Shown one piece after another: positions 1-64,000 of a DNA stretch of 64,000 nucleotides. Under the pieces are notes generated by a model. That model was not told the DNA's origin. It saw only the letters and a program-made list of their open reading frames with translations, and did no database searches. Position 1 is the first letter of the stretch. Each line of letters opens with the position of its first letter. A program made the position numbers and the translations under genes. The DNA comes from Bradyrhizobium guangdongense (GTDB lineage Bacteria > Pseudomonadota > Alphaproteobacteria > Rhizobiales > Xanthobacteraceae), in assembly GCF_006483445.1 (NCBI RefSeq), contig NZ_PPPT01000071.1, positions 1-64,000 on the forward strand, written 5' to 3'.

Positions 1-11
1 CCTCACCCCAA

Positions 12-37
12 CCCTCTCCCCGCAAGCGGGGAGAGGG
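12..37. repeat. Perfect hairpin downstream of chvE
   Basis: A 12-bp arm CCCTCTCCCCGC is followed by AA and its exact complement. It lies about 30 bp past the chvE stop. It resembles the CCCTCTCC/GGAGAGGG palindromes at 37653-37802 and 42361-42583, so it is probably a REP-type element that may also end transcription; there is no clear T-tract on the chvE side. Confidence 0.6.
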
Positions 38-65
38 AGAAGAGTAGAGAGGGAGAAAAGCGCTC

Positions 66-1139
66 TTACTGGAATTGCGCCTTCTTATAGTAGCCGCTGT
101 CAACCAGGATCTTTTCCCAATTGTCCTTGTAGACCACGACCGGCTTGAGCAGGTAGGACGGCACGGTCTTGACGCCGTTCTCGTAGGTCTTGGTGTCGTT
201 GACGGTGACCGGCTTGCCGGCCAGCGAAGCATCGACCATGTCAGCGGTCACCTTGGCGAGATCGCGGGTGTCCTTGAAGATGGTCGAGTACTGATCGCCG
301 CGCAGCATCGCCTTGATCGAGGGAACCTCGGCGTCCTGACCGCTGATGATCGGCATGGGCTGACCGGCACTGCCGTAGCCGACGCCCTTCAGCGACGAGA
401 TGATGCCGATCGAGAGGCCGTCATAGGGCGACAGCACGGCGTTGACCTTCTTGTTGCCGTAGTAGGCGCTGAGCAGATTGTCCATGCGGGCCTGCGCGGT
501 AGCGCCGTCCCAGCGGAGCGTCGCGACCTTGTCCATGCCCATCTGGCCCGAAGCAACGACGAGCTTGCCGCTGTCGATGTAGGGCTTCAGCACGCTCATG
601 GCGCCGTTGTAGAAGAAGTAGGCGTTGTTGTCGTCGGGCGAGCCGCCGAACAATTCGATGTTGAACGGACCCTTGCCGTCCTTAAGGCCGAGCCCTTGCA
701 CGATCGACTCCGCCTGGAGCACGCCGACCTGGAAGTTGTCGAAGGTCGCATAATAGTCGAGGTTCGGCGTGTTGCGGATCAAGCGGTCATAGGCGATCAC
801 GGTGACGCCCTTGGCCTTGGCTTGCTTCAGCACGTCGGACAGCGTGGTGCCGTCGATGGCGGCGATCACCAGCACCTTGGCGCCCTTGGTCACCATGTTC
901 TCGACCTGCGAGAGCTGGTTCGGGATGTCATCCTCGGCGTACTGAAGGTCGGTCGCGTAGCCGCGCTCCTTCAGCACCTTGACCATGTTGTTGCCGTCGT
1001 CGATCCAGCGTGCGGACGACTTCGTCGGCATGGAAATGCCGACCGTGCCCTTGTCCTGCGCATTGGCGCCGCCGGACATGGCGAGCGTTGCGGCACCGGC
1101 GAATGCCAGCGCAAGAAATGTCGTCTTCAGTTTCGTCAT
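66..1139 (-). CDS. chvE: ChvE-type periplasmic sugar-binding protein
   Basis: Periplasmic binding protein for aldoses such as galactose, arabinose or glucose, of the ChvE/xylose-binding type (type I periplasmic-binding fold). The 357-residue product starts with a clear signal peptide (basic start, hydrophobic stretch, cleavage near GGANAQ at about residue 28). The mature part has the family pattern, with a [12 protein letters not shown] opening, a YDRLI segment and an [10 protein letters not shown] segment. It lies 92 nt after the SMP-30 gene and is probably the last gene seen of the sugar operon. The matching permease and ATPase genes are not in the window and may lie to its left. Family assignment is firm; the exact sugar is inferred from the neighbouring galactose-type enzymes. 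Confidence 0.9.
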
Positions 1140-1231
1140 GCTTCAACTCCCTGGGGTTTACGAAAGCTTCGTTGCAGTAAGTACGACGTGTGGTGGTCCT
1201 TGAACTTTCCTTGAACTCTTTCTTGGGTCTC

Positions 1232-2128
1232 CTATGCGAGCTTGACGTCGGGTTCCGCGCGACCGCGTGCGCCGGCCTCCAACAGAAAGGTGCAGCCGGC
1301 CTGCGGATCGGCGGCGCGCGCCGCCTCGTCCATATCCTGCCAGGCCGACGTGACGAGAACACGAGACAGGTCCGGCCCGACAAAGGCCGGACAGCTCGAT
1401 TGCAAGGCGGGAACGCGCAGCGAGCGCAGGCGCTCGCCTTGCGGGCTGTAGACGTCGACGCAGCCGCCGCCCCAGCGCGCATTCCAGATCAGGCCGTCGG
1501 CATCGACCACCGAGCCGTCGATGCCGCCGATGCCGCGGTGGCGCACCAGCAGCTTCGGTTCACCGCGCGGCAATCCGGTCGCGGGATCGAGCGCCACCGA
1601 AAACAGCTCGTTGCGGCCGGTGTCGGCAAAGTAGCCGGTCGCTCCATCAGGCGAGAAGCAGATCGAGTTCGGAATGGTGATGCCGGGATAGAGCGTCGAA
1701 ATCTCCCCGCGATGCAGCGCGTAGATCGCGCCGGCTAAAGGCTCCGCCTTCTTTCCCATCGTGCCGATCCAGAACGTGCCGGAGGGATGAACGCGGCAAT
1801 CGTTGGAACGCGTGCGGGGATTGTCGGCTTCGAGCGGACGATAGAGCGTCATCGCGCCGTCGGCGACGCTGCGGATGTAGAGGCCGTCTTCCGCGACGAT
1901 CAACTGCCGTTCGGCATCAATGCGTCCGAGCGCACTCGCCATGCGGCCGAGATTGTGGACCTTGAGAGAACCGCTGCCGAGACTCGCCTTGGAAAGTTTT
2001 GCCTCGTACAGCTTCGCCTCGCGAATGTCGAACCACCACGCCGTGTCCGTCGCCGGATCGTAAGTCGGCCCCTCGCCGAGATGGCAAGGCTCATCGCACA
2101 GGACTGATGTCGGCACCTGCTCGATCAT
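1232..2128 (-). CDS. SMP-30/gluconolactonase family sugar lactonase
   Basis: Six-bladed beta-propeller lactonase of the SMP-30/LRE family, 298 residues. The N-terminal LGEGP segment carries the family's metal-binding Glu, and the NSICFSPDG and GGIDGSVVDADGLIW segments match the blades that hold the Asn and Asp ligands. It overlaps the epimerase gene by 4 nt (ATGA), so the two are translationally coupled. Beside a sugar 1-dehydrogenase, its likely job is to open the galactono- or arabinono-lactone made by that enzyme. No signal peptide is seen, so a cytoplasmic enzyme is expected. Substrate is inferred from context. Confidence 0.85.
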   Translation of the reverse strand: MIEQVPTSVLCDEPCHLGEGPTYDPATDTAWWFDIREAKLYEAKLSKASLGSGSLKVHNLGRMASALGRIDAERQLIVAEDGLYIRSVADGAMTLYRPLEADNPRTRSNDCRVHPSGTFWIGTMGKKAEPLAGAIYALHRGEISTLYPGITIPNSICFSPDGATGYFADTGRNELFSVALDPATGLPRGEPKLLVRHRGIGGIDGSVVDADGLIWNARWGGGCVDVYSPQGERLRSLRVPALQSSCPAFVGPDLSRVLVTSAWQDMDEAARAADPQAGCTFLLEAGARGRAEPDVKLA

Positions 2129-3198
2129 GCCTGCACCCCGAAGCGATAGACCGTACGGTGCCGATAGACGCCGTCGGGCCGCAGGACAGGGCTCGGAAAG
2201 TCCGGCCGGTTCGGCGAATTCGGCCAGACCTGCGGCTCGAGGCAGATCGCGTCGGATTGTCGGTAGAGCTTGCCGCCCTTTCCGAGCACGGAGCCGTCGA
2301 GATAGTTGCCGGAATAGACCTGCAGGCCCGGCTGATCGGTCAAGAGCTCGAGCACGCGCCCCGAACGCGGCGCTTCCAGCCGCGCGGCGAGCTTCACGAC
2401 ACCGTCCTGCGCGAAGCAGAAATTGTGATCGTAGCCCTTGCCGTTGCGCAACTGCTCGTGGTTCTCGCGAATGCGCGCGCCGACCGGCGTCGCAACGCGG
2501 AAGTCGAACGGCGTGCCCTCGACCGGGTGCGGCGGCCCCGGCAGCGGAATGGCGGCGGGATCGATCGCAAGGAAGCGGTCTGACGTGAGCGTCAGCCGGT
2601 GATCGAGCGTGTTAAGGCCGGAGGTCGCGCCTTCCAGGTTGAAGAAGGCGTGATTGGTCAGATTGAGGACCGTCGGACGATCGGTTCGTGCTTCGAACTC
2701 CATCGAGAGTTCGGCGGGTCCGGTGACGCGGTAGGTCAGGCGTACCGACAGCCGGCCCGGATAATTCTCCTCACCATGTGCGCTGACATAGCTGAGCGTC
2801 ACGGACGGCTCAGCACCATCTGCGATGTCGGCGATGTCCCACAGCTTGCGATCAAAGCCGTTTAGTCCGCCATGCAGCGCATTCGGGCCGTTATTGACCT
2901 CGAGCTGCACCGTGGTGCCATCAAGCGAGAACTGCCCATTGGCGATACGGTTGGCGTAGCGGCCAACGGTCGCGCCGAAGAATTTTCGCTCGGCGACATA
3001 GCCGGCGAGATCGTCATAGCCGAGGGTCACGTCCTCGCATTTGCCGTTCGCATCAGGCACCATCAGCGCCTGGATCGACGCGCCGAAATTGATGATGCGC
3101 GCCTCGAACCCGCCCTGTCCGCGCAAGACCACGCGCTGAACGGCGCGGCCGTCCGGCAGCCGTCCAAAAACATCTCCTGCGATGCGCGGCTCGGCCAT
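2125..3198 (-). CDS. galM: Aldose 1-epimerase (mutarotase)
   Basis: GalM-type mutarotase, interconverting alpha and beta anomers of galactose or other aldoses. The protein has 357 residues, the normal size. Family marks include GRYANRIANGQF, NGPNALHGG (catalytic His), NLTNHAFFNL (second His) and the late Glu region LEPQVWP. The open frame runs further upstream, but that part lies antisense-like over the dehydrogenase gene. The start at 3198 (MAEPRIAG) lies 2 nt after the dehydrogenase stop and is the only sensible one. It would supply the anomer used by the dehydrogenase upstream. Confidence 0.9.
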   Translation of the reverse strand: MAEPRIAGDVFGRLPDGRAVQRVVLRGQGGFEARIINFGASIQALMVPDANGKCEDVTLGYDDLAGYVAERKFFGATVGRYANRIANGQFSLDGTTVQLEVNNGPNALHGGLNGFDRKLWDIADIADGAEPSVTLSYVSAHGEENYPGRLSVRLTYRVTGPAELSMEFEARTDRPTVLNLTNHAFFNLEGATSGLNTLDHRLTLTSDRFLAIDPAAIPLPGPPHPVEGTPFDFRVATPVGARIRENHEQLRNGKGYDHNFCFAQDGVVKLAARLEAPRSGRVLELLTDQPGLQVYSGNYLDGSVLGKGGKLYRQSDAICLEPQVWPNSPNRPDFPSPVLRPDGVYRHRTVYRFGVQA

Positions 3199-3200
3199 GA

Positions 3201-4127
3201 TCAATCCACGAAGGCTTCGACGATGATGCGCTTGCCGAGCATGAAGGCATCGGCAACGAGACGGAACGGCGACAAGTCGACGTCGGCGGCACCGGTCGCT
3301 GCAAGCTCGACGAAACGATGATAGAGCTCGCGGTATTCGGCATCCGGTGCTTCGGAGAGCATCTTGCCGTCCACCGCCATCCGCCGGCCGCCGCCTGACA
3401 GCGTCATGCGGCCGCCATCGGTCTCCACGACGATGTCCCAGCTTTGCGGGCCGGTCTGGCGGAAATCGAATTCGGCCGTGATCGGCAGGCCGGTCGCGTC
3501 GGCCAGCGTGATGTCCGCTGCGATCGGAGAATCGCAGTTGGACGGGAACGACAGCGTCGCGCCCGTGACGAAGACCGGCCGCGGCATGATTTTGGTCAGG
3601 ATCGACAGCGCGTTGATGCCGGGGTCGAACACCCCGAGCCCACCCGGCTCCCAGATCCATCGCTGCCCGGGATGCCAGACGCGGACGTCTTCCTTCCACT
3701 TGATGTGCACGGACGTGATGCGACGCGAGGCGAGCCAAGCCCGCGCCGGCTCGACCGCGGGCGCGTAGCGCGAATGCCAGGTCGCAAACAGCGTACGCCT
3801 GGACTGTTCGGCCAGCGCCACGAGCGGATCGAGCTCGCTGACGCTGACGCCCGGCGGCTTCTCCAGCATCACATGCTTGCCGGCGGCGAGCGCTGCGGCC
3901 GCCTGCGCGCGGCGCACCTGTGGCGGCGTGCACAGCGAGACCGCGTCGATCGGCGGCCCCTTGCTCAGGAGCTCTTCGATGGTCGCAAAATGCGGCAGGT
4001 CCGCGAGCTGCGCGTTGCGGCTCGCGATCGCCGCGAGCGTTGCACCCGGCGTCGCCGCGATCGCGGCGACATGCTGGTCGCGCGCGATCTTGCCGAAACC
4101 GACGATGGCGATACGAAGTCCGGTCAC
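3201..4127 (-). CDS. Gfo/Idh/MocA oxidoreductase, D-galactose 1-dehydrogenase-like
   Basis: NAD(P)-dependent sugar dehydrogenase, 308 residues. The N-terminal Rossmann fold shows IVGFGKIARDQH, followed by the family EKP motif (HVMLEKPPGVS) with its catalytic Lys. The C-terminal half is a Gfo/Idh/MocA substrate domain with WIWEPGGLGVFDPGINAL, a pattern typical of galactose/arabinose 1-dehydrogenases of rhizobia and Azospirillum. Its start overlaps the regulator stop by 4 nt. With the lactonase and mutarotase it fits the first steps of non-phosphorylative galactose or arabinose oxidation. The enzyme family is firm; galactose versus arabinose cannot be told from sequence alone. Confidence 0.82.
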   Translation of the reverse strand: MTGLRIAIVGFGKIARDQHVAAIAATPGATLAAIASRNAQLADLPHFATIEELLSKGPPIDAVSLCTPPQVRRAQAAAALAAGKHVMLEKPPGVSVSELDPLVALAEQSRRTLFATWHSRYAPAVEPARAWLASRRITSVHIKWKEDVRVWHPGQRWIWEPGGLGVFDPGINALSILTKIMPRPVFVTGATLSFPSNCDSPIAADITLADATGLPITAEFDFRQTGPQSWDIVVETDGGRMTLSGGGRRMAVDGKMLSEAPDAEYRELYHRFVELAATGAADVDLSPFRLVADAFMLGKRIIVEAFVD

Positions 4128-4885
4128 GCGGGGTCTCCACAGTCCGCAGCCATGGCTGCCTCGATCATCGTCCCCTCATGCCGGCTCTTGCCGTTGTGAA
4201 TGACGAACATCATCGCCTGCAACGCGGCCTCGGCATCGCCGTCCGCGATCGCATCGACGATCTTCTGGTGCCAGAGCAGCACGGTCTCGCGGTCCTCGGC
4301 CTCGACTGGCGCGCTGAGCAGGAAGGAGGCGCGAAGTGCGGCCTCGATGACGTGGCCGATCGAGCGCATGAACAGATTGCCCGACGCCCGCGCCACGCCG
4401 ACGTGGAGCGCGAGGTCGGCGTCGGCAAAGGCGACGGAGTCAGAGGGCTCGTTCCGCATCCGGTCGATGCTGCGCCTGAGGTCGGCGATGTGTTCGTCCG
4501 TCCGTTGCACGGCTGCGAGCGCGGCGGCGCGCGGCTCGACCGCGAGCCGGATCTCGGCGAGGTCGTTGAGGAAGCGCTTGTCGATGCCGGCGTCGAGATG
4601 CCAGGCCAGCACGTCGGCATCGAACATGTTCCAGGCGTCGCGCTCGCGCACGATGGTGCCGACGCGCGCCTTGGTCGAGAGCAGGCCTTTTGCAACGAGC
4701 GTCTTGACGCTTTCGCGCAGCACCGGCCGCGACACGCCGAACATGGAGATGAGTTCTGCATCGCCCGGCAACCGCGTGCCCTCGGCATAGCGGCCGGCGA
4801 TGATGTCGACGCCGATGGTGCGGGCGACTTCGGCATGGTTGGAGTGCGCCCGCCGCGTCGGAATGACCACGATACGCGAGGTCAT
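4124..4885 (-). CDS. GntR-family (FadR subfamily) transcriptional regulator
   Basis: 253 residues with an N-terminal winged helix (about residues 15-85, recognition helix around ISMFGVSRPVLRESVKTL) and a C-terminal all-helical FCD ligand domain (about 100-235). The sequence FDADVLAWHLDAG between the domains is typical of DgoR/galactonate-type FadR regulators. It is first in the sugar operon and overlaps the dehydrogenase by 4 nt, so it probably controls its own operon in response to a sugar acid. A weak imperfect palindrome, GTACCATGGCAC at 5022-5033, lies 137 nt upstream and could be an operator; this is only a suggestion. Confidence 0.85.
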   Translation of the reverse strand: MTSRIVVIPTRRAHSNHAEVARTIGVDIIAGRYAEGTRLPGDAELISMFGVSRPVLRESVKTLVAKGLLSTKARVGTIVRERDAWNMFDADVLAWHLDAGIDKRFLNDLAEIRLAVEPRAAALAAVQRTDEHIADLRRSIDRMRNEPSDSVAFADADLALHVGVARASGNLFMRSIGHVIEAALRASFLLSAPVEAEDRETVLLWHQKIVDAIADGDAEAALQAMMFVIHNGKSRHEGTMIEAAMAADCGDPA

Positions 4886-5204
4886 GTGCTGCTTTCCTCC
4901 CCTCTCAGACCCGTTTCAGACGTAAAATCGCGACAACGGGACCGGTCAGGACACGGCGTGCTGTTGCTGGCGATCAGGGGTCATGAGGCGCGTCTCCCAA
5001 CGTCATCTTGAGTGCCGATCTGTACCATGGCACCGTAATGCCGCCTCTTTGGGCGGTTCGAGACGACTATCTCACGGAATTTGGGCTCCGGCTAGTCATA
5101 TTATTTGACTATTTGGCGAAACCCCTCAGGCCGGTCCTTTCTACTGTGCATGGGGTTGTTTCGACCCGTTTTGGCGGGCCCGGTGGCCGGCCGCGCGGTC
5201 AGAC
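4886..5204. other. Intergenic region upstream of the sugar operon
   Basis: These 319 nt hold no convincing gene. They lie downstream of the FAH-family gene and upstream of the GntR regulator, both on the minus strand, so the promoter of the sugar operon should be here. Visible items are an imperfect palindrome at 5022-5033 and a copy of the TGTGCATGGGGTTGTTT repeat end at 5141-5161. Confidence 0.5.
5141..5161 (+). repeat. Partial copy of dispersed intergenic element
   Basis: The 21 bp ending in TGTGCATGGGGTTGTTT are identical to one end of the element at 44869-44974 and of its inverted copy at 62936-63042. The other end of the element (TTTGCCCGACGGGTC) is not found nearby, so this copy looks truncated or diverged. 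Confidence 0.6.
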
Positions 5205-6386
5205 CTAGATCAGCTTCCGCTGCGCCAAATTCTTCATCAATGCGCCGATTCCGAACGTCCACGGCTCGCATTCGTCGCTGGTACGCATGCGGTTGACGAG
5301 CTTGCCGAGCTGCGGCGCCGAGATGGTGACGATGTCGTCGCGCTTGTGGGTGAACCCCTGCCCCGGCGCGTCACGGTCCTTCACGGGCGCGAACATGGTG
5401 CCGAGGAACAGCACGAAGCCGTCGGGATATTGATGCACCGGCCCGATCGTCTGCGCGACGATGTCTGTGGGATCGCGGCTGATCTTGCTGATCGAGGAAT
5501 GGCCGTCGAGGACGAAGCCGTCCGTGCCCCTGACGTTGAGGCTGATGTCGAGCTTGCGCGCGTCGTCGAGCGTGAAGGTGTCGTCGAACAGGCGCAGCAG
5601 CGGGCCGATCGAGCACGACGCGTTGTTGTCCTTGGCCTTCGACAGCAAGAGCGCCGAGCGCCCCTCGAAGTCGCGCAGATTGACGTCATTGCCGAGCGCG
5701 CCGCCGACGATCTTGCCGCGGCTGGAGACGAACATCACGAGCTCGGGCTCGGGATTGTTCCAGGTCGATTTCGGATGCAGCCCGGCATCCATGCCCGTCC
5801 CGACCGACGACAGCGTGGGCGCCTTGGTAAAGACCTCAGCGTCGGGGCCGATGCCGACCTCCAGATACTGGCTCCAGGCGTTCTGGTCGATCAGCACCTG
5901 CTTCAGCCGCATCGCTTGGTCGGAGCCCGGCTTGAGCTTTGACAAATCGTCGCCGATCAGCCGCGTCACTTCCGTACGGATCGCTTCGGCCGAGGCCGGA
6001 TTGCCCTTGGCCCGCTCCTCGATCACGCGCTCCAGCATGGAAATGGCAAAAGTGACGCCGGCGGCCTTCAAGGTCTGCAGATCGACCGGTGCGAGCAGCC
6101 ACGGTTTCTGCCGGTCGCGATTGTCCGGCGACGCGTTGGCCGCGATCGCCTCGAGATCGCCGATGCGCTCGCCCTTGGTCTCACGCAGCGCCTGCGCGGG
6201 ATTGTCTTCCTCGCAGAGCGCGCTGATGGTCGGAAACCGCGCCGTGACGTCGAACACGCCATCGCCGCGTACGGCAACCACGGCCGGACCGTTGGCCTGC
6301 GGCAACCAGACGCGCCCTGCCAATGTGCCCTTCGTCCCGTCCGTTGGCAGGAGCTCGTTCGCCGTCAGTGCCACTTCCGACTTCAT
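5205..6386 (-). CDS. Fumarylacetoacetate hydrolase (FAH) family protein
   Basis: FAH-family C-C bond or dehydratase enzyme, 393 residues from the chosen start. Segments typical of the family fold are VEVGIGPDAEVFTKAP, WNNPEPELVMFVSSRG (metal-binding Glu pair) and the late region GQGFTHKRDDIVTIS. An in-frame ATG at 6425 exists, but the ATG at 6386 has AAAGGGA at good spacing and the upstream one has none. Some FAH members dehydrate 2-keto-3-deoxy sugar acids, which would suit the sugar operon next door; that link is an inference, since the gene is separated from it by 318 nt. The family is normally cytoplasmic and uses Mg2+ or Mn2+. Confidence 0.8.
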   Translation of the reverse strand: MKSEVALTANELLPTDGTKGTLAGRVWLPQANGPAVVAVRGDGVFDVTARFPTISALCEEDNPAQALRETKGERIGDLEAIAANASPDNRDRQKPWLLAPVDLQTLKAAGVTFAISMLERVIEERAKGNPASAEAIRTEVTRLIGDDLSKLKPGSDQAMRLKQVLIDQNAWSQYLEVGIGPDAEVFTKAPTLSSVGTGMDAGLHPKSTWNNPEPELVMFVSSRGKIVGGALGNDVNLRDFEGRSALLLSKAKDNNASCSIGPLLRLFDDTFTLDDARKLDISLNVRGTDGFVLDGHSSISKISRDPTDIVAQTIGPVHQYPDGFVLFLGTMFAPVKDRDAPGQGFTHKRDDIVTISAPQLGKLVNRMRTSDECEPWTFGIGALMKNLAQRKLI

Positions 6387-6682
6387 CGCATCGGTCCCTT
6401 TTTCAACTTTATGATCGCCAATCATTTTGAAGTTGGCCGCCGCGACAGAACACCATTTGAACGCGCCGCGCTACTGGCAGTATTTAGGATTCAACCACGC
6501 CGCGCGCGAGCGCCTATTGCACCGCGGAACCATTTGCGACGCAACAATCAAAATGAGACTGCCCGTTAAGCCCCATGGCCTAGCGACGCGTGCGCTGCAT
6601 TCGAGTTCGGTTAGCTTGCTCTCCAAGAACCGCGCCGCGCAAACGGACGCGGCGAACAATGTGCGACACAGGGAGGAGAGCA
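6387..6682. promoter_or_regulatory. Divergent promoter region
   Basis: These 296 nt separate the minus-strand FAH gene from the plus-strand binding-protein gene, so both promoters must lie here. The plus-strand gene has a strong Shine-Dalgarno sequence (GGGAGGAG, 6671-6678). I see no clear operator palindrome or conserved promoter boxes. Confidence 0.5.
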
Positions 6683-7933
6683 ATGTTGAAAGGCAGTTTG
6701 GGACTTATTGCGTTGACCAGCCTGTTTCTGTCAGGCGCGGCAATGGCTCAGGAAAAGATCAAGGTCGGCGTCACCGCGACGCTCGAAGGCACCTACACCG
6801 TGCTCGGCGAGGACGGCATCCGCGGTCACCAGACCGCGCTCAACGTGCTCGGCACCAAGATCGGCGACAAGCAACTCGAATTCGTCATTGCGTCCACCGA
6901 CGCAACGCCGGACTCCGCCGTCCGCGCGGTGCGCAAGCTGATCGAGCAGGACAAGGTGCAGATCCTGCTGTCGCCGCTGTCGGGCGACGAAGGCATCGCG
7001 GTGAAGAACTTTGCGAAGACCCATCCCGAGCTGACCTTCATCAACGCCGCCTCCGGCGCGCAGGAAACGACCTATGTCGACCCTGCCCCGAACTTCTTCC
7101 GCTTCAACATGGACGGCGCGCAGTGGCAGGTCGGCCTCGGCAAATACGCCTATGAAGAGAAGAAGTATCGCAAGATCGCCACCGTCGGCGAAGACTACTC
7201 CTTCATCTACACCCAGGTGTTCGGCCTCGTGCTCGAGTTCTGCGGCGCCGGCGGACAAGTCACGAACCGGCAATGGGTGCCGCTCGGCACCAAGGACTTT
7301 GCCTCGGTCATCGCGGCACTGCCCGACGATGTCGACGCGATCTATCTCGGCCTCGGCGGCGCCGACGCCGTCAACTTCCTCAACCAGTATCAGCAGGCCG
7401 GCGGCAAGGCGCATCTGATGGGTGGCTCGATCATGATCGACCAGACCATCCTGTCCTCCAAGGGCAACGCCAAGAACGCGCTGATCGGAACGCTGGCCGC
7501 GAGCGGCCAAGCCGACACCTGGGAGGATCCGGGCTGGCAGAAGTTCGTGAAGAACTATCAGGACGCCTTCCCGCCGAACAAGCGCTTCCCGAGCCCGTCG
7601 CTGCTCGCCACCAACTATTACGGCTCGACCATGGCGCTGATCCTCGGATTGCGCGCGGTCAATGGCGATCTCAGCGACAATCAATCGAAGTTGAAGGCAG
7701 CGCTGGCCAAGCTCGAGATCGACGCGCCGAACGGCAAGATCAAGCTCGACTCTAACCGCCAGGCGATCGGTACCAACTTCGTCACCGAAGTCGTCGATGA
7801 CGGCAAGGGCGCCCTGTTCTCGAAGGTGGTCAAGGTCATCCCGAACGTGAACCAGACGCTCGGCTACGATCCGGCGGTGTTCGCCAAGATCGGCCTGCCA
7901 AGTCGTACAGTACCGGAATGTAAGAAGTACTGA
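6683..7933 (+). CDS. Branched-chain-type ABC transporter substrate-binding protein
   Basis: Periplasmic receptor of the LivJ/Urt-like type I fold, 416 residues. The ATG at 6683 follows GGGAGGAG and gives a clean signal peptide ending in GAAMAQ (about residue 22); the longer upstream frame has no such features. The mature protein begins EKIKVGVTATLEGTYTVLGE and has the usual two-lobe pattern with VRKLIEQDKVQILLSP. It is the only binding protein near the livHMGF genes, from which the AraC regulator gene separates it. Because the downstream genes encode an oxidative pathway, the ligand is more likely the pathway substrate than an amino acid; this is inferred. Confidence 0.88.
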   Translation: MLKGSLGLIALTSLFLSGAAMAQEKIKVGVTATLEGTYTVLGEDGIRGHQTALNVLGTKIGDKQLEFVIASTDATPDSAVRAVRKLIEQDKVQILLSPLSGDEGIAVKNFAKTHPELTFINAASGAQETTYVDPAPNFFRFNMDGAQWQVGLGKYAYEEKKYRKIATVGEDYSFIYTQVFGLVLEFCGAGGQVTNRQWVPLGTKDFASVIAALPDDVDAIYLGLGGADAVNFLNQYQQAGGKAHLMGGSIMIDQTILSSKGNAKNALIGTLAASGQADTWEDPGWQKFVKNYQDAFPPNKRFPSPSLLATNYYGSTMALILGLRAVNGDLSDNQSKLKAALAKLEIDAPNGKIKLDSNRQAIGTNFVTEVVDDGKGALFSKVVKVIPNVNQTLGYDPAVFAKIGLPSRTVPECKKY

Positions 7934-7957
7934 CGCATCACGTTCGCAACTGAGCAG

Positions 7958-8010
7958 CCGGGGAGCGATTTGCAGGCGCGGAAGTCTCCGCCCTTGCAAT
8001 CTCTCCCCGG
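7958..8010 (+). terminator. Long imperfect hairpin after the binding-protein gene
   Basis: CCGGGGAG at 7958-7965 pairs with CTCCCCGG at 8003-8010, and inner pairings (GATTTGCA with TGCAATC, GGCG with CGCC) extend the stem. It starts 24 nt after the stop. It lacks a T-tract, so it may partly end transcription or protect the binding-protein mRNA, a common arrangement for highly expressed receptors. Confidence 0.5.
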
Positions 8011-8058
8011 TTGTTCAACGCTATAGGCAACAAATAACAGTACTTCGGGAGGGAAGGC

Positions 8059-8886
8059 ATGAGCCGGGCGCTCGCCGTCTTCCACGGCCGGTTCGGTCGG
8101 GCGACGGTCTATCAGTTGAACCGCCCTTTCAACATCCACGCGCATCGTGAAGGTCATCTGATCTTCCATGTCGGCGGGATGCCTGCTTGCATCGACGTCA
8201 ACGACGGACGCCATGAGCTGACCGAAGGCTCCGTGGTCGCGGTCAATCCGTGGGAACCGCACAACTTCCTGCCGTCCGACCTCGAAGGCGGCGCGATCTT
8301 CTTCGTGCTCTATGTCAATGCAGAGTGGTTCGCGCCCGACGCGCCCGGCGCCGACCGCCTGCGTTTCGGCCGAACCCAGTTCAAGCGCACCGTTGCGCTC
8401 GACAAGCAAATCAGGCGTACAGCAGCACTCGTGTGCGGCGCGCCCTCGCTCTCCAGCCTCGATTCCGAGCTGCGCCGGCTGATCGACAATTGCTACGACG
8501 AAAGCTGGCAGCAGTCCGAGATCGCCCGCGATCCGCGCACCAGCGGTTCCGTCACCGATTTCCGCGTCCGCAAATGCATCAAGATGATGTCGGAGAGCCC
8601 CGGCGCCGAGATCGAGCTCGACACCATCGCGCGCGAGTCCGGCCTGTCCCGGCCGCATTTCTATCGACTGTTCCGTACCCAGACCGGTGTCACGCCGCAT
8701 CTCTATCTCAACACGCTGATCATGGAACAGGCGCTGGAAGCCCTGGTTGCGAGCGAAGCGCCGATCGCCGATATCGGCTTCGATCTCGGCTTCTCCTCGC
8801 AGAGCGGGTTTACCCGTTTCTTCGCCGCCAATGTCGGCATGGCCCCGACCGATTATCGCCGCGCGGCCAAGGTCTTGCGCGCCTGA
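8059..8886 (+). CDS. AraC-family transcriptional regulator
   Basis: 275 residues. The N-terminal half is an AraC-type cupin ligand domain (about residues 1-110, with HAHREGHLIFHVGG and VNPWEPHNF). The C-terminal part has two helix-turn-helix units (about 175-270), with LDTIARESGLSRPHFYRLF as the first and IADIGFDLGFSSQSGFTRF as the second. The start follows GGGAGGGAAGG. It lies between the binding-protein gene and livH on the same strand and is the natural candidate to activate the large operon downstream in response to the imported compound. Confidence 0.88.
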   Translation: MSRALAVFHGRFGRATVYQLNRPFNIHAHREGHLIFHVGGMPACIDVNDGRHELTEGSVVAVNPWEPHNFLPSDLEGGAIFFVLYVNAEWFAPDAPGADRLRFGRTQFKRTVALDKQIRRTAALVCGAPSLSSLDSELRRLIDNCYDESWQQSEIARDPRTSGSVTDFRVRKCIKMMSESPGAEIELDTIARESGLSRPHFYRLFRTQTGVTPHLYLNTLIMEQALEALVASEAPIADIGFDLGFSSQSGFTRFFAANVGMAPTDYRRAAKVLRA

Positions 8887-8951
8887 CGCGGCGCGCGAAA
8901 AGATACTGACAATCAAACACCGGCCTTGCCGCCCCGATAGGATGTGCAGAA

Positions 8952-8975
8952 CGCGATCCCGATAAGAGGATCGCG
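8952..8975 (+). promoter_or_regulatory. Leader hairpin before the livH operon
   Basis: Perfect inverted repeat CGCGATCC / GGATCGCG with an 8-nt loop. It lies just before the Shine-Dalgarno sequence (AGGGAGGA, 8981-8988) of the short ORF at 8998. It could be an RNA hairpin in the leader or a binding site for a dimeric regulator. Confidence 0.45.
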
Positions 8976-8997
8976 AGTCCAGGGAGGACGCACGTCC

Positions 8998-9078
8998 ATG
9001 GCGAGGTACGCAGCCTGCAAACGGCTGTCCGGCCTGATTGCTGCCTGTCCCCGCGCGCGGGGCGAGGTCAAGCCATGA
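8998..9078 (+). CDS. Possible 26-residue leader peptide coupled to livH
   Basis: A short frame reads MARYACKRLSGLIA... for 26 codons and ends in TGA at 9076-9078, overlapping the livH ATG at 9075 (ATGA). It has a good Shine-Dalgarno sequence (AGGGAGGA, about 9 nt before the ATG). A perfect 14-bp palindrome CCCCGCGCGCGGGG (9049-9062) lies inside it just before livH. It could be a leader peptide that couples translation into livH. Against it, its codons show no special bias, and livH has its own weak site (GAGGT at 9064). Confidence 0.35.
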   Translation: MARYAACKRLSGLIAACPRARGEVKP

Positions 9079-10085
9079 CCCGCTTTGTCGAACGTCATCC
9101 CGTCTGGGCGCTGATCGTCATCGTCGCGATCGCGATCCTGCTCTGGCTGATCTTTGCGGTATGGCCGCCCGGCCTCGAAGAGGCGATCGGCCGCAAGCGC
9201 GTCTTCCTCAATGCCGTCTTCAACGGCATCACGCTCGGCGGGCTCTACTTCCTGGTTGCCAGTGGCTTCACGCTGATCTTCGGCCTGATGCGCAACGTCA
9301 ATCTCGCGCACGGCTCGCTCTATCTGTTCGGCGGCTATATCGGCTACGCCATCAGCGCATCAACCGGCTCCTGGATCCTCTCCTTCATCATCGCCTTCAT
9401 CCTCACTGCGCTGGTCGGCGTGCTGCTGCAGGTGATCGTGTTCCGCCGTATGGAGGGACAGGACCTCCGGCAGACCATGGTGACGATCGGGCTCTCGATC
9501 GTCTTTGCCGATCTGATGTTGTGGGCCTGCGGCGGCGACTTCTACCAGATCCAGACGCCGAGCTGGCTGATCGGCCCGATCGACCTGCCGCTGATCACGG
9601 CGGTGAAGTCCTCCGGCGAACCGGTGTATCTGCGCTATCCGCTGGTGCGGCTCGTGATCTTCCTCGCTTCGGTCGTGATCGGCGTCGCGATGTGGCTCGC
9701 GCTCAACCGCACGCGGATCGGCATGATCATCCGCGCCGGCGTCGACGACCGCGACATTCTCGCTGCGACCGGCGTGCGCATCCAGCTCGTCTTCGTGCTG
9801 GTCTTTGCGCTGGGCGCCGGACTTGCCGGCATCGCCGGCGTCGTCGGCGGCACCTTCCAATCGCTGTCACCGGGCGAAGACATCCGCTTCCTGCTCGCCT
9901 CCCTCGTCGTCGTGATCGTCGGCGGCATGGGCTCGATCCCGGGCGCGGCACTCGGCGCGCTCATCATCGGGCTCGCCGAGCAGCTCGGCTCCGTCTACAT
10001 CCCGACCTACGCCATCGTCGTCACCTTCCTGATCATGGTGCTGGTGCTGGCAGTGCGGCCGCAGGGCCTGTTGGCGAGGCGCTGA
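9075..10085 (+). CDS. livH: Branched-chain-type ABC transporter permease LivH
   Basis: Inner-membrane permease, 336 residues, with about eight hydrophobic segments. The segments NAVFNGITLGGLYFLVASG and GLMRNVNLAHGSLYLFGGY are the hallmark of LivH-type permeases. The EAA-like loop region GVDDRDILAATGVRI and the last helices with GGMGSIPGAALGALIIGL also fit. An extra N-terminal membrane segment (residues 12-34) precedes the core. It is first in the contiguous run livHMG-F and ends 1 nt before livM. With LivM it forms the channel for the substrate delivered by the binding protein at 6683. Confidence 0.92.
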   Translation: MTRFVERHPVWALIVIVAIAILLWLIFAVWPPGLEEAIGRKRVFLNAVFNGITLGGLYFLVASGFTLIFGLMRNVNLAHGSLYLFGGYIGYAISASTGSWILSFIIAFILTALVGVLLQVIVFRRMEGQDLRQTMVTIGLSIVFADLMLWACGGDFYQIQTPSWLIGPIDLPLITAVKSSGEPVYLRYPLVRLVIFLASVVIGVAMWLALNRTRIGMIIRAGVDDRDILAATGVRIQLVFVLVFALGAGLAGIAGVVGGTFQSLSPGEDIRFLLASLVVVIVGGMGSIPGAALGALIIGLAEQLGSVYIPTYAIVVTFLIMVLVLAVRPQGLLARR

Positions 10086-10086
10086 C

Positions 10087-11172
10087 ATGTCCGTGACCCA
10101 CGATGCTCGCGTCCAGCTCCGCGCCGCCACCACGGCGCAAGGCCAAGCCGCGCGCATATGGCCGGAGATCAACCATCCGGCTGCCTGGATCGTCGCCGTC
10201 ATCCTCGTGATCATGCCCCTGATCGCCAACGGCTTCTTCCTGATCGAAATCTTTGCCACGACGATGATCCTCGGGACCATCGCGCTCAGTCTGATGTTCC
10301 TCGCCGGCTATGGCGGCATGGTCAGCCTGATGCAGCTCACGATCGCGGGCTTCTGTGCCTACATGGTCGCGGTCTTCGGCGTCAGCGCCAACACCAATAT
10401 CAGCCTCGGCTGGCCGTGGTGGCTGGCGGTCCCGATGGCACTCGCGCTTGCCACGCTGTTCGGCACGCTCGGCGGCACGCTCGCGGTACGCACCGAGGGC
10501 ATCTACACCATCATGATCACGCTGGCGATCGGCGCGGCCTTCTACTATTTCACCAACCAGAACTGGGCGATCTTCGGTGGCCACACCGGCATCAACACCG
10601 TTGCGACCCCGCATTTCTGGGGCGTCAACTGGCGCTCCGATATCCCCTTCTATTATATCGTGCTCGGGACTGCTGCGCTGTGCTACTTCGCCGTCGCCTA
10701 TATCTCCCGCGCGCCGTTCGGGCTCGCCCTGCAAGGCGTCCGCGACAATCCGCGCCGCATGGCCGCGCTCGGCTTCAACGTCAATGCACATCGGATCGCG
10801 GCCTATGCGGTGGCGTCGTTCATCGCGGGGCTCGCCGGCGTGCTCCAGGTCTGGAACTACCGGCAAATCTCGCCGGGCTCGGTCAGCGTCGGCGCCTGCA
10901 TCGACATTTTGATCATTGCCGTTGTCGGCGGCATCACACGCCCGATCGGCCCCTATATCGGCGCGCTGATCTTCGTGTTGCTGCGCACCTTTGCGCTCGA
11001 TTTCCTGGTCAAGATCGGGCTCGACGGCAACCGCTTCCGGCTCATCATCGGCCTCGGCTTCCTCGCTATCGTGTTCTGGTCGTCGGATGGCGTCATCGGC
11101 CTGTGGCAGCGCTGGCGCCAAGGCAAGCGGCCTACGACGACGCGCCCTGGCGGAGGGCACGGCCATGGATAG
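10087..11172 (+). CDS. livM: Branched-chain-type ABC transporter permease LivM
   Basis: Second permease, 361 residues, with about nine membrane segments. Family segments are LAGYGGMVSLMQLTIAGFCAYMVA-like near residues 75-100, the GLALQGVRDNPRRMAALGFNV loop that docks the ATPase, and GGITRPIGPYIGALIFVLL. It is followed by a short basic tail (WRQGKRPTTTRPGG) and overlaps livG by 8 nt. The product pairs with LivH. Confidence 0.92.
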   Translation: MSVTHDARVQLRAATTAQGQAARIWPEINHPAAWIVAVILVIMPLIANGFFLIEIFATTMILGTIALSLMFLAGYGGMVSLMQLTIAGFCAYMVAVFGVSANTNISLGWPWWLAVPMALALATLFGTLGGTLAVRTEGIYTIMITLAIGAAFYYFTNQNWAIFGGHTGINTVATPHFWGVNWRSDIPFYYIVLGTAALCYFAVAYISRAPFGLALQGVRDNPRRMAALGFNVNAHRIAAYAVASFIAGLAGVLQVWNYRQISPGSVSVGACIDILIIAVVGGITRPIGPYIGALIFVLLRTFALDFLVKIGLDGNRFRLIIGLGFLAIVFWSSDGVIGLWQRWRQGKRPTTTRPGGGHGHG

Positions 11173-11947
11173 CGTCGCGCATCGCCTCTCCGCCGTCGGC
11201 GCCGGCGCCGCGCTGGAGCTTCGCGGTGTCACGCGGCTGTTCGGCGCGCTCGCCGCGTTGACCGACGTCACCATCACGGTACGACCGGGCGAGCGACGCG
11301 CGGTGCTGGGCTCGAACGGCGCCGGCAAGACCACGCTCTTCAACTGCATCACCGGCGACTTCCCGCCCACGTCGGGCACGATCCGCTTCTTCGGCGAGGA
11401 CATCACCCGCTTCCCGCCCTATGAGCGCATTCGCCGCGGCCTGCGCCGCACCTACCAGATTTCTGCGCTGTTCCCCGGCCTCACCGTGCAGGATAACGTC
11501 TACCTCGCCTGCCGCGGTGTCTCGCGCGGACGCTTCTCGTTCCTGCGTCCCGGTCAGAATGACGCGTTGATGCACGCAGCGGACAATCTCGTCCAGGCCG
11601 TGCATCTGTCGGCCGTGAAGGATCAACGGGTCGCTGAGCTTGCCCACGGCCAGCAGCGCCAGCTCGAGATTGCACTGGCGCTCGCCGGTGCACCGCGCTT
11701 CGTGCTGTTCGACGAACCGGCCGCAGGTCTCTCGCCGGCCGAGCGTCTGGAGCTGATCGAGATCCTGACGTCGCTGCCCTCACACATCGGCTACATCATC
11801 ATCGAGCACGACATGGACGTGGCGTTGCGCGTCGTCGAGAGCGTCACGATGATGCACAACGGCCGCATCTTCAAGGAAGGCGTACCGCAGGAGATCCAGT
11901 CCGACCCCGAGGTTCAGGAACTCTATCTCGGAGGCGGCCATGAATGA
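11165..11947 (+). CDS. livG: Branched-chain-type ABC transporter ATPase LivG
   Basis: Cytoplasmic ATPase subunit, 260 residues from the ATG at 11165; the longer frame before it is part of livM. Walker A is GSNGAGKTT (about residues 49-57), the LivG-type Q-loop region is RRTYQISALFPGLTV, the signature is ELAHGQQRQLEIALAL (a usual LivG variant), and Walker B is FVLFDEPAAGL. It overlaps livM by 8 nt and the next gene by 8 nt, so the four transporter genes are tightly coupled. Confidence 0.9.
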   Translation: MDSVAHRLSAVGAGAALELRGVTRLFGALAALTDVTITVRPGERRAVLGSNGAGKTTLFNCITGDFPPTSGTIRFFGEDITRFPPYERIRRGLRRTYQISALFPGLTVQDNVYLACRGVSRGRFSFLRPGQNDALMHAADNLVQAVHLSAVKDQRVAELAHGQQRQLEIALALAGAPRFVLFDEPAAGLSPAERLELIEILTSLPSHIGYIIIEHDMDVALRVVESVTMMHNGRIFKEGVPQEIQSDPEVQELYLGGGHE

Positions 11948-14156
11948 TGTCCGCCGCGGCGCGCCTGCGCTCGAAGTCAGAGGTCTCGACGTCTATTACG
12001 GCCATTCGCACGCGCTGCAGGGCGTTGACCTCACGCTCGAAACCGGCGTGTTCTCCGTGGTCGGACGCAACGGCATGGGCAAGACGACGCTGTGCAAGGC
12101 CATCATGGGTCTCGTCCCCGTGAGCGGCGGTTCGGTGCGCATCCGCGGCGAGGACATCACACGACGTCCGCCGGCACATATTGCTCGCCTCGGCGTCGGC
12201 TACGTGCCGCAGGGCCGCCGGCTCTGGCGCTCGCTCAGCGTCGACGAGCATCTGCAACTTGCGGCCGGCTTGCGCCGCGGCGCCTGGACGGTCGAGCGCA
12301 TCTACGACACGTTCCCCCGGCTCGCCGATCGCAAGGACAATGGCGGCGGCCAGCTCTCCGGCGGCGAGCAACAGATGCTCGCGATTTCGCGCGCGCTGCT
12401 GACCAATCCGCAACTTCTGATCATGGACGAGCCGACCGAAGGCCTGGCGCCCGTCATTGTCGCGCAGGTCGAGGAGATGCTGCTGCGGCTCGGCGAAGAC
12501 GGCGACATGGCCGTGCTCGTCATCGAGCAGAACATTGGCGTCGCCACCGCCGTGTCGCGCAACGTCGCGATCATGGTCAACGGCCGGATCAACCGCATCA
12601 TCGATTCCGTGCGGCTCGCGGCCGACCGTGACTTGCAGCAGCGCCTGCTCGGCGTCGGCATGCATGCGGAGCTCGAAGCGGATGCCGATACGGCGCCGGT
12701 AGGCGCGGCGGCACAGGCCGCGCCTCAGCCGGCACGGCCAGGCGGCCCGATCAAGGTCTACATCTCCAACCCCACACCACCGACACGCTGGTCGCAGCCG
12801 GTGCCGATTGCGCGCATCGAGGCGGCCGCGCGCACGCTCTCGACGCAGATTGCCCGGCTTGACGACACCGCACGACGCAAGCGCGAGCCTGTCACCGCGC
12901 AAACGCAGGGACCGCCGGTCGTTCTCGTCGTAGGCACGCTCGACACCAAGGGCACTGAGCTGCGTTACATCCGCGACATCATCGCGGGGACGGGCCTGCG
13001 GACCAGGCTCGTTGACGTCTCCACCAGCGGAAAACATTCCACCTGCGATGTCTCCGCGCAGGAAATCGCGCTCAACCACGGCCGCGGCGGCTCGGCCGTG
13101 TTCGGCCCCGACCGTGGCGCGGCCGTCACGGCGATGGCGGACGCCTTTGCCAACTGGGTACGACGACAAGGCAATATCGCGGGGGTCATCACGGCTGGCG
13201 GCTCCGGCGCGGCCTCGCTCGCCGCACCTGGCATGCGCGCGCTTCCGATCGGCGTTCCGAAGCTGATCATCTCCTCCGTCGCCTCCGGCGACGTCGGCCC
13301 CTATGTCGGTCCCGCCGACATCACCATGATGTACTCGGTCACGGATGTGCAGGGCCTGAACTCGATCTCGCGTGCAGTGCTGGCGAACGGTGCCAACGCT
13401 CTGGTCGGCATGGTGAAAGCCCGCCTCGATCAGCGCGAGACCGAGGCACGTGCGGCAGGCGCCGCCCTGCCCTCGATCGGCATCACCATGTTCGGCGTCA
13501 CCACGCCGGCCGTGCAGAAAATCGCTGCCGACTTGCGCGACGATTTTGAATGCCTCGTCTTCCACGCCACCGGCGTCGGGGGCCGCTCGATGGAGAAACT
13601 GGTCGACTCCGGCCAGCTCGCCGGCGTCATCGACCTCACCACGACGGAGGTCTGCGATCTCCTGATGGGCGGCGTGTTCCCTGCGACCGAAGACCGTTTT
13701 GGCGCGATCATCCGCAGCCGCATCCCCTATGTCGGTTCGGTCGGCGCGCTGGACATGGTCAATTTCGGCGCGCCCGACACCGTCCCCGAGCGCTATCGCG
13801 GCCGCAAATTCCACGTCCACAATCCGCAGGTCACGTTGATGCGGACGACGGCGGACGAGAATGAGCGGATGGGCCGCTGGATCGGCGAAAAGCTCAACCA
13901 GATGGATGGCCCCGTGCGCTTCTTCCTACCCGAGGGCGGCGTGTCCGCGCTCGATGCGGCAGGCCAATCGTTCTGGGACCCCGAGGCCGATGCGGCGCTG
14001 TTCCGCGCGCTGGAGCGCACGGTGCGGCAGACCAGCAACCGCCAGCTCATCCGCGTCAGAAAGAACATCAACGATCCCGAGTTCACCGCCGCCATTGTCA
14101 GTGCGTTCCGGACCCTGTTCGGCCGCACGGGCTCGCGTCGGAGACTAGCGAGGTGA
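11940..14156 (+). CDS. LivF-type ATPase fused to a Tm-1-like (UPF0261) domain
   Basis: 738 residues in two parts. Residues 1 to about 240 are a complete LivF ATPase: Walker A GRNGMGKTT near 42-50, signature LSGGEQQM near 139, Walker B LLIMDEPTEGL near 161, and a switch His region (VLVIEQNIGVA). An Ala/Pro-rich linker follows to about 320. From 325 to the end is a UPF0261/Tm-1 N-terminal-like domain, starting PPVVLVVGTLDTKGTELRYI, with GGSGAASLAAPGMRALPIGVPK, SVTDVQGLN and VFPATEDRFGAI. Tm-1 domains are known from the tomato virus-resistance protein and from bacterial proteins of unknown function. No stop or frameshift separates the parts. Both parts look intact, so the fusion ties transport energising to the unknown Tm-1 activity. 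Confidence 0.85.
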   Translation: MNDVRRGAPALEVRGLDVYYGHSHALQGVDLTLETGVFSVVGRNGMGKTTLCKAIMGLVPVSGGSVRIRGEDITRRPPAHIARLGVGYVPQGRRLWRSLSVDEHLQLAAGLRRGAWTVERIYDTFPRLADRKDNGGGQLSGGEQQMLAISRALLTNPQLLIMDEPTEGLAPVIVAQVEEMLLRLGEDGDMAVLVIEQNIGVATAVSRNVAIMVNGRINRIIDSVRLAADRDLQQRLLGVGMHAELEADADTAPVGAAAQAAPQPARPGGPIKVYISNPTPPTRWSQPVPIARIEAAARTLSTQIARLDDTARRKREPVTAQTQGPPVVLVVGTLDTKGTELRYIRDIIAGTGLRTRLVDVSTSGKHSTCDVSAQEIALNHGRGGSAVFGPDRGAAVTAMADAFANWVRRQGNIAGVITAGGSGAASLAAPGMRALPIGVPKLIISSVASGDVGPYVGPADITMMYSVTDVQGLNSISRAVLANGANALVGMVKARLDQRETEARAAGAALPSIGITMFGVTTPAVQKIAADLRDDFECLVFHATGVGGRSMEKLVDSGQLAGVIDLTTTEVCDLLMGGVFPATEDRFGAIIRSRIPYVGSVGALDMVNFGAPDTVPERYRGRKFHVHNPQVTLMRTTADENERMGRWIGEKLNQMDGPVRFFLPEGGVSALDAAGQSFWDPEADAALFRALERTVRQTSNRQLIRVRKNINDPEFTAAIVSAFRTLFGRTGSRRRLAR

Positions 14157-14159
14157 CCG

Positions 14160-14993
14160 ATGGCCAGGTTTGAACGCAAGGCGCTTCTGAAGAAGTTTCG
14201 CGACATGGCGCGGCGCGGCGAGCCGATCGTCGGCGGCGGCGCCGGCACCGGACTATCAGCCAAATGCGAGGAGGCCGGCGGCGTCGATCTCATCGTGATC
14301 TACAATTCCGGTCGCTACCGCATGGCCGGTCGCGGCTCGCTTGCGGGCCTGATGCCCTATGGCGACGCCAATGCCATCGTGCTGGAGATGGCCGGTGAAG
14401 TGCTTCCGGTCGTGACCAGGACGCCCGTCCTGGCAGGCGTCAACGGCACCGACCCGTTCCGCGACATGGATGTGTTCCTCGACCAGTTGAAGACGATCGG
14501 CTTTGCCGGCGTGCAGAACTTTCCGACCGTCGGCCTGATCGACGGCATCTTCCGTGCCAATCTCGAAGAGACCGGCATGTCCTATGCGCTCGAGATCGAC
14601 ATGATCGCGAAGGCACATGACAAGGACATGCTGACGACGCCCTACGTGTTCAGCGAGAAGGAAGCGGCCGCGATGGCGATTGCGGGCGCCGACATCATCG
14701 TCTGCCACATGGGGTTGACGACCGGCGGCACGATCGGCGCGCAGACCGCACTCAAGCTGAAGGATTGTCCCGCGCAGATCGATACCTGGGCTTCCGCCGC
14801 GCTCAGCGTCAATCCGGACATCCTTGTGCTGGCCCATGGCGGCCCGATCGCCGATCCCGCGGATGCCGATTTCATCATGAAGAACACAAGTCATTGCCAC
14901 GGCTTCTACGGCGCGTCCTCGATGGAGCGACTGCCCGTGGAGCGGGCGCTGACGGATCAGGTACGTCAATTCAAGGCGATCGGCGCGCGCTGA
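14160..14993 (+). CDS. TIM-barrel 'phosphoenolpyruvate hydrolase family' protein (Tm-1 C-terminal-like)
   Basis: 277 residues, matching the PEP-hydrolase-like TIM-barrel family that in plants and fungi forms the C-terminal half of Tm-1-type proteins and in bacteria is encoded beside UPF0261 genes. Visible segments are [21 protein letters not shown] (split across residues 21-41), [35 protein letters not shown] and [14 protein letters not shown]. The start lies 3 nt after the previous stop, with GAGGTGA as ribosome site. Reaction unknown: the family name comes from a weak PEP mutase-like relation. Its gene neighbour supplies the matching N-terminal half. Confidence 0.82.
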
Positions 14994-15019
14994 CGCCTGC
15001 AAGTTTGAGGGAGGGAAAG

Positions 15020-17947
15020 ATGTCAGGGATGTTGGTCGGTGAATTGATCCTCTGGCTGATCGTCGCGATCATCGTGATCGTGGTCGCTGTCTACATCGTC
15101 AACTGGCTCTACCACCGCTCGTCCAAGGAGGTCTCCTTCGTCAGGACCGGCTTCCTCGGCGAACGCGTGGTGATCAATGGCGGCGCCTTCGTGCTGCCGT
15201 TCATCCACGACTACACGCCCGTCAACATGAACGTGTTGCCGATGGGCATCGTGCGCTCCCGGCAGGATGCCGTGATTACCCGTGACCGCATGCGCGTCGA
15301 CATCGAGGCCGACTTCTATGTCCGCGTGCAGGCGACCCGCGAAGCCGTGTCCATTGCGGCCGCAACGCTCGGCCGCCGCACCATGGAGCCGGAGCAGCTT
15401 CATGCCCTCCTCGCCGGCAAGTTCATCTCGGCAATCCGCTCGGTCGCCTCTGAAATGACGCTGGAGGAGATGCACGAGCGCCGCGGCGACTACGTCGCGC
15501 GCGTCAAGACCAATGCGGCTGAAGCCCTCGCCCAGAATGGACTTGAGCTGGAGTCGGTCGCCATTACCGATCTCGACCAGACCGACCTCGAATTCTTCAA
15601 CCCTTCGAACCGGTTCGACGCCGAAGGTCTGACCCGGCTGATGGAGGACATCGAGGCCAAGCGCAAGCTGCGCAACGACATCGAGCAGGACTCGATGATA
15701 AAGATTCGCTCCCGCAACCTCGAAGCCGAGCGGCAGGCCCTCGACATCGAGCGCGAGAGCGAGACAGCCCGCCTCGAACAGGAGCGCGACATCGAGATGC
15801 GCCGCGCCCTGCAGCGCACCGAGGTCGCCCGCGAGCGTGCACTGCGCGAGACCGAAGCCGAGCAGGCTCAGATCTCCGCGCGCGAAGCCATCGAGAAGGC
15901 CCGCATCGCCAACGACCAGGCCATCGCGGAAGCCCGCATCGCCTCCGAGCGCGAGACCCGCCAGAGGGAGATCGAGCGAACCCGCACCATCGAAGAGAAG
16001 GAGTTGTCGGCTCGCGAAGAGGTCGAAAAGACCCGGATCGCCAATCAACGCTCGATTGACACGACCCGCATTGCCAGCGAGCGCGAGGTGCGCCAGCGCG
16101 AGATCGAGCGGATGCGCACCATCGAGGAAGCCGAGATCGCGGCGCGCGAATCCATCGAAAAGGCCCGCATCCAGCAGGACCGCGTCGTCACCGACGCCCG
16201 TATCGCCAATGAGGAAGAGACGCGGCGCCGCGAGATCGAGCGGACGCGTGCGGTGGACGAGGCCGAGATCGCTGCACGCGAGGCAACCGAGAAGGCTCGC
16301 ATCGCCCAGACCATGATCGTCAATGTCGAGCGCATCTCTTCGGACGAACGCACGCGCGCACTGGAGATCCAGCAGGTGCGAACCATTCAGGAGGCCGAGA
16401 TCGAGGCGCAGCGCTCGGTCGAAGCTGCCCGCATCGCCCGCGAAAGGACACTTGCCGCCGAGCGCATCGCGGCGGAGCAAAACACCCGTCAGTTGGAGAT
16501 CGAGCGCAACCAGACGCTCGACGTCGCCGGCATCGTCGCGCGCGAAGCCACCGAAGCCTCTAGGATCGCGCAGGAAGAGCGTGTCCGCTCGCTGGAGATC
16601 GCCCGCAATCGCGCCGTCGAGGAGGCCGACATCGCCTCCCGCGAGGCGATCGAGGCCGCACGCATCGCGCAGGAGAAGGCGGTTGCCGCCGAACGCATCC
16701 AGGCCGACCGGGATACCAAGGCGCTGGAGATCGAGCGGACCGCGGCGCTCGAAGCCGCCGACCTCAAGCGGCGCGACGTCATCGAGCGCCAGCGCATTGG
16801 CGTCGACCTCGCGCTCGAATCCGAGCGGATCACCTCGTCGAAGAAGCGCGAAGTGCTCAATATCGAGCAGAAGAAGGCAATCGAGATCGCCGACGAGGAT
16901 CGCGTCATCGCCCTCTCCGCCAAACGCTCTGAACGGATTGATGCCGACAGCCGGGTCAAGCAGGCCGAGATCGTCGCCCGCAAGGACGTCGAGACCACGG
17001 ACGTCTCGCGCGAGCAGGCGCTGGAAGCCGCCCGCATCGAGCGCCGCCGCTCGATCGAGCAGCTCGAAGTCGCCCGCGTCCAATCGCTGCAGGAGGCCGA
17101 GATCGCATCCCGCGAGGAGGTCGAGCGCGCGCGCATCGCGTCCGACCGCGGCCTCGACGAAGCCCGCGTCGGCCGCGAGCGCGAGCTGCGCAAGCTCGAG
17201 GTCAACCGCGAGAAGGAGGTCGAGACCGTGTTGATGGAGAAGGCAATCGCCATCCATCTGAAGTCCCTCGAGGAGTCCGCGGCCAAGGCTTCGGCCGAGG
17301 AGGCGCGGATGCGCGCGACCGAGGCCACCGAGCGCGTCATCACCGCCCGCGAAAACGAGATCGCAAAACGCCGCAAGTCCGTCGAGATCCTGATCGCCGA
17401 GAAGCAGGCCGAGGAGACCCGGATTGCCGCCGAGGCCGAACGTGTCCGCGCCGCCGTCGAGGCTGAAGCCCAGCGCCTGCTCAACGAAGCCGAAAACGTC
17501 CTCACCGACCAGGCGCGCTACTCGCTGTTCCGCCGAAAGCTGCTCGACCGCATCGAGGGTATTGTGCGCGAGAGCGTCAAGCCGATGGAGAAGATCGAAG
17601 GCATCCGCATCCTCCAGGTCGACGGCCTCAACGGCAACGGCGGCGGGGGCAATGGCGGCCGCAGCGCCACCGACGAGGTGATCGACTCGGCGCTGCGCTA
17701 TCGCGTCCAGGCTCCCCTGATCGACTCGATTCTCGCCGATATCGGCGTCGAGGGCGGCAGCCTGTCCAAGATGCCGGGCCTGATCCGGGAGGCGCGCGAC
17801 ATGCAAGGCATCAAGGAGTCCGCGCGCAAGAGCGGTGGCGGCGGTGGTGGTGGTGGCGGTGGCGGTGGCGACAAGCCGGCCGGCCCGGCCGCCCCCACTG
17901 CGGAAGGTGAACCACCGGCCGAACGCGGCCCGCGGAAGAAGAGCTGA
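15020..17947 (+). CDS. Flotillin-like SPFH protein with very long repeat coiled coil
   Basis: 975 residues from the ATG at 15020 (GAGGGAGGGAAAG before it). Order: one membrane helix (about 8-30), SPFH/band-7 domain (about 35-235, with VRTGFLGERVVINGG and ITRDRMRVDIEADFYVRVQ), charged coiled coil (about 240-880), then a C-terminal region with Gly runs (GNGGGGNGG, and 13 Gly near 940-952) and a basic tail RGPRKKS. Flotillins are usually 430-700 residues; the excess is a repeat block at residues 282-735, built from 44-residue (4 x 11) units. Expected role: a membrane-anchored oligomeric scaffold, here inside an enzyme operon, perhaps holding the transporter and oxidase at the membrane. That role is inferred. 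Confidence 0.88.
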   Translation: MSGMLVGELILWLIVAIIVIVVAVYIVNWLYHRSSKEVSFVRTGFLGERVVINGGAFVLPFIHDYTPVNMNVLPMGIVRSRQDAVITRDRMRVDIEADFYVRVQATREAVSIAAATLGRRTMEPEQLHALLAGKFISAIRSVASEMTLEEMHERRGDYVARVKTNAAEALAQNGLELESVAITDLDQTDLEFFNPSNRFDAEGLTRLMEDIEAKRKLRNDIEQDSMIKIRSRNLEAERQALDIERESETARLEQERDIEMRRALQRTEVARERALRETEAEQAQISAREAIEKARIANDQAIAEARIASERETRQREIERTRTIEEKELSAREEVEKTRIANQRSIDTTRIASEREVRQREIERMRTIEEAEIAARESIEKARIQQDRVVTDARIANEEETRRREIERTRAVDEAEIAAREATEKARIAQTMIVNVERISSDERTRALEIQQVRTIQEAEIEAQRSVEAARIARERTLAAERIAAEQNTRQLEIERNQTLDVAGIVAREATEASRIAQEERVRSLEIARNRAVEEADIASREAIEAARIAQEKAVAAERIQADRDTKALEIERTAALEAADLKRRDVIERQRIGVDLALESERITSSKKREVLNIEQKKAIEIADEDRVIALSAKRSERIDADSRVKQAEIVARKDVETTDVSREQALEAARIERRRSIEQLEVARVQSLQEAEIASREEVERARIASDRGLDEARVGRERELRKLEVNREKEVETVLMEKAIAIHLKSLEESAAKASAEEARMRATEATERVITARENEIAKRRKSVEILIAEKQAEETRIAAEAERVRAAVEAEAQRLLNEAENVLTDQARYSLFRRKLLDRIEGIVRESVKPMEKIEGIRILQVDGLNGNGGGGNGGRSATDEVIDSALRYRVQAPLIDSILADIGVEGGSLSKMPGLIREARDMQGIKESARKSGGGGGGGGGGGGDKPAGPAAPTAEGEPPAERGPRKKS
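15863..17224 (+). repeat. 132-bp coding repeats (44-residue units) in the flotillin-like gene
   Basis: Reading residues 282-735 in register gives units at 282-325, 326-369, 370-413, 414-457, 458-501, 502-534 (33 residues only), 535-578 and 579-622, then a 25-residue break, then 648-691 and 692-735. Each unit starts like EAEIAAREAIEKARIA and ends like REIERTRTIE. All full units are multiples of 11, a hendecad pattern that favours a straight or slightly right-handed coiled coil. Copies differ at many codons, so they are old duplications. Confidence 0.85.
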
Positions 17948-17956
17948 GGTTGAACG

Positions 17957-18394
17957 ATGGCCCGCGTCTACGTCTCCACCGTCGTCAACGCCCGCAACGA
18001 CCGCGTCTGGGCGCGCGTGCGCGACTTCAACGGCCTGCCGAACTGGCACCCGGCGATCGCCGAGAGCCGCATCGAGGGCGGCGAGCCCTCGGACAAGATC
18101 GGCTGCGTCAGGGACTTTCGCCTGCGCAACGGCGACCGCATCCGCGAGAAGCTTTTGGGCCTCTCCGACTACGACATGTTCTGCACCTACTCGATCCTGG
18201 AATCCCCGATGGGTGTCGAGAATTACGTCGCGACCTTGAGGCTCACGCCCGTCACCGACGGCGACCAGACGTTCATGGAGTGGACCGCCGAGTTCGACTG
18301 CGCGCCGGAACGGGAAGCCGAGCTCGTCGGCAATATCGGCGGCGGCGTGTTCCAGGGTGGCTTCGACGCCCTGAAGCGTGTGTTCGGAGGCTGA
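17957..18394 (+). CDS. SRPBCC-fold protein, first of a tandem pair
   Basis: 145 residues of the START/Bet v1-like SRPBCC superfamily (polyketide cyclase/CoxG-like). It begins MARVYVSTVVNARNDRVWAR, a normal first strand and helix of the fold, and has RDFNGLPNWHPAI and SDKIGCVRDFRL, both shared with the next gene. The SRPBCC fold forms a hydrophobic pocket for aromatic or lipid ligands. CoxG of carbon monoxide dehydrogenase operons is related but has a C-terminal membrane helix that is absent here. It sits 9 nt after the flotillin-like gene and just before the hydroxylase genes, so it may bind the substrate or aid enzyme assembly. Confidence 0.78.
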   Translation: MARVYVSTVVNARNDRVWARVRDFNGLPNWHPAIAESRIEGGEPSDKIGCVRDFRLRNGDRIREKLLGLSDYDMFCTYSILESPMGVENYVATLRLTPVTDGDQTFMEWTAEFDCAPEREAELVGNIGGGVFQGGFDALKRVFGG

Positions 18395-18398
18395 TGCC

Positions 18399-18842
18399 GT
18401 GCCGCACATCGTCAAGAGCACGATTTTGGACGCACCGACCGATGCGGTGTGGAACGTGCTGCGCGATTTCAACGGCCACGACCACTGGCATCCGGCGGTC
18501 GCAACCTCGACGATCGAGCGGGCTCAATCGTCAGACAAGATCGGCTGCATCAGGCGCTTCAAGCTCAGGGACGGTGCGGAGCTACGCGAGCAACTTCTGG
18601 CGCTGTCCGACCTCGAACAGTCCTTCAGCTATTGCCTGCTCGATACGCCGGTGCCGATGTTCAACTACGTCGCCCATGTCCGGCTGCTGCCGGTGACCGA
18701 CGGTGACCGCACCTTCTGGCACTGGGAGTCGCGCTTCACCACAAAACCGGAAGACCGCGACCGCATCACCCACATGGTCTCCGAGGACATCTATCAGGCC
18801 GGCTTCGAGGCCATTCGCCGCCATCTGAAGGAGGCCGCATAG
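18399..18842 (+). CDS. SRPBCC-fold protein, second of a tandem pair
   Basis: 147 residues starting with GTG at 18399, which has CGGAGG at 8 nt; an upstream in-frame ATG (18378) lies inside the previous gene with no ribosome site. It is a paralog of the preceding gene: DFNGHDHWHPAV, SSDKIGCIRRFKLRDG and VRLLPVTDGDRTFWHWES align with DFNGLPNWHPAI, PSDKIGCVRDFRLRNG and LRLTPVTDGDQTFMEWTA without large gaps. The pair probably arose by tandem duplication and may form a heterodimer or bind two ligands. Confidence 0.78.
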   Translation: MPHIVKSTILDAPTDAVWNVLRDFNGHDHWHPAVATSTIERAQSSDKIGCIRRFKLRDGAELREQLLALSDLEQSFSYCLLDTPVPMFNYVAHVRLLPVTDGDRTFWHWESRFTTKPEDRDRITHMVSEDIYQAGFEAIRRHLKEAA

Positions 18843-18844
18843 TC

Positions 18845-19663
18845 ATGCCCGTCACGGTAAAGACCTTTGCCAGCTCCAATGAGGCCGCAGCCGCGCTGTC
18901 ATCCGACCGCACTGCCCGCTATCTCGGCGGCGGCACGCTCGTGATGCGGGCGCTGAACGAAGGCGACGTCTCGATTTCGACAGTGGTTCGTGCCAGCGAC
19001 CAGGCGCTGGCCCGGATCGATGCGTCCGGTCCGCGGGTCACGTTGGGAGCCGGCGTAACTTTCGCCAGAATTCTGAGCGAGCGCGAGCTCGCCTTCCTGC
19101 ACGCGCCGGCACGCTCGATCGGCGGACCGGCCGTACGCAACATGGGCACCGTCGGCGGCAATCTCTTTGCGCCAAATCCCTACGGCGACTTCGCCGTGGC
19201 CCTGCTCGCGCTCGATGCCACGGTGGCGGTGCAAGGCGGTTTTGGCTCACGCGACATCGCGATCGAGGAGTTCTTGCAATCGCGCGAGCGACAATCCGGC
19301 ACGCTGGTGCTGTCGGTGTCCTGCACGCGACCGGCCAGCGCGGATGCCTTTCGCTATCGCAAGGTCGCCCGCATCAAGCCGAAGGGCGGCTCGGTCATCA
19401 CGCTGGCCGCACATCTGCCGATCAGCGGCGGGCGCATCGCCGGCGCCCGCATCGCGCTCGGCTCGATGGCGCCGACGCAGATCCGAGCCAAGGCGGCCGA
19501 ACGTGCGCTCGAGGGACGCGCCCTCGATGCGGCAACGATCGCTGCGGCAGCCTCCGCCGTCACCGAGGGAACGTCGCCCTCCGACAATGCGCTGGGCAGC
19601 GCCTGGTATCGCCGCGAGATCGTCGGCGTGCATCTGCGCCGCCTTCTGTCCGGTCAGGAATAG
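18845..19663 (+). CDS. Molybdenum hydroxylase FAD-binding subunit (CoxM/XdhB-like)
   Basis: 272 residues of the PCMH-type FAD subunit of xanthine dehydrogenase/CO dehydrogenase-like enzymes. The two FAD motifs are visible as ARYLGGGTLVM (about residues 24-34) and NMGTVGGNLFAPNPYGD (about 99-115), and the C-terminal CO-dehydrogenase flavoprotein domain has RIALGSMAPTQIRAKAAE. The usual size is 270-290. It is the first of the enzyme genes and passes electrons from the 2Fe-2S subunit to its acceptor. The start is 2 nt after the SRPBCC stop. Confidence 0.9.
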   Translation: MPVTVKTFASSNEAAAALSSDRTARYLGGGTLVMRALNEGDVSISTVVRASDQALARIDASGPRVTLGAGVTFARILSERELAFLHAPARSIGGPAVRNMGTVGGNLFAPNPYGDFAVALLALDATVAVQGGFGSRDIAIEEFLQSRERQSGTLVLSVSCTRPASADAFRYRKVARIKPKGGSVITLAAHLPISGGRIAGARIALGSMAPTQIRAKAAERALEGRALDAATIAAAASAVTEGTSPSDNALGSAWYRREIVGVHLRRLLSGQE

Positions 19664-19669
19664 TCCGTC

Positions 19670-20146
19670 ATGTCAAAAACGCCCCTGCAATTTCGCCACA
19701 ACGGCCGCGACGTCGCGATCTTCGTCGATGGCGGCACCAATCTGCTGGTCGCGCTGCGCGAGCTGATCGGCGACATGACGCCAAAGTTCGGCTGCGGCCA
19801 GGGCGGCTGCGGCACCTGCAGCGTGATGATCGACGGCGAAATCCACCTCTCCTGCCTGACGCTCGCCGAGACCGTCGCCGGCCGTTCGGTCGAGACCCTC
19901 GACGGCATGAAGCAAGGGCCGAACCTGCATCCGCTGCAGCGCGCCTTCGCCGACAACTTTGCCGCCCAGTGCGGCTACTGCACGCCGGGCATGCTGATGG
20001 CCGCCAAGGCGCTGCTCGACCGCAATCCGTCACCGAGTCGTGCTGACATCGTCGAGGCCATCTCCGGCAACATCTGCCGCTGCACCGGCTACGAATCCAT
20101 CATCAACGCCATCCTCGCCGCTTCGGGCGGCCGGGCCAGCGCCTAA
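19670..20146 (+). CDS. Molybdenum hydroxylase [2Fe-2S] subunit (CoxS-like)
   Basis: 158 residues with both iron-sulfur clusters of the family. Cys42, Cys47, Cys50 (CGQGGCGTC) and Cys62 bind the plant-ferredoxin-type cluster. Cys101 and Cys104 (QCGYCTPG) with Cys136 and Cys138 (CRCTGYE) bind the helical-domain cluster near the molybdenum site. Complete and of normal length. It carries electrons between the Mo subunit and the FAD subunit. Confidence 0.93.
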   Translation: MSKTPLQFRHNGRDVAIFVDGGTNLLVALRELIGDMTPKFGCGQGGCGTCSVMIDGEIHLSCLTLAETVAGRSVETLDGMKQGPNLHPLQRAFADNFAAQCGYCTPGMLMAAKALLDRNPSPSRADIVEAISGNICRCTGYESIINAILAASGGRASA

Positions 20147-20157
20147 AGGACGCCGCC

Positions 20158-21747
20158 ATGCTGGAATTGCGCAAGGACATTTTTGCCGACGAGCGCGACG
20201 ATAACCTCAAGGAGATCGGCAAGGGCACGCAGCGCCAGGACATGCTCGGCCACATCACGGGCACGTCGAGCTATTTCAACGACCACAAGCTCCAGGGCAT
20301 GCTGCATCTGAAAGTCGTTCGCTCGACGCATGCACATGCGCGGCTCCGCCGTATCGACACGTCAGAAGCGGAGCGCTCGGCCGGCGTGCGCAGAATCATT
20401 CGCGGCGCCGACGTGCCGGTCAATCTCAACACGCTGCTCAGCCTCATCAACTTCGGCAAGGACGACGAACCGTCGCTGGCCGTGGACAAGGTCCGCTACA
20501 AGGGTGAGCCGATTGTCGCGATCGTTGCCGACAGCGAGCGGGAGGCGTTTGAGGCGATCGCAAAAGTGAAGATCGATTACGAACCTCTGCCGACCGTGTT
20601 CGACGTCGAGGACGCCCTGAAGCCCGGCGCGCCCGTCGTCAACGAGACCTATCCGAAAAACGCCTTCATCTATCACGAGGCTTATGACCACCAGCGCCTG
20701 CGTTTCGGCGATGCCGATGCGGCGCTCGCGACCGCCGATCATGTCCTTGAGCAGCGCTACCAGATGTCGCCGATCGAGCACGCGCCGACCGAGACCAATG
20801 GCGCGATTGCCGCCCCCGACACCAACGGCCGCTACGTCGTCTACACTTCGACGCAGGCGCTGTTCTTCTCGGTCGACACCTGCGCCAAGATCCTGGACGT
20901 GCCCTCCAACACCTTCCACTTCATCGGCGGCACCGTCGGCGGCGGCTTTGGCGGCAAGGTCGACACGCTGACCGAGCCGCTCGCTATTTTGGGCGCGATG
21001 CTGACCGGGCGCCCCGTCCGCTACGTGTTCGGGCGCGAGGAGGAGATGCAATACGGCCCACCGCGCGGCGCCGAGCGCATCTACATCAAGGATGGCGTGA
21101 TGCGCGACGGCCGCATCGTCGCGCGCAAGATCCGGGCATACTTCGACAGCGGCGCCTATACGCGGCTGTCCAGTTATGCCGCCGTAAAATGCGCAGCGCA
21201 CCTGCCAGGCCCCTACACCATCCCCAACGTCTATGGTGACGTCTATTGCGTCTTCACCAACCGTACGCCGGCGACCGCGATGCGCGGTTTTGGCGTCACC
21301 GCGATGGACTTTGCCATCGAGTGCCAGATGGACAAGCTTGCCAATCTCGTCGGCATGGACCCGATGGAGTTCCGCATCCTCAACGCCTATCGCGACGGCG
21401 ACATGAAGGCGCACCGGCGCGAGGCGAAAAACACTGCACTGATCGAGTGCGTGCAGGTTGCGGCCGAAAAGGCCAAATGGCCGATCCGCGACGAGTTCCG
21501 CCGCGCCTCCTCACGCAAGGACGGCGGCGGCAGCCGCGCTGCCATTCCGCCGACGCCGGCGGATTCGCGCGCGCGGCCGGCCGCACCGGCACAGCAGCGC
21601 ACGACCTACGACCGGCTTCCGGCCTCAGTGACCCGCGAACCGCCGCGCGAGCCACCGCCGCCCACGCCGCCAGCTGCCCCGCCGCGACCATCGGCACCCT
21701 CGCACGGTGCGACCCGCTTCTCGTCTGTGTTCGGAAGGAGGCGTTGA
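20158..21747 (+). CDS. Molybdenum hydroxylase Mo-binding subunit, N-terminal half
   Basis: 529 residues covering the first domain (a/b hammerhead, about 20-130) and the first half of the Mo-cofactor domain. It has GGTVGGGFGGKVDTLTEP (cofactor-binding Gly-rich loop) and RTPATAMRGFGVTAMDFAIE (the active-site loop with Arg). The CO dehydrogenase AYXCSFR loop is absent, so the substrate is not CO. After about residue 450 the protein leaves the family fold and ends in some 75 Pro/Ala/Arg-rich residues (REPPREPPPPTPPAAPPRP). The rest of the subunit is encoded by the next gene. Full-length single subunits are about 750-800 residues. Confidence 0.85.
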   Translation: MLELRKDIFADERDDNLKEIGKGTQRQDMLGHITGTSSYFNDHKLQGMLHLKVVRSTHAHARLRRIDTSEAERSAGVRRIIRGADVPVNLNTLLSLINFGKDDEPSLAVDKVRYKGEPIVAIVADSEREAFEAIAKVKIDYEPLPTVFDVEDALKPGAPVVNETYPKNAFIYHEAYDHQRLRFGDADAALATADHVLEQRYQMSPIEHAPTETNGAIAAPDTNGRYVVYTSTQALFFSVDTCAKILDVPSNTFHFIGGTVGGGFGGKVDTLTEPLAILGAMLTGRPVRYVFGREEEMQYGPPRGAERIYIKDGVMRDGRIVARKIRAYFDSGAYTRLSSYAAVKCAAHLPGPYTIPNVYGDVYCVFTNRTPATAMRGFGVTAMDFAIECQMDKLANLVGMDPMEFRILNAYRDGDMKAHRREAKNTALIECVQVAAEKAKWPIRDEFRRASSRKDGGGSRAAIPPTPADSRARPAAPAQQRTTYDRLPASVTREPPREPPPPTPPAAPPRPSAPSHGATRFSSVFGRRR

Positions 21748-21748
21748 C

Positions 21749-22771
21749 ATGACCCGGCATCGCGGACGCGGCATGGCGTCGATCAACTATCCCATCGGCA
21801 TGAATCTCGGCGGCGATCCGAGCCAGGCGCTGGTGCACTCCAACCCCAGCGGCAAGTTCACGGTGGCGCTGTCGTCGATCGACCTCGGACAGGGCATGAA
21901 ATCGGTGACGCGGCAGATCTGCGCGGAGACACTGGGCGTACCTGTCGAAGACGTCTATGTCGACACGGCTGATTCCGACACCGGCCCGCATTGCATGGGC
22001 TCCTTCGCCTCGCGCGGCACCCACCGCGTCGGCAATGCCGTGATGGCCGCGGCGCGCGAGGCCCGCGGCGTGATGATGGAGGCGGCCGCCGAGGAGCTCG
22101 AGGTCAACGCCGCCGATCTCGATACCGACGGCCGCGGCAACATCCACGTCAAGGGCGCGCCGCATCGCTCGATCTCGACCAAGGACGTCGCCATCGCCGC
22201 CCAGTTCAAGCAGGGCAAGACCATCTCCGGCCGCGGCATTTTCCTGGTGCCGCTCTCCAACGTCGATCCTGAGACGGGTGAGATGTCGCCCGCGACCTGT
22301 TACGCCCATGCCTGCCTCGTCGCGGAGGTCGAGGTCGATGACGAGACCGGCGAGGTCGACATGGTTCGGATGGACTCGGCCTACGAGCTCGGCCGCGCGC
22401 TCAATCCGCGGCTCGTCGAGCAGCAGCTCGTCGGCGGCGCCTGGATGGGGATCAGCCACGCGCTCTACGAGACGCCGGAGCCCTACTATCCCGATCCCTC
22501 ACATGGCCCCCGCGACTTCGTCGAATATCTGATGCCCGGTCCGGGTGACATCTGCCCGCACGACATCGCGGTGCTGGAGCGCCCTGCGCCCGATGGTCCG
22601 TTCGGCGCCAAGGGGCCCGGTGAGATGTGCGCCAATCCGGTGCTCCCGGCGGTCGCCAACGCCATCTTCAACGCCGTCGGCGTGCGCATCGACGATCTTC
22701 CGATCACGCCGGAAAAGGTGCTGCGGGCAATCAAGGCTCAGGGCGGCGCACGGCCGCAGGCACGACGCTAG
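21749..22771 (+). CDS. Molybdenum hydroxylase Mo-binding subunit, C-terminal half
   Basis: 340 residues from the ATG at 21749, preceded by GGAAGGAGG. It continues the Mo-cofactor domain where the preceding gene stops: SIDLGQGMKSVTRQICAETL (Gln-containing cofactor loop), DSDTGPHCMGSFASRGTH, and the catalytic-Glu motif GAKGPGEMCANPV near the end. It begins in another frame, 1 nt after the preceding stop, with its own ribosome site, so the division looks stable rather than a recent frameshift. Both halves would have to assemble to bind the cofactor. Confidence 0.85.
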   Translation: MTRHRGRGMASINYPIGMNLGGDPSQALVHSNPSGKFTVALSSIDLGQGMKSVTRQICAETLGVPVEDVYVDTADSDTGPHCMGSFASRGTHRVGNAVMAAAREARGVMMEAAAEELEVNAADLDTDGRGNIHVKGAPHRSISTKDVAIAAQFKQGKTISGRGIFLVPLSNVDPETGEMSPATCYAHACLVAEVEVDDETGEVDMVRMDSAYELGRALNPRLVEQQLVGGAWMGISHALYETPEPYYPDPSHGPRDFVEYLMPGPGDICPHDIAVLERPAPDGPFGAKGPGEMCANPVLPAVANAIFNAVGVRIDDLPITPEKVLRAIKAQGGARPQARR

Positions 22772-22780
22772 AGGATCATC

Positions 22781-23658
<878 letters not shown>

Positions 23659-23662
<4 letters not shown>

Positions 23663-24783
23663 GCACCGAGCCGCAACTGCCACGCGCCGCGCGCGTCTTC
23701 GTCGATTTCGTCGGATTGCTACGCGCCAACGCCTTTGCCGTTGCGCCCGAGCAGACCACCTCGTTTCTGTCCGCCATCGACCTGCTTGGCCCGCGCGACC
23801 TCAACGATATCAGGCAGGCTGCGCTCGCAACTTTGGCGCCGCCGCCGGATCGCCGCGCGACCTTCGACCGTTTGTTCGACCTCCATTTCCGTGGCAGCGA
23901 GGCACTTGAGCGCACCCATGAAGGCGAGGACGACGAGACTGTCCGGCTCCAGGAAGAAGGCCGCGGCGACGAACAGCCCCTGCTCTCTGACGACGCCAAC
24001 GAATCCGGTCTCACCGCGAGCCGCAGCGAAGCTCTGGTCGAACGCCGCTTCGCGCAGCTCTCCACCACCGACGCCCTGCGCCGCCTGACCCGTGAAGCGC
24101 CAAAGCGCCTGCCGCGTCGGCGCGGCCATCGCCGCATGCGGGCGCGCCGCGGTCCCTTCGCCGATCTGCGCCGCACCTTGCGCGACTCCGTGCGCAGCGA
24201 CGGCGAGATTTTGCGGCTCGGGCATTTGAAGCGGCGGCAGCGCCCGCGCAAGGTCCTGCTCCTGATCGACGTCTCCGGCTCCATGAAGAGCCGCACCGAA
24301 GACAACATGAAGCTCGCCCATGCGCTGGTGCAGGCAGCACCCAACGTCGAGGTCTTCACGTTTGGCACGCGGCTCACGCGCGTCACCCGCCCCCTGCGCC
24401 TGAAACGTCGCGAACAGGCCTTGAGCGCGGCAGCGCATCTGGTCAGCGATTGGGATGGCGGCACGCGAATCGGCGATGCGCTGCAGGCGTTCCTCGCCGT
24501 GCCCCGGTTTGGCGGCTATGCGCGCGGCGCGGCCGTGGTCGTCATATCCGACGGCCTTGAGCGCGGCGATCCCGATGCGCTGCGCGATGCGGTCGCAAAA
24601 CTGTCGCGGCGGGCCTGGCGGGTGAGCTGGCTGACGCCGCTTGCGACCGGTCCCGGCTTCCGGCCGCAGACCGAGGCGCTCGTGGCGATCGAGCGGTTCG
24701 TCGACGATCTCGTGGATGGCGGGTCGAGCGCGTCGATCGTCGCGCATGTGCTGGCGCTCGGACGAAGGAGAGCGGCGGCGTGA
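23659..24783 (+). CDS. VWA-domain protein (CoxE-like)
   Basis: 374 residues, start ATG overlapping the MoxR stop by 4 nt. The C-terminal half is a von Willebrand A domain with the metal-site motif DVSGSMKS (about residues 206-213), followed by DGGTRIGDAL and VVISDGLERGD. The N-terminal half is helical, then strongly basic (RLPRRRGHRRMRARRG), as in CoxE proteins. It is the expected partner of the MoxR ATPase just upstream. Confidence 0.87.
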
Positions 24784-25670
24784 CCGATATCGTCGACGGC
24801 CATCACCACATCTGGCGACAGGCGGACCTCCCCTGGCTGACCGGACCGATGCAGCCGCGCATCTTCGGTCCCTATGAGCCGATCCGGCGCGACTATCCGA
24901 TCGAGGAATATCTCGCCGACCTCAAGGGTACCGGTGTCAACCGCTCGGTCTATGTCCAGACCAACTGGGCCAATGACCGTTTTGAGGACGAGGCGGCGTG
25001 GGTGCAAAAGACCGCGGACGAGAACGGCTGGCCCCATGCGATCGTCGCCTATGCCAATTTCGCCGCCGAGGACGTGCGCCCGCAGCTCGATCGCCTCAGG
25101 CGCTATCCGCTGGTGCGCGGCGTGCGCATGCAATTGCACTGGCATGAGAACCCGCTCTATCGCTTCGCCGCCCGGCCCGACCTTTGCGTCGATCCCACCA
25201 TCCGCCGCAACGTCGCGCGGCTCGCCGACTATGGCTGGAGCTTTGATCTCCAGGTCTTCACCCCGCAGATGCCTGATGCCGCCCATCTCGCCGAGTCCTG
25301 CCCCGATGTGACGTTCATCCTCCAGCACGCGGGCATGCTGGAAGACCAGTCGCCTGCGGGTCGCGCGGCATGGCGATCCGGCATGGCGCGGCTCGCCACC
25401 TGTCCGAACGTCTATTCAAAGCTTTCGGGTCTCGGCACCTTCATCCACCGCAACGATCCCGCGCATATCGCCTCCGTCGTCACCGACACCGTGGCGATCT
25501 TCGGCGCGGAACGCTGTCTGTTCGGCTCCAACTTTCCGATCGAGAAATTGTGGACCAGCTACCGCGAGCTCATCGACGCATTCCGTACCGCCGCAGCATC
25601 ACTGAGTGAAGCGCAACGCGACGCCATATTCAGGACAACCGCGACACGCGTCTACCGGATCGTCCCGTAG
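24780..25670 (+). CDS. Amidohydrolase-2 family metal-dependent hydrolase
   Basis: 296 residues, GTG start overlapping the VWA stop (GTGA). TIM-barrel hydrolase of the amidohydrolase-2/COG3618 type, with the metal motif DGHHHIWR (about residues 6-13), VRGVRMQLHWHENP, FILQHAGMLED (His) and FGSNFPIEKLW. The last motif has Asn where many relatives have the catalytic Asp (GSDWP), a variant also common in this family. Relatives open lactones such as 2-pyrone-4,6-dicarboxylate, so hydrolysis of a ring product of the hydroxylase is plausible but inferred. Confidence 0.8.
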   Translation: MTDIVDGHHHIWRQADLPWLTGPMQPRIFGPYEPIRRDYPIEEYLADLKGTGVNRSVYVQTNWANDRFEDEAAWVQKTADENGWPHAIVAYANFAAEDVRPQLDRLRRYPLVRGVRMQLHWHENPLYRFAARPDLCVDPTIRRNVARLADYGWSFDLQVFTPQMPDAAHLAESCPDVTFILQHAGMLEDQSPAGRAAWRSGMARLATCPNVYSKLSGLGTFIHRNDPAHIASVVTDTVAIFGAERCLFGSNFPIEKLWTSYRELIDAFRTAAASLSEAQRDAIFRTTATRVYRIVP

Positions 25671-25707
25671 GCGCAAGCAACAGAACAAGGACAGGGAGGG
25701 CAAAGGA

Positions 25708-26556
25708 ATGGCGCTGGAGATCAAGATCCTGGACTACGGGGATATCGAGCTGGAATCGAGCTTTCTGGTGCTCGGTCGCGATTGCGGCCGCGTCCGCCGC
25801 GTCCTCACCCTCGGCTTCCTCATCCTCGGCGGCAAATACCCCGTCGTGGTCGACACCGGATATCGGTCGAACCAGATCATGGAAACGCTGGGCATGCGTG
25901 GCCTGCAATACCATGAGAACATGATCGAGAACCAGCTTGCCCGGCATGGCGTGCGCATGGGCGACGTCCGTTTCGTCTGCCACACCCATCTGCACATCGA
26001 TCACGCCGGCAAAGACGATCTGTTCCCAATGAACACGACCGTCGTCCTGAACCGTAAGGAGCTGGAGTATTCGGTCTCCGGGCTGATGCATCCGCAATAT
26101 CCAGCACCCGACATCAAGCATTTGATCGACCGCCTGCACACCAAGAGCGCGCTGCGCTTCCTCGACCTGGAAATCACCGGTCCGATCGAGCTGATGCCCG
26201 GCGTCTATTGCGATGCTGCCAATGCACACACCGAAGGCTCGATGAACATCATCGTCGAGACCGCCGACGGCATCGCCACGATCTGCGGCGACGTGATCTA
26301 CGACTTCAACGACCAGATCGTCACACCTTTCAACGAAATCCACGACTGGGAGCCGCGCACGACAGGCAACCACGGCACGAGCAAGCGCGCGGAAAAGGCG
26401 TCGATCAAGAAGCTCCTCAGCAATTCGCGCTACCTCCTGCCGGTGCACGACCGGCCCGCCAAGATCGAAGGCGGCACGGTCGTCGGTCGCCTGCACGACC
26501 AGGTCCCCGGACCGATCGTGCAGTCCCTGCCCGCTCGCAACTGGTTTCCTGCTTAA
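25708..26556 (+). CDS. MBL-fold metallohydrolase, AHL-lactonase-like
   Basis: 282 residues from ATG at 25708 (GGGAGGGCAAAGG before it). The metal motif is FVCHTHLHIDHAGKDD (HxHxDH), further ligands are in ANAHTEGSMNIIVET and ICGDVIYDF, and the late His is in LLPVHDRPAKI. It resembles the N-acyl-homoserine lactone lactonase group of the metallo-beta-lactamase fold. In an operon with other ring-opening enzymes it is probably a pathway lactonase or thioesterase rather than a quorum-quenching enzyme. Confidence 0.82.
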   Translation: MALEIKILDYGDIELESSFLVLGRDCGRVRRVLTLGFLILGGKYPVVVDTGYRSNQIMETLGMRGLQYHENMIENQLARHGVRMGDVRFVCHTHLHIDHAGKDDLFPMNTTVVLNRKELEYSVSGLMHPQYPAPDIKHLIDRLHTKSALRFLDLEITGPIELMPGVYCDAANAHTEGSMNIIVETADGIATICGDVIYDFNDQIVTPFNEIHDWEPRTTGNHGTSKRAEKASIKKLLSNSRYLLPVHDRPAKIEGGTVVGRLHDQVPGPIVQSLPARNWFPA

Positions 26557-26576
26557 CGTGACTTGAGGATCGGCCG

Positions 26577-28157
26577 ATGACCCACGTCACCCTGCGCTCC
26601 GAATTCGAGACCCTGATCGATCCCTACGCACCGGTCGCGCAGGTCGGCACTGGATTCGACTTCACGGAGGGGCCGATCTGGCATCCGGTCGATCACTATC
26701 TCCTGTTCTCGGATATGCCGGGCGACGTGCGCCGGCGCTGGGACGCGCGGCGCGGCACCGTCGAGGTCAAGCGCCCTTCCAACAAGTGCAACGGCATGAC
26801 CTACGATGCTGAGCTCAATCTGATCGTCTGCGAGCACGCGACATCATCGCTGATCCGCGAACGGCCGGACGGCCGCCGCGAGGTGCTGGCTTCGCATTTC
26901 GGCGGCCAGGAGTTGAACAGCCCCAACGACGTCTGCGTGCACTCCTCGGGCACGATCTATTTCTCGGATCCCTGGTATGGCCGGATGCCGGTCTATGGCG
27001 TGGAGCGGCCGCGCCAGCTCGGTTTCCAGGGCGTCTATCGCGTCACGCCCGGCGGAGAACCAAAACTCGTCGTCGAGCGCACGCTGTTCGACCAGCCGAA
27101 CGGCCTCTGCTTCTCGCCGGACGAGAAACTGCTTTATGTCAACGACACCGTGCAGGCGCTGATCCGCGTCTTCGACGTCAATGCCGACGGTTCGCTCTCG
27201 AACGCGCGCGTGTTCGCGAGCGGAATCCGTTCCGAGCTCGAGGCCGGCCTGCCCGACGGCATGAAATGCGATCAGCACGGCAATGTCTGGGTCACCGCAC
27301 CCGGCGGAGTCTGGGTCTATTCGCCCAAGGCCGAGTTGCTCGGCAAGGTGCGCGTGCCCGAGCTGGTCGCGAACCTCGCCTGGGGCGGGCCGGACTTCCG
27401 CACGCTCTATCTGACATCGACGCATTCGGTCTATGCGATCCCGACCAAGGTCGGTCCGCGTCACGAGCCCTATATGAGCGGCCGACGAAGCGGCGGCGGT
27501 GCAACCGCGAGCGCGAGTTCCGCGCCTGCAGCACCGCTCCTTGCCGACGGCGAGATGCAGATCGATCCACGGCGCTGCGCCATGATCATCCAGGACCTTC
27601 AGAACGACGTCATCATGGATGGCGGCGCTTTCGCCGACTCCGGCGCACCCGATCACGCCAAGCAACAGCATGTCGTCGAGAATGTCCGGCGCCTGGCTGA
27701 AACCGCGCGCGCCCGTGGCGTCGTGATCATCCATGTCTGGTTCGTCGTCGAGCCCGGCGCGCCCGGCGTCACCCTGAACGCGCCCCTGTTCGAGGGCCTC
27801 GTCGACAGCAAGGCGATGGTGCGCGGGAGCTGGGGCGCAGCACCCGTGTCCGGCCTCGAACCGCGCCCCGGCGATTTCGTGGTCGAAAAAATGCGGATGA
27901 GCGCCTGGGAAGGCACGCGGCTGGAGACGATCCTGAAAGCGACCGGCCGCGACATGATCATCAACACCGGCGCGTGGACCAACATGTCGGTCGAGCACAC
28001 CGCCCGCACCGGCGCCGACAAGGGCTATTTCATGATCGTGCCGGAGGATTGCTGCTCGACCATGAATGCCGATTGGCACAACGCCTCGATCAACTTTGCC
28101 ATGCAGAACGTTGCCGTCGTGACCCGGGCTGATACCGTCATCCGAGCCTTGGGTTGA
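26577..28157 (+). CDS. SMP-30 lactonase fused to an isochorismatase-like domain
   Basis: 526 residues. Residues 1 to about 300 form an SMP-30/gluconolactonase propeller (TGFDFTEGPIWHPVDHYLLF, SPNDVCVHSSGTIYFSDPWYG, GLPDGMKCDQHGNVWV). After an Ala/Ser/Gly linker (about 303-325) comes an isochorismatase-like hydrolase domain: MIIQDLQND (Asp340), VVEKMRMSAW (Lys438) and NTGAWTNMSVEHTAR. In most cysteine hydrolases of this family the last motif is TNxCV; here the nucleophile position is Ser471. True isochorismatases also lack this Cys, so the domain may use a Cys-free mechanism or only bind ligand. No gap separates the parts, so this is a single product. Confidence 0.85.
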   Translation: MTHVTLRSEFETLIDPYAPVAQVGTGFDFTEGPIWHPVDHYLLFSDMPGDVRRRWDARRGTVEVKRPSNKCNGMTYDAELNLIVCEHATSSLIRERPDGRREVLASHFGGQELNSPNDVCVHSSGTIYFSDPWYGRMPVYGVERPRQLGFQGVYRVTPGGEPKLVVERTLFDQPNGLCFSPDEKLLYVNDTVQALIRVFDVNADGSLSNARVFASGIRSELEAGLPDGMKCDQHGNVWVTAPGGVWVYSPKAELLGKVRVPELVANLAWGGPDFRTLYLTSTHSVYAIPTKVGPRHEPYMSGRRSGGGATASASSAPAAPLLADGEMQIDPRRCAMIIQDLQNDVIMDGGAFADSGAPDHAKQQHVVENVRRLAETARARGVVIIHVWFVVEPGAPGVTLNAPLFEGLVDSKAMVRGSWGAAPVSGLEPRPGDFVVEKMRMSAWEGTRLETILKATGRDMIINTGAWTNMSVEHTARTGADKGYFMIVPEDCCSTMNADWHNASINFAMQNVAVVTRADTVIRALG

Positions 28158-28163
28158 TGCGCG

Positions 28164-28790
28164 GTGCCAAAGCTCTTGCACCTCTCCTGCTCGCCGCGCG
28201 CCGACTCCGAGTCGAGCGCCGGCGCGCGCATCTTCCTTGACAGCTTTCGCCAGGCGCATCCCGATTGGGATATCGACGTCGCCGATCTCTGGCGGGAGCG
28301 AATGCCGGAATTCGTCGGCCCGATCGTCGAGGCCAAATATGCCCGCATGAAGGGACAGGCCTTCAACGATCCGCAACGCGACAGCTTTGCCGAGGCCGAG
28401 CGCATGGCGATGCGCTTTTCACTGGCCGATCGTGTTCTGATCTCGACGCCGATGTGGAATTTCGGCATCCCCTACAAGCTGAAGCAGTGGTTCGACGTGA
28501 TCATCCAGCCCGGGCTGACGTTCCGGTTCGATCCGGCGCAGGGTTATTTTCCGCTGCTCAAGGACCGACCGACGCTGGTGATCCTTGCGAGCGGCAGCGA
28601 TTTCGCCACCGGCATGAACCGTGGCCGCATCGACATGGCGACGCCCTATTTGCGCGAAGCGCTGCGCTTCATCGGCGTCAGCAGCGTCAGTTTCGTGCCG
28701 ATCGGCCCGACCGCAGGGCCGGTCGAGCCGATCCGCACCGCGCGGGAGAGCGCCCATCGCCGCCTCGCCGAGATGGCCAGACGGTTCTGA
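28164..28790 (+). CDS. FMN-dependent NAD(P)H reductase, azoreductase-like
   Basis: 208 residues of the flavodoxin-like fold, AzoR/quinone reductase type, GTG start. The phosphate-binding loop is LSCSPRADSESSAGARIF, the FMN-facing loop is TPMWNFGIPYKLKQWFD, and the region after it (GLTFRFD) is typical of azoreductases. It is the last gene of the operon and ends 4 nt from the stop of the convergent HEAT gene. A role in reducing a quinone-like intermediate, or supplying reduced flavin, is inferred. Confidence 0.85.
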   Translation: MPKLLHLSCSPRADSESSAGARIFLDSFRQAHPDWDIDVADLWRERMPEFVGPIVEAKYARMKGQAFNDPQRDSFAEAERMAMRFSLADRVLISTPMWNFGIPYKLKQWFDVIIQPGLTFRFDPAQGYFPLLKDRPTLVILASGSDFATGMNRGRIDMATPYLREALRFIGVSSVSFVPIGPTAGPVEPIRTARESAHRRLAEMARRF

Positions 28791-28794
28791 ACCT

Positions 28795-29772
28795 TTACGC
28801 TCCCGTCCTCGCCTTTCGTGCCGCGATCTGCTGCAGCGCCCAGCGCGCATTCTTGCGCACGTCGGGATCGGCATCGTCGGCGATGACAGCCAGGAACGCC
28901 TCTCCGTCCGGATGAGCAATCTCGCCGAGTGCAGCGGCCGCTTCCTTGCGCAAATTGGCCTGCTCGTGGCTGACGCAATTGCCGACCGGCCGCACCGCGC
29001 GCTCGATCTTCATCTTGCCCAGACTGCGGATCGCCTTCAACCGCACCTGCCAGAACTCATCTCCCAGCGACGCGATCAGTTGATCCGCGGCAATCGCGCC
29101 GTTGGCGTTGAGACCCAGCGTCTCCGCGGCCATCTCGCGGACCATCCAGTCGGTGTCTTTCAGTGCACGGGTGATCGTCTCCGCGGCAGGCTTCATCTGC
29201 GAGAAGGCGAGCGCGCTCACCGCAGCGCGCCGCACATGCGCGTCGGGATCGTGAATCAGCGCAGTCAACGCGGGGATCGATTCCTCGAGCTTCAAAAAGC
29301 CGATGACGCCGATGGCCTGCACACGCACGGCCGCATCCTGGTCCTGCAACGCTTCCAGCGCCGGCTTCAGCGTGTCCTTGCGGCGCAGCTCCTTGAGTGC
29401 GCGCAGCGCGCCCATGCGGACGAAAGCGTGGGCGTGCTTGACCAGCGGCAGGATGACGTCGGCGCAAGCCGGGTCCTTGAACTCGGCCATGCTGTCCGCC
29501 GCGGCGGCTGCGACAATCCTTTCGGGATCGACCAGCAGCTTGACCAGCGCACCCGCTGCCTCCGGCCCGTCGAACTCGCCGAGCGCCATCGCGACCTGCT
29601 GGCGCACACCGGCGTCGGGATCGGACACCATGGTGGCGAGATGGCCGACCGCTGCGGGATCGCCGGAATGACCGAGCGCGATGATGGCGACCCGGCGCTC
29701 GGCGGGATCGGCGGCCTGGAGCCGCTCGTCGGCGTCTTCGAGGTCGTCATAGGATTCGAACGGGCTCGACAT
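28795..29772 (-). CDS. HEAT-repeat protein
   Basis: 325 residues from the ATG at 29772 (GAGG at good spacing; 2 nt after the ferredoxin stop). Nearly the whole protein consists of some nine helical HEAT units of about 31 residues, with repeated patterns such as DPDAGVRQQVAMALGE, DQDAAVRVQAIGVIG and DADPDVRKNARWAL. No signal peptide or membrane segment. HEAT arrays bind other proteins, so it probably docks to or assembles the ferredoxin/flavoprotein pair encoded just upstream. Confidence 0.85.
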   Translation of the reverse strand: MSSPFESYDDLEDADERLQAADPAERRVAIIALGHSGDPAAVGHLATMVSDPDAGVRQQVAMALGEFDGPEAAGALVKLLVDPERIVAAAAADSMAEFKDPACADVILPLVKHAHAFVRMGALRALKELRRKDTLKPALEALQDQDAAVRVQAIGVIGFLKLEESIPALTALIHDPDAHVRRAAVSALAFSQMKPAAETITRALKDTDWMVREMAAETLGLNANGAIAADQLIASLGDEFWQVRLKAIRSLGKMKIERAVRPVGNCVSHEQANLRKEAAAALGEIAHPDGEAFLAVIADDADPDVRKNARWALQQIAARKARTGA

Positions 29773-29774
29773 GA

Positions 29775-30008
29775 CTACCTCAGGAGATAGGGAATGTTGA
29801 CGGTGACGGCGCCGGTCGGGCAATCCGCCTCGCAGGGCATGCAGTACCAGCACTCGTCATAGGCCATGTAGGCCTTGCCGGTCATGTCGCTGATGCGGAG
29901 CACGTCGAGCGGGCAGACGTCGACGCAGACCGTGCAGCCCTTGTCCGCGATGCACTTTGCATCGTCGACGACCACCGGAACCGATGTCTGATAGGAAGCG
30001 AGAGGCAT
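29775..30008 (-). CDS. Two-cluster 4Fe-4S ferredoxin
   Basis: 77 residues from the ATG at 30008, preceded by AGGAGAT. Cys sets are CIADKGCTVCVDVCP and CWYCMPCEADCP, fitting two [4Fe-4S] clusters; the first set has a longer first spacing than usual. It resembles the N-terminal part of AprB, the beta subunit of APS reductase, but lacks AprB's tail. It lies 34 nt after the flavoprotein stop and is its probable electron partner. Confidence 0.9.
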   Translation of the reverse strand: MPLASYQTSVPVVVDDAKCIADKGCTVCVDVCPLDVLRISDMTGKAYMAYDECWYCMPCEADCPTGAVTVNIPYLLR

Positions 30009-30042
30009 CGTTGATCTCCTGTTGTTTTCGTTGCGCGGCGGA

Positions 30043-31785
30043 TCAGGCGGTGGCGCGGATGCGCTGCTTGTCGTAGAGGTCCTTCTCGTCGTCGGAGATC
30101 GGCACGACATAAGGCTCCACCGCGCGCTTCTCGCTGGTCATCTTGCCGTCCTGCTTGGAGAGCAGCGTGTGGCAGAACCAGTTCTCGTTGTCCTTCTCCG
30201 GGAAATCCGTGCGCCAGTGATAAAGGCCCCAGCGGCTCTCTTCGCGATAGAGCGAGGCATGGGCCGCCATGTCGGCGCAGTCCATGATCGACTGCACTTC
30301 GAGGGCGCGGAGCAATTCGTGCGCATTGCGCGCGATCATCCGTTCCTGCATGTCCTCGCGCGCCTCGGCGAGGCGGCGCATGCCGAGCTCGTACTTTCGC
30401 GTCACCTTCGGCGGCTGCAGATAGTCGTTCACCAGGCGACGGGTCTTGTACTCGATCTGGTTCGGCGGGATGCCGTCCTCGCGCTTGGTCGGCGCCATCA
30501 CGCGGTCGCGCTCGCTCGCCACCTCGCCCGCATCGAACTCGGCAAAGTCGTGGCTGTCGGCGAACTCCATCGCGTCGATGCCGGCGACGGAGCCGTTGGT
30601 GAAGGCACCCAGCATGTAGTTGTGCGGCACGCTCGCCATGTCGCCGGCAGCGTAGAGGCCGGGCACGGTGGTGCGCGCATTGTCGTCGACGAACACGCCG
30701 GAGGCGCTGTGGCCGGAGCAGAAGCCGATCTCGGAAATGTGCATCTCGATCGACTCGCTGCGGTAGTCGACGCCGCGCCCTTGCTGGAACAGGCCGCGCG
30801 TCGGTCGTTCCACCTTGTGCAGCGTCGATTCGATCTCCTCGATCGTGTTCGGATGGAGATGCTTGAGCTGTAGGAACACCGGCCCCTTGCCGGACAGCAG
30901 CTCGTTGTAGAACTCCAGCATCATCTGGCCCGACCAGTAGTCGCATTCGATGAAGCGCGAGCCTTCGTTGTTCGCGGTATAGGCGCCGAAGGGACCCGCG
31001 ACATAGGCGCAGGCCGGGCCGTTATAGTCCTTGATCAGCGGGTTGATCTGGAAGCATTCGAGATTCGCGAGCGCCGCACCGGCGTGATAGGCCATCGCAT
31101 AGCCGTCGCCGGAGTTGGCGGCGTTCTCGTAGGTGCCGAACATGTAGCCGGAGGTCGGCAGGCCCAGGCGGCCGGCCGCGCCCATGCAGAGGATTACGGC
31201 CTTGGCCTTGATGACCAGCATCTCGGCGGTCCGCGTGTTGACGCTAATGGCGCCGGCAATGCGGCCGTCCGCAGACTTCAGCAGCCGCGTTGCCATGTAG
31301 CGGTTGGAGATCAGGATGCGGGCGCGGCGAAGTTGGCGATACAGCGCCTTCTTCACGGTTTCGCCGTTCGGCATCGGCAGAACGTAGGTGCCGATGTGGT
31401 GCACCTTCTTCACGGCGTAATCGCCGTTCTCGTTCTTCAGGAAGCGGATGCCGAAGCTGTCGAGCTCCTCGATGATTTTGTAGCAGTTCTGGGCATATTT
31501 ATAGACCGCCTTCTGGTCGACGATGCCGTCGTTGGCGATGGTGATTTCCTTGGTGTACTGCTCCGGCGTCGCGTAGCCGGGGATGACGGCGTTGTTCAAG
31601 CCGTCCATGCCCATCGAGATCGCGCCGGAGCGCTTGACGTTGGCCTTTTCGAGCAGAACGACGTTGGCCTTCGGGTTCTTCAGCTTTGCCTTCAACGCCG
31701 CCATCGGACCGGCCGTGCCGCCGCCGATGACCAGCACGTCGCAGGAAACCTCGGAAAGTCCGTCGACGATCTGATCTAGTGACAT
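30043..31785 (-). CDS. Fumarate reductase/AprA-like flavoprotein
   Basis: 580 residues from the ATG at 31785 (AGGAGCAAGCG before it). The FAD-binding N-terminus reads CDVLVIGGGTAGPMAALKAK, followed by VKRSGAISMGMDGLNN, resembling AprA rather than succinate dehydrogenase, then AKAVILCMGAAGRLGLPTSG and the late FAD motif TVPGLYAAGDMASVPHN. A C-terminal helical domain carries YREESRWGLYHWRTDFPEKD. No partner membrane subunit is nearby; the partners are the AprB-like ferredoxin and HEAT protein. Substrate unknown: the resemblance suggests a sulfur compound or an enoate. Confidence 0.8.
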   Translation of the reverse strand: MSLDQIVDGLSEVSCDVLVIGGGTAGPMAALKAKLKNPKANVVLLEKANVKRSGAISMGMDGLNNAVIPGYATPEQYTKEITIANDGIVDQKAVYKYAQNCYKIIEELDSFGIRFLKNENGDYAVKKVHHIGTYVLPMPNGETVKKALYRQLRRARILISNRYMATRLLKSADGRIAGAISVNTRTAEMLVIKAKAVILCMGAAGRLGLPTSGYMFGTYENAANSGDGYAMAYHAGAALANLECFQINPLIKDYNGPACAYVAGPFGAYTANNEGSRFIECDYWSGQMMLEFYNELLSGKGPVFLQLKHLHPNTIEEIESTLHKVERPTRGLFQQGRGVDYRSESIEMHISEIGFCSGHSASGVFVDDNARTTVPGLYAAGDMASVPHNYMLGAFTNGSVAGIDAMEFADSHDFAEFDAGEVASERDRVMAPTKREDGIPPNQIEYKTRRLVNDYLQPPKVTRKYELGMRRLAEAREDMQERMIARNAHELLRALEVQSIMDCADMAAHASLYREESRWGLYHWRTDFPEKDNENWFCHTLLSKQDGKMTSEKRAVEPYVVPISDDEKDLYDKQRIRATA

Positions 31786-31860
31786 CGCTTGCTCCTGGTT
31801 CGCCGGCACGATCCGGCGCCTTTGCATCAGATTTGTTCAGGGAAGAGTCCGGCGATAGCA

Positions 31861-31868
31861 ATTAGTTG
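31861..31868 (+). promoter_or_regulatory. ATTAGTTG site upstream of the flavoprotein operon
   Basis: ATTAGTTG within GCAATTAGTTGTC, 76 nt before the flavoprotein start. The same 8-mer occurs at 32817, 32866 and (reverse) 34354, all in promoter regions of this module. It is a candidate binding site for the Crp/Fnr regulator at 33463. Confidence 0.5.
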
Positions 31869-31900
31869 TCGCCGGAGGAAAATTGCCGCTCTTTGGTTCA

Positions 31901-31949
31901 TTTGCCCAAACCGCAGCCGCCCGTTTGACCGCAGCTTGGGCAAACGGGC
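31901..31949 (-). terminator. Overlapping hairpins after the ferredoxin reductase gene
   Basis: Two perfect 9-bp stems share bases: GCCCGTTTG (31919-31927) with CAAACGGGC (31941-31949), and TTTGCCCAA (31901-31909) with TTGGGCAAA (31936-31944). They cannot form together. They begin 2 nt after the stop of the minus-strand reductase gene. They may end transcription or regulate read-through into the flavoprotein operon. Confidence 0.45.
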
Positions 31950-31950
31950 A

Positions 31951-32724
31951 TCAGCGCTCGACAAAGGCCTTCTCGATGACGAAGTGGCCCGGCTGGCTGT
32001 GATTGCCTTCGACAAGGCCGCGCGCCCCAAACATCGCGTGCAGTTCCTCCAGCATCGCTGGTCCTCCGCACAGCATGATGCGGTCGGTGTCCTTGTCGAG
32101 CGGCGACTGCCCGATATCGGCAAACAGCTGGCCGGATTCGAGCAGATCGGTGATGCGGCCGCGATTCCTGAAGGGCTCGCGCGTCACGGTCGGGTAGTAG
32201 ACGAGCTTGTCCCGGATCAGCGGACCGAAGAACTCGTGGCTCAACAGGTTCTCGACGAGGTGCTCGCCATAGGCGAGTTCCGAGACCTGGCGGCAGCCAT
32301 GGGCGAGAATGATGGTCTCGAAGTTCTCGTAGACGTCGGGGTCCTTGATCAGGCTTGCGAATGGCGCAAGGCCGGTGCCGGTCGAGAGCAGCAGCAGCCG
32401 CTTGCCAGGAAGGAGGTTCCCGGTGATCAGCGTGCCCGTGGCCTTGCGGCCGACCAGGATGATGTCGCCTTCCCTGATCTTCTGCAGGCGCGAGGTCAGC
32501 GGACCATCCGCCACCTTGATCGAGAAGAATTCGAGCGCCTCTTCATGGTTGGCGCTGGCCATGCTGTAGGCCCGCATCAACGGCTTGCCCTCGACCTCCA
32601 GGCCGATCATGGCGAACTGGCCGTTCTGGAAGCGGAAGCCGGGATCGCGCGTCGCCGTGAAAGAGAACAGGGATTCCGTCCAGTGCTTCACCGACAGAAC
32701 CGTTTCCTTCTGAAAGGCGCTCAT
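31951..32724 (-). CDS. Ferredoxin--NADP+ reductase
   Basis: 257 residues from the ATG at 32724 (AAGGAGAG before it). FAD domain with MRAYSMASANHE (RxYS motif) and GPLTSRLQKIREGD, then the NADP domain with LLLLSTGTGLAPFASLI and DRIMLCGGPAMLEELHAMF; it ends in AFVER, matching the FPR C-terminus of bacterial reductases. It would exchange electrons between NADPH and the ferredoxin encoded in the next operon. It is transcribed away from the DUF971 gene, sharing a promoter region with two ATTAGTTG sites. Confidence 0.9.
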   Translation of the reverse strand: MSAFQKETVLSVKHWTESLFSFTATRDPGFRFQNGQFAMIGLEVEGKPLMRAYSMASANHEEALEFFSIKVADGPLTSRLQKIREGDIILVGRKATGTLITGNLLPGKRLLLLSTGTGLAPFASLIKDPDVYENFETIILAHGCRQVSELAYGEHLVENLLSHEFFGPLIRDKLVYYPTVTREPFRNRGRITDLLESGQLFADIGQSPLDKDTDRIMLCGGPAMLEELHAMFGARGLVEGNHSQPGHFVIEKAFVER

Positions 32725-32816
32725 CGTCCGTCTCTCCTTCGTCGTGGCTTTCGCGATGCGGCGAAAGGTTTCGGAGAGAGGGCGTTCTCGCAACGTCGAA
32801 CCGCTGCGTACGGTCG

Positions 32817-32873
32817 ATTAGTTGCGAAATATCGCAGCGATCAATTCGTCATGCGCCGTCCGGCAATTAGTTG
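32817..32873 (+). promoter_or_regulatory. Paired ATTAGTTG sites in divergent promoter
   Basis: ATTAGTTG occurs at 32817-32824 (within TCGATTAGTTGCGA) and at 32866-32873 (within GGCAATTAGTTGCTAT), start to start 49 bp apart. They lie between the ferredoxin reductase (minus) and DUF971 (plus) genes. The second site reads GCAA-TTAG-TTGC, a short palindrome, as expected for a dimeric regulator. Confidence 0.5.
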
Positions 32874-32921
32874 CTATCCCCAATGTTGCGGTCGTGCTTG
32901 GGAGAACCTTGGAGAACTCTC

Positions 32922-33227
32922 ATGACCATGACCGCCTTGGTGGCACCGACCGTCGCAGACTACGAGGCGAGCGCCGATCTCGCCGCGCTCGTCGTCCGTA
33001 CCACGCAAGACGATCAGCTCGAGCTTCGTGCCGAGCAGCTTCGCCTCGCCTGCAAATGCGCCCACTGCACCCGCGCCCGCTTCGACGGCCGCTTCCCCGA
33101 GCGCTTCCCCGGCATCGCGATCACGGATATCGGCGACCTCGGCTACGGGCTGAACATCTCGTTCTCGGACGGGCACAACCGGGGGATCTACCCGAAGCCG
33201 TATCTGCTGAGTTTGGCGGAGCGCTGA
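32922..33227 (+). CDS. DUF971 (GBBH-like N-terminal domain) protein
   Basis: 101 residues from the ATG at 32922, with GGAG upstream; the frame extends 51 nt earlier without a ribosome site. It is a single DUF971 domain, seen also at the N-terminus of gamma-butyrobetaine hydroxylases, with the metal-ligand motif CKCAHC and the C-terminal pattern LGYGLNISFSDGHNRGIYPKPYL. Stand-alone members occur near iron-sulfur proteins. Role unknown. It is divergent from the ferredoxin reductase and shares its ATTAGTTG sites. Confidence 0.82.
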   Translation: MTMTALVAPTVADYEASADLAALVVRTTQDDQLELRAEQLRLACKCAHCTRARFDGRFPERFPGIAITDIGDLGYGLNISFSDGHNRGIYPKPYLLSLAER

Positions 33228-33295
33228 CGCGCTCTCAGTTTGCCGAAGACTCGTAACCACGTTTGCGCGCGGCCAACTTCTCCCTGGGGTAATGG

Positions 33296-33334
33296 GTCCT
33301 GGATCGACGCTCGCTCAGCTCGCTGGTCCAGGAC
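33296..33334. repeat. REP-like hairpin between DUF971 and crp genes
   Basis: GTCCTGGA at 33296-33303 pairs exactly with TCCAGGAC at 33327-33334, with CGCTCGCTCAGCTCGC in the loop. It lies 68 nt past the DUF971 stop and may end that transcript. The remaining part of 33228-33462 shows only the ribosome site of the regulator gene. Confidence 0.5.
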
Positions 33335-33462
33335 GACGCATGAGTCGCTCCCGTCTCTCCCCACCCCTTGATCCCGTTCACTTTTTCGCCCTCCCGCCCC
33401 TGCCCCATCTGGCACGAACATTGCTGCTCTTTAGAACGATTTGAACGTTCCGGAGGCGGACA

Positions 33463-34236
33463 ATGCTGATGCAGGCGGCAAATGCGGTGCGCGGGACAGT
33501 TCCCGCAACGGGCCGATCCGCCGGCAGCTCATCGCTGCTCCTGACCGAGAACCAGTCGATCGGCGGGCCGCCGCCACTGATGGACAAGCTCACACTGCGC
33601 GAGCGCGAGCTGGTGCTGAAACAGGGCCGCCGCAAGGTGCTGAACCGCGGCCAGACGCTGTTCAGCCAGGGTGGCCGTCACGACGGCATCTGGCTGATCG
33701 AAAGCGGCCGCATCCGCGTGTTCTACACTTCACCGCTCGGGCGCGAGATCACGCTCGCCTATTGGCATGTCGGCAATTTCGTCGGCGGGCCCGAAGTGTT
33801 CGAGGGCACCGTGCATCAATGGTCCGGCGTTGCATCCAGCAATTGCGCCGTGGTGCACCTGCCCGGAAAAGAACTGCGTTCGCTCGCAGTCGAGATCCCC
33901 AACCTCGCCATCGGCCTGATCGAAGGCCTGACCTTCAAGGGCAAGTGCTATTCGGCGCTGGCACAGATGCTGGGTACGCGCTCGATCACGCAGCGCCTCG
34001 CGCACCTGATGCTTCACCTCGTGGAGCTCTACGGCGTGGAGGATGCCGACGGCACCGTGATCGCGGCCGCCTTCACCCATGCCGACATCGCCCACATGGT
34101 CGGCGCGACCAGGCAGTGGGTCACCATCAGCCTGAAGCGGATGCAGGAGAAGGGAATCGTCCTGACCAAGCGGTCCCAGATCGTGGTCTGCCGGCCCGAC
34201 GTGCTGGAGGAGATGCGGGGCCAAGCCTTGGACTGA
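33463..34236 (+). CDS. Crp/Fnr-family transcriptional regulator
   Basis: 257 residues, with GGAGG 7 nt before the ATG. After a 40-residue Ala/Ser-rich tail comes a cyclic-nucleotide-type sensor domain (about 60-165, GQTLFSQGGRHDGIWLIESGRIRVF) and a C-terminal Crp winged helix (about 185-250, with FTHADIAHMVGATRQWVTISLKRM). No cluster-forming Cys set of Fnr is seen, so it does not look like an oxygen-sensing Fnr. It lies in the centre of the redox/uptake module whose promoters share ATTAGTTG, and is the likely regulator. Confidence 0.88.
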   Translation: MLMQAANAVRGTVPATGRSAGSSSLLLTENQSIGGPPPLMDKLTLRERELVLKQGRRKVLNRGQTLFSQGGRHDGIWLIESGRIRVFYTSPLGREITLAYWHVGNFVGGPEVFEGTVHQWSGVASSNCAVVHLPGKELRSLAVEIPNLAIGLIEGLTFKGKCYSALAQMLGTRSITQRLAHLMLHLVELYGVEDADGTVIAAAFTHADIAHMVGATRQWVTISLKRMQEKGIVLTKRSQIVVCRPDVLEEMRGQALD

Positions 34237-34273
34237 AAAGGCCTTGGACTGAAAAGGCCTCGGACTGAAAGGG
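34226..34273 (+). repeat. Three 16-bp tandem repeats at the end of the crp gene
   Basis: CCTTGGACTGAAAAGG stands at 34226-34241 and 34242-34257, with a third copy having two changes at 34258-34273. The TGA in the first copy is the stop of the regulator gene. Each copy begins with CC and ends with GG. It looks like slippage expansion of the gene end. Confidence 0.75.
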
Positions 34274-34353
34274 CCGGCGACTAATGTCGATGCACATGCA
34301 AGTGGCTTTCAAGTGCAGAACTGCCCAAGGAGTATGCAATCACCTTTTCCCGG

Positions 34354-34361
34354 CAACTAAT
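34354..34361 (-). promoter_or_regulatory. ATTAGTTG site upstream of the NitT/TauT transporter operon
   Basis: CAACTAAT (ATTAGTTG on the other strand) in GGCAACTAATCGACTG, 88 nt before the annotated start codon. A one-mismatch version, CGACTAAT, is at 34278-34285. Its flanks match the site at 32817 in reverse (CGATTAGTTGC). Confidence 0.5.
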
Positions 34362-34449
34362 CGACTGCGACGGTAACTCCGGATTTGCCCTGCCCGCGGC
34401 CTCACCCAATCATGGCAACCACAGCACATCCAACCGAAAGAGGATGAGA

Positions 34450-35871
34450 ATGGTCCGCCATCTTCCCACGCTCTCGATCGCGATGTCGGTGACGTCGCTC
34501 GCGCTTCTCATCGCACAGCCGGCGACGGCGGAAACCGTCACGATCGGCATCGGCACGCAGGATACGACGACCAATACCGTGACCGCCGGCGTCGTCATCC
34601 GCCAGCTCAAGCTGCTCGAGAAATATCTGCCGACCGAGGGCAAATACGCCAACGTCAAGTTCGAGATGGAGTGGCAGAACTTCACCTCCGGTCCGCCCGT
34701 CACCAATGCGATGATGGCGAACAAGCTGCAGATCGGCATGATGGGCGACTATCCGCTGATCGTGAACGGCTTCACCTTCGAGAGCAATCCGGAGAGCAAA
34801 AGCCGCCTGATCGGCATCGCCGCCTACAGCCTGTCCGGCTCCGGCAACGGCATGGTGGTGCATAAGGATTCCGCCTACTACGATCTCGCCGATCTCAAGG
34901 GCAAGCTCGTCAGCGTTCCCTTCGGCTCCGCCGCGCATGGCATGGTGCTGAAGGCGCTGCAGGACCGCGGCTACCCCGCCGATTTCTTCCAGCTCGTGAG
35001 CCAGAGCCCGGAGGTCGGCTCGACCAATCTCCAGGAGAAGAAGATCGACGCGCATGCCGACTTCGTCCCCTTCGCCGAGCTGTTGCCGTTCCGCGGTTTT
35101 GCACGGAAAATCTTCGACGGTGTCGAGACCAATCTGCCGACCTTCCACGGCATCGTGGTGCGCACCGACTTTGCCGAAAAATACCCCGAAGTCGTCGTCG
35201 CCTACATGAAGGCGATTATCGCCGCCAACCAGTGGCTGCGCGACAATCCAAAACTCGCCGCCGAAAAGATCCAGGAATGGACCGGCATCAGCAAGGAAGT
35301 CGTCTACATCTTCTTAGGCCCCAGCGGCAACATGACGACCGATCCCTCGATCAAGCCCGCGCTGATCGATGCCGCCACCACCGACGTCAAGGTGCTGCAG
35401 AACCTCGGGCGCATGAAGGAGTTCGACCCCAAGAAGTGGGTCGACGACAGCTACATCCGCAAGGCCTATGCGGAGATGAAGCTGGACTATGACACTCAGC
35501 TCGCCAGCACGAAGAATTATGAGATTTCGGGCGAGGATAATTTCTGCAAGAAGCCGATCGGCGATCCCCGCAAGGCGGGCGAAGTCTGGGTCGACGAGGC
35601 CGGCATCCTGCCCTTTTCAAGCGCAACTTGCACGCTCGGCGCCTATGCCGACTACAAGGCCAAGGGCAAGAAGATCAACGTCACTTACGTCTTCGACACC
35701 GCCCGCGGCATCAAGCTGTTCGCGGACCAGGCCTTCTTCGCGGTCGGCAGCGACGAGATCGCACCGTTCCTCCTGAAGAAGGACGCCGAAGCCTATGCCG
35801 CCAAGATCAGCGGCAAGGTGCTCGGCTTCGAGGACGCGGTGAAGGCGGCGGTGACCGGAGGCAAGACGTGA
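34450..35871 (+). CDS. NitT/TauT-type substrate-binding protein with NosL-like C-terminal domain
   Basis: 473 residues from the second ATG (34450), which has AGAGG at 6 nt; an ATG at 34444 has none. A signal peptide ends near PATAE (residue 28). Residues 30 to about 330 form an SsuA/NMT1-type binding domain for small anions such as sulfonates (VKFEMEWQNFTSGPPVTNAM, VSVPFGSAAHGMVLKAL). The last 115 residues are an extra domain resembling NosL (AGILPFSSATCTLGAYADYK, then FFAVGSDEIAPFLLKKDAEA and GKVLGFEDAVKAA) with Cys366 and Cys394. NosL binds copper; here it may bind metal or ligand. Typical NitT/TauT receptors stop at 310-350 residues. Confidence 0.82.
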   Translation: MVRHLPTLSIAMSVTSLALLIAQPATAETVTIGIGTQDTTTNTVTAGVVIRQLKLLEKYLPTEGKYANVKFEMEWQNFTSGPPVTNAMMANKLQIGMMGDYPLIVNGFTFESNPESKSRLIGIAAYSLSGSGNGMVVHKDSAYYDLADLKGKLVSVPFGSAAHGMVLKALQDRGYPADFFQLVSQSPEVGSTNLQEKKIDAHADFVPFAELLPFRGFARKIFDGVETNLPTFHGIVVRTDFAEKYPEVVVAYMKAIIAANQWLRDNPKLAAEKIQEWTGISKEVVYIFLGPSGNMTTDPSIKPALIDAATTDVKVLQNLGRMKEFDPKKWVDDSYIRKAYAEMKLDYDTQLASTKNYEISGEDNFCKKPIGDPRKAGEVWVDEAGILPFSSATCTLGAYADYKAKGKKINVTYVFDTARGIKLFADQAFFAVGSDEIAPFLLKKDAEAYAAKISGKVLGFEDAVKAAVTGGKT

Positions 35872-36773
35872 GCAGCCCCGCCATTTTGCGGCATCCTGAA
35901 GACACCATGCAGACTGCGATGCCCGACGCGCCGCCGGCGCCCAGCGCCACGCCGCAAAGCGCGCCGGCATCGTTCGGCACGCTCGCGCTGCGCTGGTACC
36001 GGCTCAACCAGGGCAGCCTGCGGGCGACCGCGATCGGCATCGCCTCGCTGATCGCGTTCCTGATCGTCTGGCACCTGCTCACGACCTACCGCGTCGTCTT
36101 CTTCGTGCGCTTCACCAACGTACCCTCGCCGCTCGCGGTCTATGCGAGCTTCACCAAGGCGATCCACGATCCAAAATTCCTGATGCACATCCTCTTGAGC
36201 TGCCGGCGCATCCTGATGGGATTTTCGCTCGCCGCTTTGGTCGGCGTGCCGCTCGGGCTGATCATGGGCCGCTTCAAGCTGATCCACGAGATCATCTTCC
36301 CGGTTGCGGAAGTGCTGCGGCCGATCCCGGCGATCGCCTGGGTGCCGATGGCGATCATGCTGTGGCCGACCAACGAGCAGAGCATCGTTTACATCACCTT
36401 CCTCGGCTCGTTCTTCCCGATCCTCGTCAACACGCTGCACGGCATGTCGCTGGTCGATCCCGTGCTGGTGCGCGCCGCGCAATGCCTCGGTGCGCGCGAG
36501 CGCTCGATCTTCCGCGAGGTGTATTTCCCGGCCTCGCTGCCGCACATCTTCACCGGCCTCACCGTCGGCATGGGCGTGGCCTGGGTGTCGCTGATCGCCG
36601 CCGAGATGATCTCGGGCCAGTACGGCATCGGCTATTTCACCTGGGAAGCCTACTCGCTGGTGCAATACGCCGACATCGCGCTTGGCATGATCGCGATCGG
36701 CGTGCTCGGATTGGGCTCGAGCCTCCTGATCCGCGGCGCCGGCCAGATCGTGATGCCATGGAGGGCGAAATGA
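35868..36773 (+). CDS. NitT/TauT-type ABC transporter permease
   Basis: 301 residues with about six membrane helices of the binding-protein-dependent transport type. The ATPase-docking EAA loop reads AAQCLGARERSIFREVYFPASLP. The chosen GTG at 35868 has GGAGG at 7 nt and overlaps the upstream stop (GTGA); an ATG at 35907 has a weaker site. A Pro/Ala-rich stretch precedes the first helix. It pairs with the ATPase gene, which it overlaps by 4 nt. Confidence 0.88.
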   Translation: MSSPAILRHPEDTMQTAMPDAPPAPSATPQSAPASFGTLALRWYRLNQGSLRATAIGIASLIAFLIVWHLLTTYRVVFFVRFTNVPSPLAVYASFTKAIHDPKFLMHILLSCRRILMGFSLAALVGVPLGLIMGRFKLIHEIIFPVAEVLRPIPAIAWVPMAIMLWPTNEQSIVYITFLGSFFPILVNTLHGMSLVDPVLVRAAQCLGARERSIFREVYFPASLPHIFTGLTVGMGVAWVSLIAAEMISGQYGIGYFTWEAYSLVQYADIALGMIAIGVLGLGSSLLIRGAGQIVMPWRAK

Positions 36774-37642
36774 GCGAGATCAAAGTCGTCGCGCCGAAGG
36801 GCCACATCGAGGTCAAGAATTTCTCCCTCAGCTATGACAGCATCGAAGGTCCGGTTGAGGCCGTCACCGACACGCAGATCCACGTGAAGCCCGGCGAGTT
36901 CGTGTCCATCGTCGGCCCCTCCGGCTGCGGGAAGTCGACGCTGCTCAACGCGGTCGCGGGCTTCCTCAAGCCGACCACAGGCATCGTCACCGTCGACGGC
37001 GAACCCGTCAACGGGCCGAGCGCCGAGCGCGGCATGGTATTCCAGCAATATTCGCTGTTTCCCTGGAAGACGGTGCGGGAGAACGTCGAGTTCGGCCTCA
37101 AGATGCGCGGCATGTCGCGCTCGCAGCGCGAGCGCGCCGCGCGCACCCTGCTCGGCCTCGCCGGCCTGGAGGCGTTCGAAAAGCACTATCCGGAGCGGTT
37201 GTCCGGCGGCATGAAGCAGCGCGTCGGCATCGTGCGGGCGCTGGCGACGGGGCCAAAGGTGCTGCTGCTCGACGAGCCGTTCGGCGCGCTCGATGCGCAG
37301 ACCCGGGTCATCATGCAGCAGATCCTCACCAACATGTGGCAGCGGCTGAAGATCTCGGTGCTGTTCGTCACCCACGACATCGACGAGGCGATCTTCCTCT
37401 CCGACCGCGTCTACTGCATGACCGCGCGCCCCGGCTCGATCAAGGCGGAAATCCCGATCCCGCTGGAGCGGCCGCGGCAGCAGTCGATGATGATGTCCTC
37501 GGAGTTCCTGGCGCTGCGCCGCGGATTGATGTCGCTGATCCGCGAAGAGAGCCTGAAAGCCATGGGCGGCGAGATCACCGATCTCGGCATGCAGGGGCTG
37601 AACATCGAACTGCACGGCCACTCGCTGGCGGACGTGCTGTAG
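36770..37642 (+). CDS. NitT/TauT-type ABC transporter ATPase
   Basis: 290 residues. Walker A GPSGCGKST (about 45-53), Q-loop FQQYSLFPWKTV, signature RLSGGMKQRVGIVRAL, Walker B VLLLDEPFGALD and the switch His in LFVTHDIDEAI, all of SsuB/TauB type. A 50-residue C-terminal tail follows the core. Start ATG overlaps the permease stop (ATGA). The three genes from 34450 form a complete importer. Confidence 0.92.
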   Translation: MSEIKVVAPKGHIEVKNFSLSYDSIEGPVEAVTDTQIHVKPGEFVSIVGPSGCGKSTLLNAVAGFLKPTTGIVTVDGEPVNGPSAERGMVFQQYSLFPWKTVRENVEFGLKMRGMSRSQRERAARTLLGLAGLEAFEKHYPERLSGGMKQRVGIVRALATGPKVLLLDEPFGALDAQTRVIMQQILTNMWQRLKISVLFVTHDIDEAIFLSDRVYCMTARPGSIKAEIPIPLERPRQQSMMMSSEFLALRRGLMSLIREESLKAMGGEITDLGMQGLNIELHGHSLADVL

Positions 37643-37652
37643 GCGCTGGCCC

Positions 37653-37802
37653 CCTTCTCCCCCTGTGGGAGAAGGTGGCGCGAAGCGCCGGATGAGGGGT
37701 TGCCTCAGCAGATTCAAATCGCGAGAGAGTCACTCGCGGAGAGAGACCCCTCACCCGGCTCCGCGTGCCGCGGAGCCACCCTCTCCCACAAGGGGAGAGG
37801 GT
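37653..37802. repeat. Cluster of hairpins between convergent genes
   Basis: Three hairpins lie between the ATPase gene and the convergent exporter gene: CCTTCTCCC/GGGAGAAGG (37653-37675), GGCTCCGCG/CGCGGAGCC (37757-37777) and ACCCTCTCCC with GGGGAGAGGGT (37778-37802). The outer two are related to the palindrome at 12-37. They are REP-type elements that probably act as a two-way terminator. Confidence 0.65.
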
Positions 37803-37809
37803 GAGATCC

Positions 37810-38865
37810 TCACTTGAACCAGTGCACCAACCCGATGCTGATCGCGAGCAGCAGCATCAGGGACAGCGTGACCGCGGCGGTCACGCGTCCCCCGACATTG
37901 GCGAGCACGCGCACATCGACGCCAAGACCAAGTGCGGCCATTGACACCACGGTGAGGAAGCCCGTGATCGTCGTCAGTGGGCTCACGACGCTTGTGGGCA
38001 CGACTTCGAGCGAGCGTAACGTTGCCAGTGCCAGAAAACCCAGGATGAACCAGGGCACCAGGCGGAAGAAGCCGACGGATTTCTTCTGTGCACCGCCCTG
38101 CCGGGACATGAACAGCGAGAGCGCGATCACCACCGGTCCCAGCATCAGCACGCGCATCAGTTTCACCAGCGTGCCGATCTGCGTGCTGACCAGCCCCGCC
38201 GGCAGCGTCGCGGCCAGCACTTGCGGCACCGCGTAGACGGTGAGGCCCGCAAGAATACCGTATTGCGTCGCCGATAATTGCAGCAGCGGGATCAGCAGCG
38301 GCAGGCCCAGCACCATCATCACGCCGAGAATCGCCGTGAACGAGATCGAGGACGCGATCTCGTCGCTGTCGGCGCCGATGATCGGCGCCACCGCCGCAAT
38401 CGCTGAATTGCCGCAGATCGAATTGCCACAGGCGATCAGGATCGACAGTCGCGTCCCCAGGCCAAGCAACCGGCTCAGGCCAAAGCTGACCGCCAGCGCG
38501 ACCACGACAATGGCGGCAATCGAGGCAAGCAAAGCGACGCCCGAGGCAGCAATCGCGGCAAAGCTGATGGATGCCCCCAGCAGCATGACCGCGACTTCGA
38601 GCAGCTGCTTGGCGCTGAAGGCGATGCCGGCCTGCCAACGCTCGGACGGTTTCCAGAAACTGCGCACGGCCATGCCGAGCAGGATCGCCATGACCAGCGC
38701 TTCGACATAGGGGTGTGCGAAATAATGCCGTTCGACGCCTTCGAGGCTTGCGGAAATGCCGGCCACCCCGATGCACAGGAGAATGCCGGGGATCAGCGCT
38801 GCGATACGGCTCGCGGGGGTTGCCGTTCCTGTGCCGGCTGCGGAGGATACTTTCTTATCGGCCAC
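37810..38865 (-). CDS. YeiH/UPF0324-family putative sulfate exporter
   Basis: 351 residues, GTG start with CGGGAGA upstream. About ten membrane helices; family marks are LGMAVRSFW, the ACGNSICGNSAIAAVAPII loop and the helix pair around GFLALATLRS. The YeiH/UPF0324 group includes exporters linked to sulfonate degradation, where sulfite, sulfate or sulfoacetate must leave the cell. It faces the NitT/TauT operon tail to tail. The family is firm; the anion is inferred. Confidence 0.85.
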   Translation of the reverse strand: MADKKVSSAAGTGTATPASRIAALIPGILLCIGVAGISASLEGVERHYFAHPYVEALVMAILLGMAVRSFWKPSERWQAGIAFSAKQLLEVAVMLLGASISFAAIAASGVALLASIAAIVVVALAVSFGLSRLLGLGTRLSILIACGNSICGNSAIAAVAPIIGADSDEIASSISFTAILGVMMVLGLPLLIPLLQLSATQYGILAGLTVYAVPQVLAATLPAGLVSTQIGTLVKLMRVLMLGPVVIALSLFMSRQGGAQKKSVGFFRLVPWFILGFLALATLRSLEVVPTSVVSPLTTITGFLTVVSMAALGLGVDVRVLANVGGRVTAAVTLSLMLLLAISIGLVHWFK

Positions 38866-39008
38866 TCAAGTCTCCCGAAGGAGAAGATTTTATACGCCCG
38901 AAGGCGCGAGTGGATAATATATTTCCAAGCGGGAGCTATGAAAGCAAGTAATGTCCTTCGGCGTCAATCATCCACACGTGCGAGCGTTTCGCGCGGGAGC
39001 GTTGGGCC

Positions 39009-39057
39009 GATCAGGCGATCCGGAAGATTAGAAGATCAGGCGATCAGAAGATCAGAT
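39009..39057. repeat. Short direct repeats around GATCAGGCGATC
   Basis: GATCAGGCGATC occurs at 39009-39020 and 39034-39045, with AGAAGATCAG at 39031-39040 (overlapping the second copy) and 39046-39055. They overlap the end of the small hypothetical gene below. Confidence 0.6.
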
Positions 39058-39262
39058 TCTTTGCGAGCGCGGCGACGCGGCTAAAGCCGTCGAAAACGCC
39101 GGGCTCGAAGAAGGCCGCGCGGGCCAGAACGATGGCGCCGACCAGCGACCAGAACAGGCCGGTGCCGGTCCAGAGCAGATATTTGGACGCGCGCGACTGC
39201 GGCCGGGCATCCCCTTGGGGGGCCAGGCGCTCGCCAAACGGCTCGAAATTCACGCGTTCCAT
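39044..39262 (-). CDS. Small hypothetical membrane protein
   Basis: 72 residues if started at MERVNFEPFGERL. One membrane segment (LLWTGTGLFWSLVGAIVLA, about residues 32-50) follows a short polar N-terminus, giving a typical small bacterial membrane protein. No clear Shine-Dalgarno sequence precedes this ATG; a longer frame starts at 39382. I do not recognise a family, and the gene could be spurious. Confidence 0.4.
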   Translation of the reverse strand: MERVNFEPFGERLAPQGDARPQSRASKYLLWTGTGLFWSLVGAIVLARAAFFEPGVFDGFSRVAALAKNLIF

Positions 39263-39696
39263 CGCAGCCAATCCATCAATTTCTGGCTGAAATGTCGTCG
39301 TTTCCAGCCCAAACAGCAATGGAAGCGATTGGCTTTTTTGGTCCTTGGAGGGGAAACTCCTTCCGCCGGGCGATGCAAGCACGATAGTTTTCTTCTCGGA
39401 GCCGAGCCGTCCCCTCTGGAGAGCGGGATGCCGGCCGCGTTGATCTCGTCGACTCCTGCGTGACCGCCTTGCTCACCAGGTGTCGGGTCGCGCGACGCCG
39501 CCCGCCAAACCCGTCGGCATGCCCCGTGCTGGTCGTTGCTTGCGCCCATCATGGCGGCGGCAAGGGTCAAGCACCGGAGCCCATCGGGCCAGAGTTGAAC
39601 GTTCCAGGCATCATTCCCCTTCGCGTTCCCGTTCGATCGCAAATCGCTGGGCCATAACAAGAATTTCAGGGGAAAGGGGGTGACGCCGAACCAGAG
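39263..39696. other. Region without recognisable genes
   Basis: About 430 nt with several short open frames on both strands, none with a ribosome site, a family motif or convincing codon use. It could hold decayed coding sequence. It ends at the operator-like palindrome of the TetR gene. Confidence 0.5.
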
Positions 39697-39719
39697 ATGA
39701 ATTACGAGTCATAATTCAT
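39697..39719. promoter_or_regulatory. Operator-like palindrome upstream of the TetR gene
   Basis: ATGAATTA at 39697-39704 and TAATTCAT at 39712-39719 are exact inverted arms with a 7-nt centre. It lies 61 nt before the tetR start in an unusually AT-rich patch. The form and size fit a TetR-family operator, so the regulator probably represses its own operon with the monooxygenase. Confidence 0.6.
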
Positions 39720-39780
39720 AAATGAGAGACGTGCCGGGCAATAATCGGCGCGTGCTGCGCGCCGAACTCAGGAGCGTTGA

Positions 39781-40428
39781 ATGACCGAAGCGCGAGCCAC
39801 GGCCAAGGTGACCAAGCTCAATCGCGTCGAGCGCAACGCCTGGACCAAGCAGAAGATCTTTGAGGCCGCGACCAAGGTCGTCGGCAAATATGGCTATGCG
39901 GAAGCGTCCGTCGCCCGCATCACCGAGCAGGCCGGCGTCGCGCAGGGTACCTTCTACAATCACTTCGAGAGCCGGCAGGAATTGCTGGATCAGCTCCTGC
40001 CAAAGATCGGTCTCGACATGGTGCATTTCATCCGCGCCCGCACCGGCACGGCGGATGCAGCGCGTCAGGAGATCGAGCGCTTCTCCGCGTTCTTCGACTT
40101 CATCCGCGAAGTCCCGGAATTCCTGCGCATCCTCAACGAAGCCGAATTCTTTGCGCCTTCCGGCTACCAGAAGCACCTCGACAACATCTCCACCGCCTAT
40201 GTCCGTATCCTGCGCCGCGCCCGGCTTGCGGGCGCGATCGCGGATTTCAGCGACGAGGAGTTCGAGGCCATCGTCCACATGCTGATGGGTGCGCGCGGCT
40301 ATCTCAGCCGTCGCTACTCCTATTCGGCTGACGGCGTCACCGCCGTGCCCGACCACGTCATCTCGGCCTATCGCAAGCTGATGACGCGCGGCCTGTTCAA
40401 CGCTTCCGGGGAGAAGACGACGCCATGA
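39781..40428 (+). CDS. TetR/AcrR-family transcriptional regulator
   Basis: 215 residues, AGGAG before the ATG. N-terminal TetR helix-turn-helix (about residues 22-70, with VARITEQAGVAQGTFYNHF), then an all-helical ligand domain. Its stop overlaps the start of the monooxygenase gene (ATGA), so the regulator and enzyme are made together. A ligand that is a substrate or product of the monooxygenase is likely. Confidence 0.9.
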   Translation: MTEARATAKVTKLNRVERNAWTKQKIFEAATKVVGKYGYAEASVARITEQAGVAQGTFYNHFESRQELLDQLLPKIGLDMVHFIRARTGTADAARQEIERFSAFFDFIREVPEFLRILNEAEFFAPSGYQKHLDNISTAYVRILRRARLAGAIADFSDEEFEAIVHMLMGARGYLSRRYSYSADGVTAVPDHVISAYRKLMTRGLFNASGEKTTP

Positions 40429-42344
40429 ACATCGAGCGCCCGCGCAGGCCACTCGACCTCGCCTCGGCGATTGCCGAAGGCGACATCCGCTGCCTCCTGA
40501 TGGTGCTGGTGCATATGACCGGCGACGAGCGCTGGCTCGAGCCGCCCTATCTGCCCAAGCGCGACATCCGCCTCATTCCCGAGCCTGATGCCGGAGTGCC
40601 GAAGGACGTTCAGGACGAAATCCGCGCCGCCGTCGTCAAGCTCTTTGCCGAGGGCACGCCAAGCCCCGTTATCACCGATCCCGGCGAAGCGCTTCTGCTG
40701 AAGATGATGCGCGCCTGCCTCGGCGAAAACGTCGCGCCGGAATACGCGCCTCTGATGCGCGAAGAGATGGGCTTTATCTCGCGCGAGGCACCCTGGACCA
40801 GGCGCCCCGCGGACGAGAAGCTCGCGCAACAGCATGTCCTGATCGTCGGTGCCGGCGTCTGCGCCATCGCGCTCGGCGTCGCGCTCGGCCATCTCGGTAT
40901 CCCCTACACCATCGTCGAGAAGAATGCCGAGCTCGGCGGCACCTGGTGGATCAACCGCTATCCCGGATGCGGCGTCGACACGCCGAACCATTCCTATTCC
41001 TACTCCTTTGGCTCGCTCAATCCCTGGACGCGCTATTTCTGCCAGCGCGAGGAATTGCTCGCCTATCTGCAGAAGGTCGCGGACGAATACGGCATCCGAA
41101 AGCACCTGCGCGTCAACACCGAGCTGACCTCGTCGCGCTGGGACGAAGGCAAGCGGCGCTGGATCTCGACGCTGAAGACCCTCGACGGCGAAGAGACCTT
41201 CGAATCGACCGCACTGGTCTCCGCCATCGGCCAGCTCAACGATCCCTCCCGCGCCCACTTCAAGGGCGAGGAGACCTTCCAAGGCCAGATCCTGCATTCG
41301 GCGCTGTGGTCAGGCGATATCAAGCTCGACGGCAAGCATGTCGCCGTGATCGGCACCGGCGCAACCTCGATGCAGCTCGTGCCTGCGATCGCCGACCGCG
41401 TCGCCTCCGTCACCGCCTATCAGCGCACCGCGCAATGGGCGCGGCCGGTGAAAGGCTACTCGGACCCGATCACGGAAGGTGCGCAATGGCTGCTCGCGCA
41501 TCTGCCCTTCTATGTGAAATGGTACCGCTTCAACATGTTCTGGCGCTACGGCGACGGCCTGTTGCCTTTCCTGCGCAAGGACCCGGCCTGGCCGCACCCC
41601 GAGCGGGCCGTCAACAAGGGCAATGACCGGCACCGGCAGGAGCTGACCGACTTCATCCTCTCGGAACTGAAGGACCGCCCCGACCTGATCGCTAAATGCG
41701 TGCCGGCCTATCCGCCCTATGGCAAGCGCATCCTGCTCGACAACAACTGGTTCAAGACGCTGACCAAGGACAATGTCGAGCTCGTCACCGACGCGATCGA
41801 CCATTTCGATCGCGGGGGCATCGTCACGTCCGACGGCGAGCGGCGTCCTGCCGACATCATCGTGATCGCCACCGGCTTCAAGGTCACCGAGATGGCCGCG
41901 CGCCTCAACATCACCGGACGCGGGGCCAAGAACCTGCGCGACGCCTGGGCGAACGACAACCCGACGGCGTTCCTCGGCCTTACCGTGCCCGACTTCCCGA
42001 ACTTCTTCTGCATGCTCGGTCCGAATTCCGGTCCGGCGCATGGCGGCAGCGTGATCTTCCAGTCGGAATGCCAGGCCCGCTACATCTCCGCCTGCCTCGT
42101 CGACATGATCGAGCAGGACATAGCCGCGATCGACGTCCGCCCGGACGTGCTCGACGATTACGTCCGCAAGGTCGATGTCGAGCACGAGGCGATGATCTGG
42201 ACCCACAAGGGCATGACCACCTACTACCGCAACAAGAAGGGCCGCGTGTTCTCGGCCATGCCATGGCGCTTCGTCGACTACTGGCGCATGACCCATGATC
42301 CGGACTTTGGGCAGTACCGGCTGACGAAGGCGCAAGCAACGTAG
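40425..42344 (+). CDS. Flavin-containing Baeyer-Villiger monooxygenase, HAPMO-like
   Basis: 639 residues. An N-terminal helical extension of about 130 residues precedes the FAD fold (VLIVGAGVCAIALG, about 138-150). The Baeyer-Villiger fingerprint FxGxxxHxxxW is present as FQGQILHSALW (about 284-294), followed by the NADPH fold VIGTGATSMQ (about 309). The length and extension match 4-hydroxyacetophenone monooxygenase (640 residues) more than shorter cyclohexanone-type enzymes. It would insert oxygen next to a ketone carbonyl, using NADPH and O2. Substrate unknown. Confidence 0.85.
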   Translation: MNIERPRRPLDLASAIAEGDIRCLLMVLVHMTGDERWLEPPYLPKRDIRLIPEPDAGVPKDVQDEIRAAVVKLFAEGTPSPVITDPGEALLLKMMRACLGENVAPEYAPLMREEMGFISREAPWTRRPADEKLAQQHVLIVGAGVCAIALGVALGHLGIPYTIVEKNAELGGTWWINRYPGCGVDTPNHSYSYSFGSLNPWTRYFCQREELLAYLQKVADEYGIRKHLRVNTELTSSRWDEGKRRWISTLKTLDGEETFESTALVSAIGQLNDPSRAHFKGEETFQGQILHSALWSGDIKLDGKHVAVIGTGATSMQLVPAIADRVASVTAYQRTAQWARPVKGYSDPITEGAQWLLAHLPFYVKWYRFNMFWRYGDGLLPFLRKDPAWPHPERAVNKGNDRHRQELTDFILSELKDRPDLIAKCVPAYPPYGKRILLDNNWFKTLTKDNVELVTDAIDHFDRGGIVTSDGERRPADIIVIATGFKVTEMAARLNITGRGAKNLRDAWANDNPTAFLGLTVPDFPNFFCMLGPNSGPAHGGSVIFQSECQARYISACLVDMIEQDIAAIDVRPDVLDDYVRKVDVEHEAMIWTHKGMTTYYRNKKGRVFSAMPWRFVDYWRMTHDPDFGQYRLTKAQAT

Positions 42345-42360
42345 CCGCGCAAACGGTGCA

Positions 42361-42583
42361 CCCTCTCCTCCCTTGTGCAGGGCAATCGCATATGCGTTTT
42401 CCATTGTTCGGCATGCTCGTGCCACAAACTCGTCATGCCCGGGCTTGTCCCGGGCATCCACGTTCTTCGTGCTGCGGGAAAGGTCGTGGATGGCCGGGAC
42501 AAGCCCGGCCATGACGATGTGGATATGTTCGTGCTCCAGGTATCACAGGGCATATGCGATTGCCCTGCCCTTGCGGGAGAGGG
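42361..42583. repeat. Nested inverted-repeat element (REPIN/MITE-like)
   Basis: Outer arms: AGGGCAATCGCATATG (42379-42394) is an exact complement of 42551-42566, and flanking CCCTCTCC (42361) mirrors GGAGAGGG (42576-42583). Inner arms at 42433-42462 and 42485-42514 (ATGCCCGGGCTTGTCC type) match in 28 of 30 positions. It starts 17 nt after the monooxygenase stop. Such two-level palindromes are typical of non-autonomous repeats spread in these genomes. Confidence 0.75.
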
Positions 42584-42613
42584 TGGCTTCGCGAAAGCCA
42601 ACGTCATCGCGCT

Positions 42614-42874
42614 TCAGCGGCCGGAGGCAACTCGTGCGCCGTCGACCGCATAGGGCCGCTGCTTCGTCTGCGTCGGGTGAACGAGGAATGCCGGCGGCTG
42701 CGTCGGACGCGGGCTCGACCGGACATACGGCTCCCACTTCAGATAGTGCGCGCGGCGTTTGCGCGAGATTCGTTCCCGCGTCCAGTATCCCGCTCCGAAC
42801 GAGACGGCGGCAATCGAGATCAAGATGAGCAAGCCAAGCATTCGCAGCATTCCGTGGTAAGTCCGGCGCACCAT
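42614..42874 (-). CDS. Small hypothetical membrane protein
   Basis: 86 residues. A membrane helix near the N-terminus (LRMLGLLILISIAAVSFGAG, about residues 10-29) is followed by a basic stretch (TRERISRKRR) and a polar Pro-rich tail. The basic residues after the helix suggest a cytoplasmic tail. No family recognised. The frame lies opposite to poorer frames, and an operator-like repeat cluster lies upstream, which supports a real gene. Confidence 0.5.
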   Translation of the reverse strand: MVRRTYHGMLRMLGLLILISIAAVSFGAGYWTRERISRKRRAHYLKWEPYVRSSPRPTQPPAFLVHPTQTKQRPYAVDGARVASGR

Positions 42875-42917
42875 CTGGCGCCATGAACCTAACCTCGGTG
42901 TGTCTGCATTGAGGAAT

Positions 42918-42979
42918 TTTCGCGATTGCGAAACCTTATCTTCGCAATCATTTCCGCGTGAGCACGGAACTATTGCGAA
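42918..42979. promoter_or_regulatory. Cluster of ATTGCGAA / TTCGCAAT motifs
   Basis: TTTCGC-GATT-GCGAAA is a perfect palindrome at 42918-42933. ATTGCGAA occurs at 42925-42932 and 42972-42979, and its complement TTCGCAAT at 42941-42948. The cluster lies 44-105 nt before the small membrane-protein start and 63 nt past the end of ald. It looks like a multi-site operator. Confidence 0.5.
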
Positions 42980-43041
42980 CGAGCAAATCCTATGTGCAAC
43001 TCGCTTCAGTTGTAGGCATGGTTGTGCCCATTCCGGCGCCG

Positions 43042-44154
<1,113 letters not shown>

Positions 44155-44297
44155 CGTAAGCTCCTTGCTCAAACCCTTGAATCGCCTCTCAATGGTATCG
44201 ACAGCGCCGGTTTGGTTTCGTGCAAATATCGCGTAGTTTCGCTCTTTCGACGCCGGTTTCCGGCGCCGTTTGGCTCTTTCACGCTGGAAACGAAACC
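44155..44297. promoter_or_regulatory. Divergent ald / Lrp-regulator promoter
   Basis: GGTTTCGT at 44214-44221 is the exact inverse of ACGAAACC at 44290-44297, 68 nt apart, with another TTTCG box between. Repeated half-sites spread over a divergent promoter are what Lrp-type octamers bind. The spacing is the only support. Confidence 0.45.
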
Positions 44298-44777
44298 GTG
44301 GCTCTGGACCGAAAAGATCTCGCCATCCTCGCGGAACTCACCACCAATGCGCGCGCAAGCCATACCGAGCTCGCCACCAAGGTCGGGCTCTCGAGCACGG
44401 CCCTGGCGCGGCGGCAAAAGGCGCTGGAGGACGATGGCTACATCGAGGCCTACCAGGCCGCGCTCGATCTCGCGCAGTTCGGCCTCACCACGACAGTGCT
44501 GGTCCGGATCGCGCTGGAGAGCCAGAGCGACGAGGCGCTGAAGGCGTTCGAGGCGGAGGTGGTCAAATGCCCCTCGGTGGTCCGCTGCTTCCTGATGTCG
44601 GGCACCGACGACTACATCCTGATCGTGCTGGCGCGTGACATCCAGGATTTCGAGCGCATCCACCGCACCGAATTGTCACGCCTGCCGCGCGTCGCACGCG
44701 TGCAGTCGAGCTTCGCGCTACGCGAGGTGGTCAACCGCGCCGTGCCGCCGGTGGTGTTTCGTGAGACGCAACGCTAG
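44298..44777 (+). CDS. Lrp/AsnC-family transcriptional regulator (AldR-like)
   Basis: 159 residues if started at GTG 44298 (VALDRKDLAILAEL), the standard N-terminus of the family; the frame runs upstream to 44220 without a good site. The N-terminal helix-turn-helix (about 4-55) has NARASHTELATKVGLSSTALARR. The C-terminal RAM domain (about 68-145) has VVRCFLMSGTDDYILIVLARD. It is divergent from ald and is its likely regulator. Confidence 0.88.
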   Translation: MALDRKDLAILAELTTNARASHTELATKVGLSSTALARRQKALEDDGYIEAYQAALDLAQFGLTTTVLVRIALESQSDEALKAFEAEVVKCPSVVRCFLMSGTDDYILIVLARDIQDFERIHRTELSRLPRVARVQSSFALREVVNRAVPPVVFRETQR

Positions 44778-44868
44778 GCGTGATTCGGAAAAATTCGGAG
44801 CGGTTTTCGCTCGTTTCGAACGCGAATGAGGGCATCTGACGCCAAATGCAACGGCTTGGCCCACACCT

Positions 44869-44974
44869 TGCGATGATGGCAATATACACCTGATTTGCCC
44901 GACGGGTCAAGGGCTATTTCGAAAAATCCGTAGCGCCTCGCACCTCGGCCCGGCTACTGTGCATGGGGTTGTTT
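44869..44974 (+). repeat. Dispersed intergenic element, copy A
   Basis: 106 bp whose ends are TGCGATGATG and TGTGCATGGGGTTGTTT, with TTTGCCCGACGGGTC inside. The same blocks in the same order and spacing occur inverted at 62936-63042. The middle differs, so ends and one internal block are conserved. It fills the space after the Lrp-type gene. Confidence 0.75.
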
Positions 44975-45012
44975 TCAACCGATATTGCCGACCCCGCACG
45001 GCCATCCGGCAT

Positions 45013-45225
45013 TTACGACGGAAAATCCGCCGCCTGCACATGGATGCGGTCCGCATGCAGGGACCAGTGATGCAACGCCTGGTCCTTGCAGAATTTCTGC
45101 TTCGCCTGCTCGGTGGCTTCGCTTTCGTCCGAAGCCTCGATCTCCAGGGTGCCCTGGCAGACTTCGCTCTGCCGGCCGTACTGCCCGAGCACGTCCTTCA
45201 TGAACCTGACGACATAGCGTGACAT
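45013..45225 (-). CDS. Conserved-looking small hypothetical protein
   Basis: 70 residues with a strong ribosome site (AGGAGGTG) before the ATG. Soluble, charged, with a predicted alpha/beta pattern: MSRYVVRFMKDVLGQYGRQ, then EASDESEATEQAKQKFCKD. No known motif; two Cys residues. It stands alone between an intergenic element and a dehydrogenase gene. The ribosome site and codon use support a real gene; function unknown. Confidence 0.65.
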   Translation of the reverse strand: MSRYVVRFMKDVLGQYGRQSEVCQGTLEIEASDESEATEQAKQKFCKDQALHHWSLHADRIHVQAADFPS

Positions 45226-45318
45226 GGCACCTCCTGCAGCCCCGGCCGCATTCTAATCCCATTCTGTCCGACTGAGGGAGAGGGATTTTGATGCGGATCA
45301 AGGTCAGCCACGGTTCCG

Positions 45319-46368
45319 CTACCCCGGTGTGACGCCAAACGCCTTGCGGAAGCGCTCCGCGTAGTGCGGCCAGACGTCGGGGTTGATCACCCGCGGCGGG
45401 CGCTTGCCGTCGAGCGCGGCCAACACCTGCTCGGCCGCGATGCGGCCCATGTTCTGGCGGGCTTCGATGGTGACCCCCGCGGTATGTGGGCTCGCCAGCA
45501 CATTGTCGAACTGCAGCAGCGGATGGTCCGGCGGCGGCGGCTCCTTGGACCAGACGTCGAGGCCGGCGCCGGCGATGCGCTTGTCGCGCAAGGCCCCAAG
45601 CAGCGCATCCTCGTCATGGATGAAGCCCCGCGCCGTGGTGACGAAATAGGCATGCGGCTGCATCAGCGCGAACTCGCGCACCCCGATCATGCCGCGGCTG
45701 CCCTTGTCGAGCGGACAGGAGATCGACACGAAGTCGGCACGGCGCAGGAGCTCGTCGAGCTCGACCTTCTCGCCGCCGCGCGCGGCCATCTCCTCGGCCG
45801 TGAGGTACGGGTCGTAGGCCAGCACCTTCATGCCGAGCAGCGTGCTGCACAGCGCTGCGATACGGCGGCCGACATTGCCGAGCCCGACGATGCCGACGGT
45901 CTTGTGCTCGACCTCATTGCCGACGAGATCGTTGCGGTTGACGTTGCGCTCCCTGCGCAGCCGGCGGTCGGACTGGATAATCCGCTTCGACAGCGTGAGC
46001 ATCATGGCGAGCGCGTGCTCGGCGACCGAATGCGCGTTGCCGCCGGACTGGTTGACCACGAGCACGCCCGCCGCCGTACAGGCCTCGACATCGACGGGAT
46101 CGAAACCCGCACCGTTGGAGGACACGAGCAGGAGGTTCGGCATCCGCTTCAGGAGGTCGGCATGGACGTGGAAATGCGGCGCCAGCTCGTCGCGTGCAGC
46201 CCCAACCTGGTAGACATGCGCGGCCTCGAGGACCGGCGCAAAATCAGCCTCCGGACTATCGTTTTCGAGCCGGTCGAGCCGGACGTCGGCCCGCGCTTTC
46301 AGGATGTCGATGTAGATGGGGTTGGCGAGATATTTGACGTAGAAGACGCGCTTGCTGTTGACCGACAT
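45319..46368 (-). CDS. D-isomer 2-hydroxyacid dehydrogenase
   Basis: 349 residues. The NAD fold reads TVGIVGLGNVGRRIAAL (about 157-173), and the catalytic residues are in VTTARGFIHD (Arg), GLDVWSKEP (Glu) and LASPHTAG (His). Related to phosphoglycerate and hydroxypyruvate dehydrogenases. It is divergent from a sulfopyruvate-decarboxylase-like pair, so an oxidation of sulfolactate or a similar 2-hydroxyacid to the keto acid used there is possible, but this is an inference. Confidence 0.87.
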   Translation of the reverse strand: MSVNSKRVFYVKYLANPIYIDILKARADVRLDRLENDSPEADFAPVLEAAHVYQVGAARDELAPHFHVHADLLKRMPNLLLVSSNGAGFDPVDVEACTAAGVLVVNQSGGNAHSVAEHALAMMLTLSKRIIQSDRRLRRERNVNRNDLVGNEVEHKTVGIVGLGNVGRRIAALCSTLLGMKVLAYDPYLTAEEMAARGGEKVELDELLRRADFVSISCPLDKGSRGMIGVREFALMQPHAYFVTTARGFIHDEDALLGALRDKRIAGAGLDVWSKEPPPPDHPLLQFDNVLASPHTAGVTIEARQNMGRIAAEQVLAALDGKRPPRVINPDVWPHYAERFRKAFGVTPG

Positions 46369-46628
46369 CGACCTGCTTCCGGCTCCAGATGGAGGCCGTG
46401 CAGGACCGGCGCGGCATGCGCCCCCTCCATGCTGTCCTCCCGTTCTCTTTGTTGTCGCGGCTTATGACACGGCGACGCCGGCCAAGGCAGACCCTGCGGC
46501 GCAGATCGCCATGCCGGCGCGGACATGTTGACAATCCCGCGGGTCAGGTCAAGTTCGGACCCCAAAGCACCTGAATTGGGCGGCCGCGATTTGCGCTCGG
46601 GATCATCATCGCGGCAAGGGAGGACGAG
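46369..46628. promoter_or_regulatory. Divergent promoter region
   Basis: 260 nt between the hydroxyacid dehydrogenase (minus) and the TPP-enzyme pair (plus). A TTGACA box at 46529-46534 could be part of a plus-strand promoter. GGGAGGACGAG is the ribosome site for 46629. No operator is evident. Confidence 0.4.
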
Positions 46629-47195
46629 ATGGCGATTGCGGAGCAGCACACCCCTCCCCCGACACCTCACGACAAGGCGGAAAAGACCTGGCACGGCATC
46701 GTGCTCCAGACCCTGAAGCGGAACGACGTCAACCTCGTGCCCTACGTGCCCGACCGGGTGCTGACGCCGCTGATCAAGAACCTGCACGCCGACCCCTTCT
46801 TCACGACCTTTGCGACCGCGCGTGAGGAGGAAGCCGTCGGCATCCTCGCCGGCGCATGGATGGCCGGCCGGCGCGGCGCGCTGCTGATGCAGACCTCGGG
46901 CTTTGCCACACTCGCCAACGTGCTGGCCTCGCTCGCGGTGCCCTATCAGATTCCGCTGATCATGTTCGTGTCCGAGCGCGGCACGCTCGGCGAATTCAAC
47001 TACGGCCAGGCGCTGGTCTGCCGCACCACGCGCCCGGTGCTGGATTCGCTGGCGCTCGAGCACCACACCATCACCCGGATCGACGAGCTCGAATTCATCG
47101 TCGACCGCTCGATCAAGCAGGCCGTCGCCACGCAGGCGCCGGTCGCGCTGATCCTCAACCCGCTGCTCACCGGCGGCAAGACGTTCGACAAGTGA
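46629..47195 (+). CDS. TPP-dependent decarboxylase alpha subunit, sulfopyruvate decarboxylase-like
   Basis: 188 residues, only the PYR (N-terminal) domain of a thiamine-diphosphate enzyme, as in ComD. The catalytic Glu lies in ATAREEEAVGILAGAWMAG (about 64-82), with LLMQTSGFATLANVLASLA and PLIMFVSERG following. It works with the PP-domain subunit encoded 8 nt downstream. Sulfopyruvate and phosphonopyruvate decarboxylases share this layout and cannot be separated by sequence alone here. The neighbourhood includes no phosphonate genes, which slightly favours a sulfonate. Confidence 0.8.
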   Translation: MAIAEQHTPPPTPHDKAEKTWHGIVLQTLKRNDVNLVPYVPDRVLTPLIKNLHADPFFTTFATAREEEAVGILAGAWMAGRRGALLMQTSGFATLANVLASLAVPYQIPLIMFVSERGTLGEFNYGQALVCRTTRPVLDSLALEHHTITRIDELEFIVDRSIKQAVATQAPVALILNPLLTGGKTFDK

Positions 47196-47203
47196 GATCA
47201 GCC

Positions 47204-47806
47204 ATGACGTCAGCCAATCGCAACACCAAGGTCATGAACCGCTACGACGTCACCTCGCGCCTGATCGGCAAGCTCAGGAACGAGGAGGCCGTGATCGGCG
47301 GCATCGGCAACACCAATTTCGACCTCTGGGCCGCCGGCCATCGCCCGCAGAATTTTTACATGCTCGGCAGCATGGGACTGGCCTTCCCGATCGCACTCGG
47401 CGTCGCGCTGGCGCAGCCCGATCGCCGTGTCATTGCGCTGGAGGGCGACGGCTCGTTGCTGATGCAACTCGGCGCGCTCTCGACCATCGCATCGCTGAAG
47501 CCGAAGAACCTCACCATGATCGTGTTCGACAACGGCATCTACCAGATTACCGGTTCGCAGCCGACGCCGGCCGCTTCGGTTGCCGACATCGTGGCGATCG
47601 CGGTCGGTTCGGGGCTGACCAACAGCGTCTGGGCTGCGGATGAAGAGGACTTCGAGCGCCTTGTTGATGAATCCTTGAGCGCGTCCGAACCCACCTTGAT
47701 CGCACTGCGCATCGACGACCAGCCGGGCGTCGGCACCACCCGCCGCGATCCCGTTCAGATTCGTGAACGGTTCATGCATGGGCTCGGCGTGCGCCAGCCG
47801 CTTTAA
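47204..47806 (+). CDS. TPP-dependent decarboxylase beta subunit, sulfopyruvate decarboxylase-like
   Basis: 200 residues, the PP (C-terminal) domain of a thiamine-diphosphate enzyme, as in ComE. The TPP/Mg motif runs from EGDGSLLMQLG (about 79-89) to IVFDNGIYQITG (about 105-116). Starts with GIGNTNFDLWAAGHRPQNFY, typical of sulfopyruvate decarboxylase beta subunits. With the preceding gene it would decarboxylate a 3-sulfo- or 3-phosphono-pyruvate to the aldehyde. Confidence 0.8.
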   Translation: MTSANRNTKVMNRYDVTSRLIGKLRNEEAVIGGIGNTNFDLWAAGHRPQNFYMLGSMGLAFPIALGVALAQPDRRVIALEGDGSLLMQLGALSTIASLKPKNLTMIVFDNGIYQITGSQPTPAASVADIVAIAVGSGLTNSVWAADEEDFERLVDESLSASEPTLIALRIDDQPGVGTTRRDPVQIRERFMHGLGVRQPL

Positions 47807-47884
47807 TGATCTGTAATTAACTACACAGCCATCTGACCACTGCGTGATTGCCATCGCAGTGCGAGATTGTGCTATGCGGGATGG

Positions 47885-48259
47885 ATGACCGTCCTCCTCC
47901 GGATTTCTGCCTGGATCCTGGCTGCCGCCGTCGCCTTTGCAACACTTGGCCCGGCCAGCCTTCGACCCCATTCCGACCTCGGCCAGGACGGCGAGCACGC
48001 GCTCGCCTTCGTTCTCGTCGGCCTTGCCTTTGGATTGGCTTATTCAAAACGGCGCTGGTCGGTCGCGATGATCGCCGTCCTCCTGATCGGCGTGCTCGAA
48101 TTGTTGCAATTCTTTGCACCCGGCCGCCATGCGCGGCTGGAAGATTTTGTCGTCGACGCCCTCACCGCCTGCGTCGGCTTTGTGCTGTCGGCTGCAGTCG
48201 AATGGACCATCGCACGCCTGCGCACCAACACCATGACAAGCGAAGGCCCCGCGGAGTAG
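47885..48259 (+). CDS. VanZ-family membrane protein
   Basis: 124 residues with four membrane helices. The VanZ-like core has DGEHALAFVLVGLAFGLAY and ELLQFFAPGRHARLEDFVVDAL, the usual acidic-aromatic marks of the family. The ATG at 47885 has CGGG upstream; an in-frame start at 47867 is weaker. Function of chromosomal VanZ-like proteins is mostly unknown; a role in antibiotic resistance should not be assumed. Confidence 0.78.
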   Translation: MTVLLRISAWILAAAVAFATLGPASLRPHSDLGQDGEHALAFVLVGLAFGLAYSKRRWSVAMIAVLLIGVLELLQFFAPGRHARLEDFVVDALTACVGFVLSAAVEWTIARLRTNTMTSEGPAE

Positions 48260-48294
48260 ATCTCCGCAGGGCCCGCGGATCTCGCGACGAACGG

Positions 48295-48678
48295 TCAGTC
48301 GATGATCTTGATGACCTTGCGCGTCCGCGGCTCGACGATCACACGACGGTCGTTCACGACCGCGTAGCGATACTCGGTGTAGTTCGGCACCGGATGCAGC
48401 ACGACGGTGGGCGGCAGGGGCTCGCCGACAACCACGCGCTCCTCCACCACGACCGAGTGGTCGCGCGGGAGGCCGCCCAGAACGGCATTCGGGATTTCCA
48501 GGCCGGCGCCGACGGCCGCACCGACGGTGCCGCCGACCATCGCGCCGATCGGACCGCCGACCTCGCCGCCCGCACGCGCGCCATTCCGGGCACCCTGCTC
48601 GGTGGTCGACTGGGCAAAGGCTGCGCCTGACGCGAGCAGCGACGCGGCAACCAACGAAATCGCAAGACGGGTCTTCAT
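48295..48678 (-). CDS. Secreted DUF1236-type protein
   Basis: 127 residues from the ATG at 48678 (GGAG 8 nt upstream). A signal peptide ends near GAAFAQ (residue 23). A Gly/Ala-rich stretch (GPIGAMVGGTVGAAVGAG) resembles a glycine-zipper segment. The C-terminus YAVVNDRRVIVEPRTRKV matches the short DUF1236 module frequent in these bacteria. An envelope or periplasmic protein of unknown role. Confidence 0.75.
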   Translation of the reverse strand: MKTRLAISLVAASLLASGAAFAQSTTEQGARNGARAGGEVGGPIGAMVGGTVGAAVGAGLEIPNAVLGGLPRDHSVVVEERVVVGEPLPPTVVLHPVPNYTEYRYAVVNDRRVIVEPRTRKVIKIID

Positions 48679-48773
48679 GTCCAAATCTCCAGTGTTGTGA
48701 TGCGCTCACAACCGATGGAAACGGCGATCGTTCCGGTTCCATCACGGTCGAAGCGCAGCACACAACTGGAGCG

Positions 48774-49676
48774 TTACTGCGTAACAGTTCCGGCAGCGGC
48801 GATCTCGTGGCCTGCCATCAATTCGAGCGCGCGCACCATCGCCGAGTGATCCCAGGCCTTGCCGCCATGCGCGGTGCAAGACGAGAACAATTGCTGGGCG
48901 AACGCCGTGCTCGGCAGTGACAGGCCGAGTGAACGCGCGCCTTCGAGCGCAAGGTTGAGATCCTTCTGGTGCAGCTCGATCCGAAAGCCCGGATCGAAAT
49001 TGCGCTTCACCATACGCTCGCCATGGACTTCGAGAATCCGCGACGAGGCAAAACCGCCCATCAGCGCCTGCCGCACCAGCGCGGGGTCGGCGCCCGCCTT
49101 GGACGCGAACAGCAGCGCCTCGCTCACGGCCTCGATGGTCAGCGCGACGATGATCTGGTTGGCGACCTTGGTAGTCTGGCCGTCACCATTGGCGCCGACG
49201 CGGGTGACGTTCTTGCCCATCTTGTAGAACACGGCCTTCATTGTGTTGAAGGCACGCTCGGGTCCGCCGATCATGATGGTGAGGCTCGCTGCCTTGGCAC
49301 CGACCTCGCCGCCCGACACCGGCGCGTCGAGATAATCAGCCCCGAGCGCCTCGATCTTATTCGCAAACTCCTTGGTCGCGAGCGGCGAGATCGAGCTCAT
49401 GTCGACCACGATCTTGCCCTTGGAGATCCCCTCCGCGACGCCGTCCTTGCCGAACAGCACGGCCTCCACATGCGGCGTGTCCGGCACCATGATGATCACG
49501 GCGTCCGCCTCCTGCGCGACCTCCTTTGCCGACTTGCAGGCAATGCCACCGCCGGCGATCAGCTCGGGTGCGATGGCGCCGACGTCATGCAGGAACAGGC
49601 GATGGCCCGCAGCCTGCAGATGGCCGGCCATCGGCCGTCCCATGGTGCCAAGTCCAATGAAGCCGATATCGATCAT
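48774..49676 (-). CDS. glxR: Tartronate semialdehyde reductase (2-hydroxy-3-oxopropionate reductase)
   Basis: 300 residues from the ATG at 49676. Beta-hydroxyacid dehydrogenase family: NAD fold IGFIGLGTMGRPMAGHL, substrate-binding YLDAPVSGGEVGAK, catalytic Lys in TTKVANQIIVA (about 170). It reduces tartronate semialdehyde to glycerate. The gene is third in the order gcl-hyi-glxR, the complete glycerate branch of glyoxylate use. Confidence 0.9.
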   Translation of the reverse strand: MIDIGFIGLGTMGRPMAGHLQAAGHRLFLHDVGAIAPELIAGGGIACKSAKEVAQEADAVIIMVPDTPHVEAVLFGKDGVAEGISKGKIVVDMSSISPLATKEFANKIEALGADYLDAPVSGGEVGAKAASLTIMIGGPERAFNTMKAVFYKMGKNVTRVGANGDGQTTKVANQIIVALTIEAVSEALLFASKAGADPALVRQALMGGFASSRILEVHGERMVKRNFDPGFRIELHQKDLNLALEGARSLGLSLPSTAFAQQLFSSCTAHGGKAWDHSAMVRALELMAGHEIAAAGTVTQ

Positions 49677-49687
49677 TTCAGGAATCC

Positions 49688-50473
49688 TCAGGTCTCGAAG
49701 GTTTGCGCGGCGTGCCAGGACAGGCCTTCCAGCGTCGTGGTGCGCGGCTTGTATTCGCAGCCGACCCAACCGCGATAACCGATCGCGTCGAGATGGCGGA
49801 ACAGGAAGGGATAGTTGATCTCGCCGGTTCCGGGCTCGTGGCGGCCCGGATTGTCGGCGAGCTGGATATGGGCGATCTGCGGGAGATATTCCTGCATGGT
49901 GCGGGCGAGATCGCCCTCCATGATCTGCATGTGATAGATGTCGTACTGAACGAACAGGTTGTTCAAGCGCACCTCGGAGATGAGCTGCACCGCCTGCTCG
50001 GTCCCATTGAGGAAGAAGCCGGGAATGTCGAGCGTATTAATCGGCTCGACCAGCAGCTTGATGTTCTCCCGCGCCAGAGTCGAAGCGGCAAAACGCAAAT
50101 TTCCGACCAGCGTCTCGTTCAGCTCGCGCGGATCGGCACCCTCGGGCGCGATGCCGACGAGGCAATTGAGCTGATCGCAGTCGAGCGCCTTGGCATAATC
50201 GATGGCGCGGAACACGCCGTCACGGAATTCGGCGACCCGGTCCGGCAGGATGGCGATGCCGCGCTCACCCGCCCCCCAGTTGCCGGCGGGCAGATTGTGC
50301 AGCACCTGGGTGAGCCCGTGGCTGTCGAGCTGCTCGCGCAGCACCGCCTCGTCGAAATCATAGGGAAAGAGATATTCGACCCCGTTGAAGCCTGCGGCCT
50401 TCGCCGCGGCGAAGCGGTCGACAAACGGCATCTCGTTGAACAGCATGGTGAGGTTGGCGGCGAACTTCGGCAT
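49688..50473 (-). CDS. hyi: Hydroxypyruvate isomerase
   Basis: 261 residues, TIM-barrel AP-endonuclease-like fold. Family segments are FAANLTMLFNEMPFVDRFAA, LVEPINTLDIPGFFL, VQYDIYHMQIMEGDL and IQLADNPGRHEPGTGEI. It interconverts hydroxypyruvate and tartronate semialdehyde. Start 14 nt after the gcl stop, with GGGAGGACG. Confidence 0.9.
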   Translation of the reverse strand: MPKFAANLTMLFNEMPFVDRFAAAKAAGFNGVEYLFPYDFDEAVLREQLDSHGLTQVLHNLPAGNWGAGERGIAILPDRVAEFRDGVFRAIDYAKALDCDQLNCLVGIAPEGADPRELNETLVGNLRFAASTLARENIKLLVEPINTLDIPGFFLNGTEQAVQLISEVRLNNLFVQYDIYHMQIMEGDLARTMQEYLPQIAHIQLADNPGRHEPGTGEINYPFLFRHLDAIGYRGWVGCEYKPRTTTLEGLSWHAAQTFET

Positions 50474-50487
50474 GATGTGCGTCCTCC

Positions 50488-52278
50488 CTATTCGGCCGGC
50501 TGGAGCACGCTGGGCCGCGCGCTTGCGACCTCGTCGAGCGGCAGATCCAGCACTTCCTCGAACTCGACGATGTTGTCGATCTCGGTACCCATCGCGATAT
50601 TGGTGACGCGCTCCAGGATGAACTCGACCACCACGGGCACGCGGTGCTTGGCCATCAACTCGCGCGCGGTCGCAAAAGCGGCCTGCGCGTCCTTCGAGTC
50701 CCTGACGCGGATCGCCTTGCAGCCGAGACCTTCGGCGACAGCCACATGGTCGACGCCATAGACGCCGAGCTCGGGCGCGTTGATGTTCTCGAAAGAAAGC
50801 TGGACGTGATAGTCCATCTCGAAACCGCGCTGCGCCTGGCGGATCAGGCCGAGATAGGAATTGTTCACGACGACGTGGATGTAGGGCAGATTGAACTGCG
50901 CCCCGACCGCGAGCTCCTCAATCAGGAACTGGAAGTCGTAATCCCCTGAAAGCGCCACGATGTCGCGATCCGGACAGGCCGCGCGCACGCCAAGGGCGGC
51001 GGGCAATGTCCAGCCGAGCGGCCCCGCCTGCCCCGCATTGATCCAGTTGCGCGGCTTGTAGACGCCAAGAAACTGCGCGCCTGCGATCTGCGACAGCCCG
51101 ATCACCGAGACGTAGCAGGTGTCGCGACCGAAGGCCTTGGTCATCTCCTCATAGACGCGCTGCGGCTTGATCGGCACGTTGTCGAAGTGGCTCTTGCGTA
51201 GCATCGAGCGCTTGCGATCGAGGCAGGCGGCGGGCCACGCCTGGCGCTCGCGCAGCCTGCCGGACCGGCGCCACTCCCTGGCGACGGTGACGAAGAGTTC
51301 AAGTGCGGCCTTGGCATCCGAGACGATACCGAGATCGGGGTTGAACACGCGGCCGATCTGCGTCGGCTCGATATCGACGTGAACGAATTTGCGGCCCTTG
51401 GTGTAGGTCTCGACCGATCCGGTGTGGCGGTTGGCCCAGCGGTTGCCGATGCCGAGCACGAAATCGGAGTCCAGCATATTGGCGTTGCCGTAGCGGTGGC
51501 TGGTTTGGAGGCCGACCATCCCGGCCATCAGCACGTGATCATCGGGAATGGCACCCCACCCCATCAGCGTCGGCACGACAGGAACATTCGCGATCTCCGC
51601 GAATTCGACCAGCAGATCGGAGGCGTCGGCATTGATGATGCCACCGCCCGCGACGATCAGCGGCCGTTCGGCCGCGTTCAGCATTTCCAGCGCCTTCTCG
51701 ACCTGCTTGCGCGTCGCGGTCGGCTTGTAGACCGGCAGCGGTTCATAGGTTTCGTCGTCGAACTCGATCTCGGCGAGCTGCACATCGAGCGGCATGTCGA
51801 TCAGCACCGGCCCCGGACGGCCCGAGCGCATGATGTGGAAGGCCTGGCTGAACACACGGGGCACCAGTGCCGGCTCGCGCACCGTCACCGCCCATTTGGT
51901 CACGGGTTTTGCAATCGATTCGATGTCGACGGCCTGGAAGTCTTCCTTGTAGAGCCGCGCGCGTGGCGCCTGCCCGGTGATGCAGAGGATCGGGATGGAA
52001 TCGGCGATCGCCGAATAGAGCCCGGTGATCATGTCGGTTCCTGCCGGCCCCGAGGTGCCGATACACACGCCGATGTTGCCGGCCTTCGCCCGCGTGTAGC
52101 CCTCCGCCATGTGCGACGCGCCCTCGACATGGCGCGCCAGAATGTGGTGGATCGAGCCGCGCTTCTTCAGTGCCGAATAAAGCGGGTTGATCGCGGCGCC
52201 GGGAACGCCGAAGGCAGTGGTGATGCCTTCCTTCTCCAGGATACGGACGGCTGCATCGACAGCTCGCATCTTCGCCAT
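50488..52278 (-). CDS. gcl: Glyoxylate carboligase
   Basis: 596 residues; joins two glyoxylate molecules to tartronate semialdehyde and CO2. TPP enzyme with the distinctive [14 protein letters not shown] segment in which Val replaces the usual catalytic Glu of the family, and the TPP motif [12 protein letters not shown] to [17 protein letters not shown]-type middle domain near 190-330. First gene of gcl-hyi-glxR; GAGGT precedes the ATG. A perfect palindrome at 52334-52350 lies just upstream. Confidence 0.94.
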
Positions 52279-52333
52279 GTCTGACCTCGCTCGTTGGGGT
52301 TCTTTCGAGCGTGATCATCGATGGCGTAAGTGG

Positions 52334-52350
52334 CGATCTCAACGAGATCG
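52334..52350. promoter_or_regulatory. Perfect palindrome upstream of gcl
   Basis: CGATCTC-AAC-GAGATCG, 7-bp exact arms, 56 nt before the gcl start in an otherwise unstructured 223-nt gap after tctA. It could be the operator of the IclR-type or GntR-type regulator of this island, or a short hairpin. Confidence 0.45.
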
Positions 52351-52501
52351 ATTTTATTTTCCACGATGCGGCAGCCGCAGAAAAATCGCGGCGGGCTCAA
52401 TCAGTTAGATCGAGGGACGCGTGAAACCGGATCACGCGAAGATGCAAACTTTTGGAATGCCCGATAGCGGAATCAAATCGAAGCTGGCGAGCTCCGTTCC
52501 G

Positions 52502-54004
52502 CTAATCCTCGTTCGCCTTGAATCGCCCTAGGCCCTTCAACACGAAGGGTGCCAGCAGCGCGATCAACGCGACACCAAGCAGCGTCGCCGAGATTGGGCT
52601 CTGCACCAGTGCGATGGGATCGCCGAGGCTGATCGCGAGCGCGCGGCGCAACTGGCTCTCGGCGATCGGACCGAGGATCAGGCCAACCACGACGGGCGCG
52701 ATCGGAAAATCGAACCGGCGCATCAGAAAGCCGAGCACGCCAAAACCGGCCAGCATCGACAATTCGACCACCGACGGCTTTGCGGCAATCGTGCCCATGG
52801 TCGCGAAGACGAGGATGCCGGCGTAGAGCCAGGGCTGCGGGATTGCGAGCAGCCGGACCCACAGACCGACCAGCGGCAGATTGAGCACGAGCAGCATGCA
52901 ATTGGCGATGAAGAGACTGGCGATCAGGCCCCACACCAGGTCGGGCCGCTCGGCAAACAGCAGCGGACCGGGGTTGAGACCATATTGCTGGAAACCCGCC
53001 AGCATCATCGCGGCCGTCGCCGACGTCGGCAGACCAAGCGTCAAGAGCGGCACGAGCGTGCCAGCGGCGGAAGCGTTGTTGGCGGCTTCCGGTCCCGCCA
53101 CGCCTTCGATCGCGCCTTTACCGAACTCTTCCGGATGCTTGGTCAACCGCTTTTCGGTCGAATAGGACAGGAAGGTCGGGATCTCCGCGCCACCCGCAGG
53201 CAGTGCGCCGATCGGGAAGCCGAACATGGTGCCGCGCAGCCACGGCTTCCACGACCGCTTCCAGTCTTCCTTTGTCATCCACAGCGAGCCGCGCACCGGC
53301 TCGAGCTTTTCCTCGGTGTGGTGACGACGCGATGCGACGAAGAGCGCCTCGCCCACCGCGAACAGACCGACGGCAAGAGTCGTCACCTCGACGCCGTCGA
53401 GCAGCTCAGGAACGCCGAACGCAAGGCGCGCCTGACCCGTCAGCTTGTCGATGCCGATCAGGCCAAGCGTCAGCCCGATGAACAAGCTGGTCAGACCGCG
53501 GATCGGCGAATCTCCAAAGGTCGCCGACACCGTGACGAAGGCGACGCACATCAGCGCGAAATAATCCTCGGGGCCGAAGCGCACGGCGAAATCGACCAGC
53601 CATGGCGCGAGGAACGCGAGCCCGATGGTGGCGATGGTACCGGCGACGAAGGAGCCGATCGCCGACGTCGCGAGCGCCGGCCCGCCACGACCGGCTTTGG
53701 CCATCTTGTTGCCTTCGAGCGCGGTCGCCATCGATGCGCTCTCGCCGGGCGTATTGATCAGGATCGCCGTGGTGGAGCCGCCATACATGCCGCCATAATA
53801 GATGCCGGCAAACATGATCAGCGAACCGCCGGGATCGAGCTTGTAGGTGACCGGCAGCAACAGCGCGACCGTCAAAGCCGGTCCGATGCCGGGCAACACG
53901 CCGACGGCCGTGCCGAGGAACACGCCGATCAGCGCATACAACAGATTCATCGGCTGAACGGCGACAGCCATGCCATGCGCCAGGGCGGCAAACGTGTCCA
54001 TCAC
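52502..54004 (-). CDS. tctA: Tripartite tricarboxylate transporter, large permease TctA
   Basis: 500 residues with about twelve membrane helices. The TctA family marks [20 protein letters not shown] and [22 protein letters not shown] are clear, and the second half has [16 protein letters not shown]. Overlaps tctB by 4 nt. Imports an organic acid bound by TctC; in this island oxalate, glyoxylate, glycolate or tartrate are possible. Confidence 0.93.
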
Positions 54005-54486
54005 AGCAGTCGCTCCAGGGGGCCGGCAGGCAGGCTCAGCGTCAACAGCCGATCGAACGCGAGATAGATGAGGGTCGACATCACGATGGCGATGATGCTG
54101 TCGACGAGGATGGCACGGCGCCCGAAGGCAGCCGACGTCGTGACGAACAGCGCCGACGTCGCCAGGATGAACCCGCCGCCAAAGCCGATGATCGCGATCA
54201 GCAGCGCAAGGCCAACGAGGATCAAGACCACGGGCACGGGATCGGCGCTCTCACGCGCCGGCAGGTTTCCGCGCAGCGCGTCGATGAAATTGCCGATCGC
54301 GAGCAATGCGAGGCCGCAGGCGATCACGACCGGCATCGCCTCCGGTCCCATTCCGTACATCGCGGTGGATTGCAGGCCCCGCGCGTCCCAGACCAGCACC
54401 GCGGCAAGCACCGCAAGCAATGCCGCGATGACGATGCCGGCGCGATCGACGCGTCGCTGCGGCTGGACGGGATCGCCTGAGGTCAT
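54001..54486 (-). CDS. tctB: Tripartite tricarboxylate transporter, small permease TctB
   Basis: 161 residues with four membrane helices (about residues 18-37, 50-66, 85-110, 120-150), the size and pattern of TctB. ATGA overlaps join it to both tctC and tctA. Confidence 0.88.
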
Positions 54487-55451
54487 GACTTGACCAGGCC
54501 GACGGATTTCAGCACGTCGGTGACGCGCACCGTTTCCTTCTTCAGGAAGTCGGCGAAAGCGTCGCCGCCGAGATAGGCATCCTCCCAGCCTTTCTGCTTG
54601 AGGATCTCCTTCCAGGCGTCCGACTTCACCATCTTCTCGACGGCATCGCTCAGTGTCTTGCGCTGCTCCGGCGTGATGCCGGGAGGCGCGACCACCGACC
54701 GCCAGTTCGCGATCACGAGATCGATACCCTGCTCCTTGAAGGTCGGGATATCGATCCCTGCGATGCGCTTCTCCGAGGTCACGCCGATCGCACGCAGCTT
54801 ACCGGACTTGATCTGCCCATCATATTCGCTCAGCCCCGAAATGCCCGCCGTAACCTTGCTGCCGAGAATCGCCGCCAGGGATTCGCCGCCGCCGGAGAAC
54901 GGGATGTAGTTGATCTTCTTCGCGTCGGCGCCGACGGCGCCGGCGAACAATGCCGCCATCACATGATCGACGCCGCCGGCCGAACCGCCGGCGAAGGTCA
55001 CCTTGGCGATATCGGCCTTCACGGCGGCCGCGAGATCCTGCGCAGACTTGATCGGCGAATTCGCCGGCACCACGATCACCTGGATTTCCTCGGTGAGGCG
55101 CGCGATCGGCGTCACCTGTTCGAGTGTCACCGGCGACTTGTTCATGGCGAGCGCGCCCACCATGACGAAGCCGTTGACCATCATCTGGTTGCCATCGCCC
55201 TTGGCGCCATTAACGAACTGCGCGATGCCGACGCTGCCGCCTGCGCCGGGAACGTTGGTGACCTGCACACTGCGGGCGACGCCGGAAGCCACCAACGCCT
55301 GCTGCATCGAGCGCGCGGTCTGGTCCCAGCCACCACCCGGTGCCGCCGGCGCCATCAGCTTGAGCTCGAGCTGCTGGCCCAAGGACGGCGTGGCCGCCGC
55401 GAGGGTCAGCGCGACGGCAGCGCCGACAAGGCGCGCGGGAAATCGAAACAT
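54483..55451 (-). CDS. tctC: Tripartite tricarboxylate transporter substrate-binding protein TctC
   Basis: 322 residues of the Bug family. A signal peptide ends near PSLGQQ (residue 26). Marks are LMAPAAPGGGWDQTARSMQQAL, VTNVPGAGGSVGIAQF, and AGGSAGGVDHVMAALF. The start of the transporter set; 111 nt after the IclR stop, in a gap with no clear terminator. Confidence 0.92.
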   Translation of the reverse strand: MFRFPARLVGAAVALTLAAATPSLGQQLELKLMAPAAPGGGWDQTARSMQQALVASGVARSVQVTNVPGAGGSVGIAQFVNGAKGDGNQMMVNGFVMVGALAMNKSPVTLEQVTPIARLTEEIQVIVVPANSPIKSAQDLAAAVKADIAKVTFAGGSAGGVDHVMAALFAGAVGADAKKINYIPFSGGGESLAAILGSKVTAGISGLSEYDGQIKSGKLRAIGVTSEKRIAGIDIPTFKEQGIDLVIANWRSVVAPPGITPEQRKTLSDAVEKMVKSDAWKEILKQKGWEDAYLGGDAFADFLKKETVRVTDVLKSVGLVKS

Positions 55452-55562
55452 CGGGGCGTTCTCCAGGCTTGTGCGGACGTGTCGATCAATTGCCGCATTG
55501 TGTCGTTTGGCCGCATATCAGCCAAAATGGCCGATGCTGTCCAGCGACATCCCGGGGGTTCC

Positions 55563-56408
55563 CTACGTGCCGGTGGCCGGCATGACCCCACCGAGCGCAA
55601 CCGTCAGTTCAGCGGCGACATCGCGAACGATCTGGCCGACTTCCGGCAGCCTGTCGTCGGTCAGGCGGCTGGTCATGCCGGAGACGGAAATAGCCGCAAG
55701 CGGCTCGGCACAGTCATTGTATACCACGGCGGCAATGCAGCGCAGGCCCATGCAGGCCTCTTCGTCATCAAGCGCGTAGCCCTGCTTGCGGATTTTTTCG
55801 AGCTCCTTGAACAGGTCGCTCGGCCGCACGATCGATTTCTCCGTCAAACGGAGCATGCCGTGATGGCGGATGACGGCGGCGACGTCCTCGTCGGAATAGG
55901 TCGCGAGCACCGCCTTGCCGACACCCGACGTCACCATGGCGACACGGCCACCGACCTGGGTGAGCGAGCGCATGATCTCGCGGCTTTCCATGCGGGTCAG
56001 CACGATGACGTATTCGTCGTCCACCACGGCAAGGTTGGCTGTTTCGCGGGTAAGATCACGCAGCTTGCGCAGATAGGGAATTGCCTGCGCGGAAAAATTG
56101 CGCCGCCGCGCAAAACTCGCGCCGACCGTAAAGCTGCGTACGCCGACATGCCATTTGGATTCGGCGCGGTCGAACTGCACGAAGCGGCGGCTTTCCAGCG
56201 TCGCCAGCAGGCGATGCACGGTCGAGGCCGACAGGCCGGTGCGGACGGCGAGATCGCTGAGGCGATAGCCCTCGTCGTCTTCGGCGAGAGTTTCGATGAT
56301 CAGGAGCGCGCGATCGACCGACTGCACACCGCCGTCGCGCGAATCGTGATCGGCATCCCCTTGCGATTTGGGTTCGAGAGGTTTGCGCCGGATCACGTCT
56401 CTCTTCAT
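55563..56408 (-). CDS. IclR-family transcriptional regulator
   Basis: 281 residues. Winged helix (about residues 28-90, LSDLAVRTGLSASTVHRLLATL) and IclR effector domain (about 100-270, with TSGVGKAVLATYSDEDVAAV and DEEACMGLRCIAAVVY). It sits between the acyl-CoA ligase gene and tctCBA on the same strand, and may control tct and gcl-hyi-glxR in response to glyoxylate or a related acid, as IclR-type AllR does in enteric bacteria. Confidence 0.88.
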   Translation of the reverse strand: MKRDVIRRKPLEPKSQGDADHDSRDGGVQSVDRALLIIETLAEDDEGYRLSDLAVRTGLSASTVHRLLATLESRRFVQFDRAESKWHVGVRSFTVGASFARRRNFSAQAIPYLRKLRDLTRETANLAVVDDEYVIVLTRMESREIMRSLTQVGGRVAMVTSGVGKAVLATYSDEDVAAVIRHHGMLRLTEKSIVRPSDLFKELEKIRKQGYALDDEEACMGLRCIAAVVYNDCAEPLAAISVSGMTSRLTDDRLPEVGQIVRDVAAELTVALGGVMPATGT

Positions 56409-56437
56409 CGCGACCTGACCGTCCTAGCTATCGTTAT

Positions 56438-56511
56438 TCTGGGGCGCGCGTAAGCGCGAACCAGGAATCTCGAGATTCCGGGTTCGATGCTTCGCATCGC
56501 CCCGGGATGAC
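56438..56511. repeat. REP-like double hairpin
   Basis: GGAATCTCGAGATTCC (56464-56479) is a perfect 16-bp palindrome and CGATGC-TTC-GCATCG (56485-56499) a perfect hairpin, flanked by CTGGGGCGCGC and CGCCCCGGGATGAC. It lies between the ligase stop and the IclR start and may reduce read-through. Confidence 0.7.
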
Positions 56512-56525
56512 AGGAGAGATAGAGC

Positions 56526-58655
56526 TCAGAGCAGCCCCGCCCCGCGCGCCCACTTGTACTTGGCGCCGAGCACTTCGACCGGAAGCTCCGTCGAGTAAGC
56601 GTAGGCCGGGATGCCGTTCTGGTAGAGATATTCGGCGGCTTCCTCGACCTCGACGTCGCCGGCGAGCGAGGCGACCATCGGCTTCACAAAGCCCTTGGCC
56701 CCCATCTCCTTCTTCACCTCGACCATATTGCGGGCGAACACCATCGGCGGGGTGACGATCGTGTGCCAGTAACCAAGGATCAGCGAGTGAATGCGATCGT
56801 CCGAGAGGCCGAGCTTCACCGTGTTGACGTAGGTTATCGGCGGCTCACCGCCGGTGATATCCACAGGATTTCCGGCCGCACCGAACGGCGGAATGAATTT
56901 TCTGAAGGCCGCATCGAGATCCGGCGGCATCGACATTAGCGACAGGCCGTTGTCGACGCAGCTATCCGACAGCAGCACGCCCGAACCGCCGGCACCGGTG
57001 ATGATCAGCACGTTCTCGCCCTTCGGCGTCGGCAGCACCGGCACGCCACGGGCGAATTCGAGCAGTTGCCGCAAGGAGCGCGCACGGATCACGCCGGACT
57101 GCTTGAACACATCCTCATAGATCCGGTCGTTGCCGGCGAGCGCGCCGGTGTGCGACGACGCCGCCTTTGCGCCGGCCGAAGTGCGGCCGGCCTTGAGCAC
57201 GACGACCGGCTTCTTCTTTGAGACGCGCTTGGCAGCTTCCGCAAAGGCGCGGCCGTCCTTGAGGTCTTCACAGTGCTGCGCGATGAGATTCGTGTTGGGA
57301 TCCTGCTCGAAGAAAGCGAGCAAATCGTCCTCGTCGATGTCGGATTTGTTGCCGAGGCCCACGATCGCCGAGACGCCCATCTTGGCCGAACGCGAGAAGC
57401 CGATGATGGCCATGCCGATGCCGCCCGACTGCGACGACAGCGCCGCGTGGCCCTTGACGTCGTAGGCGGTGCAGAAGGTCGCGCAGAGATTCGCCCACGT
57501 ATAATAGAAGCCGTAGATGTTCGGCCCCATCAGGCGGATATCGTACTTCTTGCCGACCTCGACGATCTCTGCCTGGAGCTCAGGCGCGCCGGCTTCCGCG
57601 AAACCCGACGGGATCAGCACCGCACCCGGGATCTTCTTCTCACCGCACTCGGTGAGCGCCGCGGCCACGAACTTAGCGGGGATCGCGAACACAGCCGTGT
57701 CGATCACGCCCGGCACGTCCTTGACGCTCTTGTAGGCCTTGTAACCGAGGATCTCGGCGGCTTTCGGATGGATCGGATAGATCTCGCCCTTGTAGCCGCC
57801 GTTGATGAGGTTCTTCATCACGGAGTTGCCGATCTTGCCGTCCTCGGCGGAGGCACCGACCACGGCAACCGCCTTCGGCTGCATGATGCGCTTCATGGCC
57901 GCGACGATCTCTTCAGTCGGACGCGGCTTCGGCTTAGGCTGGTAGGCGAAGTCGACGACGATACGCACGTCGGCGGCGATCGCGTCCTTCGGGGTCGCAA
58001 AGACCGGGTTGAGGTCGAGCTCGATGATCTCGGGGAAATCCGTGACGAGCTGCGACACCTTGACGATGACATCGGAAAGCGCCGTTCGGTTCACCGGCTC
58101 GCCGCCGCGAACACCTTTGAGAATCTCGTGCGCCTGAATGCCGTCGAGCATCGAGAGCGCGTCTTCCTTGGTCGCGGGTGCGAGACGGAAGGTGATGTCC
58201 TTGAGAACTTCGACCAGCACGCCGCCGAGGCCGAAGGCAACGAGCTTGCCGAACGAGCCGTCGGTGATGGAGCCGACGATGACCTCGGTGCCGCCGGCCA
58301 GCATCTGCTGCACCTGGATGCCCTCGATCTTGGCGTCGGCCTTGTACTTCTTGGCGTTGCTGAGAATGGTCTCGTAGGCCTTCTCGGCGTCCTGCGCTGT
58401 TCTGACGCCGACGATGACGCCGCCGGCTTCGGTCTTGTGGAGAATGTCCGGCGAGACGATCTTCATCACGACCGGGAAACCCATCGAGGAGGCCATCTTG
58501 CCGGCCTCGCCGGCCGACTTCGCAACGCCCTCCTTCGGCACCGGAATGCCATAGGCATCGCAGACGACCTTGCCTTCGGGCGCCGTCAGGCTCGTGCGAT
58601 TGTCCGCCTTGACCTGGTCAAGAACCTTGCGGACGACATCTTTGGAATTGGACAT
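56526..58655 (-). CDS. ADP-forming acyl-CoA ligase (fused beta-alpha)
   Basis: 709 residues; forms an acyl-CoA from acid, CoA and ATP, releasing ADP. Here the ATP-grasp domain comes first (about 1-235, GFPVVMKIVSPDILHKTEAG, GLGGVLVEVLKDITFRLAP), followed by the CoA-binding and ligase domains (VAVVGASAEDGKIGNSVM, SSQSGGIGMAIIGF). The SSHTGALAGND segment carries the His that is phosphorylated in the family. AAGGAGGAA precedes the ATG. Divergent from gntR-oxc-frc with shared operators, so oxalate or formate activation is a likely role; the exact acid is not readable. Confidence 0.87.
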   Translation of the reverse strand: MSNSKDVVRKVLDQVKADNRTSLTAPEGKVVCDAYGIPVPKEGVAKSAGEAGKMASSMGFPVVMKIVSPDILHKTEAGGVIVGVRTAQDAEKAYETILSNAKKYKADAKIEGIQVQQMLAGGTEVIVGSITDGSFGKLVAFGLGGVLVEVLKDITFRLAPATKEDALSMLDGIQAHEILKGVRGGEPVNRTALSDVIVKVSQLVTDFPEIIELDLNPVFATPKDAIAADVRIVVDFAYQPKPKPRPTEEIVAAMKRIMQPKAVAVVGASAEDGKIGNSVMKNLINGGYKGEIYPIHPKAAEILGYKAYKSVKDVPGVIDTAVFAIPAKFVAAALTECGEKKIPGAVLIPSGFAEAGAPELQAEIVEVGKKYDIRLMGPNIYGFYYTWANLCATFCTAYDVKGHAALSSQSGGIGMAIIGFSRSAKMGVSAIVGLGNKSDIDEDDLLAFFEQDPNTNLIAQHCEDLKDGRAFAEAAKRVSKKKPVVVLKAGRTSAGAKAASSHTGALAGNDRIYEDVFKQSGVIRARSLRQLLEFARGVPVLPTPKGENVLIITGAGGSGVLLSDSCVDNGLSLMSMPPDLDAAFRKFIPPFGAAGNPVDITGGEPPITYVNTVKLGLSDDRIHSLILGYWHTIVTPPMVFARNMVEVKKEMGAKGFVKPMVASLAGDVEVEEAAEYLYQNGIPAYAYSTELPVEVLGAKYKWARGAGLL

Positions 58656-58809
58656 ATGGCTTCCTCCTTGACCTCAAATTCTTGCTTTGCAGGGCGCGCG
58701 TTGGGCTGCCCGTGACGCCTGCCATTCGCCGCGCCCTGTTCCCTCGGGCGGAACGGAGTGGCAGTTTGCCAACTCTCTTCCACCGGCCTGGATCAAAAAT
58801 GGCTGGCGA

Positions 58810-58826
58810 TGGCATTTGGTATGCCA
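58810..58826. promoter_or_regulatory. GntR-type operator, copy 1
   Basis: TGGCAT-TTGGT-ATGCCA, exact 6-bp arms with a 5-nt centre; identical in form to the copy at 58891. It lies 155 nt before the ligase start and 139 nt before the GntR start. Confidence 0.65.
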
Positions 58827-58890
58827 GAAGCCAACTTGTCAAGCCGCCGCAATGAGGGTAACGCCGCAAAAAATAGGCAGCTTGACATTC

Positions 58891-58907
58891 TGGCATGTGG
58901 TATGCCA
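58891..58907. promoter_or_regulatory. GntR-type operator, copy 2
   Basis: TGGCAT-GTGGT-ATGCCA, start 81 bp after copy 1 and 58 nt before the GntR start codon. The centre differs in one base from copy 1. The TGGTATGCCA core is typical of operators of FCD-type GntR regulators. Confidence 0.65.
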
Positions 58908-58964
58908 AAAACATTTCGGTAAATATTCCTGTAAAAGACGACTCCTTCACAGAGGAGAATCGTC

Positions 58965-59696
58965 GTGTCCCTACGGAAACAGACCAAGGCACCGTCCCCC
59001 ATGGCCGAGGCAGACATCGCAATCGTCCGCATTGCCCCGGAGAGCAGCTTCAAGAACAAGGCGTATGACGCCTTGAAGGAAGCGATCCTCAAGATGGACA
59101 TCTATTCGACGCCCGAGCCGGTGATGCTCGACGAGCGCGCCCTCTCCGAACGCCTTGGTGTCAGCCGCACCCCGATCCGCGAAGCGATCGCCATGCTCGA
59201 GCAGGACGGTTTTGTGAAGACCGTGCCGCGCCGTGGCATCATGGTGGTGCGCCGGACCAAGAGCGAGATCGTCGACATGATCCGCGCCTGGGCGGCGCTG
59301 GAGAGCATGGCGGCGCGCCTCATCACCACGACGGCGCGCAAGAAGGACATCACGGCGCTGCGCGACTACTTCAAGGATTTTGGCAAGGATCGCCTGCCCG
59401 AAGATCACGTCGAGGAATACTCCAAGGCCAACATCGCCTTCCACCAGGCGCTGATCTCGCTGTCGGAATCGCCTGTTCTGGTCGATCTCACCAACGACCT
59501 CCTGCTGCACGTGCGGGGCTACCGGCAACTGACGATCGGACGCAAGGATCGCACCGCGACCTCGCTGCCCGAGCATCTCGGCATGATCGAAGCGCTGGAA
59601 GCCCGCGACACCGAGCTCGCCGAAAAGCGCGCGCGCGATCACACGCTGGGCCTTGCCGCCTATGTCGAGGCGCACGGCCAGGAACTTTTCGGTTAG
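58965..59696 (+). CDS. GntR-family (FCD) transcriptional regulator
   Basis: 243 residues, GTG start with AGAGGAG 8 nt upstream. Winged helix (about 28-95, [22 protein letters not shown]) and FCD ligand domain (about 105-230, with [19 protein letters not shown] and [14 protein letters not shown]). First gene before oxc and frc, divergent from the ligase gene, with two strong palindromes in the shared promoter. Likely senses oxalate, oxalyl-CoA or formyl-CoA. Confidence 0.9.
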
Positions 59697-59710
59697 CAAC
59701 TTCACCAGAA

Positions 59711-59726
59711 GGACGAGCACTCGTCC
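59711..59726 (+). repeat. Short perfect hairpin between gntR and oxc
   Basis: GGACGAG-CA-CTCGTCC, 7-bp stem, 2-nt loop, 14 nt after the gntR stop and 31 nt before the oxc start. It has no T-tract and might tune the ratio of regulator to enzyme. Confidence 0.4.
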
Positions 59727-59757
59727 CAACGACCTTGAGATCAGGGAGACAAGGCCC

Positions 59758-61491
59758 ATGCTGAATACCGCGACCAAGTCCGAAGCACCGGGCTCCGAGC
59801 AGGAACTGACGGATGGTTTTCATCTCGTCATCGACGCGCTCAAACTGAACGGCATCAACACCATCTATAATGTGCCGGGCATCCCGATCACGGATTTGGG
59901 TCGTATGGCGCAGGCCGCCGGCATTCGCGTGATCTCCTTCCGCCACGAGCAGAACGCCGGTTATGCTGCGGGCATCGCCGGCTACCTCACCAAGAAGCCC
60001 GGGGTCTGCCTCACCGTGTCGGCGCCCGGCTTCCTCAACGGCCTCACCGCGCTCGCGCACGCCACCACCAACTGCTATCCGATGATCCTGATCTCGGGCT
60101 CCTCGGAGCGCGAGATCGTCGACCTGCAGCAGGGCGACTATGAAGAGATGGATCAGCTCGCGATCGCAAAACCGCTGTGCAAGGCTGCCTATCGCGTGCT
60201 GCACGCCCAGGACATCGGCATCGGCTTTGCGCGCGCGATCCGCGCCGCGGTGTCGGGCCGTCCCGGCGGTGTCTATCTCGACCTGCCGGCAAAGCTGTTC
60301 GGCCAGGTGATGAATGCCGACGCCGGCCAGAAGTCGCTCGTCAAGGTGATCGATGCCGCGCCCGCGCAGATCCCCTCGCCCGCTTCGGTGAAGCGCGCGC
60401 TCGACGTGCTCAAGAGCGCGAAGCGTCCCCTCATCATCCTCGGCAAGGGCGCGGCCTACGCGCAGGCCGATGAAGAGATCAAGACGTTTGTGGAAAAGAG
60501 CGGCGTACCCTTCCTGCCCATGAGCATGGCCAAGGGCCTGCTCGCCGACACGCATCCGCAATGCGCCGGTGCGGCCCGCTCCACGGTGCTGAAGGAATCC
60601 GACGTCGTCATGCTGATCGGCGCGCGGCTCAACTGGCTGCTCTCGCATGGCAAGGGCAAGACCTGGGGTGAAGCGCCGAAGAAGTTCATCCAGGTCGACA
60701 TCGAGCCGAAGGAAATGGATTCCAACATCGAGATCGTCGCCCCCGTGGTCGGCGACATCGGCTCCGTCGTCTCCGCATTCAACCAGGCGATGGGTTCCAC
60801 CTGGACTGCGCCGCCGTCCGACTGGACCAAGGCTGTCTCGTCGAAGCGCGAAGAGAACGTCGCCAAGATGGCGCCGAAGCTGATGAACAACAAGTCGCCG
60901 ATGGACTATCACGGCGCGCTCGGCGTGCTCAAGACCATCATCAAGGACCGTCCCGACGCGATCCTCGTCAACGAGGGCGCCAACACGCTCGACCTCGCCC
61001 GCGGCGTCATCGACATGTACAAGCCGCGCAAGCGTCTCGACGTCGGCACCTGGGGCGTGATGGGCATCGGTATGGGCCAGGCGATTGCCGCGGCCCTCGA
61101 GACCGGCCACCCCGTGCTCGCGGTCGAAGGCGACAGCGCATTCGGCTTCTCCGGCATGGAGGTCGAAACCATCTGCCGCTACAACCTTCCGATCTGCGTC
61201 GTGATCTTCAACAATGACGGCATCTATCGCGGCACCGACGTCAACAACCTCAACGCCGACCCCGCGACCACCGTGTTCGTCAAGGGCGCGCGCTACGACA
61301 AGATGATGGAAGCTTTTGGCGGCGTCGGCGTGAATGCGACCTCGCCCGACGAGCTGAAGCGCGCCGTCAACGAAGCCATGGATTCGCGCCGACCGACGCT
61401 CATCAACGCGGTGATCGACCCGGCGGCGGGCTCGGAGAGCGGCCGTATCGGCAATCTCAATCCGCAGAGCGTTTTGCAGAAGAAGAAGTAA
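59758..61491 (+). CDS. oxc: Oxalyl-CoA decarboxylase
   Basis: 577 residues from the ATG at 59758 ([16 protein letters not shown] at 13-19 nt before it), close to the 568 of the Oxalobacter enzyme. TPP enzyme with catalytic Glu in [14 protein letters not shown], the segment [20 protein letters not shown], and the TPP motif [15 protein letters not shown] to [12 protein letters not shown]. Converts oxalyl-CoA to formyl-CoA and CO2. Followed by frc, its usual partner. Confidence 0.95.
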
Positions 61492-61564
61492 GCACTCCCC
61501 TTCAACCCATTATTCCCTGCGGTGAGCAGGGCAGACAGATCAGATAGAGTACGGAGCAGATACG

Positions 61565-62842
61565 ATGACAAAGGCGCTCACGGGCGTTCGCATTCTCGAC
61601 TTCACCCACGTCCAGTCGGGCCCGACCTGCACGCAGTTGCTGGCATGGTTCGGCGCCGACGTGATCAAGGTGGAGCGTCCGGGTGTCGGCGACATCACCC
61701 GCGGCCAGTTGCAGGACATCCCGAACGTGGACAGCCTGTATTTCACCATGCTCAACCACAACAAGCGCTCGATCACGCTGGACACCAAGAACCCCAAGGG
61801 CAAGGAAGTCCTCACCGAGCTGATCAAGAAGTGCGACGTGCTGGTCGAAAACTTCGGCCCCGGCGTGCTCGACCGCATGGGTTTCCCCTGGGAGAAGATC
61901 CACGCCATCAACCCGAAGATGATCGTCGCCTCGATCAAGGGCTTTGGCCCCGGACCGTACGAAGACTGCAAGGTCTATGAGAACGTCGCGCAGTGCACCG
62001 GCGGCGCTGCCTCCACCACCGGCTTCCGCGACGGCCTGCCGCTCGTCACCGGCGCGCAGATCGGCGATTCCGGCACCGGCCTGCATCTGGCGCTCGGTAT
62101 CGTTACCGCGCTCTATCAGCGCACCCATTCCGGCAAGGGCCAGCGCGTCACGGCTGCGATGCAGGACGGCGTGCTCAACCTCGCCCGCGTCAAGCTGCGC
62201 GACCAGCAGCGCCTCGCCCATGGTCCGCTCAAGGAATACAGCCAGTTCGGCGAGGGCATTCCGTTCGGCGATGCCGTGCCGCGCGCGGGCAACGATTCCG
62301 GTGGTGGCCAGCCCGGCCGCATCTTGAAGTGCAAGGGCTGGGAGACCGATCCCAACGCCTACATCTACTTCATCACCCAGGCCCCGGTCTGGGAGAAGAT
62401 CTGCGACGTGATCGGCGAGCCGACCTGGAAGACCGATCCGAACTACGCCAAGCCCGCGGCCCGTCTGCCGCGCCTGAACGAGATCTTTGGCCGCATCGAA
62501 CAGTGGACGATGACCAAGACCAAGTTCGAGGCGATGGAAATCCTCAACAAGGACGACATCCCCTGCGGTCCGATCCTGTCGATGAAGGAGATCGCCGAAG
62601 ACCAGTCGCTGCGCGCCACCGGCACCGTGGTCGAGGTCGATCACCCGACCCGCGGCAAGTACATCTCGGTCGGTAACCCGATCAAGCTGTCGGACTCCGC
62701 CAGCGAAGTCACCCGCTCGCCACTACTGGGCGAGCACACCGACGAGATTTTGCGCTCGGTGCTCGGCTTCAGCGATCACCAGGTCGCCGAAATCCACGAC
62801 TCCGGCGCCCTCGATCCGCCGCGCAAGCAGGCCGCCGAGTAA
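61565..62842 (+). CDS. frc: Formyl-CoA transferase (formyl-CoA:oxalate CoA-transferase)
   Basis: 425 residues (Oxalobacter Frc has 428). CaiB/BaiF-type class III transferase; starts [20 protein letters not shown], has catalytic Asp in [15 protein letters not shown] (about 169) and the mobile Gly loop NDSGGGQPG (about 257-262). Exchanges CoA between formate and oxalate, supplying oxalyl-CoA to Oxc. 73 nt after oxc; a rho-independent terminator follows. Confidence 0.95.
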
Positions 62843-62865
62843 GCGACTGCATCAAAACGACCAAA

Positions 62866-62893
62866 GGGCCGCCGGTTTCGGCGGCCTTTTTTG
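62866..62893 (+). terminator. Rho-independent terminator after frc
   Basis: Stem GGCCGCC (62867-62873) and GGCGGCC (62880-62886), 6-nt loop, followed by TTTTTT. It lies 24 nt past the frc stop and ends the gntR-oxc-frc transcript. Confidence 0.9.
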
Positions 62894-62935
62894 TTTGGGG
62901 TGACGCGATCGGGGGCTCCAAAAAAAGAACGTGAA

Positions 62936-63042
62936 AAACAACCCCATGCACAGTAGAAAAGGGCGCCGGAAAAGAAATTGCTGATTTTACGAAATTCTAC
63001 TTGACCCGTCGGGCAAATCAGTGGTAAAAGTACATCATCGCA
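62936..63042 (-). repeat. Dispersed intergenic element, copy B (inverted)
   Basis: 107 bp that, read on the minus strand, shows TGCGATGATG, TTTGCCCGACGGGTC and TGTGCATGGGGTTGTTT in the same order and spacing as 44869-44974. Only the ends and one internal block are conserved. It starts 43 nt after the frc terminator. Confidence 0.75.
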
Positions 63043-63100
63043 GAGTTCGTCTTTCGATATCCGCTGTCGCCACCGGCAGACACCCGGCTCCCCGGTTCAC

Positions 63101-64000
63101 CTAACGCTTTAGCTCCTTGATCAGATTCGCCAGGCCCGGGTCGTTCGGCATGAGGCGCGCCAGTCGCTCGGCATAGTCGAGCGCGGCCGTAGCATCGCCC
63201 TTCTCGCGACTGAAGTTGAGCGCGGCCGACAGCAGTTCCGGATCGTTGGGATGTCCGCGTAGTCCCTCTTTCAACACGGCAAGCGCGTCGTCGCGCCGCC
63301 CCGTCCCGTTCAGCCCGATGGCATAGACGTAGGCATAGCGCGCCTGATCCGGGGCCAGCGACGCGGCCTTCTGGAGCTCATCGAGCGCAGCTTCGTTGCG
63401 CTTCTGGCGCACCAGCGTCAGGCCGAGCGCGTGGTGGAGCGCGGCGTTCTTCGCCGACCTGACGAGTGCCTCGCGCAGAACCCGCTCACCGTCACCGTCG
63501 CGTCCGAGTTGGCGATACAGGTCCGACAGGTTGATCGCGGCAGCCGCAAATGCGGGATCGAGCCTGAGCGCGGCCCGATATTCGGCCTCCGCCCCGCCAG
63601 AATCGGCCTGGCGCGCGAAGAAGCTGCCGAGCGCAGTGCGGGCGTCGGGTCGGTCGGCGTTCAGCTTCTGCGCTGCGACGAACTCGGCGGCAGCCCGCGT
63701 AAACCGGTCGCGATCGGCCGCAGGCTGGCGCGTTGCAGGCACGGCAGCGAGAAGCTCGGCGGCGCGGATGCGCACGCCGCGCACCGGGTCGCTCAATTGC
63801 GGCGAAGCGAGTAGCCAGAGCTGATCGGCCTGTGCTCCCTCGAGCCGGTCGAGCGCGCCGAGTCTTACGAGCGGATCGGGATCGGACAGCCCGCGCCGGA
63901 TCAGATCCAGGTCCGGCACCGGAAGCTCGGCCAGCGCGCTCGCCCTGATGATTCCGGGCACGTCGCCCGATCCGGCGATCGTGGCGAGCAGCGCTTGCCC
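63101..64000 (-). CDS. TPR protein, C-terminal part only
   Basis: The frame is open through the last base of the window, so the true start lies beyond 64000; a GTG at 63961 is only an internal Val. The visible 299 residues have a HEAT-like start (DPLVRLGALDRLEGAQADQ, VRGVRIRAAELLAA) and then four or more TPR units (about 34 residues each, such as PDARTALGSFFARQADSGGA and NAALHHALGLTLVRQKRNEA). No Cys is seen. Similar tails occur on multihaem cytochrome c proteins, but that cannot be checked here. Confidence 0.8.
   Translation of the reverse strand, partial: GQALLATIAGSGDVPGIIRASALAELPVPDLDLIRRGLSDPDPLVRLGALDRLEGAQADQLWLLASPQLSDPVRGVRIRAAELLAAVPATRQPAADRDRFTRAAAEFVAAQKLNADRPDARTALGSFFARQADSGGAEAEYRAALRLDPAFAAAAINLSDLYRQLGRDGDGERVLREALVRSAKNAALHHALGLTLVRQKRNEAALDELQKAASLAPDQARYAYVYAIGLNGTGRRDDALAVLKEGLRGHPNDPELLSAALNFSREKGDATAALDYAERLARLMPNDPGLANLIKELKR

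Follow-up and report, generated by a model that had tools for sequence, protein, structure and literature searches.

A LivF-type transporter ATPase fused to a UPF0261-family domain in Bradyrhizobium and its possible role as an importer subunit with a tethered kinase

In a 64,000-nucleotide stretch of Bradyrhizobium guangdongense DNA (hereafter the window; contig NZ_PPPT01000071.1), one gene of a Liv-type ABC importer operon encodes both a LivF-type ATPase and a full-length UPF0261 unit. With modest confidence, we interpret the product as the LivF subunit of the importer carrying a C-terminally tethered small-molecule kinase of the UPF0261 family, which would phosphorylate the cargo at import.

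Domains of the fused protein and its operon

A sequence-only reading of this DNA had described one 738-residue frame joining a complete LivF to a UPF0261-type domain, followed by a gene for a PEP-hydrolase-like barrel, and both statements were borne out. The frame is free of stops and begins with ATG. In Pfam searches, ABC_tran covers residues 26-166 of the protein (E 2.3e-27), the UPF0261 N-terminal domain residues 327-495 (E 4.2e-59) and UPF0261_C residues 511-726 (E 1.1e-92). The profiles are matched over positions 2-174 of 176 (PF06792) and 2-217 of 218 (PF23189), and the fusion scores 594 bits against NCBIfam model NF002673, above its cut-off of 520. These domain extents indicate that the fusion contains the entire Tm-1 N-terminal region of about 400 residues and not a fragment of it. 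The next gene matches PEP_hydrolase over its full length (profile positions 2-267 of 267, E 2.1e-130, 434 bits), and its residues 5-274 match the structure 2p10 (E 2.9e-120).

Table 1. Features of the importer operon in the window.
Feature	Position	Strand	Basis or remark
Substrate-binding protein	6683..7933	+	Pfam Peripla_BP_6; start is a chosen internal ATG
AraC-family regulator	8059..8886	+	
LivH-type permease	9075..10085	+	
LivM-type permease	10087..11172	+	
LivG-type ATPase	11162..11947	+	
LivF-UPF0261 fusion, 738 aa	11940..14156	+	Single stop-free frame, ATG start
LivF-type ABC ATPase domain, residues 1-239	11940..12656	+	Pfam ABC_tran
Flexible linker, residues 240-321	12657..12902	+	AlphaFold pLDDT
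Linker TRW motif, residues 282-284	12783..12791	+	Conserved in related fusions
UPF0261 N-terminal domain, DTK motif 335-337	12918..13424	+	Pfam PF06792
UPF0261 C-terminal domain	13470..14117	+	PF23189 (UPF0261_C), E 1.1e-92
PEP_hydrolase-like TIM barrel (Tm-1 C-terminal type), 277 aa	14160..14993	+	PF09370
Flotillin (SPFH + Flot), about 975 aa	15020..17947	+	Band_7 and Flot
SRPBCC protein 1	17957..18394	+	Polyketide_cyc2
SRPBCC protein 2	18378..18842	+	Polyketide_cyc2
Molybdenum hydroxylase FAD and 2Fe-2S subunits, two genes	18845..20146	+	
Molybdenum subunit, two frames (20158-21747, 21707-22771)	20158..22771	+	
MoxR-type AAA ATPase and CoxE-type VWA protein	22781..24783	+	
Amidohydrolase, metallo-beta-lactamase-fold hydrolase, SGL-isochorismatase fusion, flavodoxin-fold reductase	24780..28790	+	

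The best Urt/Liv NCBIfam model for the ABC domain is UrtE (222 bits, below the cut-off of 285.8), and the LivF model gives 141 bits against a cut-off of 441. The Walker A (G42-K48), signature (LSGGEQQM, 139-146) and Walker B (DEPTEGLAP, 163-171) segments show no variation in any of the 47 aligned fusions; in a cruder pattern count over 125 sequences, none lacked the signature or Walker B, 117 had the Q-loop and 115 had Walker A. AlphaFold modelled the full fusion as two confident domains separated by a low-confidence linker (pLDDT below 50 at residues 240-279 and 297-321). Two public records label the fusion "ABC transporter permease", although the fusion of the window has no permease domain by Pfam. 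PADLOC returned nothing for the fusion protein or the PF09370 protein.

Downstream of the flotillin gene, the operon continues with a molybdenum hydroxylase, whose molybdenum subunit is split into two frames at all 77 loci having both parts. The active-site motif of aerobic CO dehydrogenase is AYxCSFR. This motif is absent from 20158-21747, and a CO dehydrogenase reading of the operon was rejected. The NCBIfam matches listed for the type II operon genes, which score below their cut-offs, are enol-lactonase-like, FAH, Xaa-Pro-dipeptidase-like amidohydrolase and NADPH:quinone reductase-like, and these gene matches suggest an aromatic or heterocyclic compound as the substrate. Sugar-like neighbours occur at other UPF0261 loci, namely Gfo/Idh and cupin genes in L036 and a xylose dehydrogenase gene in L206.

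The UPF0261 domain and its barrel partner

The model of the UPF0261 part superimposes on the Tm-1 N domain (3wrw) with Z 44.6 over 383 residues (rmsd 2.2) and on Saro_1862 of Novosphingobium aromaticivorans (9mpy) with Z 30.9 over 386 residues (rmsd 7.1). Sequence searches gave E values of 1e-96 and 7e-55, respectively, with about 30% identity to Saro_1862. Fold neighbours ranking under the UPF0261 entries have Z of at most 10.7 and are mostly periplasmic-binding and cutinase-like folds. Tm-1 binds ATP. The 9mpy structure contains bound acetovanillone, and Saro_1862 shares 52 of the 79 near-invariant residues. His542, Glu570 and Asp573 of the window protein are among the invariant positions. 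In the UPF0261 tree, the window sequence lies with plant Tm-1 and the rows that have a barrel, and Saro_1862 lies on the other side, on a long branch that makes its placement unsure.

Homologues of Saro_1862 (53-67% identical) are encoded directly 5' of biotin-carboxylase genes and a HAD phosphatase gene; three plasmid records show this arrangement, and the homologue is identical in two of them. When the neighbourhood of Saro_1862 itself was sought in the family of G668, only 30-39% matches were present among the rows listed. The acetovanillone pathway has the gene order kinase, carboxylase, phosphatase, according to the available portion of its description (PMC9618137). The homologues therefore occupy the kinase slot of acetovanillone-type operons, on which basis we read the fused domain as a small-molecule kinase of the UPF0261 family. 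Saro_1862 itself is probably MarK, an assignment of our own. Because the window sequence falls outside the Saro_1862 sub-group, its domain is better said to work like a MarK than to be one. The "unknown enzyme" of the sequence-only reading is thus not wholly unknown, given the acetovanillone-binding relative and the homologues in the kinase slot.

The barrel is closely tied to UPF0261. Among 297 genomes, both occur in 95, UPF0261 alone in 13 and the barrel alone in one. We take COG5441 and COG5564 to be UPF0261 and the barrel, respectively. This pair ranks third in fungi in the part of PMC8963296 that is available, and co-evolution of the two Tm-1 domains is reported in the accessible part of Yang et al. 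2016 (PMC5028733). In 42 of the 48 fused loci of the order, a PF09370 barrel follows the fusion at a distance of at most about 1 kb. The earlier proposal that the ATPase is tied to both Tm-1 parts therefore holds for the N-terminal part, which is joined to it, and for a barrel that is mostly close, but not for constant adjacency: the barrel is missing from the operon at the other six order loci and at six named Mesorhizobium loci, which rules out an obligatory three-part unit with an adjoining barrel. Of ten genomes searched that lack an adjacent barrel, eight have one elsewhere and two (G157 and G277) have none. A triple fusion in the 999-residue frame of L061 was likewise ruled out, as the PF09370 barrel is missing there and the next gene encodes a barrel of the PRAI type (phosphoribosylanthranilate isomerase family).

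Genome G277, rated 100% complete, has the fusion and no barrel, and its putative kinase domain has lost 25 of the 79 invariant residues, 23 of them from the 50 that lie in the C domain. For comparison, five further fusions that lack a neighbouring barrel have lost none or one, the six Mesorhizobium rows none, and a leave-one-out control at most 4 of about 80. Some of the loss in G277 may reflect general fast change, since its branch is long overall. In G157, a 410-contig assembly that is 93% complete, the barrel was not detected and all 79 residues are kept. The retention of the operon with a decayed kinase domain in G277 indicates that the reaction is not indispensable in that lineage.

These data bear on two other functions for the domain. 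UPF0261 and the barrel could form a different ATP-dependent enzyme (ligase, lyase or isomerase), still tied to import. The hydrolase name of the partner family PF09370 and the sugar-type neighbours at some loci would fit such chemistry; moreover, the barrel is absent from all 12 genomes whose UPF0261 is exclusively of the other kind (nine of them placed on the tree), so there may be a difference in chemistry between the kinds, and the barrel-bound one may have changed its own. We nevertheless regard this as unlikely, since 52 of the 79 invariant residues are found in both kinds. Alternatively, the fused UPF0261 could be a sensor or regulatory domain, binding ATP and a metabolite so as to throttle import without acting on the cargo. 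PF09370 barrels do occur in regulators near related operons, combined with Sigma54_activat and HTH_8 (L094 and L090) or with HTH_8 (L153), and the G277 frame has stayed open after its 25 changes, as might a structural or regulatory part. However, the residues are otherwise nearly frozen (65 of 82 rows show no change, the residues having been selected as invariant beforehand), two-thirds of them are common to the stand-alone Saro_1862, and homologues take the slot of an enzyme; a sensor or regulatory role seems quite unlikely.

Occurrence of the fusion, its linker and the flotillin neighbour

We inspected 50 long-frame loci of the order and 80 named loci. LivF and UPF0261 share one frame in 48 and 74 of these, respectively, so that the domain order proposed for checking across genomes is common among related bacteria. 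The six named exceptions have the parts in different frames (L121 and L178), a contig end within or past the linker (L140 and L185) or truly separate LivF and UPF0261 (L172 and L187). The best 21 named loci are 84-90% identical and are labelled Bradyrhizobium apart from one Frankia label. On a 77-row tree, the 52 fused rows are explained by two label changes, and the fusion is kept across many families. No description of it was recognised in the literature searched, which is a weak negative limited to open-access sources.

Separate LivF and UPF0261 genes are neighbours in the same gene order in L090, L091, L094 and Thermomicrobium L035, which indicates that the fusion joined genes already sharing one transporter operon. 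In Haloarcula pelagica, Liv-type permease and ATPase genes lie close to separate barrel and UPF0261 genes. At L146, the fusion is present, and the permease, barrel and flotillin genes were not found within 9 kb.

The linker spans about 80 residues in the window and 84-160 across the fusions measured. It is mostly variable outside one conserved motif, [TN]RW. Each of the 124 linkers parsed from related fusions contains this motif, compared with about one expected after shuffling; Arg283 and Trp284 do not vary in any of the 47 fusions that were aligned. AlphaFold did not confidently place the TRW motif of the full fusion on either domain (pLDDT of 52 and 55 for the ten-residue blocks of 281-300). 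A flotillin gene accompanies the fusion at 44 of the 46 fused order loci whose available DNA extends far enough, and at none of the 20 unfused order loci, although the link goes back to one or two origins and the rows are therefore not independent.

The fusion might also be a neutral route to equal amounts of two operon proteins, with the ATPase and the enzyme acting independently. Little would have been needed to fuse parts that were already neighbours, and a long, mostly variable linker is compatible with this. Its conservation in many families, the invariant Arg-Trp pair and the appearance of the flotillin gene together with the fusion argue against it, and we consider a neutral origin rather improbable. 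A sequencing or assembly artefact that erased a stop between two genes, for instance through a frameshift near 12650-12900 as the sequence-only reading had envisaged, has a negligible probability and is ruled out as a general explanation by the fused counts given above, even though the frame is broken at this point in L121 and L178.

Proposed mechanism and comparison with known systems

In the kinase reading, the substrate-binding protein, LivH, LivM, LivG and LivF would import a small hydroxylated compound. On the inner side of the membrane, the tethered kinase would phosphorylate this compound with ATP and so prevent its escape from the cell. The PF09370 barrel may work with the kinase or on the phosphorylated product, the molybdenum hydroxylase and the operon hydrolases would carry the degradation further, and the flotillin encoded next to the fused gene may keep these parts at the membrane. 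The fusion and its conservation, its family and fold, the operon, the joint occurrence of UPF0261 and the barrel, the linker motif and the flotillin association are observations; kinase activity of this protein, the identity of the cargo and kinase substrate, the coupling of import to the reaction, and the roles of flotillin and the linker motif are inferred. A fuller picture can be offered only tentatively: an ABC importer that phosphorylates what it imports, in which LivF bears the kinase and the [TN]RW motif of the tether docks a partner. A flotillin inherited together with the fusion would assemble the importer, the kinase, the barrel and the molybdenum hydroxylase at the membrane as an import-and-degrade complex.

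Tomato Tm-1 and plant Tm-1-like proteins possess both domain types, as does the window, and plant Tm-1 falls on the tree side of the barrel-partnered bacterial sequences. The plant proteins join UPF0261 to the barrel, whereas in the window the fusion partner of UPF0261 is an ABC ATPase and a gene of its own encodes the barrel. This likeness implies no antiviral role for the window protein. If the kinase reading is true, it would also point to a directly assayable small-molecule kinase function, with PF09370 as partner, for the UPF0261/Tm-1 domain in general. This domain has long been uncharacterised, and Yang et al. 2016 (PMC5028733) report it from nearly all sequenced land plants. Saro_1862 resembles the fused domain in its two-domain UPF0261 fold and shared invariant residues, but it is a stand-alone protein of low identity on the opposite side of the tree.

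Phenylphosphate synthase belongs to a family unrelated to UPF0261. HpeHI is described as homologous to this synthase in the available part of its account (PMC9618137). For the hydroxyphenylethanone kinases HpeHI and AcvAB, the accessible portions of the reports (PMC9618137, PMC13101465) give substrate phosphorylation as the first catabolic step, which resembles the role proposed for the window; unlike the fusion, these kinases are two-component and have no tie to a transporter in those portions.

The importer itself resembles LivFGHMJ and UrtABCDE in its full five-component set and in its best NCBIfam matches, but its listed Urt and Liv scores lie below the curated cut-offs and its LivF carries 500 extra residues. 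PTS group translocation and vectorial acylation both tie uptake to chemical trapping of the cargo. The window system would be similar if the kinase reading is true, except that a single importer subunit would combine ATP-driven import with phosphorylation. Such an ATP-driven importer with a built-in kinase would represent a bacterial ABC-transporter counterpart to group translocation.

The LivF-UPF0261 protein and its operon

The LivF and UPF0261 parts lie in a single 738-residue frame, as the sequence-only reading had claimed, and Pfam places ABC_tran at residues 26–166, UPF0261 at 327–495 and UPF0261_C at 511–726. The same reading put the PF09370 barrel next door; this holds in the window, where its gene comes next after the fusion (Pfam match nearly full length), but across loci the barrel adjoins the fusion often rather than always. 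Both parts of tomato Tm-1 are represented in the window, the N-terminal part being attached to the LivF-type ATPase. The source genome contains a single match each to UPF0261 and PF09370. Among named relatives (loci with organism labels) at 84–90% identity, 20 bear the label Bradyrhizobium and one the label Frankia. Two fusions carry a permease name in public records (Table).

According to Pfam matches, the operon runs on one strand through genes for a substrate-binding protein (SBP), an AraC regulator, LivH, LivM, LivG, the fusion, the barrel and a flotillin of ~975 residues. It further contains two SRPBCC proteins and a molybdenum hydroxylase with FAD, iron-sulphur and (split) molybdenum subunits, and continues with a MoxR-type ATPase, a VWA protein, an amidohydrolase, a metallo-beta-lactamase-fold protein, an SGL-isochorismatase fusion and a flavodoxin-fold reductase. 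The molybdenum-subunit split is real because it recurs in all 77 loci that have both parts; a comparable split is known from a clostridial nicotinate dehydrogenase. Elsewhere in the window, an NMT1/THI5-like binding protein shows an unusual pairing with a NosL-like C-terminus (23.8 bits, just below the cut-off of 24).

The gene order is kept in 37 of 48 fused loci of the order set (297 Rhizobiales genomes) and in 57 of 74 fused loci among the best 80 named ones, as judged by AraC and/or molybdenum genes within the locus DNA, a rule that also takes in L186, a locus with the second type of order. The remaining 11 and 17 loci are counted as type II or other, for the most part with the arrangement LivH-LivM-SBP-LivG-fusion-barrel-flotillin-SRPBCC, or are cut by contig ends. 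In the type II locus L153, the second SRPBCC forms one chain with an NADPH:quinone-reductase-like protein, and the genes after it encode FAH, an alpha/beta hydrolase and an amidohydrolase.

Features and their coordinates
Feature	Locus	Coordinates	Strand	Remark
LivF-UPF0261 fusion	window	11940-14156	+	
PF09370 gene	window	14160-14993	+	
Molybdenum subunit	window	20158-22771		two overlapping frames
SGL-isochorismatase fusion	window	26577-28157		SGL, gluconolactonase-like
NMT1/THI5-NosL-like protein	window	34444-35871		
LivF-UPF0261 fusion	L033	16007-18169		named 'ABC transporter permease'
LivF-UPF0261 fusion	L034	15950-18202		named 'ABC transporter permease'
LivF-UPF0261 fusion	L146	7762-10275		assembly labelled Gammaproteobacteria
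Barrel-regulator protein	L094	16187-18040		
Barrel-regulator protein	L090	16264-18186		
Barrel-regulator protein	L153	115-1719		
PRAI-type barrel	L061	7770-8444		after fusion
Plasmid operon with UPF0261 in kinase position	L203	8989-14374		carboxylase-phosphatase
Plasmid operon with UPF0261 in kinase position	L204	8986-14468		carboxylase-phosphatase
Plasmid operon with UPF0261 in kinase position	L205	4936-10321		carboxylase-phosphatase

Conservation and origin of the fusion

UPF0261 was found in 108 of the 297 genomes. Among 50 long-frame loci drawn from these matches, 48 are true fusions, one per genome, and two are not. Together with the window and genome G114, at least 50 of 297 genomes bear the fusion, a count made without the frames of G024 (644 aa) and G120 (647 aa) and without several matches, weak or partial, in frames of 588–628 aa. 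The domain order, searched across genomes, also recurs in 74 of the 80 named loci, which are the best 80 of at least 593 candidate stretches and biased to close relatives; their labels are mostly Alphaproteobacteria, with a few Gammaproteobacteria or Burkholderiales. A Variovorax plasmid gene is also a fusion. At L146, no permease, barrel or flotillin was found within 9 kb of the fusion, and that genome has one barrel, ~2.4 Mb away.

In a 77-row UPF0261 tree, the 52 fused rows require two label changes, corresponding to two fusions, whereas one fusion lost twice would need three; the choice partly hangs on the unfused L106, which is weakly placed. The same gene order without the fusion occurs in L090, L091, L094 and Thermomicrobium roseum L035, which show the pre-fusion state. 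In the otherwise fused-type loci L121 and L178, the two parts lie in different frames, reflecting either a sequencing error or a recent break.

The association of the fusion with a window-like flotillin is striking but rests on one or two origins. Of 48 fused order loci, 44 have the flotillin (44 of 46 when two misses cut by contig ends are set aside), as do 68 of 74 fused loci among the best 80 named ones, where contig ends cut five of the six misses. It is absent from all 20 unfused order loci (L088–L107), from L086, L087 and the unfused plasmid loci L035–L037, and from the two named loci whose parts are truly separate. The remaining four named loci counted as unfused, two frame-broken and two cut at the linker, all have it.

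The linker varies from 84 to 160 residues among the fusions measured and is largely unfolded in the AlphaFold model. A [TN]RW motif occurs in all 124 parsed linkers (of 125), compared with 1.1 expected when the linker letters are shuffled, an excess inflated by relatedness. The motif was not found in the 1.2 kb upstream of L095, L102 and L106, three unfused rows near or among the fusions.

The barrel as partner of UPF0261

Both UPF0261 and PF09370 are present in 95 of the 297 genomes, UPF0261 alone in 13 and PF09370 alone in one (Fisher p 5e-62, ignoring kinship of genomes). In ten of the 13, the UPF0261 matches are weak, partial or more distant (<=171 bits); the other three genomes, G114, G157 and G277, are 71%, 93% and 100% complete. 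One branch (95/95) of a 33-row tree separates 17 barrel-partnered rows from nine rows of barrel-less genomes, with plant Tm-1 on the partnered side and Saro_1862 of Novosphingobium aromaticivorans on the barrel-less side, on a long branch of unsure placement.

Barrel-less G277 no longer has 25 of the 79 near-invariant residues in its fused domain. The C domain accounts for 23 of these losses (out of 50 positions) and the N domain for 2 (out of 29), and 12 of the lost residues are common to Saro_1862. G277 retains its ABC and TRW motifs; its UPF0261 row is a long branch overall in the 77-row tree. The 79 residues were set on 69 rows, leaving out six barrel-less fusions, and a leave-one-out control on the 69 rows gave at most 4 changes in ~80 residues. 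Where the barrel is not adjoining but lies elsewhere in the genome, four order loci have 0–1 changes; six Mesorhizobium rows without an adjoining barrel have none, and the barrel was found in all four of their genomes searched. G157 is a contrary case, with no barrel found and no changes (93% complete, 410 contigs). The decay in G277 is one strong case, suggestive rather than proof.

In L094, L090 and L153, PF09370 barrels are joined to a sigma-54 activator and/or a Fis-type HTH and adjoin UPF0261 operons, as though barrels of this family served in addition to sense a pathway compound. Near the fusion in L061, L067 and L073 there is a TIM barrel of the phosphoribosylanthranilate isomerase (PRAI) type; the L061 operon lacks the PF09370 barrel.

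A probable kinase tethered to an importer

The UPF0261 domain model (pLDDT 89) matches Tm-1 (Z 44.6, rmsd 2.2) and Saro_1862 with bound acetovanillone (PDB 9mpy; Z 30.9, rmsd 7.1, 386 residues), which we read as probably MarK. Acetovanillone catabolism proceeds by phosphorylation, biotin-dependent carboxylation and dephosphorylation (PMC9618137), and its first step in N. aromaticivorans is assigned to the single-component kinase MarK (PMC13101465). Relatives of Saro_1862 (53–67% identical) on plasmids of Sphingomonas bisphenolicum, Sphingobium yanoikuyae and Pseudomonas putida directly precede carboxylase genes and a HAD phosphatase, which is the kinase position; L203 and L205 (the Sphingomonas and Sphingobium records) share an identical protein, leaving two independent cases at most. 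At least two of these hosts are bisphenol A degraders. Because of the structure match, the acetovanillone pathway and this plasmid context, UPF0261 is likely a family of small-molecule kinases. For the window member, which shares ~30% identity and 52 of the 79 near-invariant residues with Saro_1862, kinase activity would be an extrapolation over that distance.

In the reading proposed here, the importer would hand a small hydroxylated compound over to a kinase tethered to its own motor, the ATPase; the barrel would act on this compound once phosphorylated, and the molybdenum hydroxylase and hydrolases would act next. The data establish that the two parts are physically joined, that the fusion is conserved, which family the domain belongs to and that it co-occurs with the barrel, whereas we infer the kinase activity of this protein, its substrate and the coupling to import. 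The earlier suggestion that uptake is coupled to a first reaction fits this reading, corrected to the extent that this reaction is probably a phosphorylation. Literature searches found no account of an importer whose ATPase is fused to a probable cargo kinase; protein fusions as such, and both families, are of already known kinds.
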